Origin: Candidatus Woesearchaeota archaeon
Lineage (GTDB): Archaea; Nanobdellota; Nanobdellia; Woesearchaeales; JAFGLG01
Reading direction: 5' to 3'
Assembly (NCBI GenBank): GCA_016928155.1
Contig: JAFGLG010000005.1
Location: 1 to 64,000, forward strand
Length of the DNA stretch: 64,000 nt
Both the position numbers and the translations under genes were made by a program. Positions 1 to 64,000 of the stretch are shown one piece after another (positions within the stretch are counted from its first letter, which is position 1; each line of letters starts with the position of its first letter). The notes beneath the pieces are model-generated. The model was not told the DNA's origin, did not search any database, and saw only the letters and a list, made by a program, of their open reading frames with translations.

Positions 1-636
<636 letters not shown>

Positions 637-766
637 TATTTTTCATCGGGTTATGTTTCTCAACTCTTATTCATTTTATTTTCAGACAATCCAAAGTTGA
701 TAACTTTAGGTTATCACCTCATAATCCTGGGCCTGTAGCTCAGCCTGGTAGAGCATCGCCCTTGCA

Positions 767-803
767 CGGAAGAGCAAGTCCCTACTGACTTGATTCTCAA
801 GTT
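767..803 (+). other. tRNA intron 1 (position 37/38)
   Basis: This 37-nt intron has a textbook bulge-helix-bulge. The exon helix is the anticodon stem, the central 4-bp helix is CTTG (761-764) with CAAG (798-801), and the 3-nt bulges are CAC (765-767) and TTA (802-804). Cutting after the second bulge nucleotide gives exactly 766^767 and 803^804. GGAA/TTCT adds an intron-side helix. The archaeal tRNA splicing endonuclease should remove it. Confidence 0.93.
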
Positions 804-825
804 AGGCGGGGGCCGCGGGTTCGAA

Positions 826-853
826 ATGCTCGCCGTCAAGACGAGCTCGGAAG
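826..853 (+). other. tRNA intron 2 (T loop, position 59/60)
   Basis: This 28-nt insertion lies in the T loop. The T stem is the exon helix. TTCG (820-823) pairs with CGGA (848-851) through one U-G pair to form the 4-bp central helix. The bulges are AAA (824-826) and AGT (852-854), so the cuts fall at 825^826 and 853^854 and T854 becomes tRNA position 60. An intron-side hairpin GCTCG (828-832)/CGAGC (842-846) follows after a U-U mismatch. Non-canonical T-loop introns are known in some archaea. Confidence 0.9.
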
Positions 854-954
854 TCCCGCCGGGTCCATTTACACTCATCGATCAAATTGGTTCGCGATGT
901 TGATCATTGCGGCCCTTAGGTGGAAATGTTTTTTCCCACATCACATTGATGAAA

Positions 955-968
955 CCATGCATAGGAAG
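955..968 (+). repeat. 23S processing stem, 5' arm
   Basis: CCATGCATAGGAAG is the exact reverse complement of 4595-4608, so the two 14-nt arms bring the 23S ends together. Such stems are the usual bulge-helix-bulge processing substrate for pre-23S in archaea. Confidence 0.85.
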
Positions 969-2912
969 ATTCACGCTATTAGGTGGATGACTTGGCTCAA
1001 GAGCCGAAGAAGGGCGTGACAAGCAGCGATATGCTCAGGGTAAGCGCATGTAGCTTTTGATCCTGAGATACCCGAATGAGACTTCTCATTAGATCCGAAA
1101 GGATAGGGAACGCAGGGAATTGAAACATCTCAGTACCTGCAGGAAAAGAAATCAATTGAGATGCTGTCAGTAACAGCGAGCGAACACAGCAGAGGGCAAA
1201 CCGAATCTGGTGTGGTAACATACCAGGGATGTGGTGTTTGGACCATCTTTTAGTCCTTTTTCACGAGCAGAACGTGTCTGGAAAGACAGGCCCCAGAGGG
1301 TGAAAGCCCCGTAAGCAGAATGAAGAAGGATGTGGTGAGTTCCAGAGTACCGTCTACCGGAATCTAGGCGGGAATGCGGGGGACATCAACCTCCAACCCT
1401 AAATACTACTTGAGTCCGATAGCGAATAGTACCGTGAGGGAACGTTGAAAAGAACTCTTAACAGAGAGTGAAAAGAGTCTGAAACCTAATAGCTATGGTG
1501 AGGTACTGCTCTTAGGAGTTGTACCGTGCGTTTCGAATAACGTGCCAGGGAGTTTATGTTAGTGGCAAGGATAATCCGCAAAGGAGCATCCATAGGGAAA
1601 CCGATTTCCCGCAGTTCACGAGGGGAATGGTATGAAAGTGCCATGAGTCACTAGCATAAGATCCGAAACCGCTCGATCTAGCCGTGGGTAAGGTGAAATG
1701 AGGGTAAAACTTCATGGAGGCCTGCAGAGGTGCTACGGGCAAGTGCTCTTCTAACTTGCGGCTAGGGGTGAAAAGCCAATCGAGAGCGGCGATAGCTGGT
1801 TCCTGCCGAAGTAGGCCGCAGTCTAGTGATGGAGGAGACAGGACAAGAGGTAGAGATACGGATTTGGGATTTAGGCATCGAAAGGTGTCGGTTCCTTGTC
1901 CAACTCCGAATATTTGTCCGTCGTAGAATCCATTAAACGCGGGCCCTGGGGTAAACTTGGGTCCGGAAATGGGAACAACCAAGACCAGAGTTAAGGTCCC
2001 TAAATGTTCTTTAAGTGTCAAACTACAAGAGCGTTTACAACCAGAGACAGCGAGGAGGTTGGCTCAGAAGCAGCCATCCTTTAAAAAGTGCGTAACAGCT
2101 TACTTGTCAAGGTTGTAGGTCTCTAAAATGGACGGGGCTAAATGAACTACCGATACTTTGGATCATCGCAAGATGAATGGTAGGCAGGCGTGCTGTTAGG
2201 GCGAAAGCCAGTCCGGGAGGATTGGTGAACCTTTCAGTATTGAGGATCCTGGCGATAGTAGGATTTGAGTAGAGTGAGAAACTCTATCACCGAATGGGCA
2301 AGGGTTCCTTGACAATGCAAATCAGTCAAGGGTTAGTTGATCCTAACCGTAGTCCTAACTGGTCTAACGGGAAAGGGAAACCGGTTAATATTCCGGTACT
2401 ATCTGAGTATATGCGGCGACGCAAGTTCAATACCTGACGCTTCGGGATAAGTGGACATGGATCATCGTCCATGTTAATTAGGACAGGTCTGGGGAGTACT
2501 GTAATGGTGAGAACCAGAGCAAACCTTAGAACAGTGTCGCTTAAGCGGCATTCCACTGAGTCCTGGAGCCCATGAAAAGGGGATTGATCAGATCTCAGAT
2601 AATCATACCCAAAACCAACACAGGTGCCCCTAGGTGAGCAACCTCAGGTGTAAGGGTGTAATCTAATCGAGGGAACTCGGCAAATTGGCCCCCTGACTTC
2701 GGTATAAGGGGTCCCTGAATTTGTAACTACGCGTTGCGATTTCAGGGCGCAGTGGCTAGGTCGGTCCGACTGTTTAACAAAAACTTAGCATCCTGCTAAG
2801 CCGTAAGGCCTTGTACAGAATGCGACATCTGCCCAGTGCCAGCACTTCAAAGTCCTTTCCAAGGGACCTAAGAACTGGTAAACGGCGGGAGTAACTATAA
2901 CTCTCTTAAGGT

Positions 2913-3626
2913 GAACGAGTTGCCTTAGTAAAATCTGGCTAAATGCTGGAACGTCTGAGTATCCCAGACTACTCGTTTTCCACTGGTCACAGGTCGTTTT
3001 GACATTGACCTTAAATATGTGGAAAGCAGTGAAAATGTCATGGGTGCAGATAATCAGCAGGAAAGGCTAGATGCCCGATGGATTTCCGGATTTGTTGACG
3101 GAGAAGGTTGCTTTTATGTTGGGATCAATAAGATGCCGAATATGACAATTGGTTGGCAAGTGTTACCGGAGTTCCGGATTGTGCAGCACAAAAGAGATAT
3201 TGAGATTCTTAAAGGAATCCAAGAATATCTCGGATGTGGTGTGGTAAGAAGGAATCATGGTGACAGGTTTGAGCTCAGGGTGCGAGGGATTTATGATTTG
3301 AATCAAATCATCGTATTCTTTGACAAGAACCAGTTGCATACCAAGAAAAGGAATGACTTCTGCAAATTCAAAGAGATAGTAAGACTCATGAATGAAGGAA
3401 AGCATCTTACTGAACAAGGACTCAACATGATCGCAAGAATGGCTTCTCAGATGAACAGACAAATTAAGAATGGGTATCTAGAATCCTCAGAGACTATACG
3501 CCGGACCAACAATGCGGAATAGTTGGAAGATATAGTCCGACCCGTGCAGCGATGTACGGATGTAAGCAGAAATGCTTGCACGCCATCAACAGATGGTCAG
3601 TACCAAATCGGGAAGTAACAGAAGTG
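2913..3626 (+). other. Group I self-splicing intron in 23S rRNA
   Basis: The insertion interrupts the invariant 23S segment CTCTCTTAAGGT^AGCGAAATGCC; by alignment from memory this is E. coli position about 1931, next to helix 69. Group I rules hold: the 5' exon ends in U (2912) and the intron ends in G (3626). P1 is exon TAAGGT (2907-2912) with internal guide GCCTTA (2922-2927), giving a U-G pair at the splice site. P4 joins TGCTG (2944-2948) to CAGCA (3055-3059), the P and Q elements. P7 joins GACTA (3492-3496) to TAGTC (3533-3537), the R and S elements (CAGAGACTATA, AAGATATAGTCC). P8 is CCAAC (3506-3510)/GTTGG (3522-3526). I found no bulge-helix-bulge at these boundaries, so this is not the usual archaeal rRNA intron type. 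Confidence 0.9.
3019..3522 (+). CDS. LAGLIDADG homing endonuclease of the 23S group I intron
   Basis: Predicted site-specific DNA endonuclease that spreads its host intron by cutting intron-less 23S alleles at the insertion site. One LAGLIDADG helix is visible near residues 20-37 (ARWISGFVDGEGCFYVG), with FVDGEG carrying the catalytic Asp, so it should act as a homodimer. Length is 167 aa from GTG 3019, or 159 aa from the in-frame ATG at 3043. No strong ribosome binding site is seen, as expected for an intron-encoded gene. The reading frame runs through the ribozyme Q element and through R at its 3' end, and stops just before S, so RNA folding and protein coding share sequence. Confidence 0.9.
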   Translation: MESSENVMGADNQQERLDARWISGFVDGEGCFYVGINKMPNMTIGWQVLPEFRIVQHKRDIEILKGIQEYLGCGVVRRNHGDRFELRVRGIYDLNQIIVFFDKNQLHTKKRNDFCKFKEIVRLMNEGKHLTEQGLNMIARMASQMNRQIKNGYLESSETIRRTNNAE

Positions 3627-4594
3627 AGCGAAATGCCTTGCCGTTTGATTGACGGCCTGCATGAATGGTGTAACGAGATCGACACTGTCCCCGGTTGGAA
3701 GCCCCCGAACAACTGTCCTGGTGCAAAGGCCAGGGATTTCCAGTGGGAAGCGAAGACCCCGTGAAACTTTACTGTAGCTTGTTGTTGTGACGTAAGTTTT
3801 GTTGTGTAGGGTAGCTAGTAGTCGCCATGGTGCAGTCGCCAGATTGTACATAGACACAGCTGAAACACTAGCCTACGAAGTTTATGCCACTAACCTAGAA
3901 ATAGGGACATCAGCAGGCGGACAGTTTGGCTGGGGTGGCACGCTGTTGAAAATGTATCAATAGCGCCCAATGGTTGGCTCAGTCCGGTCAGAAATCGGAC
4001 GTGGAGTGCAAGAGCAAATGCCAGCCTGATTGGATCTGGGATAAGGACAGATCCAAAGACGAAAGTCTGGTCTAGCGAACCCCTGCAGCGCCTTGATGGC
4101 GCTTAGGGATGACCGAAAAGTTACTCCGGGGATAACAGAGTCGTCTCGCCCGAGAGCTCATATTGGGACAAGGAATTCTTGTTCCAAGAGTTTATCGACG
4201 GCGAGGCTTGCTACATCGATGTCGGCTCATCCTATCCTGGCGGTGCAGAAGCTGCCAAGGGTGGAGGTGTTCACTCATCAAAAGGGTTCGTGAGCTGGGT
4301 TCACAACGCTGTGAGGCAGTTGGTTTGATATCTACTGGAAATGCGTGATGTCTGAAGGGAAGGATCTTCTAGTACGAGAGGAACGAGGGTTCGAGGCCAC
4401 TGGTCTGACGGTTATCCGACAGGGTATGCCGTGCAGCTACGCCTTAAGCGATAAAAGCTGAAAGCATCTAAGCTTGAAGCGCACCCTGAAAAGAGACATC
4501 TTAGAACACGAGTAGAAGACTCGTTTGATGGAACCGGTGTGTAAGTGCGAAGCTTCGGCGACGTATTCAGCATGCGGTCCCCAATAGTTCATAC

Positions 4595-4608
4595 CTTCCT
4601 ATGCATGG
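4595..4608 (+). repeat. 23S processing stem, 3' arm
   Basis: CTTCCTATGCATGG pairs perfectly over 14 bp with 955-968, just outside the mature 3' end of 23S rRNA. Confidence 0.85.
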
Positions 4609-4636
4609 TTTTCTCATCTTTTTCTTCCAATGAGAG

Positions 4637-4679
4637 AACAGCTAGCGATAGCTCTGTGATTCTTATGCCATTTTTTTTT
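4637..4679 (+). terminator. Candidate rRNA transcript terminator
   Basis: A short stem (AGCTA 4640-4644, TAGCT 4649-4653, extended by flanking ACAG/CTGT-like bases) is followed by nine consecutive T residues at 4671-4679. Archaeal RNA polymerase commonly terminates at T-runs. It lies about 30-80 nt beyond the 23S processing stem. Inference from position and composition only. Confidence 0.45.
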
Positions 4680-4724
4680 ACTAGTTCTTATTTCTTCTTT
4701 GCCCTGCTTTCTTTTTAGCGGGAA

Positions 4725-4790
4725 AATTCAAGAGGTCCTGACCAGATGTGCAAAGCAAATCTGGATAAGATATTTCTAATCCCTTGAATT
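4725..4790 (+). other. Unidentified folded element downstream of 23S
   Basis: An outer 8-bp stem AATTCAAG (4725-4732)/CTTGAATT (4783-4790) encloses an inner hairpin CCAGAT (4742-4747)/ATCTGG (4759-4764). The 66-nt segment lies between the rRNA T-run and the kaiC-like promoter. It has no coding frame of note and is neither a tRNA nor 5S rRNA. It may be a small RNA or a fold in the rRNA tail. The rest of 4596-4869 shows nothing else recognisable. Confidence 0.4.
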
Positions 4791-4869
4791 ATCTATCAAA
4801 ATACATAGCATGGCACAGTATGCAGAGAAAGAACAAAAACCCTATATCATCACTAACACAAGGAAAACC

Positions 4870-4880
4870 TTTTTAAATGG
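4870..4880 (+). promoter_or_regulatory. TATA box of the KaiC-like gene
   Basis: TTTTTAAATGG lies 35-45 nt before the ATG at 4915, predicting transcription from about 4900 and a leader carrying the GAGGTGA site at 4903-4909. It supports the internal start over an upstream in-frame ATG at 4810. Confidence 0.5.
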
Positions 4881-4914
4881 ATTCGAGTTTGATTGTGTTA
4901 AAGAGGTGAATTCA

Positions 4915-5670
4915 ATGGCAGATCGCATTCCTACAGGCATTCAGGGCTTTGATGAGCTGGTCCAAGGAGGCTTTCCAAGAGGGAGTTCTATTCTTTATAC
5001 AGGCACACCAGGTACAGGCAAGTCTATATTCGGCATGCAATTCATATACAACGGAGCCCTGAAATTCAAGGAAAAAGGAGCATATGTCACGTTTGAAGAG
5101 ACTGCAGATGAGATAAAAGAACAGGCAACAATGTTCGGGTGGGACTTTGACAAGCTTGAGAAAGCAGGCAAGGTCAAGATAATATCTATACCTGCAAGAC
5201 AGATCACAGACACCACATCAACTGAAATAATAAACTTGGTGAAGAAAGATGGATACAAGAGGCTAGTCATAGACTCATTGTCAACACTCTCCATCAATGC
5301 ACCGATCTACAATGTGATGGGAGATGTCAGGGTGAAAGATGTCGTCGGTGACAATGTATTCTTCTCGCCGCCAGTTGTCGGCGACGTGCTCATCAAGAAA
5401 TTCATCTACGGATTCATCGATGACCTCAAATCAATGAAGGATGTCACCACAATATGCATCTCAGAGACGCCCAAGGAATCAGAATATCTTTCACGCGACA
5501 CAATATCTGAGTTCTTGTGTGATGGGGTGATTGTCGTGTCATTCGAGTCTCTCGGAGGCGCTTATTCAAGATCACTGCTTGTCAGGAAACTGCGAAGGAC
5601 GAAGAATGACGAGGACATCCACCCAGTGGAGATCTCAGAGAAAGGTCTTGTAGTGCATAGTATCGAATAA
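4915..5670 (+). CDS. KaiC-like RecA-superfamily ATPase
   Basis: Single-domain KaiC/RadA-type ATPase of 251 aa, probably a cytoplasmic oligomeric regulator; many archaeal genomes carry several and their targets are unknown. It opens with the family signature RIPTGIQGFDELVQGGFPRG, then Walker A GTPGTGKS (about residue 30) and the paired glutamates of YVTFEET. The Walker B strand is RLVIDSL, and the C-terminal part has SRSLLVRKLR. The region KDVVGDNVFFSPPVVGD is a longer loop than usual. The ATG at 4915 is preferred because GAGGTGA lies 5-6 nt upstream, behind a TATA-like box; an in-frame ATG at 4810 would add 35 residues lacking family features. It stands alone as a single gene. Confidence 0.88.
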   Translation: MADRIPTGIQGFDELVQGGFPRGSSILYTGTPGTGKSIFGMQFIYNGALKFKEKGAYVTFEETADEIKEQATMFGWDFDKLEKAGKVKIISIPARQITDTTSTEIINLVKKDGYKRLVIDSLSTLSINAPIYNVMGDVRVKDVVGDNVFFSPPVVGDVLIKKFIYGFIDDLKSMKDVTTICISETPKESEYLSRDTISEFLCDGVIVVSFESLGGAYSRSLLVRKLRRTKNDEDIHPVEISEKGLVVHSIE

Positions 5671-5779
5671 TCTTACATTTCTTGTATATTTTTCTGTTTT
5701 TGGCTAATATTTGATAGTCTGTTAATATCTCATAGGAAAAAGTTCCAAAGGCATAAGAATCTTGATAATAAGAAAGAAA

Positions 5780-5964
5780 TGCGCGCCACCGTAGGTTAAT
5801 AAGGTAAACCGCTCAGCTAACCACCGAGTGAATTACGAGACATCAGGCATTAAAAATCTATCGATTTTTAGGTGTCAAAACTTGTTTTGACATTTCAAAA
5901 AGCTTTCGGTTTGCCGGAGGTTTGAAACCCTGGAATGGGCAAAAAACTCCCCGCGCCGGCGCAC
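5780..5964 (+). ncRNA. Candidate structured non-coding RNA, family unknown
   Basis: About 185 nt of locally GC-rich, non-coding sequence in an otherwise AT-rich gap. The ends TGCGC (5780-5784) and GCGCA (near 5959-5963) can pair. Inside are a GGTTA (5794-5798)/TAACC (5818-5822) arm, an 8-bp stem TAAAAATC/GATTTTTA (about 5850-5870) and a perfect 9-bp stem TGTCAAAAC/GTTTTGACA (about 5873-5892). Near the 3' end lies the T-arm-like GGTTTGAAACC. I looked for 5S, SRP RNA and RNase P RNA motifs and found none. The flanks 5671-5779 and 5965-6034 hold only AT-rich promoter-like sequence. Being an RNA gene is inference. Confidence 0.5.
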
Positions 5965-6002
5965 ATTTCTATTTAAATAGTGTTGTTCTATAAAGGGCAA
6001 AA

Positions 6003-6013
6003 AGATATAAAGA
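6003..6013 (+). promoter_or_regulatory. TATA-like element before nucS
   Basis: AGATATAAAGA lies about 25-30 nt before the ATG at 6035, predicting a nearly leaderless transcript. A second AT element, TATTTAAATA at 5970-5979, is also possible. Confidence 0.4.
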
Positions 6014-6034
6014 AAACCTGAAAATCTTCTATAA

Positions 6035-6784
6035 ATGCTATCCAATGACCTGTTCGTAAGGCATGTATCAGAGGCCCTTCAGAAGCAGCAGATGGTTGTT
6101 TTTGGGGCTAGATGCTCTGTGAGGTATTCAGGAAGGGCTGAATCATTCTTGCCTTTCGGGGATCGCCTTATTGTGATAAAGACAGATGGCACGATGCTTG
6201 TCCACCAGCCAAATGGGGCAGCGCCAGTCAATTACATGAAAGACAGGACAACCCATAGGGTCTATGCAGATGAAGAGCTGGTGAAGATGAAATCACAGAA
6301 TCTCATTCTGAAGGAATTCATGGAAGTCATGATTGATCAGGTTCATTTTTTGCATACCCAATATATGGATGATGCAGAGAAGATAGTGCTGCAGGGCTCT
6401 GAACGTGACATGGCAGACATGATAATGAAGAATCCAGGTCTCATAGAATCTGGATTTGTGCCGGTTTCGCAGGAAGAGCAGACAAAATATGGCTATATCG
6501 ACGTCATGGGGAATGACAAAGACGGGACATTGGTCATCATCGAATGCAAGAGGTATAGTGTCGGCCTTTCAGCAGTGCAACAGGTACGGCGCTATGTCGA
6601 GAAGATCAAGCAGTCAAAGGGGCTTGACAAGGTGCGCGGTATATTAGCTGCACCAAAGATAACACCAAATGCAGAGAAGATGCTATTGGATTGGGGCTTT
6701 GAATACAAGCGAGTGGAACCGCCAAAATACCTGGAACAGTTCAATAAGAACCAGATGAGCATCGGTGAATTTCTGAATAATTAG
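6035..6784 (+). CDS. nucS: NucS/EndoMS mismatch-specific endonuclease
   Basis: Cuts DNA at mismatches or branched single-strand junctions and supports non-canonical mismatch repair with the sliding clamp in archaea and actinobacteria. The protein is 249 aa, the usual family size. The N-terminal half is the beta-rich DNA-binding and dimer domain (SGRAESFLPFGDRLIVIKTDG near residues 32-53). The C-terminal half is the nuclease core with Asp156 (GYIDVMG), Glu170 and Lys172 (IIECKR), followed by QQVRRYVE. The extreme C-terminus, QFNKNQMSIGEFLNN, may hold a clamp-interaction segment. It is a single gene with its own promoter. Identification is firm; mismatch activity is by family. Confidence 0.95.
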   Translation: MLSNDLFVRHVSEALQKQQMVVFGARCSVRYSGRAESFLPFGDRLIVIKTDGTMLVHQPNGAAPVNYMKDRTTHRVYADEELVKMKSQNLILKEFMEVMIDQVHFLHTQYMDDAEKIVLQGSERDMADMIMKNPGLIESGFVPVSQEEQTKYGYIDVMGNDKDGTLVIIECKRYSVGLSAVQQVRRYVEKIKQSKGLDKVRGILAAPKITPNAEKMLLDWGFEYKRVEPPKYLEQFNKNQMSIGEFLNN

Positions 6785-6805
6785 ATATTGTCACAATATT
6801 CCTAT

Positions 6806-6825
6806 GTTATATGTCATAACAAAAT
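6806..6825. repeat. 20-bp dyad repeat, copy 1
   Basis: GTTATATGTCATAACAAAAT contains the inverted repeat GTTAT-N5-ATAAC and matches 7797-7816 at 19 of 20 positions. The two copies sit on either side of the first MNT-HEPN cassette. It could be a regulator binding site or a boundary repeat. Confidence 0.75.
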
Positions 6826-6855
6826 ATTTCATTTATCTATTATTTGTTATATTAT

Positions 6856-7458
6856 CTAACAACTAGAAAGGAGATCTCTCCTGAACATCCTTTTAGGAAT
6901 CATGACTGGCAGGTATCTATATTCTATCTTGACATGATCAAAAAAATCCTTGGCAAGCTCTATCTTTGACAAGGGAACGGCGATGACATTGTCAGAAATC
7001 CTTATGCCCTCAATATCCCTTATTACCCCTATGCTTGAACCCCTGCCATTCAAAGCATAATAAAACTTGGTCTTCTGCACATTTGACATTCCTTTTGTTG
7101 AATAGATAAAAAATCCCAGTGAAGAGAACCCATATCCATCAGCCAAATATCTGCCTGTAATCAGACTCATCCCCTCAAACAGGATCCCTTCCCTCGCATC
7201 AAAATCCGGAGATCTTATAGCCCCTTCAATCTTAGATATCAAAGTGATCCGATGATCAATGACTTCAAGTCTCTTCCTTAACACATATTCCAGGTCTTTG
7301 TCAACCTTCTGCTTGAAAACCAAGAGCATATCAATATCGGCTGGCTGTTTCTTTCCTCTCATCATTGAGCCAAACACCAATATATCAGATACTTGACTCT
7401 TATGCTCACTGAAGAAAACCCTGCAAACCTTCCTAAACTGAATGTCTTTTGATCTCAT
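6856..7458 (-). CDS. MNT-type nucleotidyltransferase (HEPN partner), cassette 1
   Basis: Minimal nucleotidyltransferase of 200 aa that in characterised MNT-HEPN pairs acts as antitoxin, in some cases by adding AMP to the HEPN RNase. The Pol-beta signature GSMMRG...DIDMLLVF lies near residues 30-48 with the two catalytic Asp residues; a third acidic position is not obvious. The C-terminal half (GFFIYSTKGM...) is specific to this subgroup. Its start overlaps the 3' end of the upstream HEPN gene by 26 nt, so the two are co-transcribed. Activity as a toxin-antitoxin pair is inferred from family and layout. Confidence 0.85.
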   Translation of the reverse strand: MRSKDIQFRKVCRVFFSEHKSQVSDILVFGSMMRGKKQPADIDMLLVFKQKVDKDLEYVLRKRLEVIDHRITLISKIEGAIRSPDFDAREGILFEGMSLITGRYLADGYGFSSLGFFIYSTKGMSNVQKTKFYYALNGRGSSIGVIRDIEGIRISDNVIAVPLSKIELAKDFFDHVKIEYRYLPVMIPKRMFRRDLLSSC

Positions 7459-7753
7459 CTTCCACCAGACTCCTTATCCTGCTGCAGGTAGGCTTGTCCA
7501 ATATCTTTGTATAAGTATCACGATAAGTAGAGAATTCCTTGTCAAGGATTGTGTAGCTCTCTGGGAAATATTTCTGGAGCATCCTGAAACGCTCGTTATG
7601 ATCCTTAGGGGACTGCCCTATCTTCTCGAGAAGGATAAAATCCTCAATAGCAAAAAGGGTCTTGAAATAGAGTATTGTCGCTGATGTGAAATCGCCAGCA
7701 CTGAACAATATATCTGCACTGCTCTTGAAAGTCAATATGTTCGTCTTCGCCAT
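7433..7753 (-). CDS. HEPN-domain protein, cassette 1
   Basis: Small all-helical protein of 106 aa, the first gene of an MNT-HEPN pair. It shows the HEPN-like pattern FTSATILYFKTLFAIEDFIL followed by PKDHNERFRMLQKYFP near residues 47-62, typical of archaeal MNT-associated HEPN proteins. A standard Rx4-6H catalytic motif is not evident, so it may be a non-nuclease partner or use other residues. The ATG at 7753 is chosen because a TATA box (GATATATATA on the minus strand, near 7780-7790) lies about 30 nt upstream; an upstream in-frame ATG at 7813 would precede that promoter. Confidence 0.75.
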   Translation of the reverse strand: MAKTNILTFKSSADILFSAGDFTSATILYFKTLFAIEDFILLEKIGQSPKDHNERFRMLQKYFPESYTILDKEFSTYRDTYTKILDKPTCSRIRSLVEDEIKRHSV

Positions 7754-7796
7754 CACGTTATTAATTATAACATCAAAGGAGTATATATATCTTTTG

Positions 7797-7816
7797 GTTA
7801 TATGTGATAACAAAAT
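7797..7816. repeat. 20-bp dyad repeat, copy 2
   Basis: GTTATATGTGATAACAAAAT differs from 6806-6825 by one base. It lies between the divergent HEPN (minus) and RHH (plus) genes, next to both TATA boxes, which suits a shared operator. Confidence 0.75.
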
Positions 7817-7854
7817 GGAAACATTTATATATTCATTGTATATACAATAGCTAT

Positions 7855-8124
7855 ATGGCTACTGAGATGATAACACTGAAGCTTGATAGGGAATTCTTAC
7901 GTGATATAGATGAGATGGTGAAGCACAGGCATTACCACAACAGGACAGAGTTCATACGAGAGGCATTACGTGAGAAGCTCACAGCAGAAGAGAAGGAGTA
8001 TATGCTCGCTCATCTGAAGAAGATACGCGGTTCTGCGAAGAAGAAAGTGACAAAGGAAGAGTATGAAAGAGTGAGAAAGACTGCAGCGGATGATCTGGCA
8101 AGGGAGAGAGGTTGGATCAAATAA
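7855..8124 (+). CDS. Ribbon-helix-helix (CopG/VapB-like) DNA-binding protein
   Basis: RHH transcription factor of 89 aa, the usual form of a VapB-type antitoxin. The beta strand EMITLKLDREFL (residues 4-15) is followed by two helices (DIDEMVKHRHYHNRTEFIREALREK). The basic C-terminal tail (KKIRGSAKKKVTKEEYERVRK) is where an antitoxin would bind its toxin. The ATG at 7855 is about 25-30 nt after a TATA box (CATTTATATATTC near 7822-7833), giving a leaderless message; an in-frame ATG at 7804 lies before the promoter. It is convergent with the PIN gene and overlaps its 3' end by 8 bp. Confidence 0.85.
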   Translation: MATEMITLKLDREFLRDIDEMVKHRHYHNRTEFIREALREKLTAEEKEYMLAHLKKIRGSAKKKVTKEEYERVRKTAADDLARERGWIK

Positions 8125-8527
8125 GGCTTTCTGGTTTCCTGTAATAAGTTATATCCCTTATTTTCTTAAAATGCTTATCACGAGCAATAAGCAGAGATGC
8201 ACTATCTCTGGAAAGTATCGCATGCAGGACATCATCTTTTGGTAAATTCCGTGACTTACTTATCTCTGTGGCCTCGGCATGCTGATCCAAATTAAAGAAA
8301 ATCAAATCAATAACTTTCTGGAATGGCCTAAACATTGAATTGAGGGTTTCATCAGAATAGAATCTCCTAAGTTCTTTGATCACTATATCTGAAGTCACAA
8401 TTCTTGAATCTTCTGACATGATCATAGAAATAAGCTTAGCTGCATACCTCCCTAATGGCTCTCCCCTGAAACCTTTCCGGTCCTCATACAGATCCATCCA
8501 GATGGAGGTGTCCAAGTAATATCTCAT
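8117..8527 (-). CDS. PIN-domain ribonuclease (VapC-like)
   Basis: Predicted Mg2+-dependent RNase of 136 aa, the usual VapC size. The acidic motifs are YLDTSIW at the N-terminus (Asp5), a mid Glu in IVIKELRRF, DDVLHA near residue 105 and ARDKHF near 120, so the active site looks intact. The start at 8527 gives MRYYLDTS, the standard beginning for the family; a longer frame to 8590 adds only unsupported residues. Unlike typical VapBC operons, the likely antitoxin is encoded tail-to-tail on the other strand. Confidence 0.88.
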   Translation of the reverse strand: MRYYLDTSIWMDLYEDRKGFRGEPLGRYAAKLISMIMSEDSRIVTSDIVIKELRRFYSDETLNSMFRPFQKVIDLIFFNLDQHAEATEISKSRNLPKDDVLHAILSRDSASLLIARDKHFKKIRDITYYRKPESLI

Positions 8528-8605
8528 CCTTAAATGCTTGATTTTGAGGTTTATTTGGGTTGAGGGGAAAAAGGCGGAAAGCTTTTGCATCTAAAGCCCA
8601 TTGCA

Positions 8606-9067
8606 TTAGTAATCGCTGAATAAGCCAACTGCCTTCTTATGATATTCCACGACACTCTTCTCTGAAAGACCGGCAATAAGATTATGTATCTTTGATATAA
8701 ACTCTTCCGCCACCCTTATGGAATTGACTGCCTCTTCCAAACCGACTGAGAAGTCAACATAATACTGCTTGTCGACCCTTTCTGATTTTGCTTTTTTTAT
8801 GTCACTTGAGTCAATGTCAAATATCTCCTTAAGAAATATTATCGACGCCATGTGATTCTCTGATTTTATGCCTATCCTGAAAAGCGCTGCAAGAAGACAA
8901 TGATACATTGAATAATAAGCAAGAGCGACTGAATCCTTCAGGTTGCCTATCTTAAGCAAAGCTTTGGCAGAAGAGAGTGATTCGTCTGATCTCAGCAGAT
9001 AAGCCTTCTTTATCTCATCGCTTGGCTCAACAGCCTGTAATCTCCCTTCTTTCGCCAGCTTAATCAA
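8606..9067 (-). CDS. HEPN-domain protein, cassette 2
   Basis: HEPN protein of 153 aa, second gene of its pair. Helical motifs are typical: YLLRSDESLSSAKALLKIGNLKDSV near residues 23-47 and LAYYSMYHCLLAALFRIG. The phrase KSENHMASI matches the KSxTHxG-like segment common in HEPN toxins. A clear C-terminal Rx4-6H is not obvious. The start codon lies within the last codons of the preceding MNT gene (8-nt overlap), so the genes are translationally coupled. Role as toxin or antitoxin partner is inferred. Confidence 0.82.
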   Translation of the reverse strand: MIKLAKEGRLQAVEPSDEIKKAYLLRSDESLSSAKALLKIGNLKDSVALAYYSMYHCLLAALFRIGIKSENHMASIIFLKEIFDIDSSDIKKAKSERVDKQYYVDFSVGLEEAVNSIRVAEEFISKIHNLIAGLSEKSVVEYHKKAVGLFSDY

Positions 9068-9605
9068 AAAATTTATTCTTTTCGTAATAAAGCTCTACCC
9101 CTTTAATTATGACATGATTCTTCTCAATCTCTTTGATAAGGATACTATCCTTATTATACATGCCGATCTTGACGCTTATCCTCGAGTCAATGCCCTGTAT
9201 TTCCTCTTTCAACCCATTATCTCCAGTCTCGATATAGACATCAATATCACTATCTTTCCTTGCAATGCCTTTTGCATATGATCCGAAAAGAATCGCCAGA
9301 CTAATCTTGTTGTTCTGCTTAATCGCTTCAATGACCCTCCTTAAAGATGGATATTTCCTAACAGTTTCAATAAGCTTCTGGCTCTCAACCTGATAGGCAG
9401 ATTGTTTGGCCTCCAATGATCTCTTAAGGAACACAACTTTGTTCTTCCCTTGCTGCCTGAAATCAACCACATTATTCTTGCTCAGGTCATTCACTTTCCT
9501 TGCAATAGATGTTTGGTTTGTATTGATCAATTTGGCTAGCCCCCTGATATGATTCTCTGACCTAAGCAATGCTTCAATGATTTTATTGTAAATATTTTGT
9601 GACAT
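9060..9605 (-). CDS. HTH-MNT nucleotidyltransferase/regulator, cassette 2
   Basis: 181 aa in two parts. Residues 1-65 form a winged-helix DNA-binding domain (LLRSENHIRGLAKLINTNQTSIARKVNDL). Residues about 95-140 hold the nucleotidyltransferase motif LFGSYAKG...SDIDVYIE with both Asp residues. It probably represses its own operon and modifies or neutralises the adjacent HEPN protein. The ATG at 9605 is immediately downstream of an inverted repeat and a TATA box (CATTTATATACT, minus strand, near 9627-9639); a longer frame to 9704 crosses the promoter and is rejected. Confidence 0.88.
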   Translation of the reverse strand: MSQNIYNKIIEALLRSENHIRGLAKLINTNQTSIARKVNDLSKNNVVDFRQQGKNKVVFLKRSLEAKQSAYQVESQKLIETVRKYPSLRRVIEAIKQNNKISLAILFGSYAKGIARKDSDIDVYIETGDNGLKEEIQGIDSRISVKIGMYNKDSILIKEIEKNHVIIKGVELYYEKNKFFD

Positions 9606-9625
9606 ATGTAACAATAATGTTACAT
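9606..9625. promoter_or_regulatory. Operator-like inverted repeat of cassette 2
   Basis: ATGTAAC-AATAAT-GTTACAT is a perfect 7-bp-arm dyad lying directly between the TATA box and the start codon. That is a repressor position, most simply bound by the HTH domain of the gene it precedes. Confidence 0.7.
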
Positions 9626-9773
9626 TAGTATATAAATGTTGCTGTTTTTTAGGTATCTGCATCAACAATCCTGACTGTTCCATGCAATCCACTATAGATT
9701 TCAAGGTTTATATCATTTTATGAGAAAAATCCGCAAGATATCTGATTAACGCAGGGAAGGGGGTTAAATATAA

Positions 9774-10277
9774 TCAAAGATTGATCACAAACTTGCAATC
9801 CTTGGGACCCTGGGCTGCACATTCAATCTCGTTACAATTCAAATCTTTATCTCTTAGAAAACTGAATAAGCCAGCTATTGCACCTGAGGTGATATTACAA
9901 ACAGGATCCTTGTTGTAACCTTGATGTGTTTTCTTATATTCTGCGGCAAGTGTCGAGTTTGGAATGTTCACAACTATAATCTTGCCACTACTCTCTGCAA
10001 TCTTGATATTGCCCAAACCCAAGCTTCCGAACAGCTCTTCAACAACAAAAGTCTGCTTTGCTTGTGAAGCACCAAGCTTACGAAAATAACTCTTGGTCAG
10101 CTCCTTCACATGCTCTTTTGTCAATGAATACACTTTTGCTTTATCCATCTCCGTCTGGAGGGCATAAAAGAAGGATGATCTGAACATGATATTTTCCTGA
10201 TCAAGGATATTTATCTTTCCATTCCCTATATTGAACTGCCTTGCCAGCATCAGCTTCTTCAGGAAAGCAGATAACAT
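9774..10277 (-). CDS. V4R-domain small-molecule-binding protein
   Basis: 167 aa with a V4R (4-vinyl-reductase) fold, a ligand-binding domain found in aromatic-compound sensors and in chlorophyll and methanogen proteins. The diagnostic C-terminus is present: ITSGAIAGLFSFL, then CNEIECAAQGPKDCKFVI with three Cys residues. The central KSYFRKLGASQAKQTFVVEELF is the N-terminal half of the domain. It is the last gene of the 18.0-9.8 kb cluster, 2 nt after the preceding gene. It probably senses a hydrophobic or aromatic ligand; the ligand is unknown. A further candidate start is the internal Met of MLARQFNIGNG. Confidence 0.78.
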   Translation of the reverse strand: MLSAFLKKLMLARQFNIGNGKINILDQENIMFRSSFFYALQTEMDKAKVYSLTKEHVKELTKSYFRKLGASQAKQTFVVEELFGSLGLGNIKIAESSGKIIVVNIPNSTLAAEYKKTHQGYNKDPVCNITSGAIAGLFSFLRDKDLNCNEIECAAQGPKDCKFVINL

Positions 10278-10279
10278 TA

Positions 10280-10747
10280 TTAACCCTCCTTTCCTTTCTT
10301 AATACTCTTCAAAGTCTCCCATTTTTTATAGGTCAAAGAGATATCATCTTCTGATTGAACTTCTATTGACTGGAGAAACATCTCTTTGATAGGTGTGTCT
10401 GGCAATGTCTCATATAAAGTCTGTCTAAGAGCTTCTGCAAAAGTCTTTGCATGCTCTTCCTGAAAAAAATGAGCATTCATAGCAACAGGAGCCTCAATCA
10501 TTATCTCAAAAAATCCTCCTTCCTCAAAGATAAAACGCTCATAAAACCTTCCCGCTATCTCATCAAATCCCAGATAGAGTATTTTCTTATTGAATCTCTG
10601 TTCCAGAACACCAATAAATTTCATCAATTCCTGTCTTGATCTCTCCTGCTCCTGCATTGATTCCTCAAGATTCTCATAAGAACGGAATGTGAAAGGCAGC
10701 ATCTCTTCAATATCGACTAATGGAACAAATATATGGTGAGTCTCCAT
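10280..10747 (-). CDS. Unknown protein paired with V4R protein
   Basis: 155 aa, not recognised. It is soluble and acidic, with a short charged helix (ENLEESMQEQERSRQELMKFI, about residues 25-45) and a later segment with alternating hydrophobics (GGFFEIMIEAPVAMNAHFF). There are no membrane segments and no cysteines. It has its own TATA box 24-32 nt upstream and is followed after 2 nt by the V4R gene, so the two are a transcription unit. The length and profile would suit a second sensory or adaptor domain, but this is a guess. Confidence 0.7.
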   Translation of the reverse strand: METHHIFVPLVDIEEMLPFTFRSYENLEESMQEQERSRQELMKFIGVLEQRFNKKILYLGFDEIAGRFYERFIFEEGGFFEIMIEAPVAMNAHFFQEEHAKTFAEALRQTLYETLPDTPIKEMFLQSIEVQSEDDISLTYKKWETLKSIKKGKEG

Positions 10748-10770
10748 AAAACAGAAAAATAGGATAATAA

Positions 10771-10779
10771 TTTATAAAG
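10771..10779 (-). promoter_or_regulatory. TATA box for the unknown/V4R pair
   Basis: On the minus strand CTTTATAAA lies 24-32 nt before the ATG at 10747, predicting a nearly leaderless transcript starting between the dehydrogenase-receiver gene and this pair. Confidence 0.6.
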
Positions 10780-10789
10780 CTTTCTAAGA

Positions 10790-12292
10790 CTAAGCTGTGC
10801 GGAACTGCGTCTCTTTGAGCAATTCCTTCACTCTGGTGTAAAGGTTTGCATCCTCATTTTCTGACTGCTTCTGGATGACACCATCAACAACTTTCACCCT
10901 TTTACCCGATCTGGTCACAAGTTCCTCGTTCGCCATCTTCAGTATATCATTGAACTGGGCTTGGCCAGTAAGAATCACCACCCGTGTATTCTGATACTGC
11001 TGCTTAATATGCCTGGCTACTTCAAGGCCATTTGTCCCGTGACCCAGGACATGATCAAATATCAATACATCTGGGCCGCCAATCAATCTGTGGCCAGTTG
11101 GGTCAAATTCTCCTGCATCATCGTCATATTTTAATGTATCAAGAGGATTTAGCTTGAACCCTCCATTCTCCCTCACAATATACATGGATGGTTCCTCTGA
11201 AAAACCAAAGAAAAGTTCATTATGCTCATTGATTTCTGGATCATCCAAAAACATCTCTGCCAATCTTTCAGCTTTGCCCTGAGCAACACCCGGTATGTCA
11301 TCTAGCAACAATATGTCTCTCCTCTGCTTTGTCGTATCAAACTCTTTCATGATAAGATCATAGATTTCACATATCCTTGCATAACTTCTCTCAAAATCAT
11401 CTTTCTCAGCATCTGTCAGAATATCATAATGAAAAACAACTTTTCCATCCTTCTTGCTGACCGGCAAGCCAATAACATGGTCCCTGAATTTAACCCCCTC
11501 AACAGTAATTGGATGGTTCTCTGCAAGGATGAAATCAATTGTCCTCATCAATCCATGGGCAGGGCCATACCAAGTCCCGCCTTGCATCACAGCAATCCTG
11601 GGTCCATCCATCATAGCCTTCTTCTGTATATCAACCATATCTTCATGAGTAAGCCCAATGTCTTCCAACGATTTTCCATTTATCCTTAATTGGGATTCTG
11701 GGAATACCTGAGTCGGCCCATGCTCACCAATGACCCTCGCTGCTACCTCCAACTCACTAGGATTAATACCATACCTCTTTGGATCTGATATCACATGCTT
11801 GACAATCTGCTCAACATACCTCCCTGTATCAAGCACAGGACCAAATGCATAGACCTGATGATCAGCAATCCCTGAATATCTCTGGAAATAAGTACATAAA
11901 GGATTCACTGGGTTTGTGACCATGACAACACTGCCTTCAAAGCCATTCTCGGCAGTCCTCTCTGCTATCCTCCTAATCATAGAGGGATCATATTTCAGTC
12001 CAACAAGCCTGATATCCTCCGGAGGATAGTCCTTGTAATTATAGCCCTCTTTTGCTGTGACTATGGTGATGCCATTCGGATTAATCTCCAGAACATCATC
12101 AACTCGCATTATCCTAGTTCCAGACCCATCAATGACAGCACCGGTCCTCAAATCATCTAGGGCAGCAAGCGATTCAGGCCTTGACCCTCTTGTATAAACA
12201 TTAATCTCGGGAGTCTTGCCAACCAACAAAGAAGCAAGTTCTCTACCAACATTACCAAAACCCACAATATTTATCGGAATCTGATATTTCAT
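10790..12292 (-). CDS. Malate/lactate dehydrogenase-like protein fused to a response-regulator receiver
   Basis: 500 aa in two domains. Residues 1-310 follow the LDH/MDH fold: Rossmann loop GFGNVG (11-16), NPVN (127-130), LDTGR with the substrate-binding Arg (154-158) and catalytic His in GEHG (189-192). Residues 325-500 are a CheY-like receiver: acidic pair Asp331-Asp332 (DILLLDD), phospho-acceptor Asp413 (PDVLIFDHVLG), Thr442 (VVILTGQ) and Lys475 (GVIQKQ). The stretch between the acidic pair and Asp413 is about 35 residues longer than in CheY. The start ATGA overlaps the stop of the LuxC-like gene. The likely reaction is NAD(P)-dependent oxidoreduction of a 2-oxo or 2-hydroxy acid, possibly gated by phosphorylation from the cluster's kinase. 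Domain calls are firm; the regulation is inference. Confidence 0.85.
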   Translation of the reverse strand: MKYQIPINIVGFGNVGRELASLLVGKTPEINVYTRGSRPESLAALDDLRTGAVIDGSGTRIMRVDDVLEINPNGITIVTAKEGYNYKDYPPEDIRLVGLKYDPSMIRRIAERTAENGFEGSVVMVTNPVNPLCTYFQRYSGIADHQVYAFGPVLDTGRYVEQIVKHVISDPKRYGINPSELEVAARVIGEHGPTQVFPESQLRINGKSLEDIGLTHEDMVDIQKKAMMDGPRIAVMQGGTWYGPAHGLMRTIDFILAENHPITVEGVKFRDHVIGLPVSKKDGKVVFHYDILTDAEKDDFERSYARICEIYDLIMKEFDTTKQRRDILLLDDIPGVAQGKAERLAEMFLDDPEINEHNELFFGFSEEPSMYIVRENGGFKLNPLDTLKYDDDAGEFDPTGHRLIGGPDVLIFDHVLGHGTNGLEVARHIKQQYQNTRVVILTGQAQFNDILKMANEELVTRSGKRVKVVDGVIQKQSENEDANLYTRVKELLKETQFRTA

Positions 12293-13650
12293 TTTCTCAT
12301 CACATCCAACAAGAAGTATGAACCCTGATGCGGCTTGAAAACATCCACACCCAAAGACATATTTAATTTAAGAGTATCATGAGGTATCCTTGATGATAGA
12401 TAATCCGCTAGCTCCCCTGTCCCAAACACACCCAAAGACAGAAGCTTATCGGTGCCCCTTACATGCATTGAATCCCTTATCTGCTTAACAGCTCCGATAT
12501 AAGTGCTATAAGGCAGAAGAGCTATCACGGGAAGAGAAACCTCTTGAGCCTCCAAAACCTTAGATGAAGGAAGCTCGTATATCATCAGATCGATATCATT
12601 CTTATCGGGAAAAATCCTACCAAAACGAGGACTCAATCCGGAATCCAAAATCCCTCTTAGCGCGGATTCATGAAACCTCGGCAAGTCTGTCTTTGGATTT
12701 GTTGGACTGCCATGCTTCAAACCCTTTGCTCGGTTTTCAAGAGCATCTACAAATTCATCATACACATCTTCATGGACATAGACAGCAGTCACTGCCCAGC
12801 ATTTATTCCCCTTATTCCTTGCAGAAGCATAAACTAGCTCATCAGCAGCCTGATCAATGTCAGCACCATTACCCACTATGGCAATACTATGACCAGAACC
12901 GTAACGCCTTGATGACCTTCCGATTGACAAATCCTTGATAACCCTATCCCCCACAACTGTACGAACAATCCGCTCATAAGCTGCATTTGAAGAGAATATT
13001 GAGAATCCCTTGCTGAATGCCAATGCCTCCTGAACCATCTCAGGCTTGCTTAGTGATGACCAACTGAGCTTCTGCGCAAGATAAGGCAATCCCATCTCCG
13101 CAATCTTCTCAAAAAGTATGTGAGCGGCAATATCATTCGCACTAGGCCTTATTATCGCATGAGCCCCACCAAGAATGCTCTGGCCCACAATGAAAGGTGT
13201 CTCATAGACCTCATCATTGCCAGCAGCGACAATGAAATAAGGGCTAACAAGAGATCTTTCAGAAAGATGAACACCATCTCGTTCAACAGAGAACCTGTCG
13301 ACATTTTCAACAAATCTCCCAAGATCATCAGCCCAAGTCCGCAGGGAGTCAGCAGTGCCTGAAAGATAGTTGACAGGAGTTCCATGCACAAGAGCCACAT
13401 TCTCCAGCAGACGCGAATCTGACAATGTCCTGCTGATCATCTCATGAACCAGTCCAATCCTGTCCTCAAGAGGCAGAAGATCAACCTTGTGACCTTCATT
13501 ATATGCAAATATCCTAGCTTCGACAAGTTCAGTTCTTCCTGAATCAGGAACAGTCGCAACAACACCCTTACCTGAGTAGTCTGTTACCTGCAAATCTACA
13601 CCTTCAGCTGAATCCTGCATCTCTCCCCTGACAAAATTCTGGAATCTCAT
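12289..13650 (-). CDS. LuxC-like acyl-CoA (acyl) reductase
   Basis: 453 aa, aldehyde-dehydrogenase superfamily, LuxC branch. LuxC reduces an activated acyl group to an aldehyde with NADPH. The catalytic Cys is Cys284 in NKGNKCWAVTAVYV, embedded in the expected DELVYASARNKGNKCW context. The nucleotide-binding part shows GQSILGGAHAIIRPSAND (157-174), and the C-terminal part has the oligomerisation segment KLNMSLGVDVFKP. It is 7 nt downstream of the LuxE/PaaK-like gene and overlaps the dehydrogenase-receiver gene by 4 nt, so the three are one transcription unit. The acyl substrate cannot be read from sequence. Luciferase genes are absent. Confidence 0.82.
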   Translation of the reverse strand: MRFQNFVRGEMQDSAEGVDLQVTDYSGKGVVATVPDSGRTELVEARIFAYNEGHKVDLLPLEDRIGLVHEMISRTLSDSRLLENVALVHGTPVNYLSGTADSLRTWADDLGRFVENVDRFSVERDGVHLSERSLVSPYFIVAAGNDEVYETPFIVGQSILGGAHAIIRPSANDIAAHILFEKIAEMGLPYLAQKLSWSSLSKPEMVQEALAFSKGFSIFSSNAAYERIVRTVVGDRVIKDLSIGRSSRRYGSGHSIAIVGNGADIDQAADELVYASARNKGNKCWAVTAVYVHEDVYDEFVDALENRAKGLKHGSPTNPKTDLPRFHESALRGILDSGLSPRFGRIFPDKNDIDLMIYELPSSKVLEAQEVSLPVIALLPYSTYIGAVKQIRDSMHVRGTDKLLSLGVFGTGELADYLSSRIPHDTLKLNMSLGVDVFKPHQGSYFLLDVMRK

Positions 13651-13657
13651 CTTGACC

Positions 13658-15067
13658 TCATTGCTCGGGCATCGAACAGCTGTCCGAGCCGGTTATCTGG
13701 AATAATGAAACACCTTTTAAGGTTGGCGCTTCAATCTTTTTCTGTGCAATATCATCTGGTGACCCATCAAAATCATAAGTCCTCTCAAGACCTTCCCCCT
13801 TTGCAGTGTACCTGCCACAACCACACTCATGGGGTGCTGAATAAGTTGTAAGGTTCATTGTTCCGCTGAATCTCAAGAGCTGTGTCGCTTGATTAGGTAT
13901 AATACCTGAACTCTTATGATATAATGATTTCAGTTGTGCAATTATCTCATCTGTATGCTGCGAAAGAATATCTGCACCATAGAATCTTCCAAGATAATCC
14001 CTGTCTGCACTGTCAATATTCTTCCCATCTGCCAATCTTCGCTCAGCCCTGACAGCAGCATCATAAAGGCCTTGAATTATAGGATCGACAACCCGCTGAC
14101 CGGCGATCCTGCTCACCAGGACCCTGCCTTTCTCCCCATCTGTCACATGCCTTTTTTTTTCGTCGACAACCTCAAAATATATATGGCCCTGCATGAGATG
14201 GAACCTCCCCGGATCATAAGGGCAATTTATTGTTGATGGGCCTGTATCAGTTGATCCACCAACATCCTTAACATAATCAATCCCTACATCATCCAATGCT
14301 CTGCGGATCCTGTATGTCAAGGGAGTGCTTGATGTAAGGATGAATCTGATATTATCACCAGTCAAGAAAGGATTCTCCGGATCATCATGCACCATGAGGT
14401 CCATGATCCCCTGTCCTTTTCCTTTGTATGATGATGGAGGTGAAACCAGACCATTGACACCTGCCTGTCTCATCAGCCTGAAAGCATCCTCATTTGTAAG
14501 ATTAGGAGGCCTTGGATGCGCGACAACACCAAAGTGCTTGTTGAGAGTGTCAGAGAAGCAAGGTGCAGCAATATGATCCCATGTATAATTGATGAAGACC
14601 TCCCCAGGCATCTGAAATCTGGGATGCTCTTCAACAAGAAATCTCGCAGTTGACAAGGAAATCCCGAGCCAATCACTGTTTGAGTATCTAATATTTGTGA
14701 AATCAGCTACACTCTTAATGGAGGTACCCCCCGTGTAACGCATGATGAGATGAATCTGCTGATCTATCGGTAAACCTGATTGACCAGAGTTGAGAGATGC
14801 ATGGTATCTCTCAGGCAAGAATGCATTTGAACCATATCCCCTGAACATCTTCTTTGTTGTCACAGGAAACTTCTCTTCAAAATCACCCAAAGACTTTATG
14901 TCATCCAAAGTCAATCCTGCTTCATTCATTATTGCCAATATAGCAGGGGTCCTGTGACGGACTGCAAAGTGCAACTGCTCAAGAATCCTTGCTTCAAGCC
15001 AGGATTGCCTCTCATCAGGGCTCAAGCGATCTAGAGCACCATCCCCAAGCGAATTTATCTCTGCCAT
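13658..15067 (-). CDS. LuxE/PaaK-like acyl-activating (AMP-forming) enzyme
   Basis: 469 aa, adenylate-forming superfamily, closest in feel to phenylacetate-CoA ligase (PaaK) and LuxE acyl-protein synthetase. The P-loop equivalent is RYTGGTSIKSV (near residue 110), the core has DVGGSTDTGPSTINC followed by FHLMQGHIYFEVVDE, and the C-terminal part has HECGCGRYT, as in PaaK-type CxCGRT. It should activate a carboxylic acid to an acyl-adenylate and pass it to CoA or to protein, giving the substrate of the LuxC-like reductase next door. It has its own TATA box. Substrate and acceptor are unknown. Confidence 0.8.
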   Translation of the reverse strand: MAEINSLGDGALDRLSPDERQSWLEARILEQLHFAVRHRTPAILAIMNEAGLTLDDIKSLGDFEEKFPVTTKKMFRGYGSNAFLPERYHASLNSGQSGLPIDQQIHLIMRYTGGTSIKSVADFTNIRYSNSDWLGISLSTARFLVEEHPRFQMPGEVFINYTWDHIAAPCFSDTLNKHFGVVAHPRPPNLTNEDAFRLMRQAGVNGLVSPPSSYKGKGQGIMDLMVHDDPENPFLTGDNIRFILTSSTPLTYRIRRALDDVGIDYVKDVGGSTDTGPSTINCPYDPGRFHLMQGHIYFEVVDEKKRHVTDGEKGRVLVSRIAGQRVVDPIIQGLYDAAVRAERRLADGKNIDSADRDYLGRFYGADILSQHTDEIIAQLKSLYHKSSGIIPNQATQLLRFSGTMNLTTYSAPHECGCGRYTAKGEGLERTYDFDGSPDDIAQKKIEAPTLKGVSLFQITGSDSCSMPEQ

Positions 15068-15092
15068 AATCTTATATTAGGGGAAGATTAAG

Positions 15093-15104
15093 TATTTATA
15101 AATA
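15093..15104 (-). promoter_or_regulatory. TATA box of the LuxE-like gene
   Basis: TATTTATAAATA lies 26-37 nt before the ATG at 15067 in the 63-nt gap after the FIST gene. The enzyme trio can therefore be transcribed separately from the sensor pair. Confidence 0.65.
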
Positions 15105-15130
15105 TTATGTATGTAATCACTTAGAAGTAA

Positions 15131-16444
15131 CTATTCTGTTAATAATTTATCATATATCACAAACAGCGAAACAGACTGATTAACTGTCTGGGCCTGGCGA
15201 TTCTGCACAGTCCCGATCTCACCAAAGGTATGCATACCCACCACTTTGAGAGCAGGATGGGCTTTCTTTGCAGCATCCACTTCTTTATTTATCTCCTGGC
15301 CAATGATCGCTTTTCTCCCACAACAATCAAAGACAAATGATATCGCTCCTTGGTCTAGAGTAGCATGTGCTTTCTCAGCTGCAGATATGATACCCTCCTT
15401 GATTGTGTTTATGGTCTTTTCCTGATCATAATCAACAATAGTGATTGCGGAATTCGGTGCAAGTCTCATGAGAACATTCATAGCATCATTATCCGGAAAC
15501 GGCATCCACTCTTTGATGTACAATGATCCATCAGTATCAATCACACCAATAGGGTGCTCAAAAGTGTACTTGAAAGGATCCTTCCTTACGATTTCTTTGT
15601 CAACATCCAATAATCTTGAGTATTCCACCAGTGCAGGTTTCCCATTCAATTCTTCAAGCTTATGCCCATCAGGAGACAGCTTGGTAGCAAGAGCAACCCT
15701 GTTAGACATCAGGTAGCCGTTTGCGAGATTTGTTGAGAAATGAAGATTTGAAATCACAAAAACAACCAAAGCTGCATGCCTCAAGACCTTACCATCTGCA
15801 AATAGGAATAGGTTAGTCTGGTTTTTGTGCAGGAATGTGTCAAGGTCAGAGCTGCAAGCCTGACCGACTATCGGAAGATGAGAACCTGTCACATTAAAAA
15901 TCCCCTCTAAGAATTCATTTTCCATACCCGGCACCATAACCCCATCTACAACCTCCACACCAGTAGAAAAATCGATGATAAAATAAGGAGGTGTCTTGAC
16001 AATCTCATTATAAGACTTTGTCTGGGCTCTCCTGAACTGTATATATGGATCAACAATCTTGTCTGAATGGACCTTATCAAGAGCCATCTTGATGGCTTCT
16101 TCACCTGATCTCTGCGGGTTCTCTTTATAGTCTTCCTTGTATCCGACACCAAAATGCATATGATCTGTGTCAAGTACAATAGCTTGAATCGCTTTTTGGA
16201 TGTATCCATCCTTATTATTGAACTGGCTGTCAGCAGAAGTGCCAACCCAATCCTTACCGAAATGAGCATTGGCTACTTCTGCAACCTCATAAGGATTGTA
16301 GCTATCATGCACAAACAGGAAAGCAAATCTTGGTTTCTTGATGTCGCCATCAGCCATAGAATTCTTGATCGCTTCCTCTACGCATTTCTTAGTATCCTCT
16401 TGAGAACTTAATCCAACACCCACTTTTATATGCTTGCCTTGCAT
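15131..16444 (-). CDS. FIST-domain sensory protein
   Basis: 437 aa with FIST-N followed by FIST-C, a sensory module thought to bind small ligands such as amino acids and often encoded beside signal-transduction proteins. FIST-N features: KVGVGLSSQEDT at the N-terminus, FVHDSYNPYEVAEVANAHF and WVGTSADSQF. FIST-C ends with HPALKVVGMHTFGEIGTVQ followed by NQSVSLFVIYD, the standard FIST closing motif. There is no signal peptide or membrane segment, so it is cytoplasmic. It starts 26 nt after the histidine kinase stop, which suggests that it feeds ligand information to that kinase. Confidence 0.87.
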   Translation of the reverse strand: MQGKHIKVGVGLSSQEDTKKCVEEAIKNSMADGDIKKPRFAFLFVHDSYNPYEVAEVANAHFGKDWVGTSADSQFNNKDGYIQKAIQAIVLDTDHMHFGVGYKEDYKENPQRSGEEAIKMALDKVHSDKIVDPYIQFRRAQTKSYNEIVKTPPYFIIDFSTGVEVVDGVMVPGMENEFLEGIFNVTGSHLPIVGQACSSDLDTFLHKNQTNLFLFADGKVLRHAALVVFVISNLHFSTNLANGYLMSNRVALATKLSPDGHKLEELNGKPALVEYSRLLDVDKEIVRKDPFKYTFEHPIGVIDTDGSLYIKEWMPFPDNDAMNVLMRLAPNSAITIVDYDQEKTINTIKEGIISAAEKAHATLDQGAISFVFDCCGRKAIIGQEINKEVDAAKKAHPALKVVGMHTFGEIGTVQNRQAQTVNQSVSLFVIYDKLLTE

Positions 16445-16470
16445 AATGTTAGTTATATTATGATAGAACT

Positions 16471-18012
16471 TTAATAAGTTTTCGCTTTCTCGAATGAAAT
16501 GGTGAATGTTGTGTACTCTCCAAGCCTTGACTCCAATGAGATTTGACCATTCATACGCTCGATGTTGCTCTTCACAGTAGATAAACCCATTCCATGGATG
16601 CCAGGCTCATCCCTTGTGGTGAATCTTGGCTCAAAAACTCTCTGTTGTATGTCTTCAGGAATACCCGTGCCATAATCCTTGAATTCGAAATAAATCCTGT
16701 CATCGCACTCATATGTCCTGATGTCAATCCTCCTTGAATCAGGTCTTGCAAACTGGAAAGCGTTCTCAAAAAGATTCTTGAGCACAAAATTGAACAGGGC
16801 GGGATTCACCATCGCAACTTGAGATGTTGCATCAGGCAATGGATTGCCTTGTTCGTCAATTACAGAATTCCCTTCCCGGTCATAAAAATGGAACTCAAAT
16901 CCCGCTTTCCTCAGCTTGAAATCATAATATCTTGCCATCTTGATAACAAATGGATTGACATCATAGGAAGCCATCTCATCCCTCTGCTGGGCATAATCTT
17001 CCATCTGATTCAACTGCTGAGCTATCATGCCTGCACCATGCAGGGCAGATTCCAGATCCTGGGGGGGGATTGCTTTCCCTCTTTCCAACCTTCTCTGCAT
17101 CTTCTTCAACCTATCTACAACAACAGTCAGAGGACTTCTCAACTCATGGGCAATGGTCGATGCAAAATCACCATAAGCAGCAGAAGACAACAAAGCAACT
17201 CTCTCATTCTGCAGTTCATCCCTCTGCCTGCCAGTCTCCTCCAAATCAGCGTAGGCTTGTCTTAAAGCTTCATTCCTTCTGTAAAGTTCATTGCCGAAGA
17301 TTGCAAATTTTATTATCCCATCAACCTTACCTGCTATCCTAAGCACTCGTTTCATCTTCTCCTCTGGAGGGGGTAAATGGTAATCAATATCTATCGGAGA
17401 ATCCAGAGATATCATTCCAATAGGTTCTCTGACCCCCTGAACAAATCTGAACAACCCTATATGTAATTGATAGAAATATTCATCAAATGTTAAATTTGGG
17501 TTTTTTGGTTTTATCCCAACTTCAAAAGTATTCTTGGAACGATGGAAAGTGCCTTCTGGCAAGATTCCTTTAGATTCTAATTGTAACATGTATGACTCAT
17601 CATTCAAACAATAGGTATATTCCAAATCTCCAGTAAATAGCCCAACAGGAGGGCCTGGTAATCTGCCTGCTCGAATTTCTTTTAGATCGGCAAACATATT
17701 TTTAACATAGTCTAAATACTCTTGCTCATAATTGACTCCTGTGATCCATTGCAGAAATCTGGTACCCCCAAACAGATCACCCATTTTCCCTGGTGTTATC
17801 AAAGTGTTATTAGGATCCTTTATCAAAGCTATCTCACAACATCTGAATCCTAGAAACTTGCTCATTGAATGTAAAATTGTCTGAAGTGAATCAATTAGAT
17901 AATCCGGACCAATGGAATCAACATCAGATACTTTATCTGCCAGCTCGGTCTCTAGTTGTTCCATTATAGAAGCATAGTCAATAACTTTAGCAGTATCTTG
18001 AAAATCTGACAT
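16471..18012 (-). CDS. Soluble histidine kinase with GAF-like sensor domain
   Basis: 513 aa without membrane segments. Residues about 35-235 form a GAF-like sensory region (SLQTILHSMSKFLGFRCCEIALIK ... PIGMISLDSPIDID). A coiled-coil linker (243-275) leads to the dimerisation domain with phospho-acceptor His289 in STIAHELRSPLTVV. The ATPase domain has the N box KNLFENAFQFA, G1 KDYGTGIPE, F-box VFEPRFTT and G2 GIHGMGLSTVKSNI. All catalytic boxes look intact. The only receiver domain in the window is fused to the dehydrogenase five genes into the same cluster, the natural candidate target. A TATA box (18035-18046) precedes it. Confidence 0.92.
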   Translation of the reverse strand: MSDFQDTAKVIDYASIMEQLETELADKVSDVDSIGPDYLIDSLQTILHSMSKFLGFRCCEIALIKDPNNTLITPGKMGDLFGGTRFLQWITGVNYEQEYLDYVKNMFADLKEIRAGRLPGPPVGLFTGDLEYTYCLNDESYMLQLESKGILPEGTFHRSKNTFEVGIKPKNPNLTFDEYFYQLHIGLFRFVQGVREPIGMISLDSPIDIDYHLPPPEEKMKRVLRIAGKVDGIIKFAIFGNELYRRNEALRQAYADLEETGRQRDELQNERVALLSSAAYGDFASTIAHELRSPLTVVVDRLKKMQRRLERGKAIPPQDLESALHGAGMIAQQLNQMEDYAQQRDEMASYDVNPFVIKMARYYDFKLRKAGFEFHFYDREGNSVIDEQGNPLPDATSQVAMVNPALFNFVLKNLFENAFQFARPDSRRIDIRTYECDDRIYFEFKDYGTGIPEDIQQRVFEPRFTTRDEPGIHGMGLSTVKSNIERMNGQISLESRLGEYTTFTISFEKAKTY

Positions 18013-18034
18013 ACAGAATGATGAAAATTTAAAG

Positions 18035-18046
18035 ATTTATAAAATT
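18035..18046 (-). promoter_or_regulatory. TATA box of the histidine kinase gene
   Basis: The minus-strand AT core AATTTTATAAAT lies 23-34 nt before the ATG at 18012, giving a leaderless or nearly leaderless transcript at the head of the sensory cluster. Confidence 0.6.
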
Positions 18047-18085
18047 ATTTATTACTACAAAGAAATAAATTGGACATATTAACTC

Positions 18086-18190
18086 TTATCTTGCTTTAAG
18101 ACCTAAACCTAGAGTACCTATCCTCTTCTTCTTGCCCTTTGCAGGGGCTTTCTTCTTTGTTTTTGCCATACCACATCCTCCGCATACCAT
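18086..18190 (-). CDS. 34-residue basic peptide with CxxC motif
   Basis: Frame MVCGGCGMAKTKKK, then APAKGKKKRIGTLGLGLKAR. A CGGC pair at residues 3-6 could bind zinc or be redox-active, and half of the remaining residues are Lys, Arg or Gly, suggesting nucleic-acid or ribosome binding. The ATG is preceded by GAGGTG at a 5-6 nt spacing and by a leader with a strong stem-loop and a TATA box (AAATATATATAGG near 18288-18300, minus strand). An internal Met (MAKTKK) behind GGAGG could be a second start. I do not recognise a family. Confidence 0.62.
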   Translation of the reverse strand: MVCGGCGMAKTKKKAPAKGKKKRIGTLGLGLKAR

Positions 18191-18205
18191 ATTTGCACCT
18201 CTTGC

Positions 18206-18260
18206 CTTAACAAGAAAAAAAGGCCAGCAAAGCTGGCCAGTACTGTGATTTCTTGTTAAG
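18206..18260 (-). promoter_or_regulatory. Leader stem-loop before the CxxC peptide
   Basis: A 12-bp perfect outer stem, CTTAACAAGAAA (18206-18217)/TTTCTTGTTAAG (18249-18260), encloses a hairpin GGCCAGC-AAA-GCTGGCC (18222-18238). On the minus strand the inner hairpin is followed by a run of seven T residues, like an intrinsic terminator. That gives two alternative outcomes in the 5' leader: termination after the inner stem, or pairing of the T-run side into the outer stem. This suggests attenuation. Confidence 0.6.
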
Positions 18261-18352
18261 ATAGCCTATTACGCTATATGCAGCTACCCCTATATATATT
18301 TTTCTATACTGGAATAGAGGAGATATAGGAAAAATAAAAACGTAATATTTAT

Positions 18353-18366
18353 ATAACATTTGTTAT
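18353..18366. promoter_or_regulatory. Operator-like dyad of MNT-HEPN cassette 3
   Basis: ATAACA-TT-TGTTAT, a 6-bp-arm inverted repeat, lies 14-27 nt before the ATG of the HTH-MNT gene and overlaps the end of the ATTTATATAA box. A repressor position similar to that in cassette 2. Confidence 0.6.
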
Positions 18367-18379
18367 TATTTTATTACAG

Positions 18380-18913
18380 ATGTTAAAAAAAAGTAACAGA
18401 CAGAAGCTCTTGAACTTATTCTTCACAGATCCTTCTCCACAATACCAATTAAGAGAGATATGCAGAAAAATCAGATTAAGCCCAAAATCTGTCAAGAATT
18501 ATCTAGAAGAATTAAGCAAAGAAGGACTCATAAGGATCACAAAGCACCGAGTGCATGAATATCCTTTGTATCAAGCAAACAGAGATGATCCTTTGTTCAG
18601 ATTATTAAAAAGAAATGAGCTTATCCTTGAAATCAAAGAGACAGGATTGCTGGATCTCCTGAATGACAGATATATGCCAGATGTAATAATCCTGTTCGGA
18701 TCAGCATCAAGAGGAGAGGATACAAATGAAAGTGATATTGATCTCTTCCTCCAATGCAAAGGTGACAAAACAGAATTCAGGTCAGCAGAACACCAACTGA
18801 ACCGGAAAATCAACCTATTCTTCTCAGAAGACTTTAATAAGCTCAGCAGCGAACTCAAGAACAACATAATCAATGGAATAAAATTGAGAGGATATCTGAA
18901 AATATGGGGATAA
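18380..18913 (+). CDS. Winged-helix MNT nucleotidyltransferase, cassette 3
   Basis: 177 aa. Residues 1-70 are a winged helix (NLFFTDPSPQYQLREICRKI, SPKSVKNYLEELSKEGLI). The nucleotidyltransferase motif ILFGSASRGEDTNESDIDLF near residues 104-123 carries the catalytic Gly-Ser and the DxD pair. It has the same architecture as cassette 2 but in the opposite order (MNT first there as well, yet with no close sequence likeness). It overlaps the HEPN start by 10 nt and has its own TATA box and dyad. Likely an autoregulating antitoxin partner. Confidence 0.88.
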   Translation: MLKKSNRQKLLNLFFTDPSPQYQLREICRKIRLSPKSVKNYLEELSKEGLIRITKHRVHEYPLYQANRDDPLFRLLKRNELILEIKETGLLDLLNDRYMPDVIILFGSASRGEDTNESDIDLFLQCKGDKTEFRSAEHQLNRKINLFFSEDFNKLSSELKNNIINGIKLRGYLKIWG

Positions 18914-19305
18914 TCAGCATAACACCAGACAAAGAGAGATGCAGATCAATAATGAGAATGGCAGAGACAAGCCTGAACATGATAAATGAAATTGATCACC
19001 TAAAATATCCCTCCAATGTGATAAAAGAATATTATGAGATCATCAGAGAGCTCTTGAGTGTAATCATGCTGCTTGAGGGCAAGAAAGCAGTAGGTGAAGA
19101 GGCCCATAAGAGACTGATAGAACACATAAGATCAATGAACATATTCCCTGAGAATGAGATCCAGATGATTGATGATCTGAGAATCCTGAGGAATCGCATT
19201 GCATATGAGGGATTCTTCATAAGACCAGATTATCTGGAAAGAAATCATCCAATGATAAAACAAATAATCAACAGACAAAATGAGATTATACAGAAGCAGA
19301 TATAG
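18904..19305 (+). CDS. HEPN-domain protein, cassette 3
   Basis: 133 aa, all helical. The C-terminal motif DDLRILRNRIAYEGFF (about 98-113) corresponds to the catalytic HEPN segment RNxxxH, but here the histidine position is Tyr (RNRIAYEG). This is common in archaeal HEPN proteins and may weaken or alter RNase activity. Helix EYYEIIRELLSVIMLLEGKKA is typical of the family. Translationally coupled to the MNT gene. Confidence 0.82.
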   Translation: MGIISITPDKERCRSIMRMAETSLNMINEIDHLKYPSNVIKEYYEIIRELLSVIMLLEGKKAVGEEAHKRLIEHIRSMNIFPENEIQMIDDLRILRNRIAYEGFFIRPDYLERNHPMIKQIINRQNEIIQKQI

Positions 19306-19355
19306 CAAATATTTATAAATAAAACAACGAGAAACCAATCAAAAGAGGTCTAGGA

Positions 19356-20558
19356 ATGCAGAAACATCAGAAGAATCTAAAATTATTATATTATATTGAG
19401 GCATTTTTCTCATTCTCCGGCAGCCTGATTGCAGACATGATAACATATTATGCAGAATCCATAGGCATATTCAGGGGCCTTATCGGCATGATATCCGGGT
19501 TCATAGAGCTGGTGTCATACACATCAGAGGTCATAGCCGGATACCTGTCAGACAAGTTCCAGCAGAGAAAGATATTCCTGATCCTCAGCGTGACAGCATG
19601 GACACTCATGTGGATACCTATAATACAGACAACAAACCACATGCTGTTCCTCGGTCTGGTCCTGGTGCAGGCATTCCTTGGGGGATCGATAGTGCCTGTC
19701 TTCGATGCTCTGACATTCTCGAACTCAAACCCGAAGAACAGGGTGCATGTGATAACAAACCTTGATTTCATAAACCAGCTGTTCGGATTCTTCGGCACCC
19801 TGGTCGCAGCAGGGCTCGCATTCTATTACAAGGATGTGCTCCTCACAAATATTGAGATAACAAGGAACCTTTTCATACTTGCGGCATGCATACAATTCAT
19901 AAGCCTGGCATTCATAGTGCGGATAAAAGAAAGCCCTGTAAAGAGCAATTCAAAGAACCTCTTCAGGGAAGCGAATTTCATAAACAAGTACTTCTTCCAG
20001 AAGAACAAGAGGCTCAGGACATTCCTGCTGGTCAATCTCTTATGGGCATTCGCGACAGGAATACCTTTAGGATTCATGTCAATATACATAATAAACGAGA
20101 TGGGCGCTTCCATGTTCTTCTTCTTCATGACAAATGCAGTCATGGTCATCAGCATGCTCGCCTCAATCAAGAGCTGGGAGGCATTTGCAGAGAAGTTCGG
20201 AGGAAAGGTGACATTATTCTTCTCAGCGCTCCTTACAACAATAGCGATCGCAGGCTACCTTTTCCATTACGAAATGATTATATTCGCAAACATAATACTG
20301 GGAATAGGCTGGGCAGGGTTCAACATGACAGCATCAGTCCTGTTCATGAATTATCTCCCAAAGGATGACACTGCCGGATTTGTGGGGATGTTCGACCTCT
20401 ATATGGGAGTGGTCTTCTTCATAGCTCCTATAATAGGAGGCATACTCGCAAGCCAGTATGATATAAGGATGATAATAATAGTATCACTCATACTTAGGAT
20501 ATGCGTCGTGCCATTATTCTCATTCATACAGGAAGAATACAAGGAAGTAATCACATGA
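19356..20558 (+). CDS. Major facilitator superfamily transporter
   Basis: 400 aa with about 11-12 hydrophobic helices. Helix 1 is LLYYIEAFFSFSGSLIADMI. The first cytoplasmic loop has GYLSDKFQQRKIFLIL, the MFS motif-A pattern (GxLaDrxGrr). A further loop, KFGGKVTLFFSALL, is in the second half. The substrate cannot be inferred. It ends in an ATGA overlap with tldD, so it shares an operon with the TldD/TldE protease, but a functional link is unproven. TATA (ATTTATAAATAAA near 19312-19322) and GAGGT precede it. Confidence 0.88.
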   Translation: MQKHQKNLKLLYYIEAFFSFSGSLIADMITYYAESIGIFRGLIGMISGFIELVSYTSEVIAGYLSDKFQQRKIFLILSVTAWTLMWIPIIQTTNHMLFLGLVLVQAFLGGSIVPVFDALTFSNSNPKNRVHVITNLDFINQLFGFFGTLVAAGLAFYYKDVLLTNIEITRNLFILAACIQFISLAFIVRIKESPVKSNSKNLFREANFINKYFFQKNKRLRTFLLVNLLWAFATGIPLGFMSIYIINEMGASMFFFFMTNAVMVISMLASIKSWEAFAEKFGGKVTLFFSALLTTIAIAGYLFHYEMIIFANIILGIGWAGFNMTASVLFMNYLPKDDTAGFVGMFDLYMGVVFFIAPIIGGILASQYDIRMIIIVSLILRICVVPLFSFIQEEYKEVIT

Positions 20559-21889
20559 ACCAGGCAATATCATACCTCAGGAAACAGAATCTCAAGTTCT
20601 GGGACATAAGGATAGAGGAATCGCATGCATCAAGCCTGTCTGTGAGAAACAAGGAAGTGCAGGACATAGGCTATTCCAACAACAAGAGCTACTCGATAAG
20701 GGTCCTGCATAAGAACGCGTTCGGCTTCATCAATTCAGACAACTTCAGCCAGATGCTGGAGAGTGCCAGGAAAGCTGTCAGGATATCAAAAATCCTCGAG
20801 AAGCACACAAAAGACAAGATAGAGATAGCGCCCTACAAAAGGATCATGGAGAACAAGTCAATGCGGCTGGTCGACTTCAACATTGAGCAGGCAAGGAAGC
20901 TCCTCATCGATGCCACAGACAGGAAGAGATGCAACAATCACATCAAGGATATCGGAGCAAGCTTCAGCCAGCAGGATCTCGAGAAGACCTACTACAATTC
21001 TGAAGGATCCGAGATAATCCAGAACCACCAATATTCAGAGGGGGTCATAACAGCAACAGCCCGACGAGGCAATGCCACTGAATCATATTCAAACGCGTTC
21101 CCGAACTTCAGGTATCTTGACATAGTCACACAGAGGGCCTGCAAGCATGCAGTTGAGATGCTGGATGCAGTTGAACTGAAGACAGGCCACTACGATGTGC
21201 TTCTAGACAATGAGCTCACAGGGGTATTTGTACATGAAGCACTGGGGCACTGCCTTGAGGCAGACAATATAATCAGCAGATCAAGCGTCCTCTGGGACAA
21301 GAAAGGCAAGAAGATAGCGTCAGACAAGGTCACAGTCATAGATGACCCTGAACAGCAGGGATACGGGTTCTATTATTTCGACGACGAGGGCATACCAGGC
21401 AAGAAGACCACACTCATAGAGAATGGATTGCTGAAAGGATTCATGCACTCGAGGGAGACAGCAGCAGCGATGGGAGCAAAGCCAACAGGCAACGGCAGAT
21501 GCCAGGACATAAGCACAAGGCCCATTGTCAGGATGTCAAACACATACATCAAGAAAGGAGGCAATACATTCGACCAGCTCCTGGAAAAGCTCAAGAACGG
21601 GCTGTATCTCAAGGGAGAGAACTCCGGAGAAGTGGACAGCACCACAGGCGAGTTCGAATTCTCGGTCAAGGCAGCATATGAGATAAAGAACTACACTGTG
21701 GCAAGACTTTTCAAGAATGTCACATTGGTCGGGAACCTGCTCGACATAATGAAGAATGTGAGCGCTGTGGGCAACAAGTATGACATCCCTAAGCCCAGCT
21801 ACTGCGAGAAGGACGGACAGCAGGTTCCTGTGAACGGATTCAACCCGCAGATACTCATAAAAGATGCGCTGGTGGTGGGCAATGACTGA
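20555..21889 (+). CDS. tldD: TldD metalloprotease subunit
   Basis: Catalytic subunit of the TldD/TldE heterodimer, which degrades unfolded or leader peptides in the cytoplasm and matures some peptide natural products. The zinc motif HEALGH is at residues 227-232 in VFVHEALGHCLEADNI; a downstream Cys-rich closing segment (PSYCEKDGQQVPV) and GRCQDISTRPIVRMSNTYI are family features. It is 444 aa, close to the usual length. The ATG at 20555 is chosen because it overlaps the MFS stop as ATGA; a longer frame would overlap the MFS gene deeply. Confidence 0.93.
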   Translation: MNQAISYLRKQNLKFWDIRIEESHASSLSVRNKEVQDIGYSNNKSYSIRVLHKNAFGFINSDNFSQMLESARKAVRISKILEKHTKDKIEIAPYKRIMENKSMRLVDFNIEQARKLLIDATDRKRCNNHIKDIGASFSQQDLEKTYYNSEGSEIIQNHQYSEGVITATARRGNATESYSNAFPNFRYLDIVTQRACKHAVEMLDAVELKTGHYDVLLDNELTGVFVHEALGHCLEADNIISRSSVLWDKKGKKIASDKVTVIDDPEQQGYGFYYFDDEGIPGKKTTLIENGLLKGFMHSRETAAAMGAKPTGNGRCQDISTRPIVRMSNTYIKKGGNTFDQLLEKLKNGLYLKGENSGEVDSTTGEFEFSVKAAYEIKNYTVARLFKNVTLVGNLLDIMKNVSAVGNKYDIPKPSYCEKDGQQVPVNGFNPQILIKDALVVGND

Positions 21890-23120
21890 GATATATGAGA
21901 AGGCGCAGAACCTGCTGGACTATGCAAGGAAGCATGCAGACGAAGCCCAGGTGAATGCGATACACCAGAAAGAGAAGGTCATGCTGATACAGAACAACAA
22001 GGTCGAGCTCATAGAATACGGGGAAAGGAAGGCTTACTGGCTCAGGATAATCAAGGACAAGAGGATGGGCACAGCAAGCAGCAACAATCCGGACCAGAAC
22101 CTAGCAAAAAGAGCACTGAAGATCGCAAGGACAAGCCCGAAGATGCATCATTATTACGGCCTGCCTCAGAAACAGAGATTCAGGAGGATGAAGATATTCG
22201 ACAAGAGGATGCCTCTGATCGACTTCGAGCAACTCTCACAGACAGGCAAGGATGTGCTCAAAGGGCTCAAAGGGCTCAATGTGCTGCTTGTCAAGATCAT
22301 CACAATGGAAGGGGACACCTGCATACTCAATACGAACGGCGTAGACTACACTGAGCTCGAGACAAGCAACTCGATAGGGTCAAGCACATCAAACAAGCTG
22401 AACATCAACCTGTGGAAGACAGCATCAGAAAGGAGACTCATAGACTTCCATGCATACGCGCGGAGCGTGGCAGATGACATGAAGAGGATGAAGAAGCCTG
22501 AGCCTCTCAAGAATGCAGTCGATGACATAGTATTCGCGCCAGTCCCGTTCTCAGAGATAATGGACGGGGCATTCATGGGGAACCTTGACCTGTCATCGAC
22601 AAACTCAAGATTCAGGACAGGGTATGATTTCGGCTGCGACATGAGCATAACAGACAAGGGCCATATGGATTACGGCATAATGACAAGCAGCTTCGATGAC
22701 GACGGCGTGCCTACAAGCGACACGCAGCTCATAAAGAACGGGATAATCAATGAGAAGATCAGCGACTACCAGACAGCAAAGAGATTCAGGAAAAGGCCCA
22801 CAGGAAATGCAGGAGGATTCTCGAATGTGGTTGTATCAGGGAAGAACAGCATCAGAGACATCGACAAGGGTGTCCTTGTGACAGCAGTCCTGGGAGAAGA
22901 CAACTCAAATGCGCTCACAACAGAATTCAGCGTAGAGGTCGACAGGGGATTCATGATCGAGAATGGGCAGATAACAAGGCCTGTGAATGAGTTCATGATA
23001 TCAGGGAGGTTCACAGACCTCATGAAGAGTATAGCAGGGTATGGGAAAGACGTTACAAATGTCCATGGGTTCTACCTGCCGTCAGTGCATGTGCACGGGC
23101 TTAAGACAAAACTTTTCTGA
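21882..23120 (+). CDS. pmbA: TldE/PmbA, non-catalytic partner of TldD
   Basis: 412 aa TldE/PmbA-type subunit. It shares the fold of TldD but lacks HExxxH, as expected. Features: the N-terminal repeat of the TldD domain (AQVNAIHQKEKVMLIQNNK), the region DIVFAPVPFSEIMDGAFMGNLDLSSTNSR, and GNAGGFSNVVVSGKNS near residue 310, followed by the terminal MISGRFTDLMKSIAGYGKD. Start ATG 21882 overlaps the tldD stop by 8 nt, so 1:1 synthesis is likely. Confidence 0.92.
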   Translation: MTEIYEKAQNLLDYARKHADEAQVNAIHQKEKVMLIQNNKVELIEYGERKAYWLRIIKDKRMGTASSNNPDQNLAKRALKIARTSPKMHHYYGLPQKQRFRRMKIFDKRMPLIDFEQLSQTGKDVLKGLKGLNVLLVKIITMEGDTCILNTNGVDYTELETSNSIGSSTSNKLNINLWKTASERRLIDFHAYARSVADDMKRMKKPEPLKNAVDDIVFAPVPFSEIMDGAFMGNLDLSSTNSRFRTGYDFGCDMSITDKGHMDYGIMTSSFDDDGVPTSDTQLIKNGIINEKISDYQTAKRFRKRPTGNAGGFSNVVVSGKNSIRDIDKGVLVTAVLGEDNSNALTTEFSVEVDRGFMIENGQITRPVNEFMISGRFTDLMKSIAGYGKDVTNVHGFYLPSVHVHGLKTKLF

Positions 23121-23155
23121 GAAAAATTAATAAATCATGGAAACATACTATTCTT

Positions 23156-23662
23156 ATGGTAAAAATATCAAGCATCAGGTTCAGGAAGCTGAAGATGCCA
23201 GAGATTGAGAAGATAAAGCCTCTCTGGCAGGGACTGATGGATGATAACTTCGATAAAGTCGCAAAGAGGAATCCTAATCTCAAAGAAGAAAGGAAGATGA
23301 TCAAGAATCCCTGGAGGGATGTGAAGAAATATTATTCTGACAATATAAAGAAAGGGAAAGGAGTCATATTTGTTGCTGAACATAATGATGAAATCATAGC
23401 ACATAATTTCAACCTCATCAAGCTCAACATACCTATCTTCCTGCCAAAAGAGCTAGGATATATCGGAGAGCTCTATGTTGAAAAAGGATATAGAAGCTTA
23501 GGGATAGGAAACAGGTTCAGGAAGATGGCATTTGATTGGTTCAAGAAGAAAGGCATCAAGAGAGCTTCAATACAGGTCATGAGAGATAATCCTATGGCAC
23601 ATAAGTTATATAAGAGATGGGGCTTCCATGATTTCAAGATAGAGATGCGAAAAAATCTTTAA
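23156..23662 (+). CDS. GNAT-family N-acetyltransferase
   Basis: 168 aa GCN5-related acetyltransferase using acetyl-CoA. Motif A is readable as ELYVEKGYRSLGIGNRFRKMAFDWF (about 107-131) with the acetyl-CoA loop GYRSLGIG, and motif B as SIQVMRDNPMAHKLYKRWGF. The N-terminal half is basic and helical. Substrate unknown; the resemblance to ribosomal-protein or small-molecule acetyltransferases is general. A TATA-like AAAATTAATAAATC lies about 25-30 nt upstream. Confidence 0.87.
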   Translation: MVKISSIRFRKLKMPEIEKIKPLWQGLMDDNFDKVAKRNPNLKEERKMIKNPWRDVKKYYSDNIKKGKGVIFVAEHNDEIIAHNFNLIKLNIPIFLPKELGYIGELYVEKGYRSLGIGNRFRKMAFDWFKKKGIKRASIQVMRDNPMAHKLYKRWGFHDFKIEMRKNL

Positions 23663-23810
23663 TATGTTTTAAATAAATTGTGATATATTCTTAAAATGTT
23701 GTAAATTTTGCTTAACTTAAATGATGATAATTGGTAAGATGTTGAATATGTATAATTTGTATAATTCTGTATACTGAAGTTTTTTATAATCCAAAATACT
23801 CCCTTGCCCC

Positions 23811-24851
23811 ATGCAGATGTTTGATTTTTACAAGCGGATAATCGAAGAGGAACTGAAGCAGGCAATACCCAAAGAGATGACATTCAACTATGCAAGAAGC
23901 TTCTCAAATTCCAAGGAATATGAGTATGACTACAAGGCGCTGACAAAAGCAATCCTTGAGCCATTATGGGAATTCCTCAACAGAGGAGGCAAGAGATGGA
24001 GGCCTGTGCTCATGATGCTGGCACATGAGGCGACAGGAGGGAATCCGCTTGAGATAAGAAGGCTCAGCATAATACCTGAACTCATACACAACGGCACGCT
24101 CATAGTGGATGATATCGAGGATGACAGCAAGACAAGGAGAGGAAAAAGGGCATCGCACCTGATATTCGGGAAAGATGTCTCGATAAACATGGCAAACTTC
24201 CTGTATTTCCTGCCGCACAAGATAATCAGCGAGTCAGACCTTACGCCGAGAAAAAAGAAGACACTCAATGACCTGATAAACCAGGAGATGTCACGACTCC
24301 ACCTGGGACAGGCAATGGACATACACTGGCATAATTCCAAAGAGCACAATGTGGCAGAAGCGCAGTACTTCCAGATGTGCGCATTCAAGACAGGATGCCT
24401 TGCAAGGCTTCCTGTGAAGATGGGTGCAGTCCTGGCAGGAGCAAGCAGGAAAGAGATAAATGCGCTTTCAAGATTCGCAGAGGCTGTGGGGATAGCTTTC
24501 CAGATAAAGGATGACATACTCAACCTCACAGGATCAAAGCACTGGGGCAAGGAAGTCGGGGATGATATACAGGAGAACAAGAAAAGCCTCATCATGATAC
24601 ACTTCATGAAAAGCTCAAGCCAGAAAGACAGGAACAGGATGATATCCTATCTTGGGAAGAAGCCAAGCAAGAGTGACATGGCAGCCATACTCTCGCTCCT
24701 CAACAAATATGGCTCAATCGAGTATTCCATGAAAAAAGCAGAGGACATGATAAGCAGAGCCCAGAGAGAGCTATACACATCGCTCCCTGACACAAGAGCA
24801 AAGAATGACCTGCTGATGATGTCAGGCTATCTCATAACAAGAAAATTCTGA
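23811..24851 (+). CDS. Polyprenyl (geranylgeranyl-type) diphosphate synthase
   Basis: 346 aa trans-prenyltransferase making the C20-C25 chain for archaeal ether lipids. The first Asp-rich motif is VDDIEDDSKTRRGKRASH (DDxxD plus Arg), and the second is FQIKDDILNLTGS, where the last Asp of DDxxD is Asn. NRGGKRWRPVLMM is the isopentenyl-diphosphate site. Chain length cannot be fixed from sequence alone. The TATA box TTTTTATAATCC near 23780-23791 fits the start at 23811; the internal ATG at 23817 is an alternative. A 149-nt AT-rich gap precedes it. Confidence 0.9.
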   Translation: MQMFDFYKRIIEEELKQAIPKEMTFNYARSFSNSKEYEYDYKALTKAILEPLWEFLNRGGKRWRPVLMMLAHEATGGNPLEIRRLSIIPELIHNGTLIVDDIEDDSKTRRGKRASHLIFGKDVSINMANFLYFLPHKIISESDLTPRKKKTLNDLINQEMSRLHLGQAMDIHWHNSKEHNVAEAQYFQMCAFKTGCLARLPVKMGAVLAGASRKEINALSRFAEAVGIAFQIKDDILNLTGSKHWGKEVGDDIQENKKSLIMIHFMKSSSQKDRNRMISYLGKKPSKSDMAAILSLLNKYGSIEYSMKKAEDMISRAQRELYTSLPDTRAKNDLLMMSGYLITRKF

Positions 24852-24913
24852 ATCTGACACCAGCACCGTCACGCACCGTCACCTTTATTAATATACAGTT
24901 TACATCAGCAGGA

Positions 24914-26419
24914 ATGGCATTCAGACTAATCATGGATGATATCCTCCTGAAGCTCATTGTATCAGTAGCAGTGCTACTCATAGGGTTGCTCCTATCAAAG
25001 GCAGGAGAGAGGATAATCATATCATATTACAGGAAGAAATACAAATTCATCAAGAAGGCTCCGCTCGCAAGGACATATTCAGCGATAGTCTGGACACTGA
25101 CAATCATCATAGCACTTCTCTTCCTCAGGGTAGATATCTCAAGAGAACTGTTCCTGAATGCCTACCAGTCCCTGCCAAGGCTGCTCAGCATAGTGCTGGT
25201 GCTCATACTCGTGATAACCCTCGTCAACCTTGTCATATATTTCCTGAAAAAGATACTATCGACAACAGGACTGACAGATTATCTCAGGGAGAACAAGAAC
25301 GAGCAGGTGATAGATGTCATAATATGGGTGCTGAGGCTGCTCCTGTATATCCTCCTCGGACTGGCAGCACTTGAAGCCCTCGGGTTCAATGTCAGCAGGG
25401 CCATATCCACCTTCGGCAGCATAATCTACCCATTATTCCTGCTCTTCCTGCTGTTCGTATTCATCGGACTCAAGGATATCTTCCAGAACTTCTTCATCAG
25501 CCTATATCTCAGGGGCAACAAGAAATACAGGGTCGGCATGAGGATAAGGATAAATGGGGATGTGGGCACGCTGAAAGAGATAGGGAGCCAGGATGTCCTG
25601 ATAAGCACAGACCAGGGCAATTACCTTTATGTGCCGAACAAGAGCTTCATCAACTACAACAAGAACATCAAGAAAGCCATGACAGACCTGGACACCCTTG
25701 AGAAGATAAAATCACATTTCGTCGCACAGCACCCGAGCTACTGCGGGCCTGCAAGCGCGAGCATGATACTGAACATATTCGGATTCGAGATAAGCCAGGA
25801 GCAGATAGGGGAACAGGCAAATACAGAGAAGGATGTGGGGACACACCCGGATGCGCTCATCAAAGTCATCCAGAAACTCGCAAAGAACCAGGTCAAGGGC
25901 GTATGGATAGACACCACACAGTTCAATGACCTGAAAGTGGAGCTCCAGAGCTGGCTCAATGACGGTGCACTCACCATAGTCGACTACAAGAAGAACATCC
26001 TCTTCCCGAGCTCAAAGAAGGCGCATTACTCTGCATGCCTGGGCATCGAAGGCGATGATGCGATCATACTCGACCCGTCAAAAGTGACAGGAGGGGTCTA
26101 CTTTGTCAACATACCTCTGCTGTTCAAGGGCATGGACACATACTCAGATCTCATCCAAGGCAAGAGAGGTTTCATAGTGCTCGCCCCTAAAGGGACGACA
26201 GCATTCGAGAGGATCGAGCAGGGCATGCATTTCTATGACATATCATTATACAAGAAGCTGAACAAGAATTTCAGGAAGAACCTCAACAGCATGATAAAGG
26301 AGACCAAGCTTCTCGAGTTCATACTGCCTGACCCGGTAAGGGAATACATGAAAAAATATGAAAGCAGCGAGAAGGTCTCAAGGATCTGGAGCGTATTAGA
26401 GGCAGAGGAGAAGGAATAG
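24914..26419 (+). CDS. MscS-like channel fused to a C39-like peptidase domain
   Basis: 501 aa. Residues 1-250 look like a mechanosensitive small-conductance channel: helices near 10-28, 55-72, 88-112, 133-155 and 168-198, then the beta domain (GMRIRINGDVGTLKEIGSQDVLISTDQ and YVPNKSFINYNKNI). Residues 262-420 are a papain-like C39 domain with Cys277 (PSYCGPASASMIL), His371 (AHYSACLGI) and Asp387 (AIILDPS), a plausible complete triad. The tail 420-501 is basic and helical. In the usual MscS topology the peptidase would be cytoplasmic. The substrate is unknown. The gene follows the prenyl synthase, with no partner that explains it. Confidence 0.85.
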   Translation: MAFRLIMDDILLKLIVSVAVLLIGLLLSKAGERIIISYYRKKYKFIKKAPLARTYSAIVWTLTIIIALLFLRVDISRELFLNAYQSLPRLLSIVLVLILVITLVNLVIYFLKKILSTTGLTDYLRENKNEQVIDVIIWVLRLLLYILLGLAALEALGFNVSRAISTFGSIIYPLFLLFLLFVFIGLKDIFQNFFISLYLRGNKKYRVGMRIRINGDVGTLKEIGSQDVLISTDQGNYLYVPNKSFINYNKNIKKAMTDLDTLEKIKSHFVAQHPSYCGPASASMILNIFGFEISQEQIGEQANTEKDVGTHPDALIKVIQKLAKNQVKGVWIDTTQFNDLKVELQSWLNDGALTIVDYKKNILFPSSKKAHYSACLGIEGDDAIILDPSKVTGGVYFVNIPLLFKGMDTYSDLIQGKRGFIVLAPKGTTAFERIEQGMHFYDISLYKKLNKNFRKNLNSMIKETKLLEFILPDPVREYMKKYESSEKVSRIWSVLEAEEKE

Positions 26420-26452
26420 TGTCTCAATCAAAAAAAATCCAACATATGGGCA

Positions 26453-28384
26453 TCAAGTGATTGTCTTCATATCAACAATGCAGTCGACGACATTCCTAAT
26501 CTCCTTTATCCTCCGGGTAAGGTGCTCGAGATATCCTATGTGAGGACTTGTCCATTCGAATATGACATGTATCCTGTCCTTCTTGGACACAGAGTTCACA
26601 GAGGAGATATCGACATTCTCAGCAGCAAAGGCATCAAGCATCTCAGCAAGCAGACCGACCCTGTTCTGCACAACAACAGTCATCCTGACAGACTTCAGCT
26701 CCTTTTTCCAATTCAGATCAAGCCTCCTGGCTTTTCCCTTGAGGACAGCAATGTTAGGACAGCCAACCTTATGTATCGTGATCCGGTTATCCCTTGTCTT
26801 GTATGATTCTATATCATCCATATACCCCGGGTTGCAGCATTTTGAGAGCTTGACATTGGATTTATCCTTCTCATCGATCTCGAGATGATCCAGGGGATTA
26901 GACCCAGTCTCCTTCTGCTTGGCCTGATGACGCAGCCTTGCCTGCTTCGCACTGTGTTCGAGAGAAAGGCCGGCAGCCTGTCTGATCTTGTTCTTGGCCT
27001 TAGTGGTGCGGACAAAGTTGAGCCACTGCCTATTAGGCTTCGCGCTCTTGCTGGTGAGTATGTCAACTATATCCCCGCTCTTGAGCACTGTATCGAGCTG
27101 GACCATCTTATTATTCACCTTGGCCTTGGCAGTCCTGTTCCCTATGCTCGTGTGGATCTCATAAGCGAAATCAATCGGAGTGGATCCTTCAGGAAGGGAG
27201 ATAGGATCACCTTTTGGGGTGAAAGCGACTATCTCGTCTTTCAGGAAATCTATCTTCAATGTCTCGATGAAATCAGAAGCATTATCAGAGTGACGCATCC
27301 ACTCAAGGACCTGCTTCAGCCAGTCGACCTTCTTGTCGAACTTCTTGTCACGCTCAGTGCCGGAATAACGCCAGTGGGCAGCAATGCCCTCCTCAGCAAG
27401 ATGATGCATCTCCCAAGTCCTTATCTGCACCTCAAGTATCTTGCCATGAGGCCCTATCACAACAGTGTGGAGGGACTGATACCCATTTGATTTAGGGACA
27501 GCAATATAATCCTTGAACTTCCCAGGCATGGGCTTCCAGAGGTCATGGATGATGCCAAGGACACTGTAGCAGTCAGGCACAGAGCCGGTGATGATCCTCA
27601 CTGCATTCACATCAAAGATCTCATTGAACTCCTTATGCTTCTTCACCATCTTCTTGTATATAGAAAAAAAGCTCTTTGCCCTGCCGAAAACCTCTGCCTT
27701 TATACCCCTAAGGCTGATCTCATGCTTGATGGTCTCGATTATCCTCTTGATATCCTTGTCCCTCTGATCAGCATCCTTAGCAAGCCTCTGCTCGAACTGC
27801 CTGTACACTTCTGGGAAGCGCCACTTGAGGGCAAGATCATCAAGCTCAGCCTTGATATTGTTCATGCCAAGCTTATGCGCTATCGGAGAATATATCTTAT
27901 GGACCTCTTCAGCGATCCTCTTCCTCTTATCCTCCCTGAAATGCTGGAGGGTCCTCATATTATGGAGCTTGTCTGCAAGCTTGACAAGTATGACCCTGAT
28001 ATCCTTCATTGATGCGATCAGGATCTTCCTGATGTTCTCTGCCTTGTATTCCTCTTTTGTCTCGAACTTGATCTGGCGCAGATTGGTCAAGGCCTGCACT
28101 ATATTAGCGATCTCATCACCGAACTCCTTAGCGATCTGATCCTTTGTCACAGGAGTATCCTCTACAACATCATGCAGCAAAGCAGCGCAGATGGAAGCAG
28201 TATCACCACCCATCTCGACCACTATCTCGGCACATGCGTACAGATGGATGAAATAAGGCTCGCCAGAGGCCCTCTTCTGATCCTTATGAGATCTTTCTGA
28301 AAGCCTGTAAGCTTTCTGTATCAGCTCAATATTAGCCTTGGGATTATGTTCTAGAATGTGCTTCTTGAGTTCCTGGAAATCCAT
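26453..28384 (-). CDS. rel: Bifunctional (p)ppGpp synthetase/hydrolase, Rel/SpoT type
   Basis: 643 aa with the full bacterial long-RSH order. The HD hydrolase has FIHLYACAEIVVEMGG and HDVVEDT (71-77), then LVKLADKLHNMRTLQ. The synthetase has GRAKSFFSIYKKM, PGKFKDYIAVPKSNGYQSLH and ILEVQIRTWEMH. TGS starts at EIVAFTPKGDPISLPEGST, then a zinc-finger-like region (SKCCNPGYMDDI) and a C-terminal ACT domain (SVRMTVVVQNRVGLLAEMLD). Both active sites look intact. Start ATG 28384 lies about 25 nt after CTTTATAAATC; an apparent extension to 28696 runs through the neighbouring gene and is rejected. Complete Rel proteins are rare in archaea; gene transfer is likely. Confidence 0.94.
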   Translation of the reverse strand: MDFQELKKHILEHNPKANIELIQKAYRLSERSHKDQKRASGEPYFIHLYACAEIVVEMGGDTASICAALLHDVVEDTPVTKDQIAKEFGDEIANIVQALTNLRQIKFETKEEYKAENIRKILIASMKDIRVILVKLADKLHNMRTLQHFREDKRKRIAEEVHKIYSPIAHKLGMNNIKAELDDLALKWRFPEVYRQFEQRLAKDADQRDKDIKRIIETIKHEISLRGIKAEVFGRAKSFFSIYKKMVKKHKEFNEIFDVNAVRIITGSVPDCYSVLGIIHDLWKPMPGKFKDYIAVPKSNGYQSLHTVVIGPHGKILEVQIRTWEMHHLAEEGIAAHWRYSGTERDKKFDKKVDWLKQVLEWMRHSDNASDFIETLKIDFLKDEIVAFTPKGDPISLPEGSTPIDFAYEIHTSIGNRTAKAKVNNKMVQLDTVLKSGDIVDILTSKSAKPNRQWLNFVRTTKAKNKIRQAAGLSLEHSAKQARLRHQAKQKETGSNPLDHLEIDEKDKSNVKLSKCCNPGYMDDIESYKTRDNRITIHKVGCPNIAVLKGKARRLDLNWKKELKSVRMTVVVQNRVGLLAEMLDAFAAENVDISSVNSVSKKDRIHVIFEWTSPHIGYLEHLTRRIKEIRNVVDCIVDMKTIT

Positions 28385-28407
28385 TGAATATGTAGTGTAT
28401 CGGTGAT

Positions 28408-29277
28408 TTATAAAGGTTTTCGGGCAAATCTGAAAGAGACAGACCAAAAAAGGCAGAAAAAAGCAAGAAAAATGAGCCAGCTTATGTTTGAATGGAAAAG
28501 GCCTAATGCAAAGCTCCTGCTGTGTAGACCCACCCAGATAAGGAGCATGAGCCTGAAAATGTTCAGGCACCAGATCAAAAAAAGGCCGATCAGCAGTAGG
28601 GACAGCATCTTTCTGTGACAGACCTCTCTCCTGCTGATTATCCAGAAAACCAGGAAAAGGGAAAGGAACAGCAACAAGGATTCTATTCCAGAACACTGTT
28701 CGGCTATTGTTATTATGAAATCATCTACCTTGATTATATTGGCTGATATCAGCCTAGCAGTTGGAAAAGGCAGGATTATCAATCTGGAGATTGCAGGTAT
28801 TAGTGATGAAGTCAGCCCTCTGAAGAATATCACAGCAAAATAGGCTGTCAGTACAAACAAGGGCATCAACACAATATGCACTTGATATCTTCGTGCCAGC
28901 ATCCTGATGTTCCTTGAGCCAAAAACAGCAGACAAAAGCGAAGCACAAGCAAAGAAAAGGATAGGAAATCTCAGCAATGGATCATGATGCCCAGATAATT
29001 TCAGGAACAGATAGACAGAAAAGAGAAGGATAGAGATGAGTGAAGATACCGCAATCTCTATGGCGCTCATCCTATGAAACTGGATATTCTTCAACCCATC
29101 CCAACAGAGCAGAAGAAAGACAACACCCACGAACAGGGCGGAGCCGACAAGATCTGTTGTGTACACTGCACCCGGAAAAGGATATTTCCTGTCAAACAAG
29201 GAGAAGAAGAACTGCAGAGCGACAATGATCACACAGTACAATGCTGACCTAAGAATAATAGACCTGCGCAGCTCCAT
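28408..29277 (-). CDS. Exosortase/archaeosortase family membrane peptidase
   Basis: 289 aa with about seven to eight membrane helices. Archaeosortases cut C-terminal sorting signals and link surface proteins to lipid. The three catalytic residues are in order: Cys in EQCSGIESLLLFLSLF, Arg in LNIFRLMLLIWVGLHS, and His in LFHSNISWLIF. A start at 29277 (MELRRSIIL) overlaps the upstream gene by 29 nt; 29283 is also possible. No PGF- or similar C-terminal tag was recognised in this window, so its substrates lie elsewhere or carry an unfamiliar tag. Confidence 0.85.
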   Translation of the reverse strand: MELRRSIILRSALYCVIIVALQFFFSLFDRKYPFPGAVYTTDLVGSALFVGVVFLLLCWDGLKNIQFHRMSAIEIAVSSLISILLFSVYLFLKLSGHHDPLLRFPILFFACASLLSAVFGSRNIRMLARRYQVHIVLMPLFVLTAYFAVIFFRGLTSSLIPAISRLIILPFPTARLISANIIKVDDFIITIAEQCSGIESLLLFLSLFLVFWIISRREVCHRKMLSLLLIGLFLIWCLNIFRLMLLIWVGLHSRSFALGLFHSNISWLIFLAFFCLFWSVSFRFARKPL

Positions 29278-30907
29278 TATCATACACCTTGTTCTCGTCT
29301 GCAAGCATATTTGGAAATATTGTCTGACTGATCGGGACTGAATATATTGTCTCACCGATATCAATGAACTCCCTGTTCCTCTCTCTCAAGAACACAATGC
29401 TGTCAGGCGGCAATGAATCAATGCCGGCCAGCTCCTGTGCATCATCCAACCCTTTCAAAATCAGTATGCCTCTTGCCCATGAGTTCGCATAGATCCTGGC
29501 GATCTTCTGCTCTGAGACCCACTGAGCAGCATCCAGCTCAGCATCATGGATATATATCCTGTCATAATCAAAACCTGAATTAGAAAAAGCAATAGGATAA
29601 TCAACATCATACATTGCGTAAATGAGGCCTGAATTCGTGATGAGCTGAAGGATGAGAATGATAGATAACAATGGCACTGAAAATCTTCTGAGCGGCTTTG
29701 CACCAAATACAAACAAAGGAGCAAGGATCACCAAAGATTGTTGATATAATCTTGTGATTCCATAATGCTTCTGCAGCAGTGGAGAAGCGAGCATAACCAG
29801 CAGGAAAAGAAAGAATATTGAGGTTGCGATAAGCATGAAAGAAGATTCTTTGTTAATGAAAAACCGGCACAGAACATAAATGAACCCAATAATAATAAGC
29901 AATCTTGTCAACAGACCGGCAATTTTTACGATTCTCTTGACCTTGTTCAGCTCTGAGAGCCTGTCTCTGTAAGGATTGGACTGGGTTGAGGCGCTTTCCT
30001 TGTTGATAACTGGTCCAGCTATTGAAGCACCCGGCTTCTTGTAGATATCCATGACTTTATCCTTGCTGAAATCAATCGCAGAGAAGGCAGACCTGATGGA
30101 ATCATGATATAAAATGTTTGAAAGGACACCAAGATAAAGGAGTATGAAAGAGCACACCAAAATCACAAAAGACAGCTTAATCCTGTTATGGGACAAGATC
30201 CTTGACATGCAGAGCAATGCAAGGAATACAGCAAACATGAAAGCTGTTGTGTAATGTGAGACGACGATAAGCAATGCGAACAGGACCATTAGCACAATGT
30301 TGCCATGCATATATGCCAAGATGAACAAAGCGAATAAAAGGAGTGCAATCTCCTGCCTGATATGCCTGGGCATCTCATAGATGAAAGTCCATTGGGCAAT
30401 GAACAAGAATGATGCGAGGAAGCTCTCCATGTCTGACAGGAAAAATCTCGCTATGAGGGATACAGTCGGGGCAGATATCGCAAAGATGAGCTGCATCAGG
30501 ACCTTATAGACCCAGACAGGATCCATCCTTGTGATAAAATAAAGAATTGAAGGCAGGATATTCGTGCTCAAGGACCAATTGTAAGGATGCGTGTCTGCAG
30601 GATCCCATCCATTCTCCAGGGTCTGCTGGAAGTAGAAGAATTCTGTCCTGATATCCTCTCCGACAACATGACCTGACCTGGCAGAGTTCATGAGAAGCAA
30701 AGAGAAAGCGAACAGGAACAGGATGATGCAGAAAACTGCAGGTGAGAGATTCTTATGGACTATGATGCAGAGTATGAATATGACGATTATTGAGATGATG
30801 AGGATTATGTTCAACAGAGGGCTTCCTGCATCCATTGACTTTGCTCCAAACAGAGCCACCAATGGCAAAGGAGCTGCAGCAAACAATATCAGATCTGACC
30901 AATGCAT
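29249..30907 (-). CDS. Multi-pass membrane protein, GT-C/DUF2206-like
   Basis: 552 aa with 11-13 hydrophobic helices. The first extracytoplasmic loop contains GEDIRTEFFYFQQTLENG, an acidic loop in the position where GT-C glycosyltransferases and oligosaccharyltransferases hold catalytic Asp/Glu residues, followed by YNWSLSTNILPS. It resembles uncharacterised archaeal membrane proteins of DUF2206 type; this assignment is from memory. The stop overlaps the archaeosortase start, implying a joint role in modifying or anchoring surface proteins. Confidence 0.7.
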   Translation of the reverse strand: MHWSDLILFAAAPLPLVALFGAKSMDAGSPLLNIILIISIIVIFILCIIVHKNLSPAVFCIILFLFAFSLLLMNSARSGHVVGEDIRTEFFYFQQTLENGWDPADTHPYNWSLSTNILPSILYFITRMDPVWVYKVLMQLIFAISAPTVSLIARFFLSDMESFLASFLFIAQWTFIYEMPRHIRQEIALLLFALFILAYMHGNIVLMVLFALLIVVSHYTTAFMFAVFLALLCMSRILSHNRIKLSFVILVCSFILLYLGVLSNILYHDSIRSAFSAIDFSKDKVMDIYKKPGASIAGPVINKESASTQSNPYRDRLSELNKVKRIVKIAGLLTRLLIIIGFIYVLCRFFINKESSFMLIATSIFFLFLLVMLASPLLQKHYGITRLYQQSLVILAPLFVFGAKPLRRFSVPLLSIILILQLITNSGLIYAMYDVDYPIAFSNSGFDYDRIYIHDAELDAAQWVSEQKIARIYANSWARGILILKGLDDAQELAGIDSLPPDSIVFLRERNREFIDIGETIYSVPISQTIFPNMLADENKVYDNGAAQVYYS

Positions 30908-30964
30908 GAGAAATGATTAGGAATAGGGATTAATAAGATTATACAAGAAAAAACCGGAAAAACT

Positions 30965-31246
30965 TCAGACTTTGGCGATAATGACCTCGATTGTCGAGAC
31001 CCTTACTTTCCTACCTTCCTTGTTCTCGAACTCCTCGCTGTCGATCCTTATGTCCTTGACCTTGGCCTGCCCTTCCAGAAATCTCTTGGTGGCCACCTCA
31101 ACGACATCCACTGCCCTGGAGATGAACTTGCCCCTCGCCTTCACTATGACTTCGCCGGCGTTCTTCGTGGTCAGCTGCATCACAACACCAGTCACATAAT
31201 TCATGAACGGCTTGCCGCCGATAAAGATAGAGTTGTCGTCTGTCAT
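30965..31246 (-). CDS. albA: Alba DNA/RNA-binding chromatin protein
   Basis: 93 aa, full length for Alba. Signature NSIFIGGKPFMNYVTGVVMQ with the Gly-Lys-Pro DNA-contact loop (residues 9-12), then KARGKFISRAVDVVEV and the C-terminal beta hairpin VRVSTIEVIIAKV. Abundant nucleoid and RNA-binding protein. Start ATG 31246 is chosen because GGGGGTGGGTGA runs immediately upstream; a GTG at 31255 would sit inside that site. Confidence 0.95.
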   Translation of the reverse strand: MTDDNSIFIGGKPFMNYVTGVVMQLTTKNAGEVIVKARGKFISRAVDVVEVATKRFLEGQAKVKDIRIDSEEFENKEGRKVRVSTIEVIIAKV

Positions 31247-31295
31247 TTCACCCACCCCCTATGCTGTGTCAACGTGAATCAGAGTATCTGTGTTA

Positions 31296-31490
31296 TCAGA
31301 TGGTCTCTTTCTTCTTCGAAAGCCTGGTGACATATCCTGCGATGATGTTCCTCATCTTCTTCGAAGGTATGTCCATGAATTTGGAGACCAGTCTCTTATT
31401 CTGCTCAAAGTCAACCTTGAAGTCATCCATGTGCCTATGGATAAGCTCATTTGTGGTTCTCTTGATTAGTTTAGTCTTGATTCTCCCCAT
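31296..31490 (-). CDS. rps17e: Small-subunit ribosomal protein eS17
   Basis: 64 aa, the archaeal eS17 length. The start MGRIKTKLIKRTTNELI and the core IPSKKMRNIIAGYVTRL are characteristic. Binds 16S rRNA in the 30S head. A TATA element (ATATTTATATACC, minus strand, near 31518-31530) precedes it; it may be co-transcribed with the Alba gene 50 nt downstream. Confidence 0.95.
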   Translation of the reverse strand: MGRIKTKLIKRTTNELIHRHMDDFKVDFEQNKRLVSKFMDIPSKKMRNIIAGYVTRLSKKKETI

Positions 31491-31785
31491 GAGAATCTTT
31501 TGAACTTTGGTGATGGTATATAAATATTTCTGCTGGACCTGAATTGGTAAAAATGTATATTAGTATATACTTATATACACAAAATAATACCGCAAGCAGA
31601 TATCACAAGTAAATACAAGGGGCATATAATGCAGAAAATCCATCAAAACATCTCCAGATCCAGGTATAACCCCATAGTTCGGCTTCAGAGCATATAGAAA
31701 AGAAGTGCTGAGAAAAGGCCTGATGCTGGAAGTTTATTGACCTGATTGAAGGATCCGTGATTATCCGGAGTTATCCGGGATTCAT
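31491..31785. other. 295-nt gap between eS17 and argS
   Basis: Contains the eS17 promoter and a dense AT block TATATTAGTATATACTTATATACA (split over 31556-31580) that could serve as a second TATA region. A 22-codon frame starting near 31629 lacks support. Nothing else is recognisable. Confidence 0.5.
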
Positions 31786-33498
31786 TCACATCTCATCCAG
31801 CACATCGATGCTCATGAGGCCAAAGCAGGTCCTGAGGACCACTGCAACTGACTGAGCAAGAAGAAGACGGAACTTCTTCACTTCTTCAGTCTCTTGCAGG
31901 ATCGGACAAGCATGATAGAACTCATTGAAGGCCTGGGCAAGTTCATATGCATAGTTAGCGAGAAGGCTGGTCTTGTAGTTCTCAGTTATCTTCTCAAGCA
32001 CTGCAGGGAACTTATCCAGATGCTTCACGAGCCTGAATTCCTGGCCCTCATTCAGCACAGAGAAATCAGCACCACCAATCGCATTATTGATATCAAGACA
32101 TCCTTTCCTGAAAATCGAAGTTATCCTTGCATAAGTGTATTGCAGATAAGGCCCAGTCTCTCCCTCAAATGACAATGATGCCTTAGGATCAAACACAAAG
32201 TTCTTCAGCGGATCGAATTTAAGGAAGAAGAACCTTATCGCAGCCATCCCGATCGCTTCAGCACGCCTCCCAATCTCATCCTGCGGCAGATTACCATAGC
32301 GGGATGATACCTCTTTCCCTGCAAGACCTATCATCTGGTCAATCAGGTCATCAGTGTCAATCACAGTCCCTTCCCTTGACTTCATCCTGCCCTCAGGCAG
32401 TTCGACCAGGCCATAGGAGAAATGATAGCACCTGTCTGCAAACTCCCACTTCAGCATCCGGAAAAGCTCAAAGAGGACCCTGAAATGATGCTCCTGTTCA
32501 TTGCCGACAACATATATCATCCTGTCGAACTTATAATCATCATACCTGCTCTTAGCCACAAAGAGGTCCTGCGTGATGTAAATGGATGTGCCGTCTGCCC
32601 TAAGAAGGACCTTCTTCCCGAGATCCCGGTCTGTCAGATCAGCGACTATCGAGCCATCAGCCTCTCTCACAAATATCTTCCTCTTCAGGCCATCCATCAC
32701 GATATTCTTGCCATCAAGATAGCTTTCGCTCTCAAGATATTCCTTCTCTATCGAGAAATGGAGCTTCCCGTATGTCTGCCTGAAACCCTCAAGGGCCCAG
32801 CTGTTCATCATCTCCCAGAGCTTCCTCGTCTCCGGATCGCCTGCCTCCCATTTCCTGAGAAGCTCTCCGACCTCCAGCTCGATATCAGGATCCTTCTCAA
32901 AGAGCTTCGCGTATTCCACATAATAATCGCCGACAAAATGATCAGGCTTCCTCTTCTCTGATCCAGGTGTTTTCCCGTTCCCCAGCTTCTGATAGGCAAG
33001 CATAGACTTGCAGATATGGACCCCCCTGTCATTGACGATGTTGATTATGTGGGCATCGAATCCGGAGAACCTCATAACATTGAACAGCGTGCTGCCGAGA
33101 AGCATGTTCCTCAGATGACCGAGATGCAGAGGCTTGTTTGTGTTCGGGCCGGGGGATTCTATAAGGACCCTGCCCTTGCTCTCTGTCTCAGGCCTTCCGA
33201 AAGCATCTCTCTCCTTCGCTATCGTGTCAAGCACATACTCGCTGAACCTGTGCTTGTCGATATAAAAATTCAGATAAGGTCCTTTTGCATCCACAGCCTT
33301 TATCATATCATCAGGCTTGATCTTCTTAGCGAGCTCATCCGCAAGCTCTGCAGGATTCTTGCTGTACTTCTTCGCATACTGGAATGTGGGAAAAGCGTAG
33401 TCACCCATCTTCGGATCAGGAGGGACCTCTATATCAGAATGGGATATCTCAATCTCCTTGTGCAGAAGCCTGAAGATGTGTTCCTTGAACGGATTCAT
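31786..33498 (-). CDS. argS: Arginyl-tRNA synthetase
   Basis: 570 aa class I synthetase charging tRNA-Arg. The HIGH equivalent is PNTNKPLHLGHLRNMLLG (near residue 120), the KMSKS-like loop is GRMKSREGTVIDTDD (ArgRS typically has this degenerate form), and the N-terminal Add-1 and C-terminal DALR helical domains (YTYARITSIFRK ... VLRTCFGLMSIDVLDEM) frame the core. Its start overlaps the stop of the 81-aa membrane gene by 4 nt. Confidence 0.96.
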   Translation of the reverse strand: MNPFKEHIFRLLHKEIEISHSDIEVPPDPKMGDYAFPTFQYAKKYSKNPAELADELAKKIKPDDMIKAVDAKGPYLNFYIDKHRFSEYVLDTIAKERDAFGRPETESKGRVLIESPGPNTNKPLHLGHLRNMLLGSTLFNVMRFSGFDAHIINIVNDRGVHICKSMLAYQKLGNGKTPGSEKRKPDHFVGDYYVEYAKLFEKDPDIELEVGELLRKWEAGDPETRKLWEMMNSWALEGFRQTYGKLHFSIEKEYLESESYLDGKNIVMDGLKRKIFVREADGSIVADLTDRDLGKKVLLRADGTSIYITQDLFVAKSRYDDYKFDRMIYVVGNEQEHHFRVLFELFRMLKWEFADRCYHFSYGLVELPEGRMKSREGTVIDTDDLIDQMIGLAGKEVSSRYGNLPQDEIGRRAEAIGMAAIRFFFLKFDPLKNFVFDPKASLSFEGETGPYLQYTYARITSIFRKGCLDINNAIGGADFSVLNEGQEFRLVKHLDKFPAVLEKITENYKTSLLANYAYELAQAFNEFYHACPILQETEEVKKFRLLLAQSVAVVLRTCFGLMSIDVLDEM

Positions 33499-33740
33499 TT
33501 TTTCCTTGATTTCGGGTTCATGGCCTTCAGTATCTTGAGCTCCATGACCTGCATGCTGTTCCTGAGGCTCTTCATCTCCTTCCTGAGCTCTTTTATCTGT
33601 ACTCTCAGGACCCTGGCCTCATACCATTTCAGGATGATCATGATGAGATAAAGGCCGAAGATACCTCCTGCAAGAACTTTGAGGGAATTATACAGATTCT
33701 CAAAAGGAGTCACTAAAGTCAATGGGTCTGTGATATTCAT
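33495..33740 (-). CDS. Small membrane-anchored coiled-coil protein
   Basis: 81 aa: short N-terminal segment, one membrane helix (VLAGGIFGLYLIMIILKWY, about residues 22-40), then a basic coiled coil rich in Leu/Lys/Glu (VRVQIKELRKEMKSLRNSM-like) and a KSRKK tail. No family recognised. ATGA-coupled to argS; TATA (ATTTATAAATAAA) about 25-37 nt upstream supports the start. Possibly a membrane scaffold or nucleoid tether; that is a guess. Confidence 0.75.
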   Translation of the reverse strand: MNITDPLTLVTPFENLYNSLKVLAGGIFGLYLIMIILKWYEARVLRVQIKELRKEMKSLRNSMQVMELKILKAMNPKSRKK

Positions 33741-33796
33741 AGAAGCGGATTGGGAAGCATTTATTTATAAATATAATGCTGCAGATATTGAAATGA

Positions 33797-33812
33797 TGTC
33801 CAAAATTGGACA
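33797..33812. promoter_or_regulatory. 16-bp palindrome upstream of a TATA box
   Basis: TGTCCAA-AA-TTGGACA has perfect 7-bp arms and lies just upstream of the TATA element CATTTATAAG (33831-33840), with an extra half-like CCAAAAC between. The position upstream of TATA suits an activator or a regulator shared with the divergent 81-aa gene. Confidence 0.65.
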
Positions 33813-33863
33813 TAAATATCCAAAACAAAACATTTATAAGTCATTGCCCATTCATGGTGCCCA

Positions 33864-34007
33864 ATGACAATAAGCAAGATAATGGAGAATGCCACAACAA
33901 GCTCAGAGATGATGCACGAAAAATTCAGCCTTCTGCGGGCCAGATCAATGAGATATGAAAGGGAATCCGGCCAGATATCCAGATCACAGGGACCAATAGC
34001 CTACTGA
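33864..34007 (+). CDS. 47-residue micro-protein
   Basis: ATG frame beginning MTISKIMENATTSSEMMHEK and ending SQGPIAY. It lies about 25-30 nt after a TATA box (CATTTATAAG), so the transcript is nearly leaderless and the frame is its first cistron. The stop is followed directly by GGAGGTGA serving the next small gene. Amphipathic, Met/Ser/Arg-rich, with no known family. Its place at the head of a three-gene run supports translation. Confidence 0.6.
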   Translation: MTISKIMENATTSSEMMHEKFSLLRARSMRYERESGQISRSQGPIAY

Positions 34008-34020
34008 AGGAGGTGAGAAT

Positions 34021-34134
34021 TTGCAGACCAAGCTTTCTGATTATATCGATATCAGCTTCGCCTATCTTGAACAGGAGATGACCGAGATCATCAGGGATTT
34101 CAAGGTGAGCGCAGTCAAGAGCGCAAAAACCTGA
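34021..34134 (+). CDS. 37-residue micro-protein, TTG start
   Basis: TTG start 5-6 nt after a perfect GGAGGTGA at 34008-34015. The product begins MQTKLSDYIDISFAYLEQEM and continues TEIIRDFKVSAVKSAKT. It is acidic then basic and mostly helical. It sits 13 nt after the preceding micro-gene and 5 nt before the following gene. No family recognised. Confidence 0.62.
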   Translation: MQTKLSDYIDISFAYLEQEMTEIIRDFKVSAVKSAKT

Positions 34135-34139
34135 TTCTC

Positions 34140-34574
34140 ATGAACATCGCCAGGATCACAGAGGAATTTGTAGATGACAACCACAGCATTAGGGAGAGCC
34201 TCAAGAAAGACCTTATCAACTATTCCTCACTGGCAAGAAGGATAATGAGCAAAAGAAGACTTGGACCTGAAAATTTTGAGGCTATTGTCGCTGCTGCAAG
34301 AAGATACAGGAAAAGGATCGGCCATTCCGACGATGATTCATATGCCAAAGAGCTCCTCAAGGACATAGATCTCGACATCAGGAAGCAAAAGGACAAGGCA
34401 AGCATAATTCTGACAGGAAAAGAAGATGATGTCTATGCATTCATCACCCACATATTCTCGATATTCTGGGAAAGAGGCATAATCATCCCTGAATCCCACA
34501 TCAAGACAGGAAGAGCTGAACTCACACTAGAGAAAGAGACCATATCAAAAGCGCTGGCAGCGCTCAATCTGTAA
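34140..34574 (+). CDS. Archaeal protein with N-terminal helical and C-terminal ACT-like domain
   Basis: 144 aa. The N-terminal half (RITEEFVDDNHSIRESLKKDLINYSSLARRI ... FEAIVAAARRYRKRI) looks like a small helical DNA-binding or dimerisation unit found in conserved archaeal proteins. The C-terminal half (KASIILTGKEDDVYAFITHIF ... GRAELTLEKETISKALAAL) has the beta-alpha-beta rhythm of ACT domains. A ligand-responsive regulator is plausible but not shown. Third gene of the micro-operon. Confidence 0.6.
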   Translation: MNIARITEEFVDDNHSIRESLKKDLINYSSLARRIMSKRRLGPENFEAIVAAARRYRKRIGHSDDDSYAKELLKDIDLDIRKQKDKASIILTGKEDDVYAFITHIFSIFWERGIIIPESHIKTGRAELTLEKETISKALAALNL

Positions 34575-34577
34575 GGA

Positions 34578-34718
34578 TCAATCAGACTTATACCCTCTCA
34601 TGAAAGCATCTTCTTCAGGAGAGACCTCATCATCCTCAAGGAGATCGGAATCAGTGTCTGAATCCTCATCCTCATTTATCTCATCATCGAACAGGTCTTC
34701 ATCAAATTCATCATACAT
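34578..34718 (-). CDS. 46-residue acidic protein, AFMxG motif
   Basis: Frame starts MYDEFDEDLFDDEINEDEDS and ends EVSPEEDAFMRGYKSD; nearly half the residues are Asp or Glu. GGGGTGA lies 6 nt before the ATG, and a TATA box (AATTTATAAATAC, minus strand) is at 34738-34750. The C-terminal pattern P-x-E-x-AFM-x-G matches a second tiny protein at 43956-44087, so these look like one family. Function unknown. Confidence 0.72.
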   Translation of the reverse strand: MYDEFDEDLFDDEINEDEDSDTDSDLLEDDEVSPEEDAFMRGYKSD

Positions 34719-34836
34719 TAGCGCTCACCCCGCTGAGTATTTATAAATTAAAACAATATACAATTTGAGGTTATATATATTTAAACGAAATTCTATATAG
34801 AACATATATACAATATCAAAAAAGTATGATGAAATA

Positions 34837-35592
34837 TCATCCAGAATACTTAATCATGAGTACATAAGTAGCTGGAATAATCATAAAAAAACTCAATATC
34901 TGACCCATTGTGAGACCCATGTAAGTCGGCTCTGCCCTCCAGAAATCGATCGCAAAGCGGCCAAGGCCCATGAGGAGCACAAAAAGCCAAAACACGAAAC
35001 CTTTCCTGAACTTCCTTTTCTGATAGATAAAAAGAAGGACAAAGAATATCATCAAACGCTTGACTGCACTGTAGATCTGATAAGGGTGCCTGCATCCATC
35101 AGCTGTGCGGAACTTCACGCACCATGGCAGGCCTGATATCCTGCCGTAAATCTCATGATTTGTGAAATTGGCGATCCTCCCGAGAGCAAGGAAGAATGCA
35201 GCGGGAAGAACAAGGAAATCAGCCAGCTCAAGGAAATCTATCCCCTTCTTCCGGCAGAAGACCCACACAGCAAGCAATGAGCCGAAGATGCCGCCGTGAA
35301 AGCTCATGCCCCCCTCCCAGAATGCAAATATCTTGAGTGGGCTGGCGAGATAATAATCCAGGTTGAAGAAGACAATCTCAAACACCCTTGACCCTATCAC
35401 CACGCCGAGCATCAGATAGACCAGGAAAAGCTCGACGTCAACAGGATGGAAATTCCTGATACGCTTCTTCCCGACAATCCGGTACAGGAAAAAATAGGTT
35501 GCAAGGAATGCAAGGACATAGACAAGACCATAATACCTTATCTGGAAAGGGCCGAACTCAAGCAGAACCGGATTGATGGTGTTTATTATCAT
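34837..35592 (-). CDS. lgt: Lgt-type prolipoprotein diacylglyceryl transferase
   Basis: 251 aa with about seven membrane helices. Lgt transfers diacylglyceryl from phosphatidylglycerol to the lipobox Cys of prolipoproteins. The active-site regions are present: IRYYGLVYVLAFLATY, GGMSFHGGIFGSLLAVW (with the conserved His), and LGRIANFTNHEIYGR with the essential Arg/Asn/Glu block; the C-terminal helix keeps GRFAIDFWRAEPTY. The bacterial Lgt family is clear; an archaeal version would have to use an ether-linked lipid. ATGA-coupled to the upstream coiled-coil gene. Confidence 0.9.
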   Translation of the reverse strand: MIINTINPVLLEFGPFQIRYYGLVYVLAFLATYFFLYRIVGKKRIRNFHPVDVELFLVYLMLGVVIGSRVFEIVFFNLDYYLASPLKIFAFWEGGMSFHGGIFGSLLAVWVFCRKKGIDFLELADFLVLPAAFFLALGRIANFTNHEIYGRISGLPWCVKFRTADGCRHPYQIYSAVKRLMIFFVLLFIYQKRKFRKGFVFWLFVLLMGLGRFAIDFWRAEPTYMGLTMGQILSFFMIIPATYVLMIKYSG

Positions 35593-35873
35593 TTCCTATG
35601 CTTCTCCAGCTCTTTCTTAAGCTCGTCAAACTCAAGCCTGAGAGCCGCATTATCCTTCAGCGCCTTATTCAGCCTTTCGATGATCTCCTGGTTCTTGTCA
35701 GCCTGCCTGATAGCGGTGTGCATCGTCAGATGAGAATCCTTCCTCAAGGCTTCTATCATTTCGTCCTTGCGCTTCAGCTCATCATGAAAAATCCTCTCAA
35801 GCTTGTCATAATCCTCTTTCGGCACAAAGCTCTTGAGCTTCGTTTTCTCCCCTTCTCTCTTTCTCTCATCCAT
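35589..35873 (-). CDS. Coiled-coil protein
   Basis: 94 aa, highly charged and helical throughout (KEDYDKLERIFHDELKRKDE, ADKNQEIIERLNKALKDNA, FDELKKELEKHRK), without membrane segments or Cys. Start chosen at 35873 because it follows the AMMECR1 gene by 16 nt; a longer frame to 36122 overlaps AMMECR1. It is translationally coupled to lgt. No family assigned. Confidence 0.7.
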   Translation of the reverse strand: MDERKREGEKTKLKSFVPKEDYDKLERIFHDELKRKDEMIEALRKDSHLTMHTAIRQADKNQEIIERLNKALKDNAALRLEFDELKKELEKHRK

Positions 35874-35889
35874 CTTCAGTCTCCGGCGC

Positions 35890-36441
35890 TCATTCCCCGA
35901 ACTTGATTGTCTGATAAATAAAAATCTTTGCCTCTGGATCCTTCCAGGCATCAGGGGGAAGCCCTGCTTTCTGGCAGAGAGACTCAAGGAATCCCTTCTT
36001 ATCAGAAAAATGCTCCCACACATCAGGCAGATAAGTCGCACCATGGCCCCTGAGCTGGAGCCAGACCCCATCAATATCAGGCCTGAGCCTGGCAAGCAGA
36101 TCATCAGGGCCTGAATGGTCAAGCCTCTTCATCGGGGTAAGGACCGAGACCTCTATCTTTATCCTCTTGAGCTCAGTAGCATCCACAGGAGGGAATCTCG
36201 GGTCATCCACCGCTGCATTCACTGTGTTATTGATGACACTCTTGAAAATGGGCTCGCCTGGAGTGAGTGAGCCGATGCACCCTCTCAGATCACCTGCAAC
36301 AGTAAGAGTCACAAAAGTCCCTGACTTCTGCTTAAGTGAATCAGGCACATCATCAGGAGCATATGTATCACCTGTCAGGATATACTTATCCAGGGTATTC
36401 CTGGCAAGCTTCAGCAAATAATCCTTATCTGCATCATTCAT
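35890..36441 (-). CDS. AMMECR1-domain protein (AmmeMemoRadiSam component A)
   Basis: 183 aa AMMECR1 domain. The motif LRGCIGSLTPGEPIFKSV (near residues 51-68) and DDPRFPPVDATELKRIKIEVSVL are diagnostic. These proteins occur with MEMO and a radical SAM enzyme in many archaea and bacteria; the joint reaction is not established here. Start at 36441 overlaps the radical SAM stop by 4 nt. Confidence 0.92.
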   Translation of the reverse strand: MNDADKDYLLKLARNTLDKYILTGDTYAPDDVPDSLKQKSGTFVTLTVAGDLRGCIGSLTPGEPIFKSVINNTVNAAVDDPRFPPVDATELKRIKIEVSVLTPMKRLDHSGPDDLLARLRPDIDGVWLQLRGHGATYLPDVWEHFSDKKGFLESLCQKAGLPPDAWKDPEAKIFIYQTIKFGE

Positions 36442-37454
36442 CTGAAAACCCCCTCTACCAGTGTTGAGCATCCAGGACACTTGTCTCCATCCAGATCAAT
36501 CTTGACCTTCCCTGCATGCCAAGCCCTGTCAATCACAAGCTTCCTGCATTTTGGGCAAAAGGTCCTCTCATACTTCTCATCAGGGATATTCCCCACATAG
36601 ACATATTCCAAGCCTGCCCTCTTCCCGGCTTCATATGCACGGAGAAGAGAAGCCATCGAGGTCTGAGGCAGGTCAAGCATCTTATACATCGGGAAGAACC
36701 TTGATATGTGCCAAGGGATGCTCTTGTCGACAGATGCGATGAACTCTGCGATCTGCTTCAGCTCGGCATCAGAATCATTCTTTCCGGGTATCACAAGAGT
36801 GGTTATCTCAGTCCAGAAACCCATATCTTTAGCACGCCTGATCGTATCCAGTACAGGCTGGAGCCTTGCTCCGCAAAGCTTCCTGTAGAAATCATCTGAG
36901 AATGATTTCAGATCAATGTTGATAGCATCGATATAAGGCCTCATGTATTTCAGGGCTTCTTCTGTTTCATATCCATTTGATACATAAACATTCTTCAGCC
37001 CTTCAGCCCTTGCGAGCATAGCAACATCATGCGCAAATTCGATGAAGATGGCGGGTTCATTGTAAGTGTATGCGATGCCACTGCATCCATTCAGCTTCGC
37101 CTTGCTGACAATCTCGCTGGCTTTGACATTTTCACCATAGACAGGACCATCATTCTTCGGAGCCTGGCTAATCTCCCAATTCTGGCAGAAATCGCAGCGG
37201 AAATTACAGCCCACTGTGCCGATTGACATGATTGATGTCCCCGGCAGGAAATGATAGAGAGGCTTCTTTTCCATGGGATCCATATGCATGGCCACGACCT
37301 TATCATAGACAAGGAGATAGAGCTTGCCTGCCCTGTTCTGCCTCACACCGCAGATACCGCGCTTGCCATCTGCGATTATGCAGCGATGAGAGCAGGCCTT
37401 GCAGCGCACAGAACCCCCCTTTTCCGTAGGTTCGTAAAGCACACACTCTTTCAT
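36438..37454 (-). CDS. amrS: AmmeMemoRadiSam radical SAM enzyme (AmrS)
   Basis: 338 aa. The radical SAM cluster is Cys83, Cys87, Cys90 in VGCNFRCDFCQNW. An N-terminal zinc-like set (CKACSHRCIIADGKRGICGV) and a C-terminal zinc ribbon (FCPKCRKLVIDR ... DKCPGCSTL) flank the TIM barrel, as in the AmrS family related to pyruvate-formate-lyase activases. It generates a 5'-deoxyadenosyl radical; the substrate is unclear. Followed by the AMMECR1 gene with a 4-nt overlap, while MEMO lies divergently 0.5 kb away. Confidence 0.93.
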   Translation of the reverse strand: MKECVLYEPTEKGGSVRCKACSHRCIIADGKRGICGVRQNRAGKLYLLVYDKVVAMHMDPMEKKPLYHFLPGTSIMSIGTVGCNFRCDFCQNWEISQAPKNDGPVYGENVKASEIVSKAKLNGCSGIAYTYNEPAIFIEFAHDVAMLARAEGLKNVYVSNGYETEEALKYMRPYIDAINIDLKSFSDDFYRKLCGARLQPVLDTIRRAKDMGFWTEITTLVIPGKNDSDAELKQIAEFIASVDKSIPWHISRFFPMYKMLDLPQTSMASLLRAYEAGKRAGLEYVYVGNIPDEKYERTFCPKCRKLVIDRAWHAGKVKIDLDGDKCPGCSTLVEGVFR

Positions 37455-37693
37455 GGCAAAAATAATTGGGGCAGGATATAAAAATGTTATCTGGGCGAGT
37501 ATAATAAGCTGTATGATTTAGGATAAAATACCATAAAAAACATAAAAAATAAGGGCATATAAAAGGGCATTATAAAGCATGATAAAGTATAAGTATAAAA
37601 ACAAGCCATGTTCCACCCCCAAAGATATACACGATAATCAAATACAGGAGCGACGCAGCAGATGAAATACCCGAAGATGATATCAGACTCCCT
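37455..37693. other. Gap between amrS and a small gene
   Basis: AT-rich with TATA-like AAAGTATAAGTATAAAA near 37584-37600. The frame of the downstream gene stays open upstream from 37586 and reads plausibly (PKIYTIIKYRSDAADEIPED) but has no ATG, GTG or TTG before 37694. Confidence 0.45.
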
Positions 37694-37945
37694 GTGAGCA
37701 TTGACCTGCTGATACTCACGCACGGGAAATCATCCGGATTCACGCCAGGGATCGAAGTGGATGACTGCATAAGCACCTACAGGGTCTATGGGAAATCAGT
37801 GAATTCTGAAAATATCCATCAAGCGCTGATTTCAGCCTACAACCATTCATTTGACATGGCAATGCGTTTCATGCAGGCATATTCCAGAAGGCCGGTGATG
37901 CTGAACCTCATGCCTGTCTCTGAAGATATCGAATATGAGAACTGA
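37694..37945 (+). CDS. Small unknown protein, 83 aa or longer
   Basis: From GTG 37694: begins MSIDLLILTHGKSSGFTPGI, then a mixed alpha/beta profile with VDDCISTYRVYGKSV and a closing LNLMPVSEDIEYEN. No recognised family. The true start is unclear: the open frame continues about 35 codons upstream with protein-like composition and no standard start, so a non-standard start or a frameshift is possible. It lies between the AmrS and MEMO genes on the MEMO strand, 42 nt before MEMO. Confidence 0.5.
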   Translation: MSIDLLILTHGKSSGFTPGIEVDDCISTYRVYGKSVNSENIHQALISAYNHSFDMAMRFMQAYSRRPVMLNLMPVSEDIEYEN

Positions 37946-37987
37946 GGTTTCATAATATTTAAAAACCTATCCGGATTCTAAGCGCTC

Positions 37988-38764
37988 ATGAATCATATCG
38001 AGAAACAAGGAAAGAGGTTCAGGATGCCGGCTGTTGCAGGCTCATTCTATCCAGCAGACAGGGAAACGCTCAAAGGTATGATCAAGAAGCTCTTTGAGAA
38101 AGCCAAAAAGATTACGAAACCAGAAGAGATACACGGCATCATAGTGCCGCATGCAGGATATGTGTATTCAGGATATGTGGCAGCAGCTGCATATTCACTC
38201 ATTGACAAGAAGACAAAGAAAGTCTGCGTTCTGGGGCCGAGCCACAGAGAATATTTCAATGATGCACTATCAGATGAGGCTGACTTCTGGCTGACACCGT
38301 TAGGAGAGGTCAAGATAACTGGCACACAGGATTTTGTGAAGAACAGGGAAGCGCACATGGCTGAGCATTCCCTCGAAGTGCAGATACCGTTCCTGCAGAC
38401 TGTGCTCGACAAGTTCGAATTGCTTCCATTATGCTGCGGCCACATGACAAACCTGCAATGTGCAGGAGTTGCGGAGAAGCTCGCAAAGATGGAAGATGCG
38501 CTCTTTGTGATAAGCACTGACCTGAGCCACTTCGAGGACCAAAAGACCGCTAACCTGCTGGACAAAAAGACAAATGAGATAATCGAGGATCTTGACATCG
38601 ACAAGATAGACAAGCTGAATGCATGCGGTCAGGTGCCGGTGATGATAGCCATGCACCTCTGCAGGATAAAAGGATGGAAGATGCATCTGATTGACTACAT
38701 GACATCAGGGGATATCACAGGAGACAAGACAAGCGTTGTCGGGTATTCCAGTTTCTGGTTCTGA
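37988..38764 (+). CDS. amrB: MEMO1-family protein (AmmeMemoRadiSam component B)
   Basis: 258 aa MEMO fold, related to extradiol dioxygenases. Metal-site and family motifs: AVAGSFYPADRETL, IVPHAGYVYSGYVAAAAYS with His, LGPSHREYF, EHSLEVQIPFLQ, ISTDLSHFED and the terminal TSVVGYSSFWF. The His/Asp/Cys set of the human protein is broadly retained. It faces away from the AmrS/AMMECR1 pair. A TATA-like ATATTTAAAAACC lies 25-35 nt upstream. Confidence 0.93.
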   Translation: MNHIEKQGKRFRMPAVAGSFYPADRETLKGMIKKLFEKAKKITKPEEIHGIIVPHAGYVYSGYVAAAAYSLIDKKTKKVCVLGPSHREYFNDALSDEADFWLTPLGEVKITGTQDFVKNREAHMAEHSLEVQIPFLQTVLDKFELLPLCCGHMTNLQCAGVAEKLAKMEDALFVISTDLSHFEDQKTANLLDKKTNEIIEDLDIDKIDKLNACGQVPVMIAMHLCRIKGWKMHLIDYMTSGDITGDKTSVVGYSSFWF

Positions 38765-38832
38765 GGCCATATGATATGCCATATTGTAAAAAGACAAAAG
38801 GTTCATAAAAGAATGAAGAGCGTAAACCAAAA

Positions 38833-39348
38833 ATGAGGACAAAAAATATATTCACACTCCCAAATATGCTTTCTCTGAGCAGGATACCTTTTGCAATCCT
38901 CATAATACTCCAGTCTGATTCACTAATGAGGTATGTTTGGCTAGGATTGGCTGCACTCAGTGATTTCTTTGATGGTCTTGTGGCAAGAAAAATGAAGCTT
39001 GTGACAAAAACAGGCGCCATGATAGACGGATTTGCAGATAAGGTGTTTGTCATAGCGATATTCGGATACTTCTTTGTCGAGCTGAACCTACCCCTCTATT
39101 TCATAATCCTTTTCTTCCTAAGGGATATTGTCACATCCATAGCCGCTGTTTTTCTGCTGACAAAAAAAGTGGTCATACCGGCGAGGATGCTTGGAAAAAT
39201 CACGACAATACTCCAGTTCCTGGTGCTATTATTCATGGTGGCAAAGCAGGAACTGATAGTATTAATAGGAGTCTATTCAGTGTTCGCATTCTCAATGGCC
39301 AGCCTGGTAGATTATTTTTTCTATGCAAAAAATAAGGATATAATATAA
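38833..39348 (+). CDS. CDP-alcohol phosphatidyltransferase
   Basis: 171 aa with about five to six membrane helices. The catalytic motif D-G-x2-A-R-x8-G-x3-D-x3-D is exact: SDFFDGLVARKMKL, then GAMIDGFADK. It joins a CDP-activated lipid to an alcohol (glycerol-phosphate, inositol-phosphate or similar) during phospholipid synthesis. The short length and opening TLPNMLSLSRIPFAI are like phosphatidylglycerophosphate synthase; the exact acceptor is undecided. Confidence 0.9.
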   Translation: MRTKNIFTLPNMLSLSRIPFAILIILQSDSLMRYVWLGLAALSDFFDGLVARKMKLVTKTGAMIDGFADKVFVIAIFGYFFVELNLPLYFIILFFLRDIVTSIAAVFLLTKKVVIPARMLGKITTILQFLVLLFMVAKQELIVLIGVYSVFAFSMASLVDYFFYAKNKDII

Positions 39349-39349
39349 A

Positions 39350-40312
39350 TCAAGCCAGATCAAGCAGCTTAAGCATGATAGCTTTCTGGATGTGCATCCT
39401 GTTCTCTGCCTGGTCAAAGATGATGGATCTCTCGTGGTCTATCATGTCCCTTGTGATCTCATAGCCGACATGAGCAGGCAGGTCATGCATGATGAGAGCA
39501 TGGGGCGCATTTGAATGGAGCTCCTTGTTCAGCTGGTATGGCATGAAAGTCCTTATCCTGCGATCTTTCTCTTCTGCAAAGGCAGGGTCATTGAAGAACT
39601 CCATATTGACCCAGGTATCGGTGTATATCACATCTGCATTCATGATCGCTTCTTTAGGATCAGATATCTCCTCATAGTTCCCGCTCTTTTCAAGGAGTCC
39701 ATGCAAGTCCCTATCTATCGCATCACGATCCTTGTCAGGACAGCACAGAACAAACTTCATGCCAAGCTTTGCAGCTGCAAGAGAAAGAGTGTTGCTCACA
39801 TTGTTATTGATGCCGAAATACACAAGCTTCTTCCCTTTCACAGGACCCAGATGCTCCTGTATTGTCATGATGTCGCCAAGGCTCTGGCAGGGATGGTACA
39901 TGTCATCGCAGCCATTTATGACAGGGACTCTTGAATTGTTAGCCAGCTCATACATATGCTCATTCTTCTTCACCCTGGCCATGATGATGTCACCATATCT
40001 CGCAAGACACTTTGCCTCGTCTGCAAGGCTGGCCTTGTCCAGCTGGGTAGTGCGCCAGTCAATGAATATGGCATGGCCGCCAAGCTGTGTTGCACCTGCT
40101 TCAAAAGAAGTCCTTGTCCTGGTGCTCGCCTTCTGGAACAGCATTATCAGGGTCTTGTTCTTCATCTTATCCTTGTATGCTTCAGGATTCTTCTTTGTAT
40201 CGATGGCAAGATCAATACAGTCCTGCATCCACTTGCCGTCAAACTCCTTCAGAGAAATCAAATGCTTCAACTGATCCACATATCCCACCTCGGATTTTTT
40301 GATACACAACAA
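39350..40312 (-). CDS. Ornithine-type carbamoyltransferase, divergent substrate site
   Basis: 320 aa of the aspartate/ornithine carbamoyltransferase fold. The carbamoyl-phosphate loop is FQKASTRTRTSFEAGATQLG and is intact, and NGCDDMYHPCQSLGDIMTI matches the HPxQxLxD motif. The amino-acid end differs from classical OTC: the HCLP motif reads MHDLPAHVGYEI (Cys replaced by Asp), and the SMG-type loop reads TDTWVNMEFFNDP. It may therefore use acetyl- or another derivative of ornithine, putrescine or a related amine. No other arginine genes are nearby. argF is possible but not asserted. Confidence 0.8.
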   Translation of the reverse strand: MLCIKKSEVGYVDQLKHLISLKEFDGKWMQDCIDLAIDTKKNPEAYKDKMKNKTLIMLFQKASTRTRTSFEAGATQLGGHAIFIDWRTTQLDKASLADEAKCLARYGDIIMARVKKNEHMYELANNSRVPVINGCDDMYHPCQSLGDIMTIQEHLGPVKGKKLVYFGINNNVSNTLSLAAAKLGMKFVLCCPDKDRDAIDRDLHGLLEKSGNYEEISDPKEAIMNADVIYTDTWVNMEFFNDPAFAEEKDRRIRTFMPYQLNKELHSNAPHALIMHDLPAHVGYEITRDMIDHERSIIFDQAENRMHIQKAIMLKLLDLA

Positions 40313-40405
40313 TAAGTGGATTATAAATCTTTTGCAGAAAAAATATTATGCATCACGCAGTGGTCAGAAAGTTATTTAAAGAATGATGAATCCAATATCA
40401 CTTTC

Positions 40406-41677
40406 TCATCTGCCAAGCCACTTCTTCTTGAGTTGCAGGAACTTCCCGATCCTGATCGATTCCCTTATATCCTCCATAAGCTGAAGCATGAAATGGAGAT
40501 TATGGATTGTTGTCAGACGGTAAGCGAGATATTCCCTGCTTTTGAACAGATGCCTGATATATGACCTTGAATGTCTCTTGCAGACAGGACAGGAGCATGT
40601 CTTGTCAATAGGCACCCTGTCATTCTCAAACTTACTGTTTGTTATCTTGAACCTGAACTTGTTCTTCTTGGTGCCGCCGGATTTCGGGGTGATGTAGACA
40701 TAACCGCACCTTGCTATGCGCGTCGGGCCGACACAGTCAAACAGGTCAATGCCCCTCTGCACTGATTCAAAGATGTCCTCGACAGTGCCGATGCCGAGCA
40801 GATGGACAGGCCTGACACTGCTGCCTTTGCTGCCTGAAATCTCCTCGTGCACCCAATCGAGTATCCTATGCATGTCATCCTTAGACCTTCCGAGACTTCC
40901 GCCGACACAGATGCCGTCAAAGCTTAGGCTTGAGATGAACCTTGCAGATTCCCTCCTGAGATCCTCATAATAACCGCCTTGTATGACACCGAACAGGGAC
41001 TGATGCTTCCTGTTCCGCTTATGGGCCTTAAGGCTTCTTTCTGCCCACCTATGGGTGCGCTCCATGCTCTGCTTTGTGTAATCATGATCAGAATAAGGCG
41101 ACGTGCACTCGTCAAAAGCGATTATTATATCAGCACCCAATGCTTTCTGGATAGCGATCGATTTCTCAGGTGTAAGATGACGCACCTCATTGTTGTATAT
41201 GGAGTTGAACCTTACACCTTCCTCGTCCACATGAGCAAGCTTCTTTGCAACATGGCCCTTTTTTCTCCCAAGCTCATCATCCCCGATGAAATAAGAACCT
41301 ATCTTGCCTGTGAAGTGCTCTATCCCGTAACCCAGGCTGAAGGCCTGGAAACCTGCACTGTCTGTGATGATCGGCTTTTTCCAGTCCATGAAGCTGTGGA
41401 GGCCGCCCAGCCTTTTCACGACCTGCTCTCCTGGCTGGAGATGAAGATGATATGTATTGCACATCAGGATCTGCGCGCCGAGAGACTCCATGTCCTCGCT
41501 GCTCAGGGTCTTGACTGTCGCTTTGGTCGCCACAGGCATGAAGGCAGGTGTCTCGATGGTTCCGTGCTTCAGCCTCAGCAGACCTGCTCTTGCGCGGCAC
41601 TCAGGGTCTGTCACAAGGATCCTGAATCCCAGATTGCCTCTTTTCTCTCCTTTTTTCTCTCCTAATCTCTTCCTCAT
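40406..41677 (-). CDS. tgt: Queuine-type tRNA-guanine transglycosylase (bacterial/eukaryotic class)
   Basis: 423 aa. TGT exchanges guanine-34 of GUN-anticodon tRNAs for queuine or preQ1. PVATKATVKTLSSEDM, TDSAGFQAFSLG, GVIQGGYYEDLRRES, CVGGSLG and FDCVGPTRIARCG (Asp nucleophile) are in order. The zinc site CSCPVCKRHSRSYIRHLF ... IHNLHF is of the Q class; the long C-terminal PUA-bearing extension of archaeosine TGT is absent. An insertion of about 25 residues (GYGIEHFTGK ... KLAHVDEEGV) is present. The downstream position of a YhhQ-like transporter gene supports queuine salvage. Confidence 0.9.
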   Translation of the reverse strand: MRKRLGEKKGEKRGNLGFRILVTDPECRARAGLLRLKHGTIETPAFMPVATKATVKTLSSEDMESLGAQILMCNTYHLHLQPGEQVVKRLGGLHSFMDWKKPIITDSAGFQAFSLGYGIEHFTGKIGSYFIGDDELGRKKGHVAKKLAHVDEEGVRFNSIYNNEVRHLTPEKSIAIQKALGADIIIAFDECTSPYSDHDYTKQSMERTHRWAERSLKAHKRNRKHQSLFGVIQGGYYEDLRRESARFISSLSFDGICVGGSLGRSKDDMHRILDWVHEEISGSKGSSVRPVHLLGIGTVEDIFESVQRGIDLFDCVGPTRIARCGYVYITPKSGGTKKNKFRFKITNSKFENDRVPIDKTCSCPVCKRHSRSYIRHLFKSREYLAYRLTTIHNLHFMLQLMEDIRESIRIGKFLQLKKKWLGR

Positions 41678-41695
41678 TGTCAGCCTGCACCCCCA

Positions 41696-42367
41696 TCAGT
41701 CACGTCTCGTGAAGACGGGCTTGTCTGGTACGAGATAGATCATCCAGAATGAGATAATTGTCAAGGCGAATTTGACAATGACCCCGGCAATGAACATCTG
41801 GAAGATGACACCCCAATCCAGTATGCCCAAGAAAGCGATAATAGGGAATACAATGCTGTCGATAGGTATAGATATCCCGTTGCTGATAAACACCCTCAGA
41901 TAATGAGGCTTGCCCCTGCCGATCCCTGTTGTCCAGTAATGATAGACATAAGTGTCTATCACCTCAGCGATAATCATCGCAAGTATGGAACCGAGAACAA
42001 TCCTTATCTGAAGGCCGAAAAGGAATTCCCATGCCACCTGACCGCCTGCAGCAGCCCATTGGGTCTCAGCAGGGAGCAGGACTGCAAGCTGGAAATATAT
42101 TGCTGCAAGAAAATTTATGATTGCAGAAACATATATCGTGGTGAGAGCAGCAGACTTCCCGAGCTGCTTGTGTATCAGATCCCTCCAAGTGAAGGTCAAA
42201 GAGTAGATGATGCCTGCATCCATGACAAACTTGCCGAAGTAAGTGACTTTTGTCGCAGCAATGTTTGCAGTGAGCGAAAAGAAGACATAGACTGATGCAA
42301 GGATGATGGTCAATTGTGTCCTGCTGAGATTCAGCTTCCTTATCCAATCATAAAGGTGGGCCTTCAT
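41696..42367 (-). CDS. YhhQ/VUT-family queuosine-precursor transporter
   Basis: 223 aa with about six membrane helices. YhhQ-like features: VFFSLTANIAATKVTYFG, DAGIIYSLTFTWRDLIHKQLGK, AEVIDTYVYHYW and FISNGISIPIDSIVFPIIAF. YhhQ imports preQ0, preQ1 or queuine. It lies 18 nt upstream of the TGT gene on the same strand. Start chosen at ATG 42367; the longer frame to 42493 begins inside the AT-rich TATA element and is doubtful. Confidence 0.85.
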   Translation of the reverse strand: MKAHLYDWIRKLNLSRTQLTIILASVYVFFSLTANIAATKVTYFGKFVMDAGIIYSLTFTWRDLIHKQLGKSAALTTIYVSAIINFLAAIYFQLAVLLPAETQWAAAGGQVAWEFLFGLQIRIVLGSILAMIIAEVIDTYVYHYWTTGIGRGKPHYLRVFISNGISIPIDSIVFPIIAFLGILDWGVIFQMFIAGVIVKFALTIISFWMIYLVPDKPVFTRRD

Positions 42368-42544
42368 CAGTCCTGGCAGAGCCCCCTGATTTTTAATTTT
42401 TTGGAAAAAATAGTCCGGAACAGTTACAAAATCACAATAAGGCCTGTATACCCACCTGAAAGTCCCCCCAGAACCTAATTTATAAATAATCACTATTTTC
42501 TAATAGTAATCTTTAAAAAGGACCAAACCTCCCAAAATTGTTCT

Positions 42545-43354
42545 ATGATTGACATCGTGCATATTTTATGGGACCTTCACAAAACGCTGCTTCCCTGGGA
42601 TAAGCGTATCGAGGATGAATTTTTTGAAAGATTTGTAAGGATATACAGCAAAGCCAGCAATCTGAAAGGCAGAAAAAAGGACAAGAAAGTCAAAAAGAGA
42701 ATGGGAGAAAGGAGCGTATCGCAGTTCTGCTATGATGAGCAAAGGAAACTGCCTTTGGGGGCACTTTATGGAAAGCCTCCTGTTCCAGTACTCGATTATT
42801 CAGGTTTACCCCAGAAACTAATAGATGGGATAGATTTCTCCAAATATTTCATCAGATCAAAAGATGGACATTATGAGCCAGGGCCTTCGCCCGAAGCACT
42901 TGAGCATATTGCAGATGTCAGAAGCCTTTTCAGCTATCTAAAGACAAAGGACATACATTCATCAATCCTCACAAATGACCTGAAGCCAAGGACAATTGAA
43001 CTAATCCAGCTTCTCGGACTCAGCGAGGATGATTTCTCACTCATAATCACCCCAGATGGCATTGGGTTCCCAAAGAGATACTTCTCATTCCACCGTAAGG
43101 TGTTTGACCAAGCAACAATCGCATGCTATGTGAAAGCAGCCACATTAATACAAGAATTTGAGGCATCAAATGGCAGAAGCAATGTCCGGCCTAACCAGAT
43201 CCTATATGTGGATGATAATCGCCTTTACTGCCTTGAACCTGCAGCAGCCACTGGCATGCAGACATTATGGCTGACAGATTCAGAAATCTATGTACCTGGC
43301 CCAAAATTCCAATACAACTCAGTCAGAGGCCTGGAAAACCTGCTGAGAAAGTGA
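42545..43354 (+). CDS. HAD-superfamily protein with altered DxD motif
   Basis: 269 aa. Motif I is ILWDLHKTLLPW (nucleophile Asp retained, the second Asp replaced by His), motif II SILTND, motif III the Lys of GFPKRYF and motif IV YVDDN. The cap is large (residues about 20-125, basic). Phosphatases usually need the second motif-I Asp as acid/base, so a different HAD chemistry or a binding role is possible. Single gene with a TATA-like CTTTAAAAAGG about 30 nt upstream. Substrate unknown. Confidence 0.78.
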   Translation: MIDIVHILWDLHKTLLPWDKRIEDEFFERFVRIYSKASNLKGRKKDKKVKKRMGERSVSQFCYDEQRKLPLGALYGKPPVPVLDYSGLPQKLIDGIDFSKYFIRSKDGHYEPGPSPEALEHIADVRSLFSYLKTKDIHSSILTNDLKPRTIELIQLLGLSEDDFSLIITPDGIGFPKRYFSFHRKVFDQATIACYVKAATLIQEFEASNGRSNVRPNQILYVDDNRLYCLEPAAATGMQTLWLTDSEIYVPGPKFQYNSVRGLENLLRK

Positions 43355-43955
43355 GATATGCAAGACAGGTCTGATTGGATGCATTAAATCCAATGAACCC
43401 AAATCTGGACCCATATAACGAAAATGGTTTGACTATCTTATAGTCAGTCCTATCTCTGCCCTAAAGGGCGGAGTATTACAGGCTCACATTAATGTCACAC
43501 CATTGCAAAAATGTGCACATTTTTGAGACCCTAAAATGAATTTTATGGTTTTCGGGATTGAAAACCACGAAAATCCCGAAATTTTCGGGGTGATCAGAAA
43601 TCAAGGATTTCTGACATCTCGACCTAAAGGTCGGGGCATTATCCATCCCACAAAAATCTCGCTTGTCGAGATTTTCAATAATATCCAGGTCCAAACAAAT
43701 CCTGATCCTGACATTATCTTGATCCCGACAATATCCTCCCCAACTATATCCAGATCCTGACAATACTCCAATGCAAAAAATATCTCAGCAGAAAAAAAGC
43801 TCTGCAGAAAAGACATATCCGGAATTCTGATGCAAAAGAAAATAGAAATGGCCATTAGAAAAAGAGAGAAAGAAAAAGAGAAAGATAAAGAAAAAGACCC
43901 CCCAGTCACCTGGAGGGCTGAAAGACGTTTCTCCCATTAATGCAATTCCCAAGAA
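43355..43955. repeat. Non-coding region with a run of stem-loops
   Basis: Between 43454 and 43675 six perfect or near-perfect stems follow one another: CTCTGCCC/GGGCGGAG (loop TAAA), the 20-bp palindrome CAAAAATGTGCACATTTTTG at 43506-43525, TTTCGGGATT/AATCCCGAAA (43550-43581), TCAGAAATC/GATTTCTGA (43594-43614), CGACC/GGTCG (43620-43633) and AAAATCTCG/CGAGATTTT (43653-43675). After this come irregular repeats of GATCCTGACA (43700-43765) and a purine-rich AGAAAAAGAGAAAG stretch (43857-43892). No gene is visible. It might be a decayed IS200/IS605-type end or a structured RNA. Confidence 0.6.
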
Positions 43956-44087
43956 CTAACCTGCTTCATCCCATCCTTCCATAAAAGCTATTTCCAGAGG
44001 TGTGAGATCTTCTTCGAAAAAATCATCCTCCTCCATAGCTTTCAGGTTTGCATTATTGGAGAGTAATTTAGTGAGCTTTTTTTTCAT
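43956..44087 (-). CDS. 43-residue acidic protein, AFMxG motif
   Basis: Frame MKKKLTKLLSNNANLKAMEE, then DDFFEEDLTPLEIAFMEGWDEAG. GGGGTG lies about 7 nt before the ATG and a TATA box (GATATATATAATT, minus strand) is near 44127-44140. The basic N-terminus and acidic C-terminus end in P-x-E-x-AFM-x-G-(W/Y), shared with 34578-34718. Function unknown. Confidence 0.7.
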   Translation of the reverse strand: MKKKLTKLLSNNANLKAMEEDDFFEEDLTPLEIAFMEGWDEAG

Positions 44088-44240
44088 ATGTGACACCCCT
44101 TTAGGTAATTAATATTAGAACAGATAATTATATATATCTATTCGATATACCATATATAACATATAATATGCATATAGTTATTATGTATTTGTATGATTAC
44201 TGGTATTCAGAAGGCCAGTTTTTAAGATGGGGGGACAGAT

Positions 44241-45191
44241 TTGGAATATCGCAAGATAATCGGATTTGGCAGAAGTTCTTTTGTAATATCAATCCCTAAA
44301 AGCTGGATAACCAGGAATAACCTGAAAAAAGGGGATATGATCTATCTTGAGGACAAAGGGGATGAACTGGCTTTTTCGCTCGGCCAGAAAGAAGATGATG
44401 AAAGGGAGATCAGGGATTATGTCAAAGACATATCAGGCATAAAACCATATGAGCTATGCAGGCATATCATCCCTGCCTACATAAACAACCATAATTCTAT
44501 CAGACTGAAGGCAAAGGATCTCGCCCTCAAGTCATCCGAAGTCAAAGAAGTCCTCAGGGAACTAATGGCTCTTGAGATAATGGAAGAGACCAAGGACATG
44601 ATAGTCGCAAGGGATTTCATCTCCATGAAGAAGGTCAATATCCCGACACTCATCAGGAAGATGGACAACATCACAAGAGGGATGATCAGCGACTGCATAA
44701 GCATGATGGACAGGCCGGAGATCCTGGAGAGCCTGACAGAGAGGGACAAGAACATAAACCGGCTCACCTACCTCATATTCAGGACCATAAAATACGGCAT
44801 GACAAATCCCACAGCAGCAAAATCATACAACCTCACAAATGACGAGCTGCTGAAGCTATGGCTTGTGACAGACAGGATAGAAAAGATAGCTGACAATATA
44901 AAGAGAATCAGCAGGCTGCTCGCAAAGGCAGAACTGAGACCTGAGACAAAGGAACAGATCTCAGCCATATGCAAGAGGATGGAAGAATTCTACAAAGACA
45001 ACATGAAAGGATTCTACTCAAACGACCATGAACTGCTCTACAAATGCGTGAGGACAAAGAAAGACATCATCATGGAAATCGACAAGATCATCGAAGAGCC
45101 CCACCAGAAATACCTTCCGAATATATGTGAAAACCTGAAGATAAACATAGGCCAGATCAATGATATCGCCTGGCACACCTTTGGGAGATAG
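44241..45191 (+). CDS. AbrB-PhoU family regulator
   Basis: 316 aa starting with TTG after a GGGGGGA site. Residues 1-45 are a SpoVT/AbrB swapped-hairpin DNA-binding domain (GFGRSSFVISIPKSWITRNN, LKKGDMIYLEDKGDELAF). Residues about 95-310 are PhoU-like helical bundles (DNITRGMISDCISMMD, LWLVTDRIEKIADNIKRIS). In archaea this fusion is thought to regulate phosphate uptake or related processes, but no pst genes are near. It is followed after 44 nt by the 628-aa kinase-like gene on the same strand. Confidence 0.87.
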   Translation: MEYRKIIGFGRSSFVISIPKSWITRNNLKKGDMIYLEDKGDELAFSLGQKEDDEREIRDYVKDISGIKPYELCRHIIPAYINNHNSIRLKAKDLALKSSEVKEVLRELMALEIMEETKDMIVARDFISMKKVNIPTLIRKMDNITRGMISDCISMMDRPEILESLTERDKNINRLTYLIFRTIKYGMTNPTAAKSYNLTNDELLKLWLVTDRIEKIADNIKRISRLLAKAELRPETKEQISAICKRMEEFYKDNMKGFYSNDHELLYKCVRTKKDIIMEIDKIIEEPHQKYLPNICENLKINIGQINDIAWHTFGR

Positions 45192-45235
45192 ACCCAGAGA
45201 GCATCACAGTCTCCCACACCAAAAAGAGGTAAATC

Positions 45236-47122
45236 ATGTCCCTATTAGACGACCAGACCAAAATGGAAACAGACACAGAACAGAAGGATTCAGAAGATAA
45301 GGGGTTCATATGCAACCGAAGCAGCCATTATCTTGAAGAAAGCGCATGCTACATAGGAAGGGATCTTCAGCGCGTGCTTCCCGACTCCTTTGTAGACGAA
45401 GTCCTGTTCCATGACTGCTACTGGAACAACCATGTTACACCAAAGCTGAGAGTGCTGAAACCCCATCTTAACCCATCAAACATAAACCTGTTCGCCGTGA
45501 CCGCAGACAATATCACAAACAACCTGGGAAGGCCCGGCAAGAGGACGGTGGTCGAGCTCGGGCTCTACTTCAATACACTGGAACACGCAGCAAAGACCAG
45601 GGAGACAGCAGAATATTCTGCAAAATTGGCAGGGAAGATCTATTGGCACAAGAGGAAGAATGTCCTCAAAGAAAGGTCTGAAGAGCTTGACCCCTGGAAT
45701 GAGCTGGCAGCAATGATGTTCGGCAGAGAGATAGGGCTCAGATTCATCTACCCACTTGATTTCTTCGTATTCAGAGAAAAATCCAGAGATGTGATAGGGA
45801 GCGAATTTGCAAAGTTCTTTGTCATGGAATACACAGAAAAGAAACTGGAGATTGAGATGTATAAGCTGGTTGGCAAAAATATACGCGAAAAATTTGATGA
45901 ATACAATGCTGCAATCGCTGAATCATATGATAAGGATGAGGACCCCTCAGATAGATCCAAAGCCTCAGCCAGAGCAAACAAAGCGGAAGCTGATCTAAAA
46001 AAGCTTGAAGACAGGAACAGAAACCTCATAGAAATGGCCCTGGAAAGCATAGCCTACAATAATGTTATGGGAACAAAAAATTTTGAGACATTCGAGCGAA
46101 TCAGAAGCCTGATACTTAAAAGGAGCAGAACATCATATTATATGCTCCCCCACGAGAAGCATTATTTGCTGGATGAGACCCTCCCGGACAACTTCGTAGA
46201 AGAGTATTACAGACCAAACTACCAAGGCAGCGTCAATAGTGCGATCAGATTCTGGACATTATGGTGGTTCAGCGAAAAGGTCCAGGGCGAAACAGAGCAG
46301 GAAAGGATAGAATGGCTCAAAGAATTCTCTCTCAACAATGAGGACCTTGAAAAAAGGATAACAAGAGCAGCACACCACATCACAGGGTGGCTCGGAGACA
46401 CAAGCCAGTATGTATTCTCACATAATGACACCACACTCAGGCATGCGTTCCTGAAAGAACAGACTGAAGATGAAGAGAAAGAAGATGTGTTCTGGTACGA
46501 CCTTGAGAAAGCCGGCGCAAGGAGATTTGGCTATGACGCAGTGCAGGTGCTGAACAGCAGAGTCCTAGAGCTTGGCACCAATGAATTCCTTGAATACATG
46601 GGGGAATATTTCAGGAGGGCTTACAACCAATCAGGAGGGAGATTTGAATCAATCAGAGGCAAGGATGTACTATTGGACAGCAAGGATTTCGACGGCAAGA
46701 CCAGCCTTGAAGATAGGCTGGTGAGCGCCAGATTAGGGGATATCCGCATACATCCAGGGCTGAGATATCACATCAAAGCGAGCCTCTATATGAAAATACA
46801 TGACTCACTGCACCACATCAAGAACGCAGTGCTCGGCCATATAATAAACAGGACTGACCGGCAGATATTCCACTATGCACCAAATGAACTGGACCTCGGA
46901 ACAAAGATATTCTCTAAGCCGATGATAGAATTCTACAGGAGGGTCCTCAAAGAGGACCTGCTCTTCATAGATAAACACAAAGACCAGCTCGGCTTCACAA
47001 AAGATGAGATAAAGAAGCTGCTCGAGCTGCTGGACATCCTTAAATGCGTAACATTCAGATTCGAAGAACATGGTGTCAAGACAGAATACAGCCCCAACCT
47101 GATAGACACAGAAGTCAGCTGA
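45236..47122 (+). CDS. Large protein with APH/choline-kinase-like core
   Basis: 628 aa, soluble. A kinase-like catalytic stretch lies near residues 400-440: FSHNDTTLRHAFL resembles the HxDxxxxN loop of aminoglycoside/choline kinases (the Asn place is not exact), and VFWYDLEKAGARRFGYDAVQ resembles the metal-binding DFE/D segment. The N-terminal 380 residues (RPGKRTVVELGLYFNTLEHA, GKIYWHKRKNVL) may be the ATP-binding lobe with long helical inserts. AGAGGT precedes the ATG. Kinase activity is inferred; no substrate suggested. Confidence 0.55.
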   Translation: MSLLDDQTKMETDTEQKDSEDKGFICNRSSHYLEESACYIGRDLQRVLPDSFVDEVLFHDCYWNNHVTPKLRVLKPHLNPSNINLFAVTADNITNNLGRPGKRTVVELGLYFNTLEHAAKTRETAEYSAKLAGKIYWHKRKNVLKERSEELDPWNELAAMMFGREIGLRFIYPLDFFVFREKSRDVIGSEFAKFFVMEYTEKKLEIEMYKLVGKNIREKFDEYNAAIAESYDKDEDPSDRSKASARANKAEADLKKLEDRNRNLIEMALESIAYNNVMGTKNFETFERIRSLILKRSRTSYYMLPHEKHYLLDETLPDNFVEEYYRPNYQGSVNSAIRFWTLWWFSEKVQGETEQERIEWLKEFSLNNEDLEKRITRAAHHITGWLGDTSQYVFSHNDTTLRHAFLKEQTEDEEKEDVFWYDLEKAGARRFGYDAVQVLNSRVLELGTNEFLEYMGEYFRRAYNQSGGRFESIRGKDVLLDSKDFDGKTSLEDRLVSARLGDIRIHPGLRYHIKASLYMKIHDSLHHIKNAVLGHIINRTDRQIFHYAPNELDLGTKIFSKPMIEFYRRVLKEDLLFIDKHKDQLGFTKDEIKKLLELLDILKCVTFRFEEHGVKTEYSPNLIDTEVS

Positions 47123-47223
47123 AGATTAGCCAAATGACCAGAAATCAAGATGTGCCGTAACCAGGATCCAGAAGATATGCCCACATATATCAGTAACGCA
47201 AGACAATAAACAGGTATCTGATC

Positions 47224-48636
47224 CTATACTCCCCTGGATGAACCCCTCCCGATATCTCTCCTGTAAGTCATGCCAGGAAAACTGACAAGACCTTGTTCCA
47301 CAATAGAATATCCCCTTTCAGAAGCCTGAGATAAGGTGTTTCCTGTCGACATTACATACATCACCCTCCCTCCTTCTGTAACAAGGCGCCGACCGGCGTC
47401 CCTTGCCACACCTGCATAGGCCAGACTTGTGCCCTGAGGCAGACAATCAGAAATCCTGATAGGCCAACCCTTATGATAGGCTCCGGGGTAACCATAGGAC
47501 GCAAGGCTCAGACAGTGTGAATAACCATCACGCCAACTTATCTCGGCTTCTGGAAGTCTTCCCTTAGCTGCCCCCATCAGCAGAGGGAACAGGTCAGACT
47601 CCATCAGCGCCATCTGTGCTTGAGTCTCCGGATCACCGAACCGGCAGTTTATCTCCAGCACTTTCGGCCCGTCATCAGTCAGAATGATCCCTGCATAGAG
47701 CGCACCCTTATAGGGATGACCTGACTCATTCATCGCCCACATTAAAGGCCTCATTATCCTCTCACGGATATCCCCGGACATCTCCGCACTTACAGATGCA
47801 TCAGGAGCATAAGCACCCATGCCCCCTGTATTCGGACCGAGATCACCTTCAAATATCGGCTTATGATCCCTTGTTGGGACAAGCATCCTCAGGTCATTGC
47901 CGTCGCAGACTGCAATAGCAGAAGTCTCAGCTCCGCGAAGCCTCTCCTCAAGCAGGACACAGGAATGATGCCCATAAATACCGGACTTAAAGAAACCGGT
48001 CAGGGCTTCCTTGAGATAACAATCATCATCGCTGACCACAACACCCTTCCCAGCGGCAAGACCATTGCCTTTGAGGACAACATTCCTGGCACCGAGCCGG
48101 TCTATCCTCCTGTGAGCCTCATCCAGAAGACCTTTTGTCACAACCATTTCAAGCCCTGCTGTCGGGATACCATGCATGGCCATGATCTGCTTGGCGAAAT
48201 GCTTGCTGCCCTCAAGCTGAGCACAATACGCATCCGGGGCGAACACAGCGACGCCGCCATTTGTCATCTCGTCGAGAATGTCAGCAATGCCCAGGCATAT
48301 CGGCTGCTCCGGACCAACCACAACAAGACTGATGCGCTCCTTGAATGTCAGCTTGCTTATCTCCCCGAAATAATGCTGAAAAGAACTGATTGTGCGCCTC
48401 ATATCATCATGTACACGGGGGATTTCCAGCGGAACAATCCTAAGCCTTCCTTCGAGCCCACACAGCATCCCCGGATTGCCAGGCGAGGCTAAGATGCGGT
48501 TCACATGAGGGCTCTCAGCAAGCTTCTTGACAAGAGAATGCTCCCGACCACCAGAGCCGATGACAAGCACACCATTTTCTTTACCATAATCCAGACAAAC
48601 AGCACTCTCTTCTGACCCACTTCCGGAACTCATCAT
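47224..48636 (-). CDS. purD: Phosphoribosylamine-glycine ligase
   Basis: 470 aa ATP-grasp enzyme of purine synthesis (5-phosphoribosylamine + glycine + ATP to GAR). The N-terminal Rossmann motif is GVLVIGSGGREHSLVKKL; the ATP-grasp loop has LKGNGLAAGKGVVV; then TRDHKPIFEGDLGPNTGGMGAYAP and LEINCRFGDPETQ. The C-terminal domain contains SYGYPGAYHKG. ATG at 48636 follows AGGAGGTG by 2-3 nt, with another ATG one codon later at a better spacing. No other purine gene is present in the window. Confidence 0.95.
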   Translation of the reverse strand: MMSSGSGSEESAVCLDYGKENGVLVIGSGGREHSLVKKLAESPHVNRILASPGNPGMLCGLEGRLRIVPLEIPRVHDDMRRTISSFQHYFGEISKLTFKERISLVVVGPEQPICLGIADILDEMTNGGVAVFAPDAYCAQLEGSKHFAKQIMAMHGIPTAGLEMVVTKGLLDEAHRRIDRLGARNVVLKGNGLAAGKGVVVSDDDCYLKEALTGFFKSGIYGHHSCVLLEERLRGAETSAIAVCDGNDLRMLVPTRDHKPIFEGDLGPNTGGMGAYAPDASVSAEMSGDIRERIMRPLMWAMNESGHPYKGALYAGIILTDDGPKVLEINCRFGDPETQAQMALMESDLFPLLMGAAKGRLPEAEISWRDGYSHCLSLASYGYPGAYHKGWPIRISDCLPQGTSLAYAGVARDAGRRLVTEGGRVMYVMSTGNTLSQASERGYSIVEQGLVSFPGMTYRRDIGRGSSRGV

Positions 48637-48686
48637 GACACCTCCTGAAAATAACAATAATGACCAATGGAAGAACCATCAAGTAT

Positions 48687-48740
48687 AGAAGAGAGATCAA
48701 GAAAAGAAGAGGAATCAAGAAAAGAAGAGAGATCAAGAAC
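48687..48740. repeat. Three 18-bp tandem repeats
   Basis: AGAAGAGAGATCAAGAAA, AGAAGAGGAATCAAGAAA and AGAAGAGAGATCAAGAAC follow directly one after another. They lie in the 408-nt gap 48637-49044, which otherwise holds no convincing gene; a minus-strand frame across it reads as low-complexity Leu/Ser/Ile and is rejected. Confidence 0.85.
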
Positions 48741-49044
48741 ACAAAAATAATCAGCAATAGAATAGCAATCAACAGAAATCAGGGTAGGCAGAAATCCCTG
48801 GAAAAATCCATGAGGCACATAAAACCCAGTAAGGATATTATTCCTTCCCAGAGTCTCTTTGTGCATCACTTCACCCCAATTTCCCAAAACTGCCTGCAGA
48901 GATAATAAATAATAAGCAACATGGACCTGCAAAGTATAAAAGCTTTGCTGTGATGAAGACGAGAAATAAAAAATCTCCCACATGCAGTGAATAAAGAATC
49001 TTCGTCAATATCAAGTGAATAATCCCATGCCGAGCTAGGACTGC

Positions 49045-50163
49045 TCACTCCTCTTCCTGGCTTGGACCGTACTTCCTGATCACAATCTTTCCTTTCTCAG
49101 CAGATATCTGAACATCCTGATTGTCCTTGAATCGGGATATCTCAGTTATGACCTCAGGCAGCAGAATCCTGTTTGCCCTGAAGTCAAGCAAACCGACAAT
49201 CTCCTTGGCCACACCCCTTACCTGGGCCTCCTCGATGCCCAGATCAGTCAGGATCCTCTCTTTCTTATGCTTCTCCAAAGACATCTTCCTTTCATATGCC
49301 CTCTTGTAGAGATATTTCGCCATCTCATCTGCCACATCAATCTTCGTAGCCCCTGTTATCCCCTGCAGACCCGGGCTCAGATTGACCTCGATGACAAGCG
49401 GACCTGTCGGCGACATCAATAAGTCGATACCGCAGATGTCAGCGCCGATGATCTGCGCAGCCTTCACAGCTATCAGCCTTGTTTTCGAGTCAAGCTCCAC
49501 AGGCTCGCCCTTGCCACCTGCATGGATGTTAGACCTCTTCTCATTGTCAGGGGATGAAGACACCCTCTTCATTGAAGCTATGACCTTATCGCCGACGACA
49601 AAAGCCCTGATGTCAGCTCCGCCTGTCTCTATGTATTCCTGTATGATGAAAGGCTGGTTCAGTGCAGTCAGGGCATCGAGCACAGAGACAGCAGCCGATA
49701 TCGAATCAGCAAAAACAACACCCTTCCCCTGAGTGCCCTGAGGGAACTTCATGACGATCGGGAAATTCATCTTCTGCAGGATCTTCTTGGCAGCCTCGAC
49801 AGTCGCCGGGATGAAGGTCTTGGGCATCGGGATGCCGCTCTTCTGCAGAGCGAGCTGGGTCAGGAGCTTATCATGCCCCAGGTTGAATGCCTCAGGAGAT
49901 ATCGGGGTATAGGTCCTGCTGGGAAGCAGCTGGGCAATTGACCTGAGAAGAGCAAGATAACGGAAAGAACCCTTGATGTAGACACAATCATAATCCTTCA
50001 ATGGCTTGTCTTCCTGGAATATCTGGACATCAGATTTCCCAAGCTGGACCTCAACACTCTTAAGATTGACATTGTCAACCCTGTGGAAATACTTCTTCAT
50101 AGCCTCGGCTGTCCACAGAGATGAAACACTCCCGAGGCTCACCAATGCAGCCTTCAGCTTCAT
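49045..50163 (-). CDS. RimK-family ATP-grasp ligase with AbrB-like tail
   Basis: 372 aa. ATP-grasp core: FPIVMKFPQGTQGKGVVFAD (ATP-binding), FIIQEYIETGGADIRAFVVG, and the metal site DLLMSPTGPLVIEVNLSPGLQG. RimK-type enzymes add glutamate or related amino acids to proteins or small molecules. The last about 60 residues (LDFRANRILLPEVITEISRF, ISAEKGKIVIRKYG) look like an added SpoVT-AbrB-type hairpin. It is followed upstream by a retropepsin-like gene in an operon with a 1-nt gap, a known pairing for RimK. Confidence 0.88.
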   Translation of the reverse strand: MKLKAALVSLGSVSSLWTAEAMKKYFHRVDNVNLKSVEVQLGKSDVQIFQEDKPLKDYDCVYIKGSFRYLALLRSIAQLLPSRTYTPISPEAFNLGHDKLLTQLALQKSGIPMPKTFIPATVEAAKKILQKMNFPIVMKFPQGTQGKGVVFADSISAAVSVLDALTALNQPFIIQEYIETGGADIRAFVVGDKVIASMKRVSSSPDNEKRSNIHAGGKGEPVELDSKTRLIAVKAAQIIGADICGIDLLMSPTGPLVIEVNLSPGLQGITGATKIDVADEMAKYLYKRAYERKMSLEKHKKERILTDLGIEEAQVRGVAKEIVGLLDFRANRILLPEVITEISRFKDNQDVQISAEKGKIVIRKYGPSQEEE

Positions 50164-50164
50164 A

Positions 50165-50560
50165 TCATTCTCTTCGACTTTTACTCACCATCCCATCTTT
50201 CTTATATTCCCTGAATGACCTCTGAGGATCAACCAGAAAACCCTGTGTCAGGATATTCTGGCCGATAAGCACCCTATACCTCATATGGCTCCTGTCAGCG
50301 ACAGTGAACTCACCATGATAATTCTTCTTCCCTATCCTGACCTTAACATCAACAACAGGCCTGATCGACTTCCCGGAGGCGCTCTTCACAAGCTTTGTCT
50401 TTGTTATCGGGCCGACACCCAGCTCAGCTGCAAGGGATGTATCAATGCTGCTCTTTGTCGCGCCGGTATCAATCCTTGCGATCTCATAGCAGTCTTTCTT
50501 GGCACCGAAAATCCTGACCCTTTCAATCAATCCGACTATGTTATGCTTGGAATAATCCAT
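50165..50560 (-). CDS. RimK-associated retropepsin-like protease
   Basis: 131 aa single-domain aspartic protease-like protein, the family often paired with RimK-type ligases. The active-site signature is IARIDTGATKSSIDTSLA (near residues 27-44; DTGA), with the flap/hydrophobic strands YRVLIGQNILTQGFLVDP near 95-112. As a single domain it would work as a homodimer, and probably trims or removes the residues added by the ligase. First gene of the pair. Confidence 0.87.
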   Translation of the reverse strand: MDYSKHNIVGLIERVRIFGAKKDCYEIARIDTGATKSSIDTSLAAELGVGPITKTKLVKSASGKSIRPVVDVKVRIGKKNYHGEFTVADRSHMRYRVLIGQNILTQGFLVDPQRSFREYKKDGMVSKSRRE

Positions 50561-50682
50561 CAGATCACCGATTCAGGTATGTTTTTAAATTTATCCCAAA
50601 TCAGCAGCTTATTTTGCGAAACATTTAAATAAGCTGTTTATAAATAACCTAGTGGGGAAAGTTTTGCTAAAAGGGGTGTTGA

Positions 50683-52041
50683 TTGGCAGACGATTATTAT
50701 AATCAGTTGATCATATATATCGAGGACCTTATTTCAAAAGGGTATAGCCCTGAATATATCAGGAATTTTCTTTCAAGCCAAGGCATAAGCCAAAAGGATA
50801 TCGATTACTGCCTCCGATATATCCAGGGAGGGGAGCAACAACTGGTCGACTGGACAAGGCAGCAGCTGCAGTCCGGATACAACGTCGACCAGGTCAAGAA
50901 ATATCTCCTGGGCTACTATCCAAGGAACATCGTAAATGCTGTGATCTCAAATTTTGAGCCCAAACAGATGGATGTGCTGTACACCCCCGCCCCAGAGCAT
51001 GAAAGGCATCTCAAAGCAAAAGAACTGTACATCGCATTCATTGCATTGTTCATAGTCGTCATAATCGGGTTCACAGCCACAAACCTCATGAAACCTGAAC
51101 AGAAGAAGCTGCTTGATGTGTCCACTGAACCGGCTCTGAGAACCATGGATGCAGGGGACGATCTGGTATTTGTTGGCGAGCTGACAAACATGGGAGCAGA
51201 CCGGAGATATGACATACTGCTGATACACAAGCTTATCAATCCGGAAGATGAGGTGATAGACTCGAAGGAGACAACAATCGCAATCGAGACCGGCGGCTCT
51301 TTCAAAGAGAGCTTCAAAATCCCCAAAAATACCGAATCCGGCATATATTATGTAGAAACAACCGCGAGATATGATGATCTCGAAGCAAAATCCAGGTTCC
51401 AAGTAAGAATACTCGGAGTGGGAGAAGCCCCTGAACTCCCGAAGATCGAAGAGCAGATAGAGACAGAGATCGAAGAAGGCGAAGCAGAGCATGGGGTGAT
51501 ACCCTCCGGAACCACAGGCCAGATAGGGGAACAGATCTCGCAAAAGAAGATGACCTATGAAGAGCAGAAAAATAACATAAACCGGATAGCAGAAGGAAAT
51601 CCTGCGGTCGCCAAAAAACTCATCAAAGATATCGACGACACCAAAATAAAAGACAGGCTTGCCACAGAATTCGCATCAGAATATGCAGACGCCTCGCTAT
51701 GCGAAGAAGCGACACCCGGAGTCAGCAGGGACTCTTGCTACATAGGCGTTGTCGGAGCAGGGGTTTATGACACAGAAATATGCGTAAAAGTGATGAATCC
51801 GCTGCTCAAGAGCTCATGCTATACAGTCGTCAACCTGAACAATGAAGCTGCAAAACCACAGCCAGCCTCGACAATGGACAAGATAAGGGATGGGGTGGCC
51901 AAAGGACTCTCGAATGAGCAGATACTCCAGGATATAAACAAGCCGGTGAATGAACAGACACTGAACGAGATACAGAGAGTCAGGGGATTCATAGGACAAG
52001 GGCTCACAGACGAGGAGATATACGATGCGATGGGCTCATGA
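50683..52041 (+). CDS. Membrane-anchored protein with repeated helical motifs
   Basis: 452 aa from TTG, placed just behind GGGGTG. Two short helical units at the N-terminus (ISKGYSPEYIRNFLSSQGIS and LQSGYNVDQVKKYLLGYYP) and one at the C-terminus (VAKGLSNEQILQDINKP, IGQGLTDEEIYDAM) look related. One membrane helix (LYIAFIALFIVVIIGFTAT, near 113-131) is followed by an Ig-like or beta domain (DDLVFVGELTNMGADRRYDI) and an acidic linker, then a four-Cys segment (SLCEEATPGVSRDSCYIG, ICVKVMNPLLKSSCY). Topology suggests a large external part. No family recognised. Confidence 0.72.
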   Translation: MADDYYNQLIIYIEDLISKGYSPEYIRNFLSSQGISQKDIDYCLRYIQGGEQQLVDWTRQQLQSGYNVDQVKKYLLGYYPRNIVNAVISNFEPKQMDVLYTPAPEHERHLKAKELYIAFIALFIVVIIGFTATNLMKPEQKKLLDVSTEPALRTMDAGDDLVFVGELTNMGADRRYDILLIHKLINPEDEVIDSKETTIAIETGGSFKESFKIPKNTESGIYYVETTARYDDLEAKSRFQVRILGVGEAPELPKIEEQIETEIEEGEAEHGVIPSGTTGQIGEQISQKKMTYEEQKNNINRIAEGNPAVAKKLIKDIDDTKIKDRLATEFASEYADASLCEEATPGVSRDSCYIGVVGAGVYDTEICVKVMNPLLKSSCYTVVNLNNEAAKPQPASTMDKIRDGVAKGLSNEQILQDINKPVNEQTLNEIQRVRGFIGQGLTDEEIYDAMGS

Positions 52042-52382
52042 GGCTTAACCTGGGATCATTATCTGGATCATTATCTAATCTGTGATCATTATCCTGTCCG
52101 TATTGATCAGTTCTAGAGCGATAAACCACGAACCTGAATAGCAAAGCTACAAAGCTACCCATGATCACAACAACATGCAGAACACAGCATAATGAAGGAA
52201 TTATCGAATCCTGGATAGATGATTGGATCATGGATGGACAATTTGATCCCCAATGGACGATTTAATCCTGAATGGATGATTTAATCCTGGATAGAGGGTT
52301 ATTTGACCAAATGCAGGTCACATAAATATGACAAGGATGAACAAAATGAAAAACAGCTGAAACAGCGGGATCACCGGACGAC
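52042..52382. repeat. 341-nt gap with short direct repeats
   Basis: Three copies of GATCATTATC-T/C-TG (52054-52094) and imperfect 19-bp units AATGGACGATTTAATCCTG / AATGGATGATTTAATCCTG (about 52251-52290). No gene, RNA or mobile-element end was recognised. Confidence 0.55.
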
Positions 52383-54614
52383 TCAGGACAGAGTTGGCTT
52401 GAGATAATCTATGAATATCCCCGAATAATAACCTGTCTTTGTCATCTCCTCAAGCTCGTCGACACAAGGAGGAGTAGGCACCTGAAGGATGTTCATGTTT
52501 ATGACTGACTTGCCGACAGCCTTGGGATACCTCAAGTCAAGATAACCTATCGACTCATTCAGCACAATGCCGCCCATCAGAGCAGGCTTCACTTCCTTGT
52601 CCTCATCAGGCACATATTCATCTGCACAGAGACACCAGGCGCACTCACAGATATGCTTGCAATGCTTGGGTATGATGAAACCAGGCGAATATATGTAGAT
52701 GCCCTGGACATTGTACTGGCCATCAGGCAGATAGACAGAATTCCTCGGCCCTGTAGTGTTGAGTGCCGGGTAGAAATATGTCTCAAAGATGTCATCCTCA
52801 AACGGGTGATCCTTCACCTTGGTGAATATGAGTATTAGCTGATCTGTCTCAGGATCAAGATTTTCAGATGAAGGATTTATCATGTCCCCGAAATCAACAT
52901 TGAATTTCTGCACTGAGATGTTGTATTCACGGTGTTTCGCAAGCACGGCGTCAAACTCAGCTTCCTCGCTGGGCAGAACATCCAGTATCTCAGTCCTCGC
53001 AAGGAAACCGTCTTTCTCGAACCTCACATAACCGCCGATGCAGGGCGGGCTTGGAACAATGGCCTGTGCAACACCAGCTGCATCAAATTCTGTGACCCCC
53101 AGAGCGCATTCATCATATGTCCCGCAACCGAACAACACCTTCACGCCGTCAAGATACGCGCCGTCATTAGATCTTGTGGTTGCGCTTATGGAGGATATCC
53201 TCTGATCAGGATCGCAGAACATTGACTTCTCAACCTGCACCGGCCGGACATCCTGTGCTATGTCATCAGCATAAGCTGGATCCACCTCTTCTGATTCAAG
53301 AGACATCCATCCATCTGGAAGAGGCCCGAATGTGCCGTTGCCGGCAAACCACTGCATGATATCGATATTATCCCTGAAATTAGCCTCATAAGCAATATTG
53401 AATGCGAAACCCTTACCCCTGAAGTCATCAGGGTTCCTTATCTCTATAAGCACCGGCCATGAGACATCATAAAAAAAATAATAGGAATTCGTCTGTGAAG
53501 AAGGTATCGGACCATATCCCTTCTGCCTATGCACATCAGGCTGCAGGACATCACCCATACTCGGGGTTATATCCACATAAGAAGGCCAGTTCAGATACAT
53601 GAAGTTGACCACCATACCAGGATCCGACAGGTTGGTGTTATTCGACCTGAAAAGGAAATTATTGTACACTCCCTGGGACATCGGATCAGAGCTCTGAAAG
53701 ATATACTCGTTCCTGGTGCCCGCCACCTTCATCATGGGGATGTGCTGAGCCAGTATATCCTGGATCTGCAGCTTCACAAGAGTCTTTGACCATACCGCTG
53801 TGAAATAGCCCTCATCAGACATGTATATCGGCGGCAGGCTGTCGAACTCAGAGTCCATGTACGAGCTGAGTACAGAAATGACATTCCTCTCAAAGAACTG
53901 GGCATTGAACAGCCCATCGACCAGCTGAGAAGCATAGTCATGATAATACTTAAGATTTATATCGATCACATCATTGAAATTCGCCAGATTAGCGACAGTG
54001 CCGTCCCTTGTAGACTCCAGGCTGTACTTCAGGCTTACCTGGACATCTTTAGCAGTGATTGTCGTTTCGGCCTTAGGACCGGACTTGTTCACTATGTTCA
54101 TCCCGATGGACTCCAAAGGCTCAAACCCGGCTATGCATTCGCCTATATTATCCTCTATATATTTGTCAATCTGATCCTGCATCATCTCAATGGAAGGGAT
54201 CTGATTATTTGTGAAAAAGCAGTTGGTGCAGGTGTTCCTGCTGCCCATGTAATACCAATAGGGAAAAGCGACTGTGGAATTCGGCGAGAGCATCAGAGCA
54301 TCTGAATTGGTCGGGTTTTCCGGATCAATGCTGATGCCGCCGACATAGTCAGGATCCAATGGATCCATATACCCCCCATGAGCTCCAAGATTCCTTACAG
54401 CCTCGAGAGCGACCTTCCTAAGGCATGATTCCACATAATCCCTGATCGGAGAGACATCATAAGGCGTCACTTCAGTCTCCACCACTGAAGCCTCAGTCTC
54501 TTCTTCCTGCACAGTTAGATAATAGGTCCCTATCGAGAATGCAGCAATCAGAAGAATCCCTATTATGATAAACAATGTCACCTGGGCCTTCCTTGGAGGG
54601 ATCGGGGAGATCAT
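52383..54614 (-). CDS. Secreted/surface protein with class III-like signal
   Basis: 743 aa. Start ATG 54614 (MISPIPPRKAQVTLFIIIGI) follows GGAGGT; a basic residue pair and one hydrophobic helix at the N-terminus resemble type IV pilin-like signals common in DPANN surface proteins. The remainder is extracellular in style: many Asn/Thr/Tyr, few Lys, paired Cys residues (RNTCTNCFF, CKHICECAWCLCAD near the C-terminus). The middle part contains a beta-sandwich-like carboxypeptidase-regulatory pattern (DGVKVLFGCGTYDECALG). Last gene of the surface operon, ATGA-coupled. Family unknown. Confidence 0.75.
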   Translation of the reverse strand: MISPIPPRKAQVTLFIIIGILLIAAFSIGTYYLTVQEEETEASVVETEVTPYDVSPIRDYVESCLRKVALEAVRNLGAHGGYMDPLDPDYVGGISIDPENPTNSDALMLSPNSTVAFPYWYYMGSRNTCTNCFFTNNQIPSIEMMQDQIDKYIEDNIGECIAGFEPLESIGMNIVNKSGPKAETTITAKDVQVSLKYSLESTRDGTVANLANFNDVIDINLKYYHDYASQLVDGLFNAQFFERNVISVLSSYMDSEFDSLPPIYMSDEGYFTAVWSKTLVKLQIQDILAQHIPMMKVAGTRNEYIFQSSDPMSQGVYNNFLFRSNNTNLSDPGMVVNFMYLNWPSYVDITPSMGDVLQPDVHRQKGYGPIPSSQTNSYYFFYDVSWPVLIEIRNPDDFRGKGFAFNIAYEANFRDNIDIMQWFAGNGTFGPLPDGWMSLESEEVDPAYADDIAQDVRPVQVEKSMFCDPDQRISSISATTRSNDGAYLDGVKVLFGCGTYDECALGVTEFDAAGVAQAIVPSPPCIGGYVRFEKDGFLARTEILDVLPSEEAEFDAVLAKHREYNISVQKFNVDFGDMINPSSENLDPETDQLILIFTKVKDHPFEDDIFETYFYPALNTTGPRNSVYLPDGQYNVQGIYIYSPGFIIPKHCKHICECAWCLCADEYVPDEDKEVKPALMGGIVLNESIGYLDLRYPKAVGKSVINMNILQVPTPPCVDELEEMTKTGYYSGIFIDYLKPTLS

Positions 54615-55459
54615 GGACAGACCTCCAATCTCCTGACCAGCAGATGATAATAGACCCTTGCCCATCCGAGCAGCAACAGGAAAAGCATCACCAGGATCCA
54701 GGGATATATGCTGAACCGACCGAAAGGATATGACACCCAGCTGACCAGGAAAAAAACCAGGACTATGACAAGCATATGCAGCAAGAAATGGTGAACTTTC
54801 CTGAGCCCGAAATCAAGAGCGGATGTCACAGTGCATATCAATCCCCTTTTCCTGAAAATCAGGTAGAGAATCGGCGTGAAGTACAGATACAGCGGACACA
54901 GGAAAAAAAAGACAAAGACAGGCAGCAGGCTGAAGCTAAAAAAGAATGATGCGATGAAGACAAGAAGCCCGGATCCGTACCAGGCCAGATTGAGCATAAA
55001 AAACTGATAGAACCTGCGGGAATCCCACTTCCTGGAAATCACCTTGTCATAAATCAGCAACCTGAAGAATGACTGGGCCAGGATAATGATGCCGAAAAGC
55101 ACGATGAATGAAAACACTGTCTTAGCGACAAAAGCATACCATACCTGCCTGTTCTGAGACAGCATCCCGTAAAGTGAAGCTACATCAGGGAGATTGCCCG
55201 GCACAGCCTGGATCATGGTCTGCTGCACAAGCTGCGCATAATCCATGAGAGGCTGAAGATCCAAGGAGATCCTGACAAAATACATCGAAAACAGCAGGAC
55301 CGAAACAAGAGAGACAGCGAAGAACAATGAATCATAGACAATCTGCCACGGCAATGAAGAAAGATCCCTGAAAGACCGAAAAAGGACTGACTTCCTGAAA
55401 AGATCCAGCATTTTCCCTGTCATCCCCTGCCGCTTCTTCCTAGTCTTCATATTCCTCAC
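54611..55459 (-). CDS. Multi-pass membrane protein of the surface operon
   Basis: About 282 aa with six or so hydrophobic helices (IVYDSLFFAVSLVSVLLFSMY, VAKTVFSFIVLFGIIILAQS, LLVFIASFFFSFSLLPVFVFF, FLLHMLVIVLVFFLVSW) and a very basic N-terminus. The start is uncertain (55459, 55450 or 55423), since it overlaps the upstream gene by up to 20 nt. No enzyme motif. Probably a membrane partner of the neighbouring secreted proteins. Confidence 0.72.
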   Translation of the reverse strand: MRNMKTRKKRQGMTGKMLDLFRKSVLFRSFRDLSSLPWQIVYDSLFFAVSLVSVLLFSMYFVRISLDLQPLMDYAQLVQQTMIQAVPGNLPDVASLYGMLSQNRQVWYAFVAKTVFSFIVLFGIIILAQSFFRLLIYDKVISRKWDSRRFYQFFMLNLAWYGSGLLVFIASFFFSFSLLPVFVFFFLCPLYLYFTPILYLIFRKRGLICTVTSALDFGLRKVHHFLLHMLVIVLVFFLVSWVSYPFGRFSIYPWILVMLFLLLLGWARVYYHLLVRRLEVCP

Positions 55460-55973
55460 TCCTGTCTATGATCGGGACCTCAAACTCAATGGGCCCTCCC
55501 TCCATGCCATAGACATCAAGGGATCCGCTCACATGCATAACTGCCCGGTCATACCTCTCCCTTGAACGATTAACATAAAAAGTCTCAAAGCCAGCCATGC
55601 CGCCAGGACCCACATCAGTCGAGTTCTTGACACCCATCCTTGTGTTGTACGGGCCAAAAAGAGTTATCCTGAATGTTACATTCCCCTGGATCGGCTGGAT
55701 GTAATAGCCGACCTCATACAGCTGTGTATTATCCGGCAGGACCTCACCCTTTGTCGCCTGGAGAGTCAAAGCGAGCTGTGACATGAAATAGCTGAATCCG
55801 CCTGTTGTCGATATGGGCTCCTCTTTCCCGCCATAATAGCTGCAGAACTCGATCTCCCAATCCTCGACAGTGTCATACCAGTTCTCTGTCGGCGTGACAG
55901 CCCCTGCATAGAGAGAGAAACCTAGCAAAACCAAGATGCATATTCCGGCGAAAATGTCTTTCTTTCCCATCAT
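55440..55973 (-). CDS. Secreted beta-rich protein of the surface operon
   Basis: 177 aa with a signal peptide (KDIFAGICILVLLGFSLYAGA, cleavage plausible after AGA near residue 25). The mature part is beta-rich with sequons (GNVTFRIT, KNSTDVG, VNRSRERY) and no second membrane helix, so it is probably secreted or bound to its membrane neighbours. Overlaps the 1018-aa gene by 4 nt upstream. No family assigned. Confidence 0.74.
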   Translation of the reverse strand: MMGKKDIFAGICILVLLGFSLYAGAVTPTENWYDTVEDWEIEFCSYYGGKEEPISTTGGFSYFMSQLALTLQATKGEVLPDNTQLYEVGYYIQPIQGNVTFRITLFGPYNTRMGVKNSTDVGPGGMAGFETFYVNRSRERYDRAVMHVSGSLDVYGMEGGPIEFEVPIIDRSEEYED

Positions 55974-58900
55974 CCGCAGTAATCCTGCTCTGAGGTCAGC
56001 GCCCCATCATACATGGCATACATGTCCCCGATGCCTGATGTCACCCAGCTTATCTCAAGCAATCCCAAGGCACTTGAAACCACCACACATGTTGCAGTGC
56101 CTTTAGTGAAAGCAAAATCCTTGTTTGAACTACTACATTGATCCGGAACTGAACCCGGCTGATCGCACATCATACCACCTATCAATGCGAAGACCATCAG
56201 TTCCAGCAATACAAATATTATCAGTGATAATAGCTTATCAGCCCAGTACTCAGCAAAACCGCCATCAGTGGCAATCCACGCCGCACCCTCATAATAAAGG
56301 CATTTGGATTCAGCATGAGACCTTGCGCAGACACTTATCGGCAGGCCGTTCTCAGCATTCATCTCCAGGCAATTCCTATACTTGCACTCGAGCTGCCTCT
56401 TCTTATTATAATTATATATCATGGCAGGGATACAATAGCAGGACTTGGCGACATGTATGCTCTTGTATGGATCAAAATCGGCCTGGGTTACACTGATGCT
56501 GTGCGAATTCGCCGAACCATCCTGGCCATTTATCGTATATTTTGCATCCCCAAGCGGGATAGACTGCGTCAAGACACCAGCGATATTATCTGTATCACAA
56601 AGCTTGCAGGAATAGAGCATGCAGAGGATCTTGACAAACATGCCGAAGCTTGCCACTGCACCTGTAGGATATACATACTTCCTGAGACCATGAATCAATT
56701 CACTCCCTTGACAGATAAGTTTCCAAAAAGCTTCCCCCAACTTTAACCAACTCGTAATAGCCGCAACAACCAACCTCACGACCCCTAAGATCAGATCAAT
56801 GACCACCAAAGCCTCGGCGATTGCGCAGAACTTGCCGAGAAGATCATTGATATCCTCCCAGTCTTCTATTGTCTTATCGAGGGAATCTATCTCATCATCT
56901 ACCTTGTCTATCTGATCCTGGATGGCATCTGATATCTCACCGAGAGGGAGCTCGTAAAGGTCCACATAGACCTCGACAGGGACGATGTCAGGCTCCTCAT
57001 AGACAGTCAGGCCGCGCTGTATCATCAGTGAATAATTGCACTCTATCTTCAGCGAATTGTCCTCGAGCGAATCATTGTCGCCGACAATATTCAGCACCAT
57101 ATAAGGGTCATCAGCATCCTCATTCATGAGATAAGGAGGGTCATATGTGTTATCCACCATGTCCCCGCAGGAGAAAGATTTCGATAGTATAGTGGCACCA
57201 GAGAGATAAGTGTGGATGAAGACCTTCTGGCCGGTCTGGGATGCAAGCTTCCTGCTGACCTTGTCAGGGACAGATGCAGGCCTGTCATACTCGATTTTGA
57301 CATGGGTGCCAGACCTCGTCGCGATCTGGCAGAGCTCTATCTCCTTGCTGAAATCATAAGAGTTTCCGGCTGCATCCCTCAAAGAAAAATCGACCTCACC
57401 GCGAAAAGAATCCTCACTGAGAGAACCCACTTCCATGGTGCAGTTGAATATCCTTGAGCCGATAGCTTCGCATTCAACAGTCTGCTCATCCTCGCCGGTA
57501 AAATGATGCGTGTCAGCGATGAGCACAACTGAACCAGAGACCTCTTCCCTGACAACAGCATTGATGACCATGCCATCCCTGTATGTCGGGCAGAAGCCTG
57601 ATGAAGAGTTGATGGTCCACCCTAGAAGCTCAGGGGCCTTGGCGTCCATGACTATAGTCTTAGCCCTCGCACCGGTCATGGCATTACCTGCCAGATCCAT
57701 ACCTTCGACAACGACTGAGAACTCAGAGCCGTCAGACCCGCTGCCGCCAAGATTGTCCCACCTGCACATTGACTGGGTGCAGTTCGTGGCCGGCAGCATC
57801 GAAGCCCCCAGATTCGGCGCAGTCAGGAGCACATCAGACTCTGTAACACCTGAACCGGCCTCCAGGAAATTAACATAGACAGTATTATTCACCAAAGCAG
57901 CATACTGGACCTCGGCAGAAGGGCCCGACTGGGTGTAGATGGACTGGACATCCGGACCCACATCATCTATCTGGACACTGAGGGTATAAGAAAGGACATC
58001 CTGATTGCCGGCATCATCTGTCACATTGAAATCGATATTGTAGGAAGTCTCATCTGCCTTGAAATGGCCGATAAGCCCTGTCCATGTGCACTGGAGCACA
58101 TCATCATGCCTCCTGCATGTTGTAGGGGCTTTCCTCCTGTAAGCCATATTGATGCTCCTCATGTTCGCAAATATATTCTCCTGGGAGACACCTGCAATTG
58201 ACGACGAGAAATCAGCCTTCAGCTTGAAACCAGTATCACCTGTGCCGACCCATTCCAGAGGCTCGTCATTAATGTCTAGTGCTGAGACATCCTCCAGCTC
58301 AGCACCTTCCAGGGAGACCATCCTCGATTCGCAGAAAGGCTCGCTCTTCTGCTCCAATTGGTCATAAGCTACAACGCAAAGCTTCCTGGATCCGGAAGAG
58401 CTGGCGAATTCTGATGAATTGAAAGAGATGGTGCCGGATCTCGAGCAGGCAGTGGTCGTCAGGTCCTGCTCCTTGAAAATCCTTTCCTCCTCCATGAGCT
58501 CAATGCGCCTGATGCCAGAACATTTTGAGGTATCACCCCTTGAAAACGCATAATCCTTCACCATATAGCTCAGTGATATCATCTCATCACCGTAAGCAGT
58601 CTTATCAGTCGTGAAAGACACGTCAGGCCTCTGGTTGTCGACATAGAAATTTCCCTGCCTTGAGGCTATCTCATTGCTCTCATTGTCGAACATCAATACA
58701 TTATATGGGTGAGTCGTCGCAGCAATGGCCTGCACAGGTAGGATGTAGAAGCAATGAAAGAAATCATTCGGCTCTGGCTCGCATGAAAGGAACTGCTGGG
58801 TGTTGAATTTAAGCTGCTCCGGAAATATCTCACGACCCTCATCCCTCACCCTCACATCAACATTCAGGGTATCGGTCTGCCTTATGTAATTCGGGACCAG

Positions 58901-59026
58901 ATTGTCCCCTTTTATGTTGACTTCAGATATCTGGGCACTCGCATAGACGTCAGATATATAGAAAGGCAGAGTGATGATTAATCCGATGAAAAATATCGCT
59001 ATCGGTTCAAGGTAGCACTTACCCAT
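55970..59026 (-). CDS. 1018-aa surface protein with Ig-like repeats and cysteine-rich membrane end
   Basis: An N-terminal signal/anchor (LEPIAIFFIGLIITLPFYI) is followed by at least four Ig-like/cadherin-like modules with the repeated phrases DNQRPDVSF, DDAGNQDVLSYTLSVQIDDVGPDVQ, DLAGNAMTG...MDAKAPELLGW and DAAGNSYDF, typical of adhesins. A coiled coil (IQDQIDKVDDEIDSLDKTIE, near 690) leads to several membrane helices and a Cys-rich external segment (KSCYCIPAMIYN, LECKYRNCLE). The design suggests a large adhesin or part of a secretion or conjugation-like apparatus. 36 nt downstream of metG on the same strand. Confidence 0.75.
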   Translation of the reverse strand: MGKCYLEPIAIFFIGLIITLPFYISDVYASAQISEVNIKGDNLVPNYIRQTDTLNVDVRVRDEGREIFPEQLKFNTQQFLSCEPEPNDFFHCFYILPVQAIAATTHPYNVLMFDNESNEIASRQGNFYVDNQRPDVSFTTDKTAYGDEMISLSYMVKDYAFSRGDTSKCSGIRRIELMEEERIFKEQDLTTTACSRSGTISFNSSEFASSSGSRKLCVVAYDQLEQKSEPFCESRMVSLEGAELEDVSALDINDEPLEWVGTGDTGFKLKADFSSSIAGVSQENIFANMRSINMAYRRKAPTTCRRHDDVLQCTWTGLIGHFKADETSYNIDFNVTDDAGNQDVLSYTLSVQIDDVGPDVQSIYTQSGPSAEVQYAALVNNTVYVNFLEAGSGVTESDVLLTAPNLGASMLPATNCTQSMCRWDNLGGSGSDGSEFSVVVEGMDLAGNAMTGARAKTIVMDAKAPELLGWTINSSSGFCPTYRDGMVINAVVREEVSGSVVLIADTHHFTGEDEQTVECEAIGSRIFNCTMEVGSLSEDSFRGEVDFSLRDAAGNSYDFSKEIELCQIATRSGTHVKIEYDRPASVPDKVSRKLASQTGQKVFIHTYLSGATILSKSFSCGDMVDNTYDPPYLMNEDADDPYMVLNIVGDNDSLEDNSLKIECNYSLMIQRGLTVYEEPDIVPVEVYVDLYELPLGEISDAIQDQIDKVDDEIDSLDKTIEDWEDINDLLGKFCAIAEALVVIDLILGVVRLVVAAITSWLKLGEAFWKLICQGSELIHGLRKYVYPTGAVASFGMFVKILCMLYSCKLCDTDNIAGVLTQSIPLGDAKYTINGQDGSANSHSISVTQADFDPYKSIHVAKSCYCIPAMIYNYNKKRQLECKYRNCLEMNAENGLPISVCARSHAESKCLYYEGAAWIATDGGFAEYWADKLLSLIIFVLLELMVFALIGGMMCDQPGSVPDQCSSSNKDFAFTKGTATCVVVSSALGLLEISWVTSGIGDMYAMYDGALTSEQDYCG

Positions 59027-59062
59027 TTTCCCTCTTTTTTCCGGTAATCTATCACTATTACT

Positions 59063-61315
59063 TCATCTTATCTTGGAGCCTTCCGGCAAATCAACAAAAA
59101 CATATTCCTTATCTGTCTTTAAAGCTTTCCCTTTATGCAAAGCATCCCTGCCAGGCCCCACCTTGAGGTCCAGCTTCGAGAACTCCTCAAAAGAGATTTC
59201 CCCTGCCGGAACATTCGGACTGACAGTGAAAACCGCATCTCCGGGATCAGAGTTTTCTGCCTCGAGCACCCTGACCTTCTCGCCTGCCTGGGCTGCCAAG
59301 AGCATTCCCTGGCTCTCAAAACCCCTGAGCTTAGCAGGCTTGAGGTTCCTTATCACAATTATATGCTTGCCTTTCAGCTCATCCTTTGACAGATAAGACC
59401 TGAGGCCGGCAACAAGCTGACGCTGTTCAGTCCCCAGGTCGATCTTCATGATGTAAAGCCTGTCTGCCTCTGGATGATCCCTTATCTCCAGAATACTGGC
59501 AACCCTCAGGTCAAGCCTGCTGAAAATATCCCCATTGCCTGAATCATCTCCTGACACTGCATCAGTCCCAATACCATCAGTCCCTGAAACATCAATCCCG
59601 GGATCACCAGCCACAGAACCATCAGTGCCTGAGCCATCAGTCCCTGAAACTGCTCCATCTTCTGACTTAGTAGGCTGTATCAGCTTATCAGGCTCATCCT
59701 CAATCTTCTTCACGATGATTGCAGAGGATACTATCCTGTGATTCTCCAGCGAAAAATCCAGATCCTTCCATCCCAGATCCTTAAGGCCCATCTGCATCTC
59801 CACACTCTCTGAGAATTTGGGTATTATGGGCTTGAAAAGTATCGCAATATTCTTGACAATGTTGGCTGAAAGAGTGATTATCTTCTGGACCCTTCCTTTG
59901 TCATCCTTTATCAGCTTCCACGGCTCGAACTTCTGGAAATACTTGTTCCCGATATTCGCGATTATGTTTATCTCCTTCATCGCTTCCCTGAAATTGACCT
60001 CAGAATAATGCTTCTTCACAATATCAAACCTGAGCGAGATCTCATCAATGACCTGCCTGGAATCCTCATCATCTGGCAGAGAGCCCAGCTGGGAATCGAA
60101 GTTCTTCTCGGTGAAGCTCAGCACACGATAAGTCAGATTTGCGGTGTTTGCGATGAACTCATTGTTGATGCGGTCCTTGAAATCCTTCAGATCAAGATCT
60201 ATGTCCACCATCTTTGATGAAAGATTAGCGGCATAATAATACCTCAGATAGATAGGATCAAGCACCTTGAGATAATCCCTGGCCATGAGGAAAGTGCCTC
60301 GTGACTTCGACATCTTCTCCCTGTTTATCGTCAGGAATCCGTGCACGAACACCTTGTCAGGGACATGGAAGCCAGAGCCCATGAGCATTGCTGGCCAGAA
60401 AAGGAGATGGAAATAGATTATATCCTTGCCTATGAAATGGATTATCCTGGCCTTGTCCCTGGTCTGCCAGTAATCATCAGCATCCAGACCGTTCTGCCTG
60501 CAATAATTTGCGGTGCTTGCAATGTAACCGACAGGCGCATCAAGCCAGACATAATAGTATTTGTCCTTCTCGCCGGGAATGTTGAAACCGAAATAAGGGC
60601 CGTCCCTGGAGATGCACCAGTCCTCCAGGCCATCGTTTATCCAGGCAAGCACATGATTCCTCACCTCGTCCTGGAGTTCCTCATTCATCGTGAGCCAGTC
60701 CCTGAGCTTTTCTGAGAATTGCCCGAGCCTGAAGAAATAATGCTTTGAGGTCCGCCTTACAGGAGGCTTGCCGCAGACTGCGCACTTTGGGTCTATCAGG
60801 TCAGTTGTCTTATGGGTGGAGCTGCACTTCTCGCAGACATCGCCATATTGGTCCTCGGCGCCGCACTTCGGGCAGGTGCCTTTAACAAACCTGTCTGGGA
60901 GGAATCGGTTGCAGTTCTCGCAGAAAGTGAGCTCCATATCTTTAGTGTAGATGTGGCCATTATCTTTCAGCCGCGCAAATATCAGATCAGCATAATGCCT
61001 GTTCTCAGGAGAATTTGTGCTGTAATAAGAATCGAACCTGATGCCGAATCTTGAGAAATCATCAACATGCTCCTTATAGAATCTGGCAATCAGCTGCTCA
61101 GGGGATACACCGAGCTTCTTCGCATTTATCTCGATCGGGGTGCCATGAGTGTCATCAGCACAGCAGTAGATGGCATCTTCTCCGATCATCCTGAGGAAAC
61201 GTACAAAGATATCTGTCTGGATATATTCCACCAAATGCCCAAGATGGATTGAGCCATTTGCATAAGGCAGGGCGCTTGTGACAATGATTTTCTTCTTCGG
61301 ATTGATATCTCCCAT
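59063..61315 (-). CDS. metG: Methionyl-tRNA synthetase with C-terminal tRNA-binding domain
   Basis: 750 aa class I synthetase charging tRNA-Met. HIGH motif: SALPYANGSIHLGHLVEYIQ; KMSKS: REKMSKSRGTF; a four-Cys zinc knuckle pair in FCENCNRFL ... CPKCGAEDQYGDVCEKC. The C-terminal EMAP-II/tRNA-binding domain (DLRVASILEIRDHPEADRLY ... GFESQGMLLAA) is present. Between core and this domain is an unusual linker of about 45 residues built from Gly, Ser, Thr, Asp and Val (repeated GTDG). First gene of the operon leading into the surface cluster. Confidence 0.96.
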   Translation of the reverse strand: MGDINPKKKIIVTSALPYANGSIHLGHLVEYIQTDIFVRFLRMIGEDAIYCCADDTHGTPIEINAKKLGVSPEQLIARFYKEHVDDFSRFGIRFDSYYSTNSPENRHYADLIFARLKDNGHIYTKDMELTFCENCNRFLPDRFVKGTCPKCGAEDQYGDVCEKCSSTHKTTDLIDPKCAVCGKPPVRRTSKHYFFRLGQFSEKLRDWLTMNEELQDEVRNHVLAWINDGLEDWCISRDGPYFGFNIPGEKDKYYYVWLDAPVGYIASTANYCRQNGLDADDYWQTRDKARIIHFIGKDIIYFHLLFWPAMLMGSGFHVPDKVFVHGFLTINREKMSKSRGTFLMARDYLKVLDPIYLRYYYAANLSSKMVDIDLDLKDFKDRINNEFIANTANLTYRVLSFTEKNFDSQLGSLPDDEDSRQVIDEISLRFDIVKKHYSEVNFREAMKEINIIANIGNKYFQKFEPWKLIKDDKGRVQKIITLSANIVKNIAILFKPIIPKFSESVEMQMGLKDLGWKDLDFSLENHRIVSSAIIVKKIEDEPDKLIQPTKSEDGAVSGTDGSGTDGSVAGDPGIDVSGTDGIGTDAVSGDDSGNGDIFSRLDLRVASILEIRDHPEADRLYIMKIDLGTEQRQLVAGLRSYLSKDELKGKHIIVIRNLKPAKLRGFESQGMLLAAQAGEKVRVLEAENSDPGDAVFTVSPNVPAGEISFEEFSKLDLKVGPGRDALHKGKALKTDKEYVFVDLPEGSKIR

Positions 61316-61462
61316 TATTTAAAAAGATAGAGTGGTCATTTTTAAAGGTAGCGGAAAGAAAAGGATTATGCAGAGAAAACAGCACATAAGGTAATACCTG
61401 GGGTTTGATAACGCAATCAGATAATCAACGATTTCCCTGTACAAAGATCATATTATACCAAG

Positions 61463-61592
61463 ATATTATAAAAGCAAAGATTATTTTTATATTATAAAAG
61501 CAAAGATCATTTTTATATTATAAAAGCAAAGATCATTTTTATATTATAAAAGCAAAGATCATTTTTATATTATAAAAGCAAAGATCATATTA
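61463..61592. repeat. Five 26-bp tandem repeats
   Basis: ATATTATAAAAGCAAAGATCATTTTT units start at 61463, 61489, 61515, 61541 and 61567. Copies 2-4 are identical, copy 1 has one change, and copy 5 diverges at its end. The units carry TATA-like AT runs and lie upstream of metG, in the otherwise gene-free stretch 61316-61613. There are no unique spacers, so it is a minisatellite and not a CRISPR. Confidence 0.9.
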
Positions 61593-61613
61593 TACAAAGA
61601 TTACCTTGTAAAA

Positions 61614-62435
61614 TCACCTTGCACATGCTGCCTGACTGCCAGCTAACTGGATCAGGGGTTCGTTGTCATTAATACCATAGGCTTTATAGTTTATATCATC
61701 AAAGCTTATTGGGAGGGACTGCCTTATCCTCGGGCTTCCGGAGCCTATGTCATATTCCCTATGAACACCAATGATACCCTGCTCTGGCACCAGCAAAGGA
61801 GAAACATCCGGCTCATGGGCAAAGTAGAACTCCTGATATAACACACCTTTCCGGAAGTGAGTCACTTTCCCCATCCCTGTCCCATTGAAAGCAGTCCTCT
61901 TTATCTGGAATGCCTCGGTGTTATCATAATTATAGCTTGCCTTGATAGCCATCTTTGTCTTTGTCCCGAGAGTCCTCTCATTGACAGGGATATCACCAAG
62001 ACAGTGTATGAAATCGTGCGGCAAAACCCGCGCAAAATCAGGGGAAGAGATATTATTATTATATTCACCGACGTGGGCGATGCTGTTCTTCATGCTGTTG
62101 ATGACATAGGCCCCATCCGGCTCATCAGCAGACTCATCATCCAGATAATTCATGAAAGCCGCAATATCCTGGATAGGCACAAACTGGGGAGGTGCAGAGT
62201 CATGGATGACCTTGCTATCCAGGCTATCTGGGCTCTTCTGTATCTTCTGGGCTAATGTATCACCATTCGCGACTATAAGGAAACCATGATAGATATCATT
62301 CTCATATTTCCCCACCTTAATCTTCTTCCCAAGAGGATGGACAAATCCGCCTCTGTCCATGTGAGGAAGCACTTTTGGGAGGTTGACATCAGCATGATAT
62401 GCAACCAACCACCAAAAAATCTGGTCTTTTTCCAT
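61614..62435 (-). CDS. Unknown protein, 273 aa
   Basis: Soluble, beta-rich and without membrane segments. Segments: FWWLVAYHADVNLPKVLPHM at the N-terminus, GKYENDIYHGFLIVANGD, RVLPHDFIHCLGDIPVNE in the middle and QSLPISFDDINYKAYGIND near the end. No family is recognised. A TATA-like TTAAATATTG lies about 25-30 nt upstream. It reads toward the tandem repeat and metG. Confidence 0.7.
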   Translation of the reverse strand: MEKDQIFWWLVAYHADVNLPKVLPHMDRGGFVHPLGKKIKVGKYENDIYHGFLIVANGDTLAQKIQKSPDSLDSKVIHDSAPPQFVPIQDIAAFMNYLDDESADEPDGAYVINSMKNSIAHVGEYNNNISSPDFARVLPHDFIHCLGDIPVNERTLGTKTKMAIKASYNYDNTEAFQIKRTAFNGTGMGKVTHFRKGVLYQEFYFAHEPDVSPLLVPEQGIIGVHREYDIGSGSPRIRQSLPISFDDINYKAYGINDNEPLIQLAGSQAACAR

Positions 62436-62544
62436 GACTCATAAGTTAATACCAGCAATATTTAAGCTTTTTTGGGCACATTTTTTTAATTATTGGTACA
62501 AAAAACGTAAAATTTATTAATAAATAAAAAAATATCAAAAAATA

Positions 62545-63537
62545 ATGGCCAAAATTGATAAAAATCTGCTATTCCTGATTTCAGAAGAATCCCGCTCAAA
62601 GATAAAGGCAATAGGGCTGATCCTCAAAAAAAGCCCCCAAAGGATAAAGTATGAGATAAAGGTATTCAAAAGGGAAAACATCCTGGCTGAGCCATACTGC
62701 ATCATCGACTATGGCCAACTGGACCTCATCCTGTTCAGGGTATATTTCAAAGGAGGATACACAAGCGAGAAGGACAAGGCAAGGATCATCAGATACCTGT
62801 CAGATAACCACTACATCACATCGATACATGAATTCAACGGAGAATATGACCTGGCAGTTGATATGATAAGCCCGAACCCCTCCAGATTCAACAAGGAGAT
62901 AAAGAAGATCGCAAGCCAGGTGCCATCCCTCAACAATTATATTGTCCTCCTGAATGTGGTCACACACATCTATCCAAAGAATTACCTTGCAAGCCCACAT
63001 CTGCAGAGGACAGGCGCAGACCAGGAGACAGTCGTGGGCGGGGACAGGCCGATAAAGAACATCACAAAGGATGAGATGACCCTTGTAAAACTGCTCAGCG
63101 AGAGACCGAACTCCAGGCTCACCTATCTCTCAAAGGATGCAGAAATGAACATCAAGACAATGAAAAAATCACTGCACCATCTCATATCAAGCAGGATAAT
63201 AAGGGGATTCAAATACAATATCAACATCACAAAGATCGGCGCCTACAAATTCAGGCTGTTCCTGAACCTCCACAATGTGAGCCAGGAAAGCGACAATAAC
63301 CTGCTGCAATTCCTGCTGACAACGAGAGAGACGGTCCAGATGAACAGGACAGTCGGAGAGTGGGACATGGAGATCGACATCGAATCCCTCGACAGGGCAA
63401 GAGTCAGGCAGATAATCCTGAAACTGAGAGAAGAATTCAAGGATATTATACAGTCATTCAAGATAATCGAGGTCCTTGAGGCGCATAAGATCAGCTATAT
63501 CCCCAGATACATCTTCGATGAGAAAGTCATGACCTGA
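62545..63537 (+). CDS. Tandem Lrp/AsnC-like transcription regulator
   Basis: 330 aa built from two Lrp-like halves. Half 1: a helix-turn-helix (EESRSKIKAIGLILKKSPQR) followed by an AsnC-type ligand domain (LILFRVYFKGGYTSEKDK ... YDLAVDMISPNPSRFN). Half 2: a helix-turn-helix near residues 172-220 (EMTLVKLLSERPNSRLTYLS) and a second ligand domain (FRLFLNLHNVSQESDNNL, VGEWDMEIDIESLDRAR). As a duplicated chain it may form a pseudo-dimer. Start is 25-30 nt after an AATTTATTAATAAA box. Overlaps the following minus-strand gene tail-to-tail by 11 nt. Confidence 0.82.
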   Translation: MAKIDKNLLFLISEESRSKIKAIGLILKKSPQRIKYEIKVFKRENILAEPYCIIDYGQLDLILFRVYFKGGYTSEKDKARIIRYLSDNHYITSIHEFNGEYDLAVDMISPNPSRFNKEIKKIASQVPSLNNYIVLLNVVTHIYPKNYLASPHLQRTGADQETVVGGDRPIKNITKDEMTLVKLLSERPNSRLTYLSKDAEMNIKTMKKSLHHLISSRIIRGFKYNINITKIGAYKFRLFLNLHNVSQESDNNLLQFLLTTRETVQMNRTVGEWDMEIDIESLDRARVRQIILKLREEFKDIIQSFKIIEVLEAHKISYIPRYIFDEKVMT

Positions 63538-64000
63538 GAAATCCTATCTCCTTAATCTGCTTCTCAAAGACCTGCGGCGTCTCAATCGTGACCTCGGCAT
63601 CCTTGGGCAGGAGACCCTTAAGCATATCCAGATCAATGCCGCCTTCCCAGAAATTCATGTGGATCTCACGATAGGAACCTATAGGCTTCTTCTCAAGCTT
63701 CGTGTCAGTCATATGGAAATGGGAAGGCTTGAGATCAACCATCCTCTGGATGAATGGCCTGACATCCAACCCGAAGTAATGGGCATATTCGAATGCATGG
63801 CTCAAGTCAAGGCAGAAACCTATCCTGCAAGGCCTGATGACAGACTCCACATCTTCCGGTGTATTGACAAGATGCCTGAAACCATGGACTGCAGGAGGCA
63901 TGTTCTCGATCATCATCCTCCTGTCATGATGCTTTCTCACAAAATCCCTGACTGAATCGATATTACAGGCAGGATTCTCGGCAAGCTCCGGGTGTATTAT
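63527..64000 (-). CDS. Sugar-phosphate isomerase/AP-endonuclease-2-like TIM barrel (partial)
   Basis: The C-terminal 157 residues; the gene continues beyond the window edge with the frame open to 64000. TIM-barrel metal-site features: MIENMPP, GFCLDLSHAFEYAHYFG with a metal His and Asp, FHMTDTKLEKKPIGSYREIH and DAEVTIETPQVFEKQI (Glu ligand). These match the xylose-isomerase-like/endonuclease IV superfamily. Whether it acts on sugars or on abasic DNA cannot be decided from the fragment. Confidence 0.8.
   Translation of the reverse strand: MIHPELAENPACNIDSVRDFVRKHHDRRMMIENMPPAVHGFRHLVNTPEDVESVIRPCRIGFCLDLSHAFEYAHYFGLDVRPFIQRMVDLKPSHFHMTDTKLEKKPIGSYREIHMNFWEGGIDLDMLKGLLPKDAEVTIETPQVFEKQIKEIGFLRS

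Follow-up and report, generated by a model that had tools for sequence, protein, structure and literature searches.

A putative LuxE/LuxC-type acid reduction module associated with sensory genes in a Woesearchaeota genome

In the general view, archaea have no bacterial-type fatty-acid membranes, and it is therefore not obvious which acyl substrate a recurring LuxE/LuxC-type acid reductase would act on in small-genome archaea. We analyzed the first 64,000 nucleotides of contig JAFGLG010000005.1 of a Candidatus Woesearchaeota archaeon (GCA_016928155.1), hereafter the window. Seven adjoining ORFs occupy positions 9774-18012, all on the minus strand and with intergenic gaps of -4 to +63 bp, matching the same-strand cluster described in the original prediction, and Pfam, NCBIfam and PDB searches gave these assignments:

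16471..18012, minus strand: cytoplasmic histidine kinase (HK), 513 aa, with an N-terminal sensor domain, HisKA (27.0 bits) and HATPase_c (72.1 bits; Pfam)
15131..16444, minus strand: FIST protein, 437 aa, putative soluble ligand sensor (PF08495, 68.6 bits; PF10442, 56.4 bits)
13658..15067, minus strand: acyl-activating ligase (P5), 469 aa, LuxE-like in design, with weak AMP-binding and PaaK-like matches
12289..13650, minus strand: LuxC-like ALDH-superfamily acyl reductase, 453 aa, with nucleophile Cys284 (Aldedh, 65.5 bits; LuxC, 22.8 bits)
10790..12292, minus strand: LDH/MDH-like 2-hydroxyacid dehydrogenase (residues ~1-316) fused to a receiver (~325-500), from PDB and NCBIfam matches and aligned receiver residues
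10280..10747, minus strand: P2, 155 aa, with a GGFxExxxExPxxMNAHF motif and no convincing Pfam match
9774..10277, minus strand: V4R-domain protein, 167 aa, putative ligand-binding (PF02830, 52.8 bits; cut-off 31)

The internal TATA boxes that had been proposed were also found. The motif TTTATAAAT is enriched in the window (14 copies versus 0.64 expected), with one copy 23-27 nt before each of three start codons:

18035..18043, minus strand: TATA box TTTATAAAT of HK, 23 nt before its start codon
15094..15102, minus strand: TATA box of the ligase, 27 nt before its start codon
10770..10778, minus strand: TATA box of P2, 23 nt before its start codon

The location of these boxes suggests three likely transcription units, namely HK-FIST, ligase-ALDH-LDH/receiver, and P2-V4R.

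Our comparative analysis found these genes linked across many families, rather than unlinked as the refuting condition of the original prediction required, although the predicted co-occurrence of all seven holds only in part. The conserved core consists of only five genes (FIST, ligase, ALDH, P2, and V4R), which recur together, V4R homologues included, in numerous further archaeal families within the host's class, whereas HK and the enzyme-receiver gene are absent from most relatives and represent an add-on present at four loci with differing enzymes. The FIST-ligase-ALDH order is kept across many families and in other orders, with FIST and ligase on the same strand, and the distances of these three proteins are correlated over seven loci (Mantel r 0.86-0.94). 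A housekeeping operon was rejected given the patchy distribution and low GC3.

The C-terminal cysteine of LuxE is the acyl acceptor. The window ligase carries such a residue (Cys464), together with a P-loop-like YTGGTS motif and an insertion of ~70 aa, and lacks the ANL C-terminal domain. In the alignment, Cys464 shares its column with the C-terminal Cys of 11 further ligases, canonical LuxE included, and it also aligns with that of LuxE in PDB 7xc6; a C-terminal Cys 2-18 residues from the end is found in 15/15 slot ligases, counting that of the window. The nearest PDB relatives of the window ligase are PaaK-like ligases. It should be noted that the protein is divergent, with no match to the LuxE model PF04443 at E<=0.1 in the Pfam search, an AMP-binding score under the cut-off (17.7 bits), and no Asp at the usual R-x-x-G-D position of the alignment, and its adenylation activity is therefore uncertain. 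An orthologue (L131) reaches 17.8 bits with PF04443, under the cut-off of 24.9, and a search with P5 alone returned no close orthologue in the host's order, IMG/VR or plasmids. The LuxE-like assignment proposed earlier is not demonstrable from the window alone, but was established through relatives.

One such relative (G088, L157) encodes a canonical LuxE (129.6 bits with PF04443) in the ligase slot and a canonical LuxC (123.8 bits) in the ALDH slot, flanked by the same V4R, FIST, and P2 neighbours. The LuxE of G088 matches LuxE of the solved Photorhabdus LuxC-LuxE complex (PDB 7xc6; 8.8e-31), the C-terminal Cys of the two proteins being aligned, and its LuxC matches the LuxC partner. The presence of canonical LuxE/LuxC in the same slots, along with the invariant LuxE-type Cys tail, supports the predicted activation of an acid and its reduction to aldehyde.

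As for the reductase, its description as LuxC-like was borne out insofar as it passes the LuxC model PF05893 weakly (22.8 bits, cut-off 21), keeps the nucleophile Cys, and has lost the general-base Glu, but its higher Aldedh score places it closer to general ALDHs than to LuxC. This Cys is kept in 14/14 aligned ALDHs, and the Glu is missing in all of them except those of L160 and L186, whose clusters lack the ligase; three ordinary ALDHs aligned as controls all have it. A chimeric motif query of genome contigs recovered ordinary ALDHs only, through one generic motif. As in the LuxC-LuxE complex, the ligase has a C-terminal Cys tail and adjoins a cysteine-nucleophile reductase without the general-base Glu. 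The window module differs in its archaeal host, in a ligase too divergent for the LuxE model, in the absence of luciferase and of any recognised luxD-like gene, and in being embedded with FIST, V4R, P2, HK, and the enzyme-receiver. The luciferase model PF00296 had no match in the 99.7%-complete host genome (the control matched in 10/14 genomes), and a luciferase pathway was rejected on these grounds, as the original prediction had anticipated in setting bioluminescence aside.

The sensory genes do frame the enzymes as predicted, with FIST, V4R, and the HK sensor domain (all putative sensors) located around the ligase/ALDH pair, and all three may bind ligands. The FIST protein NosP acts through the kinase NahK (PMC8846402). 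The window locus resembles NosP-NahK-NarR in its FIST/FIST_C architecture and in the adjoining FIST and HK genes, but its output is a metabolic enzyme-receiver rather than a c-di-GMP enzyme, and the window FIST scores 53.8 bits with the NCBIfam NosP equivalog (cut-off 450). In five genomes (G013, G172, G202, G207, and G029) a FIST gene lies beside or near an HK gene and the ligase/ALDH pair is missing, so that FIST alone is no marker of the module. P2, present in 17/353 genomes of the host's order as well as in other orders, co-occurs with FIST in 14 genomes versus 1.2 expected (p 7e-16). Neither a convincing Pfam match among 16 members nor a PDB relative was found, and P2 is, judging by sequence, a new protein family; a DUF2226 match (12.7 bits) was discarded, as it found no support in any other member. 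The single-sequence AlphaFold model of P2 was poor (pLDDT 53.5).

The N-terminal domain of HK is homologous to that of the L231 HK, encoded beside a ketopantoate reductase-receiver (phmmer 2e-8, 12-sequence set), which in turn matches the paralogue L122 of the same genome. In the window fusion, the LDH/MDH-like N-terminus scores 89.9 bits with the NCBIfam malate dehydrogenase model, under its cut-off, and keeps the Asp, Arg, and His residues (LDTGR, GEHG). The receiver carries an insertion, scores 26.3 bits in Pfam (under the cut-off of 30.2), and retains the DD, D, T, and K residues in an alignment with other receivers from its own genome and from relatives; the single-sequence AlphaFold model of the fusion was poor (pLDDT 34.9). 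A homologous LDH-like-receiver fusion is encoded in L167, its receiver being recognised by alignment only. Four enzyme-receiver fusions occupy the slot after ALDH (two LDH-like, one ketopantoate reductase (ApbA), and one KASIII), with an HK gene in the same cluster at 4/4 loci, and in the window HK probably pairs with the receiver of the dehydrogenase. Each is a natural fusion whose metabolic enzyme could be switched directly by phosphorylation. Archaeal response regulators with enzymatic outputs include KaiC-REC, BcsA-like GT-REC, thioredoxin reductase, and PPDK (PMC5847659), and like them the window fusion joins a receiver to a metabolic enzyme. LDH/MDH, ketopantoate reductase, and KASIII are not among the outputs named in the accessible part of that source, and unlike the regulators covered in that part, several unrelated enzymes share one conserved slot in the module.

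We consider it moderately likely that the locus encodes a LuxE/LuxC-type acid-to-aldehyde reduction module joined to a sensory unit and controlled by ligands and a phosphorelay. We infer an acyl transfer chain in which the ligase would adenylate a carboxylic acid and, in the manner of LuxE, load the acyl group onto its C-terminal cysteine; the group would then move to the ALDH nucleophile cysteine and be reduced to aldehyde by NAD(P)H, as in LuxC. The target of the dehydrogenase would be a 2-hydroxy/2-oxo group, carried either by the same metabolite or by a linked one, and phosphorylation of the fused receiver by the neighbouring HK would set the activity of the enzyme. FIST, V4R, and the HK sensor domain would each bind small molecules and thereby control the kinase, the enzymes, or both, as in FIST-HK pairs such as NosP-NahK, with P2 as a conserved partner, and the net effect would be an acyl-derived small molecule made or turned over under ligand control. 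Since this putatively aldehyde-forming module is tied to sensors and an enzyme-receiver, its role may be to produce or adjust a chemical signal. A bolder version of this idea, which we advance tentatively and regard as rather doubtful, is a self-contained archaeal chemical-signalling island. The signal made by the LuxE/LuxC-type pair would be an acyl-derived aldehyde or hydroxycarbonyl, FIST and V4R would sense this signal or a partner molecule, and HK would directly phosphorylate the biosynthetic enzyme via its receiver. In such an island the slot enzyme would be exchanged (LDH-like, ketopantoate reductase, KASIII) and the wiring retained.

The same enzymes could instead serve a regulated fermentative or detoxifying metabolism that interconverts a short-chain acid, an aldehyde, and a hydroxyacid to gain energy or balance redox state; the sensors would then adjust flux, and no signal would be made. 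LDH/MDH and ketopantoate reductase are indeed NAD(P)H carbonyl reductases, and three genomes of family f6 have phosphotransacetylase and acetate kinase genes downstream, on the same strand. However, these two genes are confined to that family, and were rejected as core members; no catabolic gene is as constant as V4R, FIST, and P2, LuxE-type activation spends ATP and is poor for energy gain, and a KASIII-receiver is better suited to biosynthesis, which makes this explanation unlikely.

Less probable still is a role in surface modification, with a glycan or protein of the cell surface carrying the acyl or aldehyde product, as has been proposed for luxC/luxE in bacterial flagellin glycosylation islands. 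luxE and luxC are known from such islands (PMC4875605, PMC7874193), where the pair also occurs without luciferase, but there they adjoin glycosyltransferase and ACP genes. The core of the module holds sensors instead, and at the loci inspected the neighbours that were scanned included no recognisable glycosyltransferase or sugar-biosynthesis gene. It is also very improbable that the enzymes are degenerate and form an acyl-binding sensor scaffold, as might be suspected from the missing Asp of the window ligase and its poor match to family models, given that the C-terminal Cys, the P-loop-like motif, the ALDH Cys, and the dehydrogenase Asp/Arg/His are all kept and that relatives encode full LuxE/LuxC.

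Finally, we analyzed the flanks of the cluster, which encode toxin-antitoxin-like genes:

6856..9704: left flank, nucleotidyltransferase/HEPN pairs and an RHH/PIN pair (Pfam)
18380..19305, plus strand: right flank, nucleotidyltransferase gene and a small downstream gene in a HEPN-like position, without Pfam match

Mean GC3 of the flanks is 0.44, versus 0.56 elsewhere. Low GC3 and flanking toxin-antitoxin genes suggest that the cluster apparently lies in an acquired, transferable island, a single unit that would unite the enzymes with ligand sensors and with a new protein family. That unrelated genes were assembled there by chance, as these two features might allow, is scarcely credible, because the same core and FIST-ligase-ALDH order recur in many families and other orders with correlated divergence.

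We examined the acyl-reduction and sensory gene cluster of the window, together with the host genome and its relatives. All seven minus-strand genes predicted at window 9774-18012 were recovered as ORFs, separated by gaps of -4 to +63 bp. Pfam and NCBIfam searches back the histidine kinase (HK), FIST, ALDH/LuxC, LDH/MDH with receiver, and V4R assignments; the assignment of the ligase to the AMP-binding family is weak, and the 155 amino acid protein P2 had no convincing match in either database. The internal TATA boxes of the original prediction were found as TTTATAAAT boxes (n = 3), located 23-27 nt 5' of the start codons of HK, ligase and P2, and the cluster therefore likely comprises three co-oriented transcription units (HK-FIST, ligase-ALDH-LDH/receiver and P2-V4R). 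As predicted, no luciferase was found in this genome (1.48 Mb, 99.7% complete).

The archaeal SSU and LSU rRNA genes in the window identify the host as an archaeon, and its order is one of small genomes, thus probably DPANN. The 23S rRNA gene (959-4604) exceeds the Rfam model by about 650 nt and contains a LAGLIDADG homing endonuclease gene (3019-3522; 97.4 bits), which we read as intron-encoded.

The ligase as sole query retrieved no close orthologue. It gave two weak matches in another family of the order, each adjoining a FIST gene, on contigs that carry V4R, FIST, ligase, ALDH and P2 (identity to the window proteins of 53-55% for P2 and 24-32% for the others). A P2 profile search was convincing in 17 of 353 genomes of the order, with further ones in other orders of the class. 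The conserved co-occurrence to be expected from the original prediction was borne out for a core of the genes: FIST, ligase and ALDH share strand and order in at least 13 loci, usually with P2 and V4R and often accompanied by KaiC-like ATPases. P2 and FIST occur together in 14 genomes, at loci spanning many families, against 1.2 expected (hypergeometric p 7e-16, overstated since related genomes are non-independent). FIST, ligase and ALDH distances are correlated over seven loci (Mantel r 0.86-0.94), the pattern that joint inheritance or transfer of a module would give.

Further features were seen at loci of the relatives. A small conserved protein weakly similar to DUF2304 lies directly before or near the KaiC-like ATPase that accompanies the module (L131, L157, L158, L166, L168); P2 paralogues of about 225 amino acids have a C-terminal hydrophobic, membrane-like region (L161 8847-9524, L163 4536-5192, L167 9315-9989, L168 6147-6848, L169 5414-6118); and in a second context within the order, FIST has HK, receiver-like small proteins and KaiC-like proteins close by but neither ligase nor ALDH (L219, L222, L225, L226, L227).

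Mean GC3 is 0.403 for the seven genes versus 0.562 for the remaining 32 genes of the window (Mann-Whitney 1.3e-7). It is similarly low in the flanking genes:

Window 6856-9704 and 18380-19305, either side of the module: several nucleotidyltransferase/HEPN-like and RHH/PIN toxin-antitoxin-like pairs

The low GC3, these flanks and the patchy distribution indicate that the module is an acquired island.

In the relative G088, the ligase slot, a conserved position within the module, is filled by a canonical LuxE (PF04443, 129.6 bits), which aligns along its length with the LuxE chain in the solved 7xc6 complex (8.8e-31), and the ALDH slot by a canonical LuxC (PF05893, 123.8 bits), which matches the partner chain. 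All remaining ligases in this slot resemble PaaK and have diverged strongly; that of the window has a 70-residue insertion and lacks the usual Asp of R-x-x-G-D. The C-terminal Cys of LuxE is the acyl acceptor. It aligns between G088 and 7xc6 (RGCAL with KGCSL), and a Cys lies 2-18 residues from the C-terminus in all slot ligases (12 aligned, including LuxE, and three more), being one of very few invariant columns in the 12-sequence alignment. From the body Cys frequency of 1.1%, about 20% of proteins would have a Cys within their last 20 residues by chance. Two proteins have no such Cys: an unclassified one of 402 amino acids in the corresponding position of L163, and the product of an additional ligase-like ORF that L167 carries outside the slot.

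The nucleophile Cys is kept in 14/14 aligned reductases. Of these reductases only those of L160 and L186, from clusters devoid of a ligase, have the ALDH general-base Glu that three control ALDHs contain. That the hydrolytic Glu is lost where a ligase is present speaks for a thioester-reductase role of the slot reductases. Acid activation, acyl handover and reduction are supported by the sequences as the predicted chemistry, with the insertion and the missing Asp of the window ligase as a caveat.

The LDTGR and GEHG motifs of the LDH family are retained in the window dehydrogenase, which also aligns to LDH/MDH structures, and its C-terminal receiver keeps the DD, D, T and K residues. At three other loci an enzyme-receiver fusion is encoded directly 3' of ALDH, with an HK nearby on the opposite strand: an LDH-like protein (L167; blastp 2e-5 to the window fusion, receiver visible by alignment only), a ketopantoate reductase (L231) and a KASIII (L160). 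The HK sensor domains of the window and L231 are homologous though the fused enzymes differ, a finding in favor of a partnership between HK and enzyme-receiver. The sequences also support, in some lineages, the addition of a regulated enzyme of the carbonyl-reducing or condensing type. NosP, a FIST protein, works via the kinase NahK, a precedent for the FIST-HK pair of the module (PMC8846402). An archaeal response-regulator census describes KaiC, BcsA-like, thioredoxin reductase and PPDK outputs, and a dehydrogenase output is absent from its main text (PMC5847659). As a related case, in G075 a receiver fused to a domain resembling N-acyl amino acid synthase (FeeM) (L220 4081-5583; 25.7 bits, just below the cut-off of 27) adjoins FIST and HK genes, possibly an acyl-signal synthase under phosphorelay control.

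Since the sensors belong to the core, it is attractive to regard the module product as a possible signal. Regulated metabolism, to which the PTA/ACK genes following the module in family f6 would point, is a somewhat less likely alternative, and surface modification by the product, recalling the luxC/luxE genes of flagellin glycan islands (PMC4875605, PMC7874193), is less likely again. The individual parts are of known kinds; for the way the genes are combined, the P2 family and the exchange of one enzyme-receiver fusion for another in a single slot we found no description in the open-licence papers searched, which is weak evidence of novelty.

Elsewhere, the host genome (several contigs) has a signaling set that is rich for its 1.48 Mb, of eight receiver and nine HATPase matches, some of the latter possibly topoisomerases. 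On contig C15 (L122 6201-10090), an HK with a related sensor domain lies beside a receiver-GAF-HD (HD-GYP-like) protein, unusual in a small archaeal genome, and contig C7 (L123 2247-4910) encodes an 887 amino acid protein that combines an HD domain with a class III nucleotide cyclase domain.
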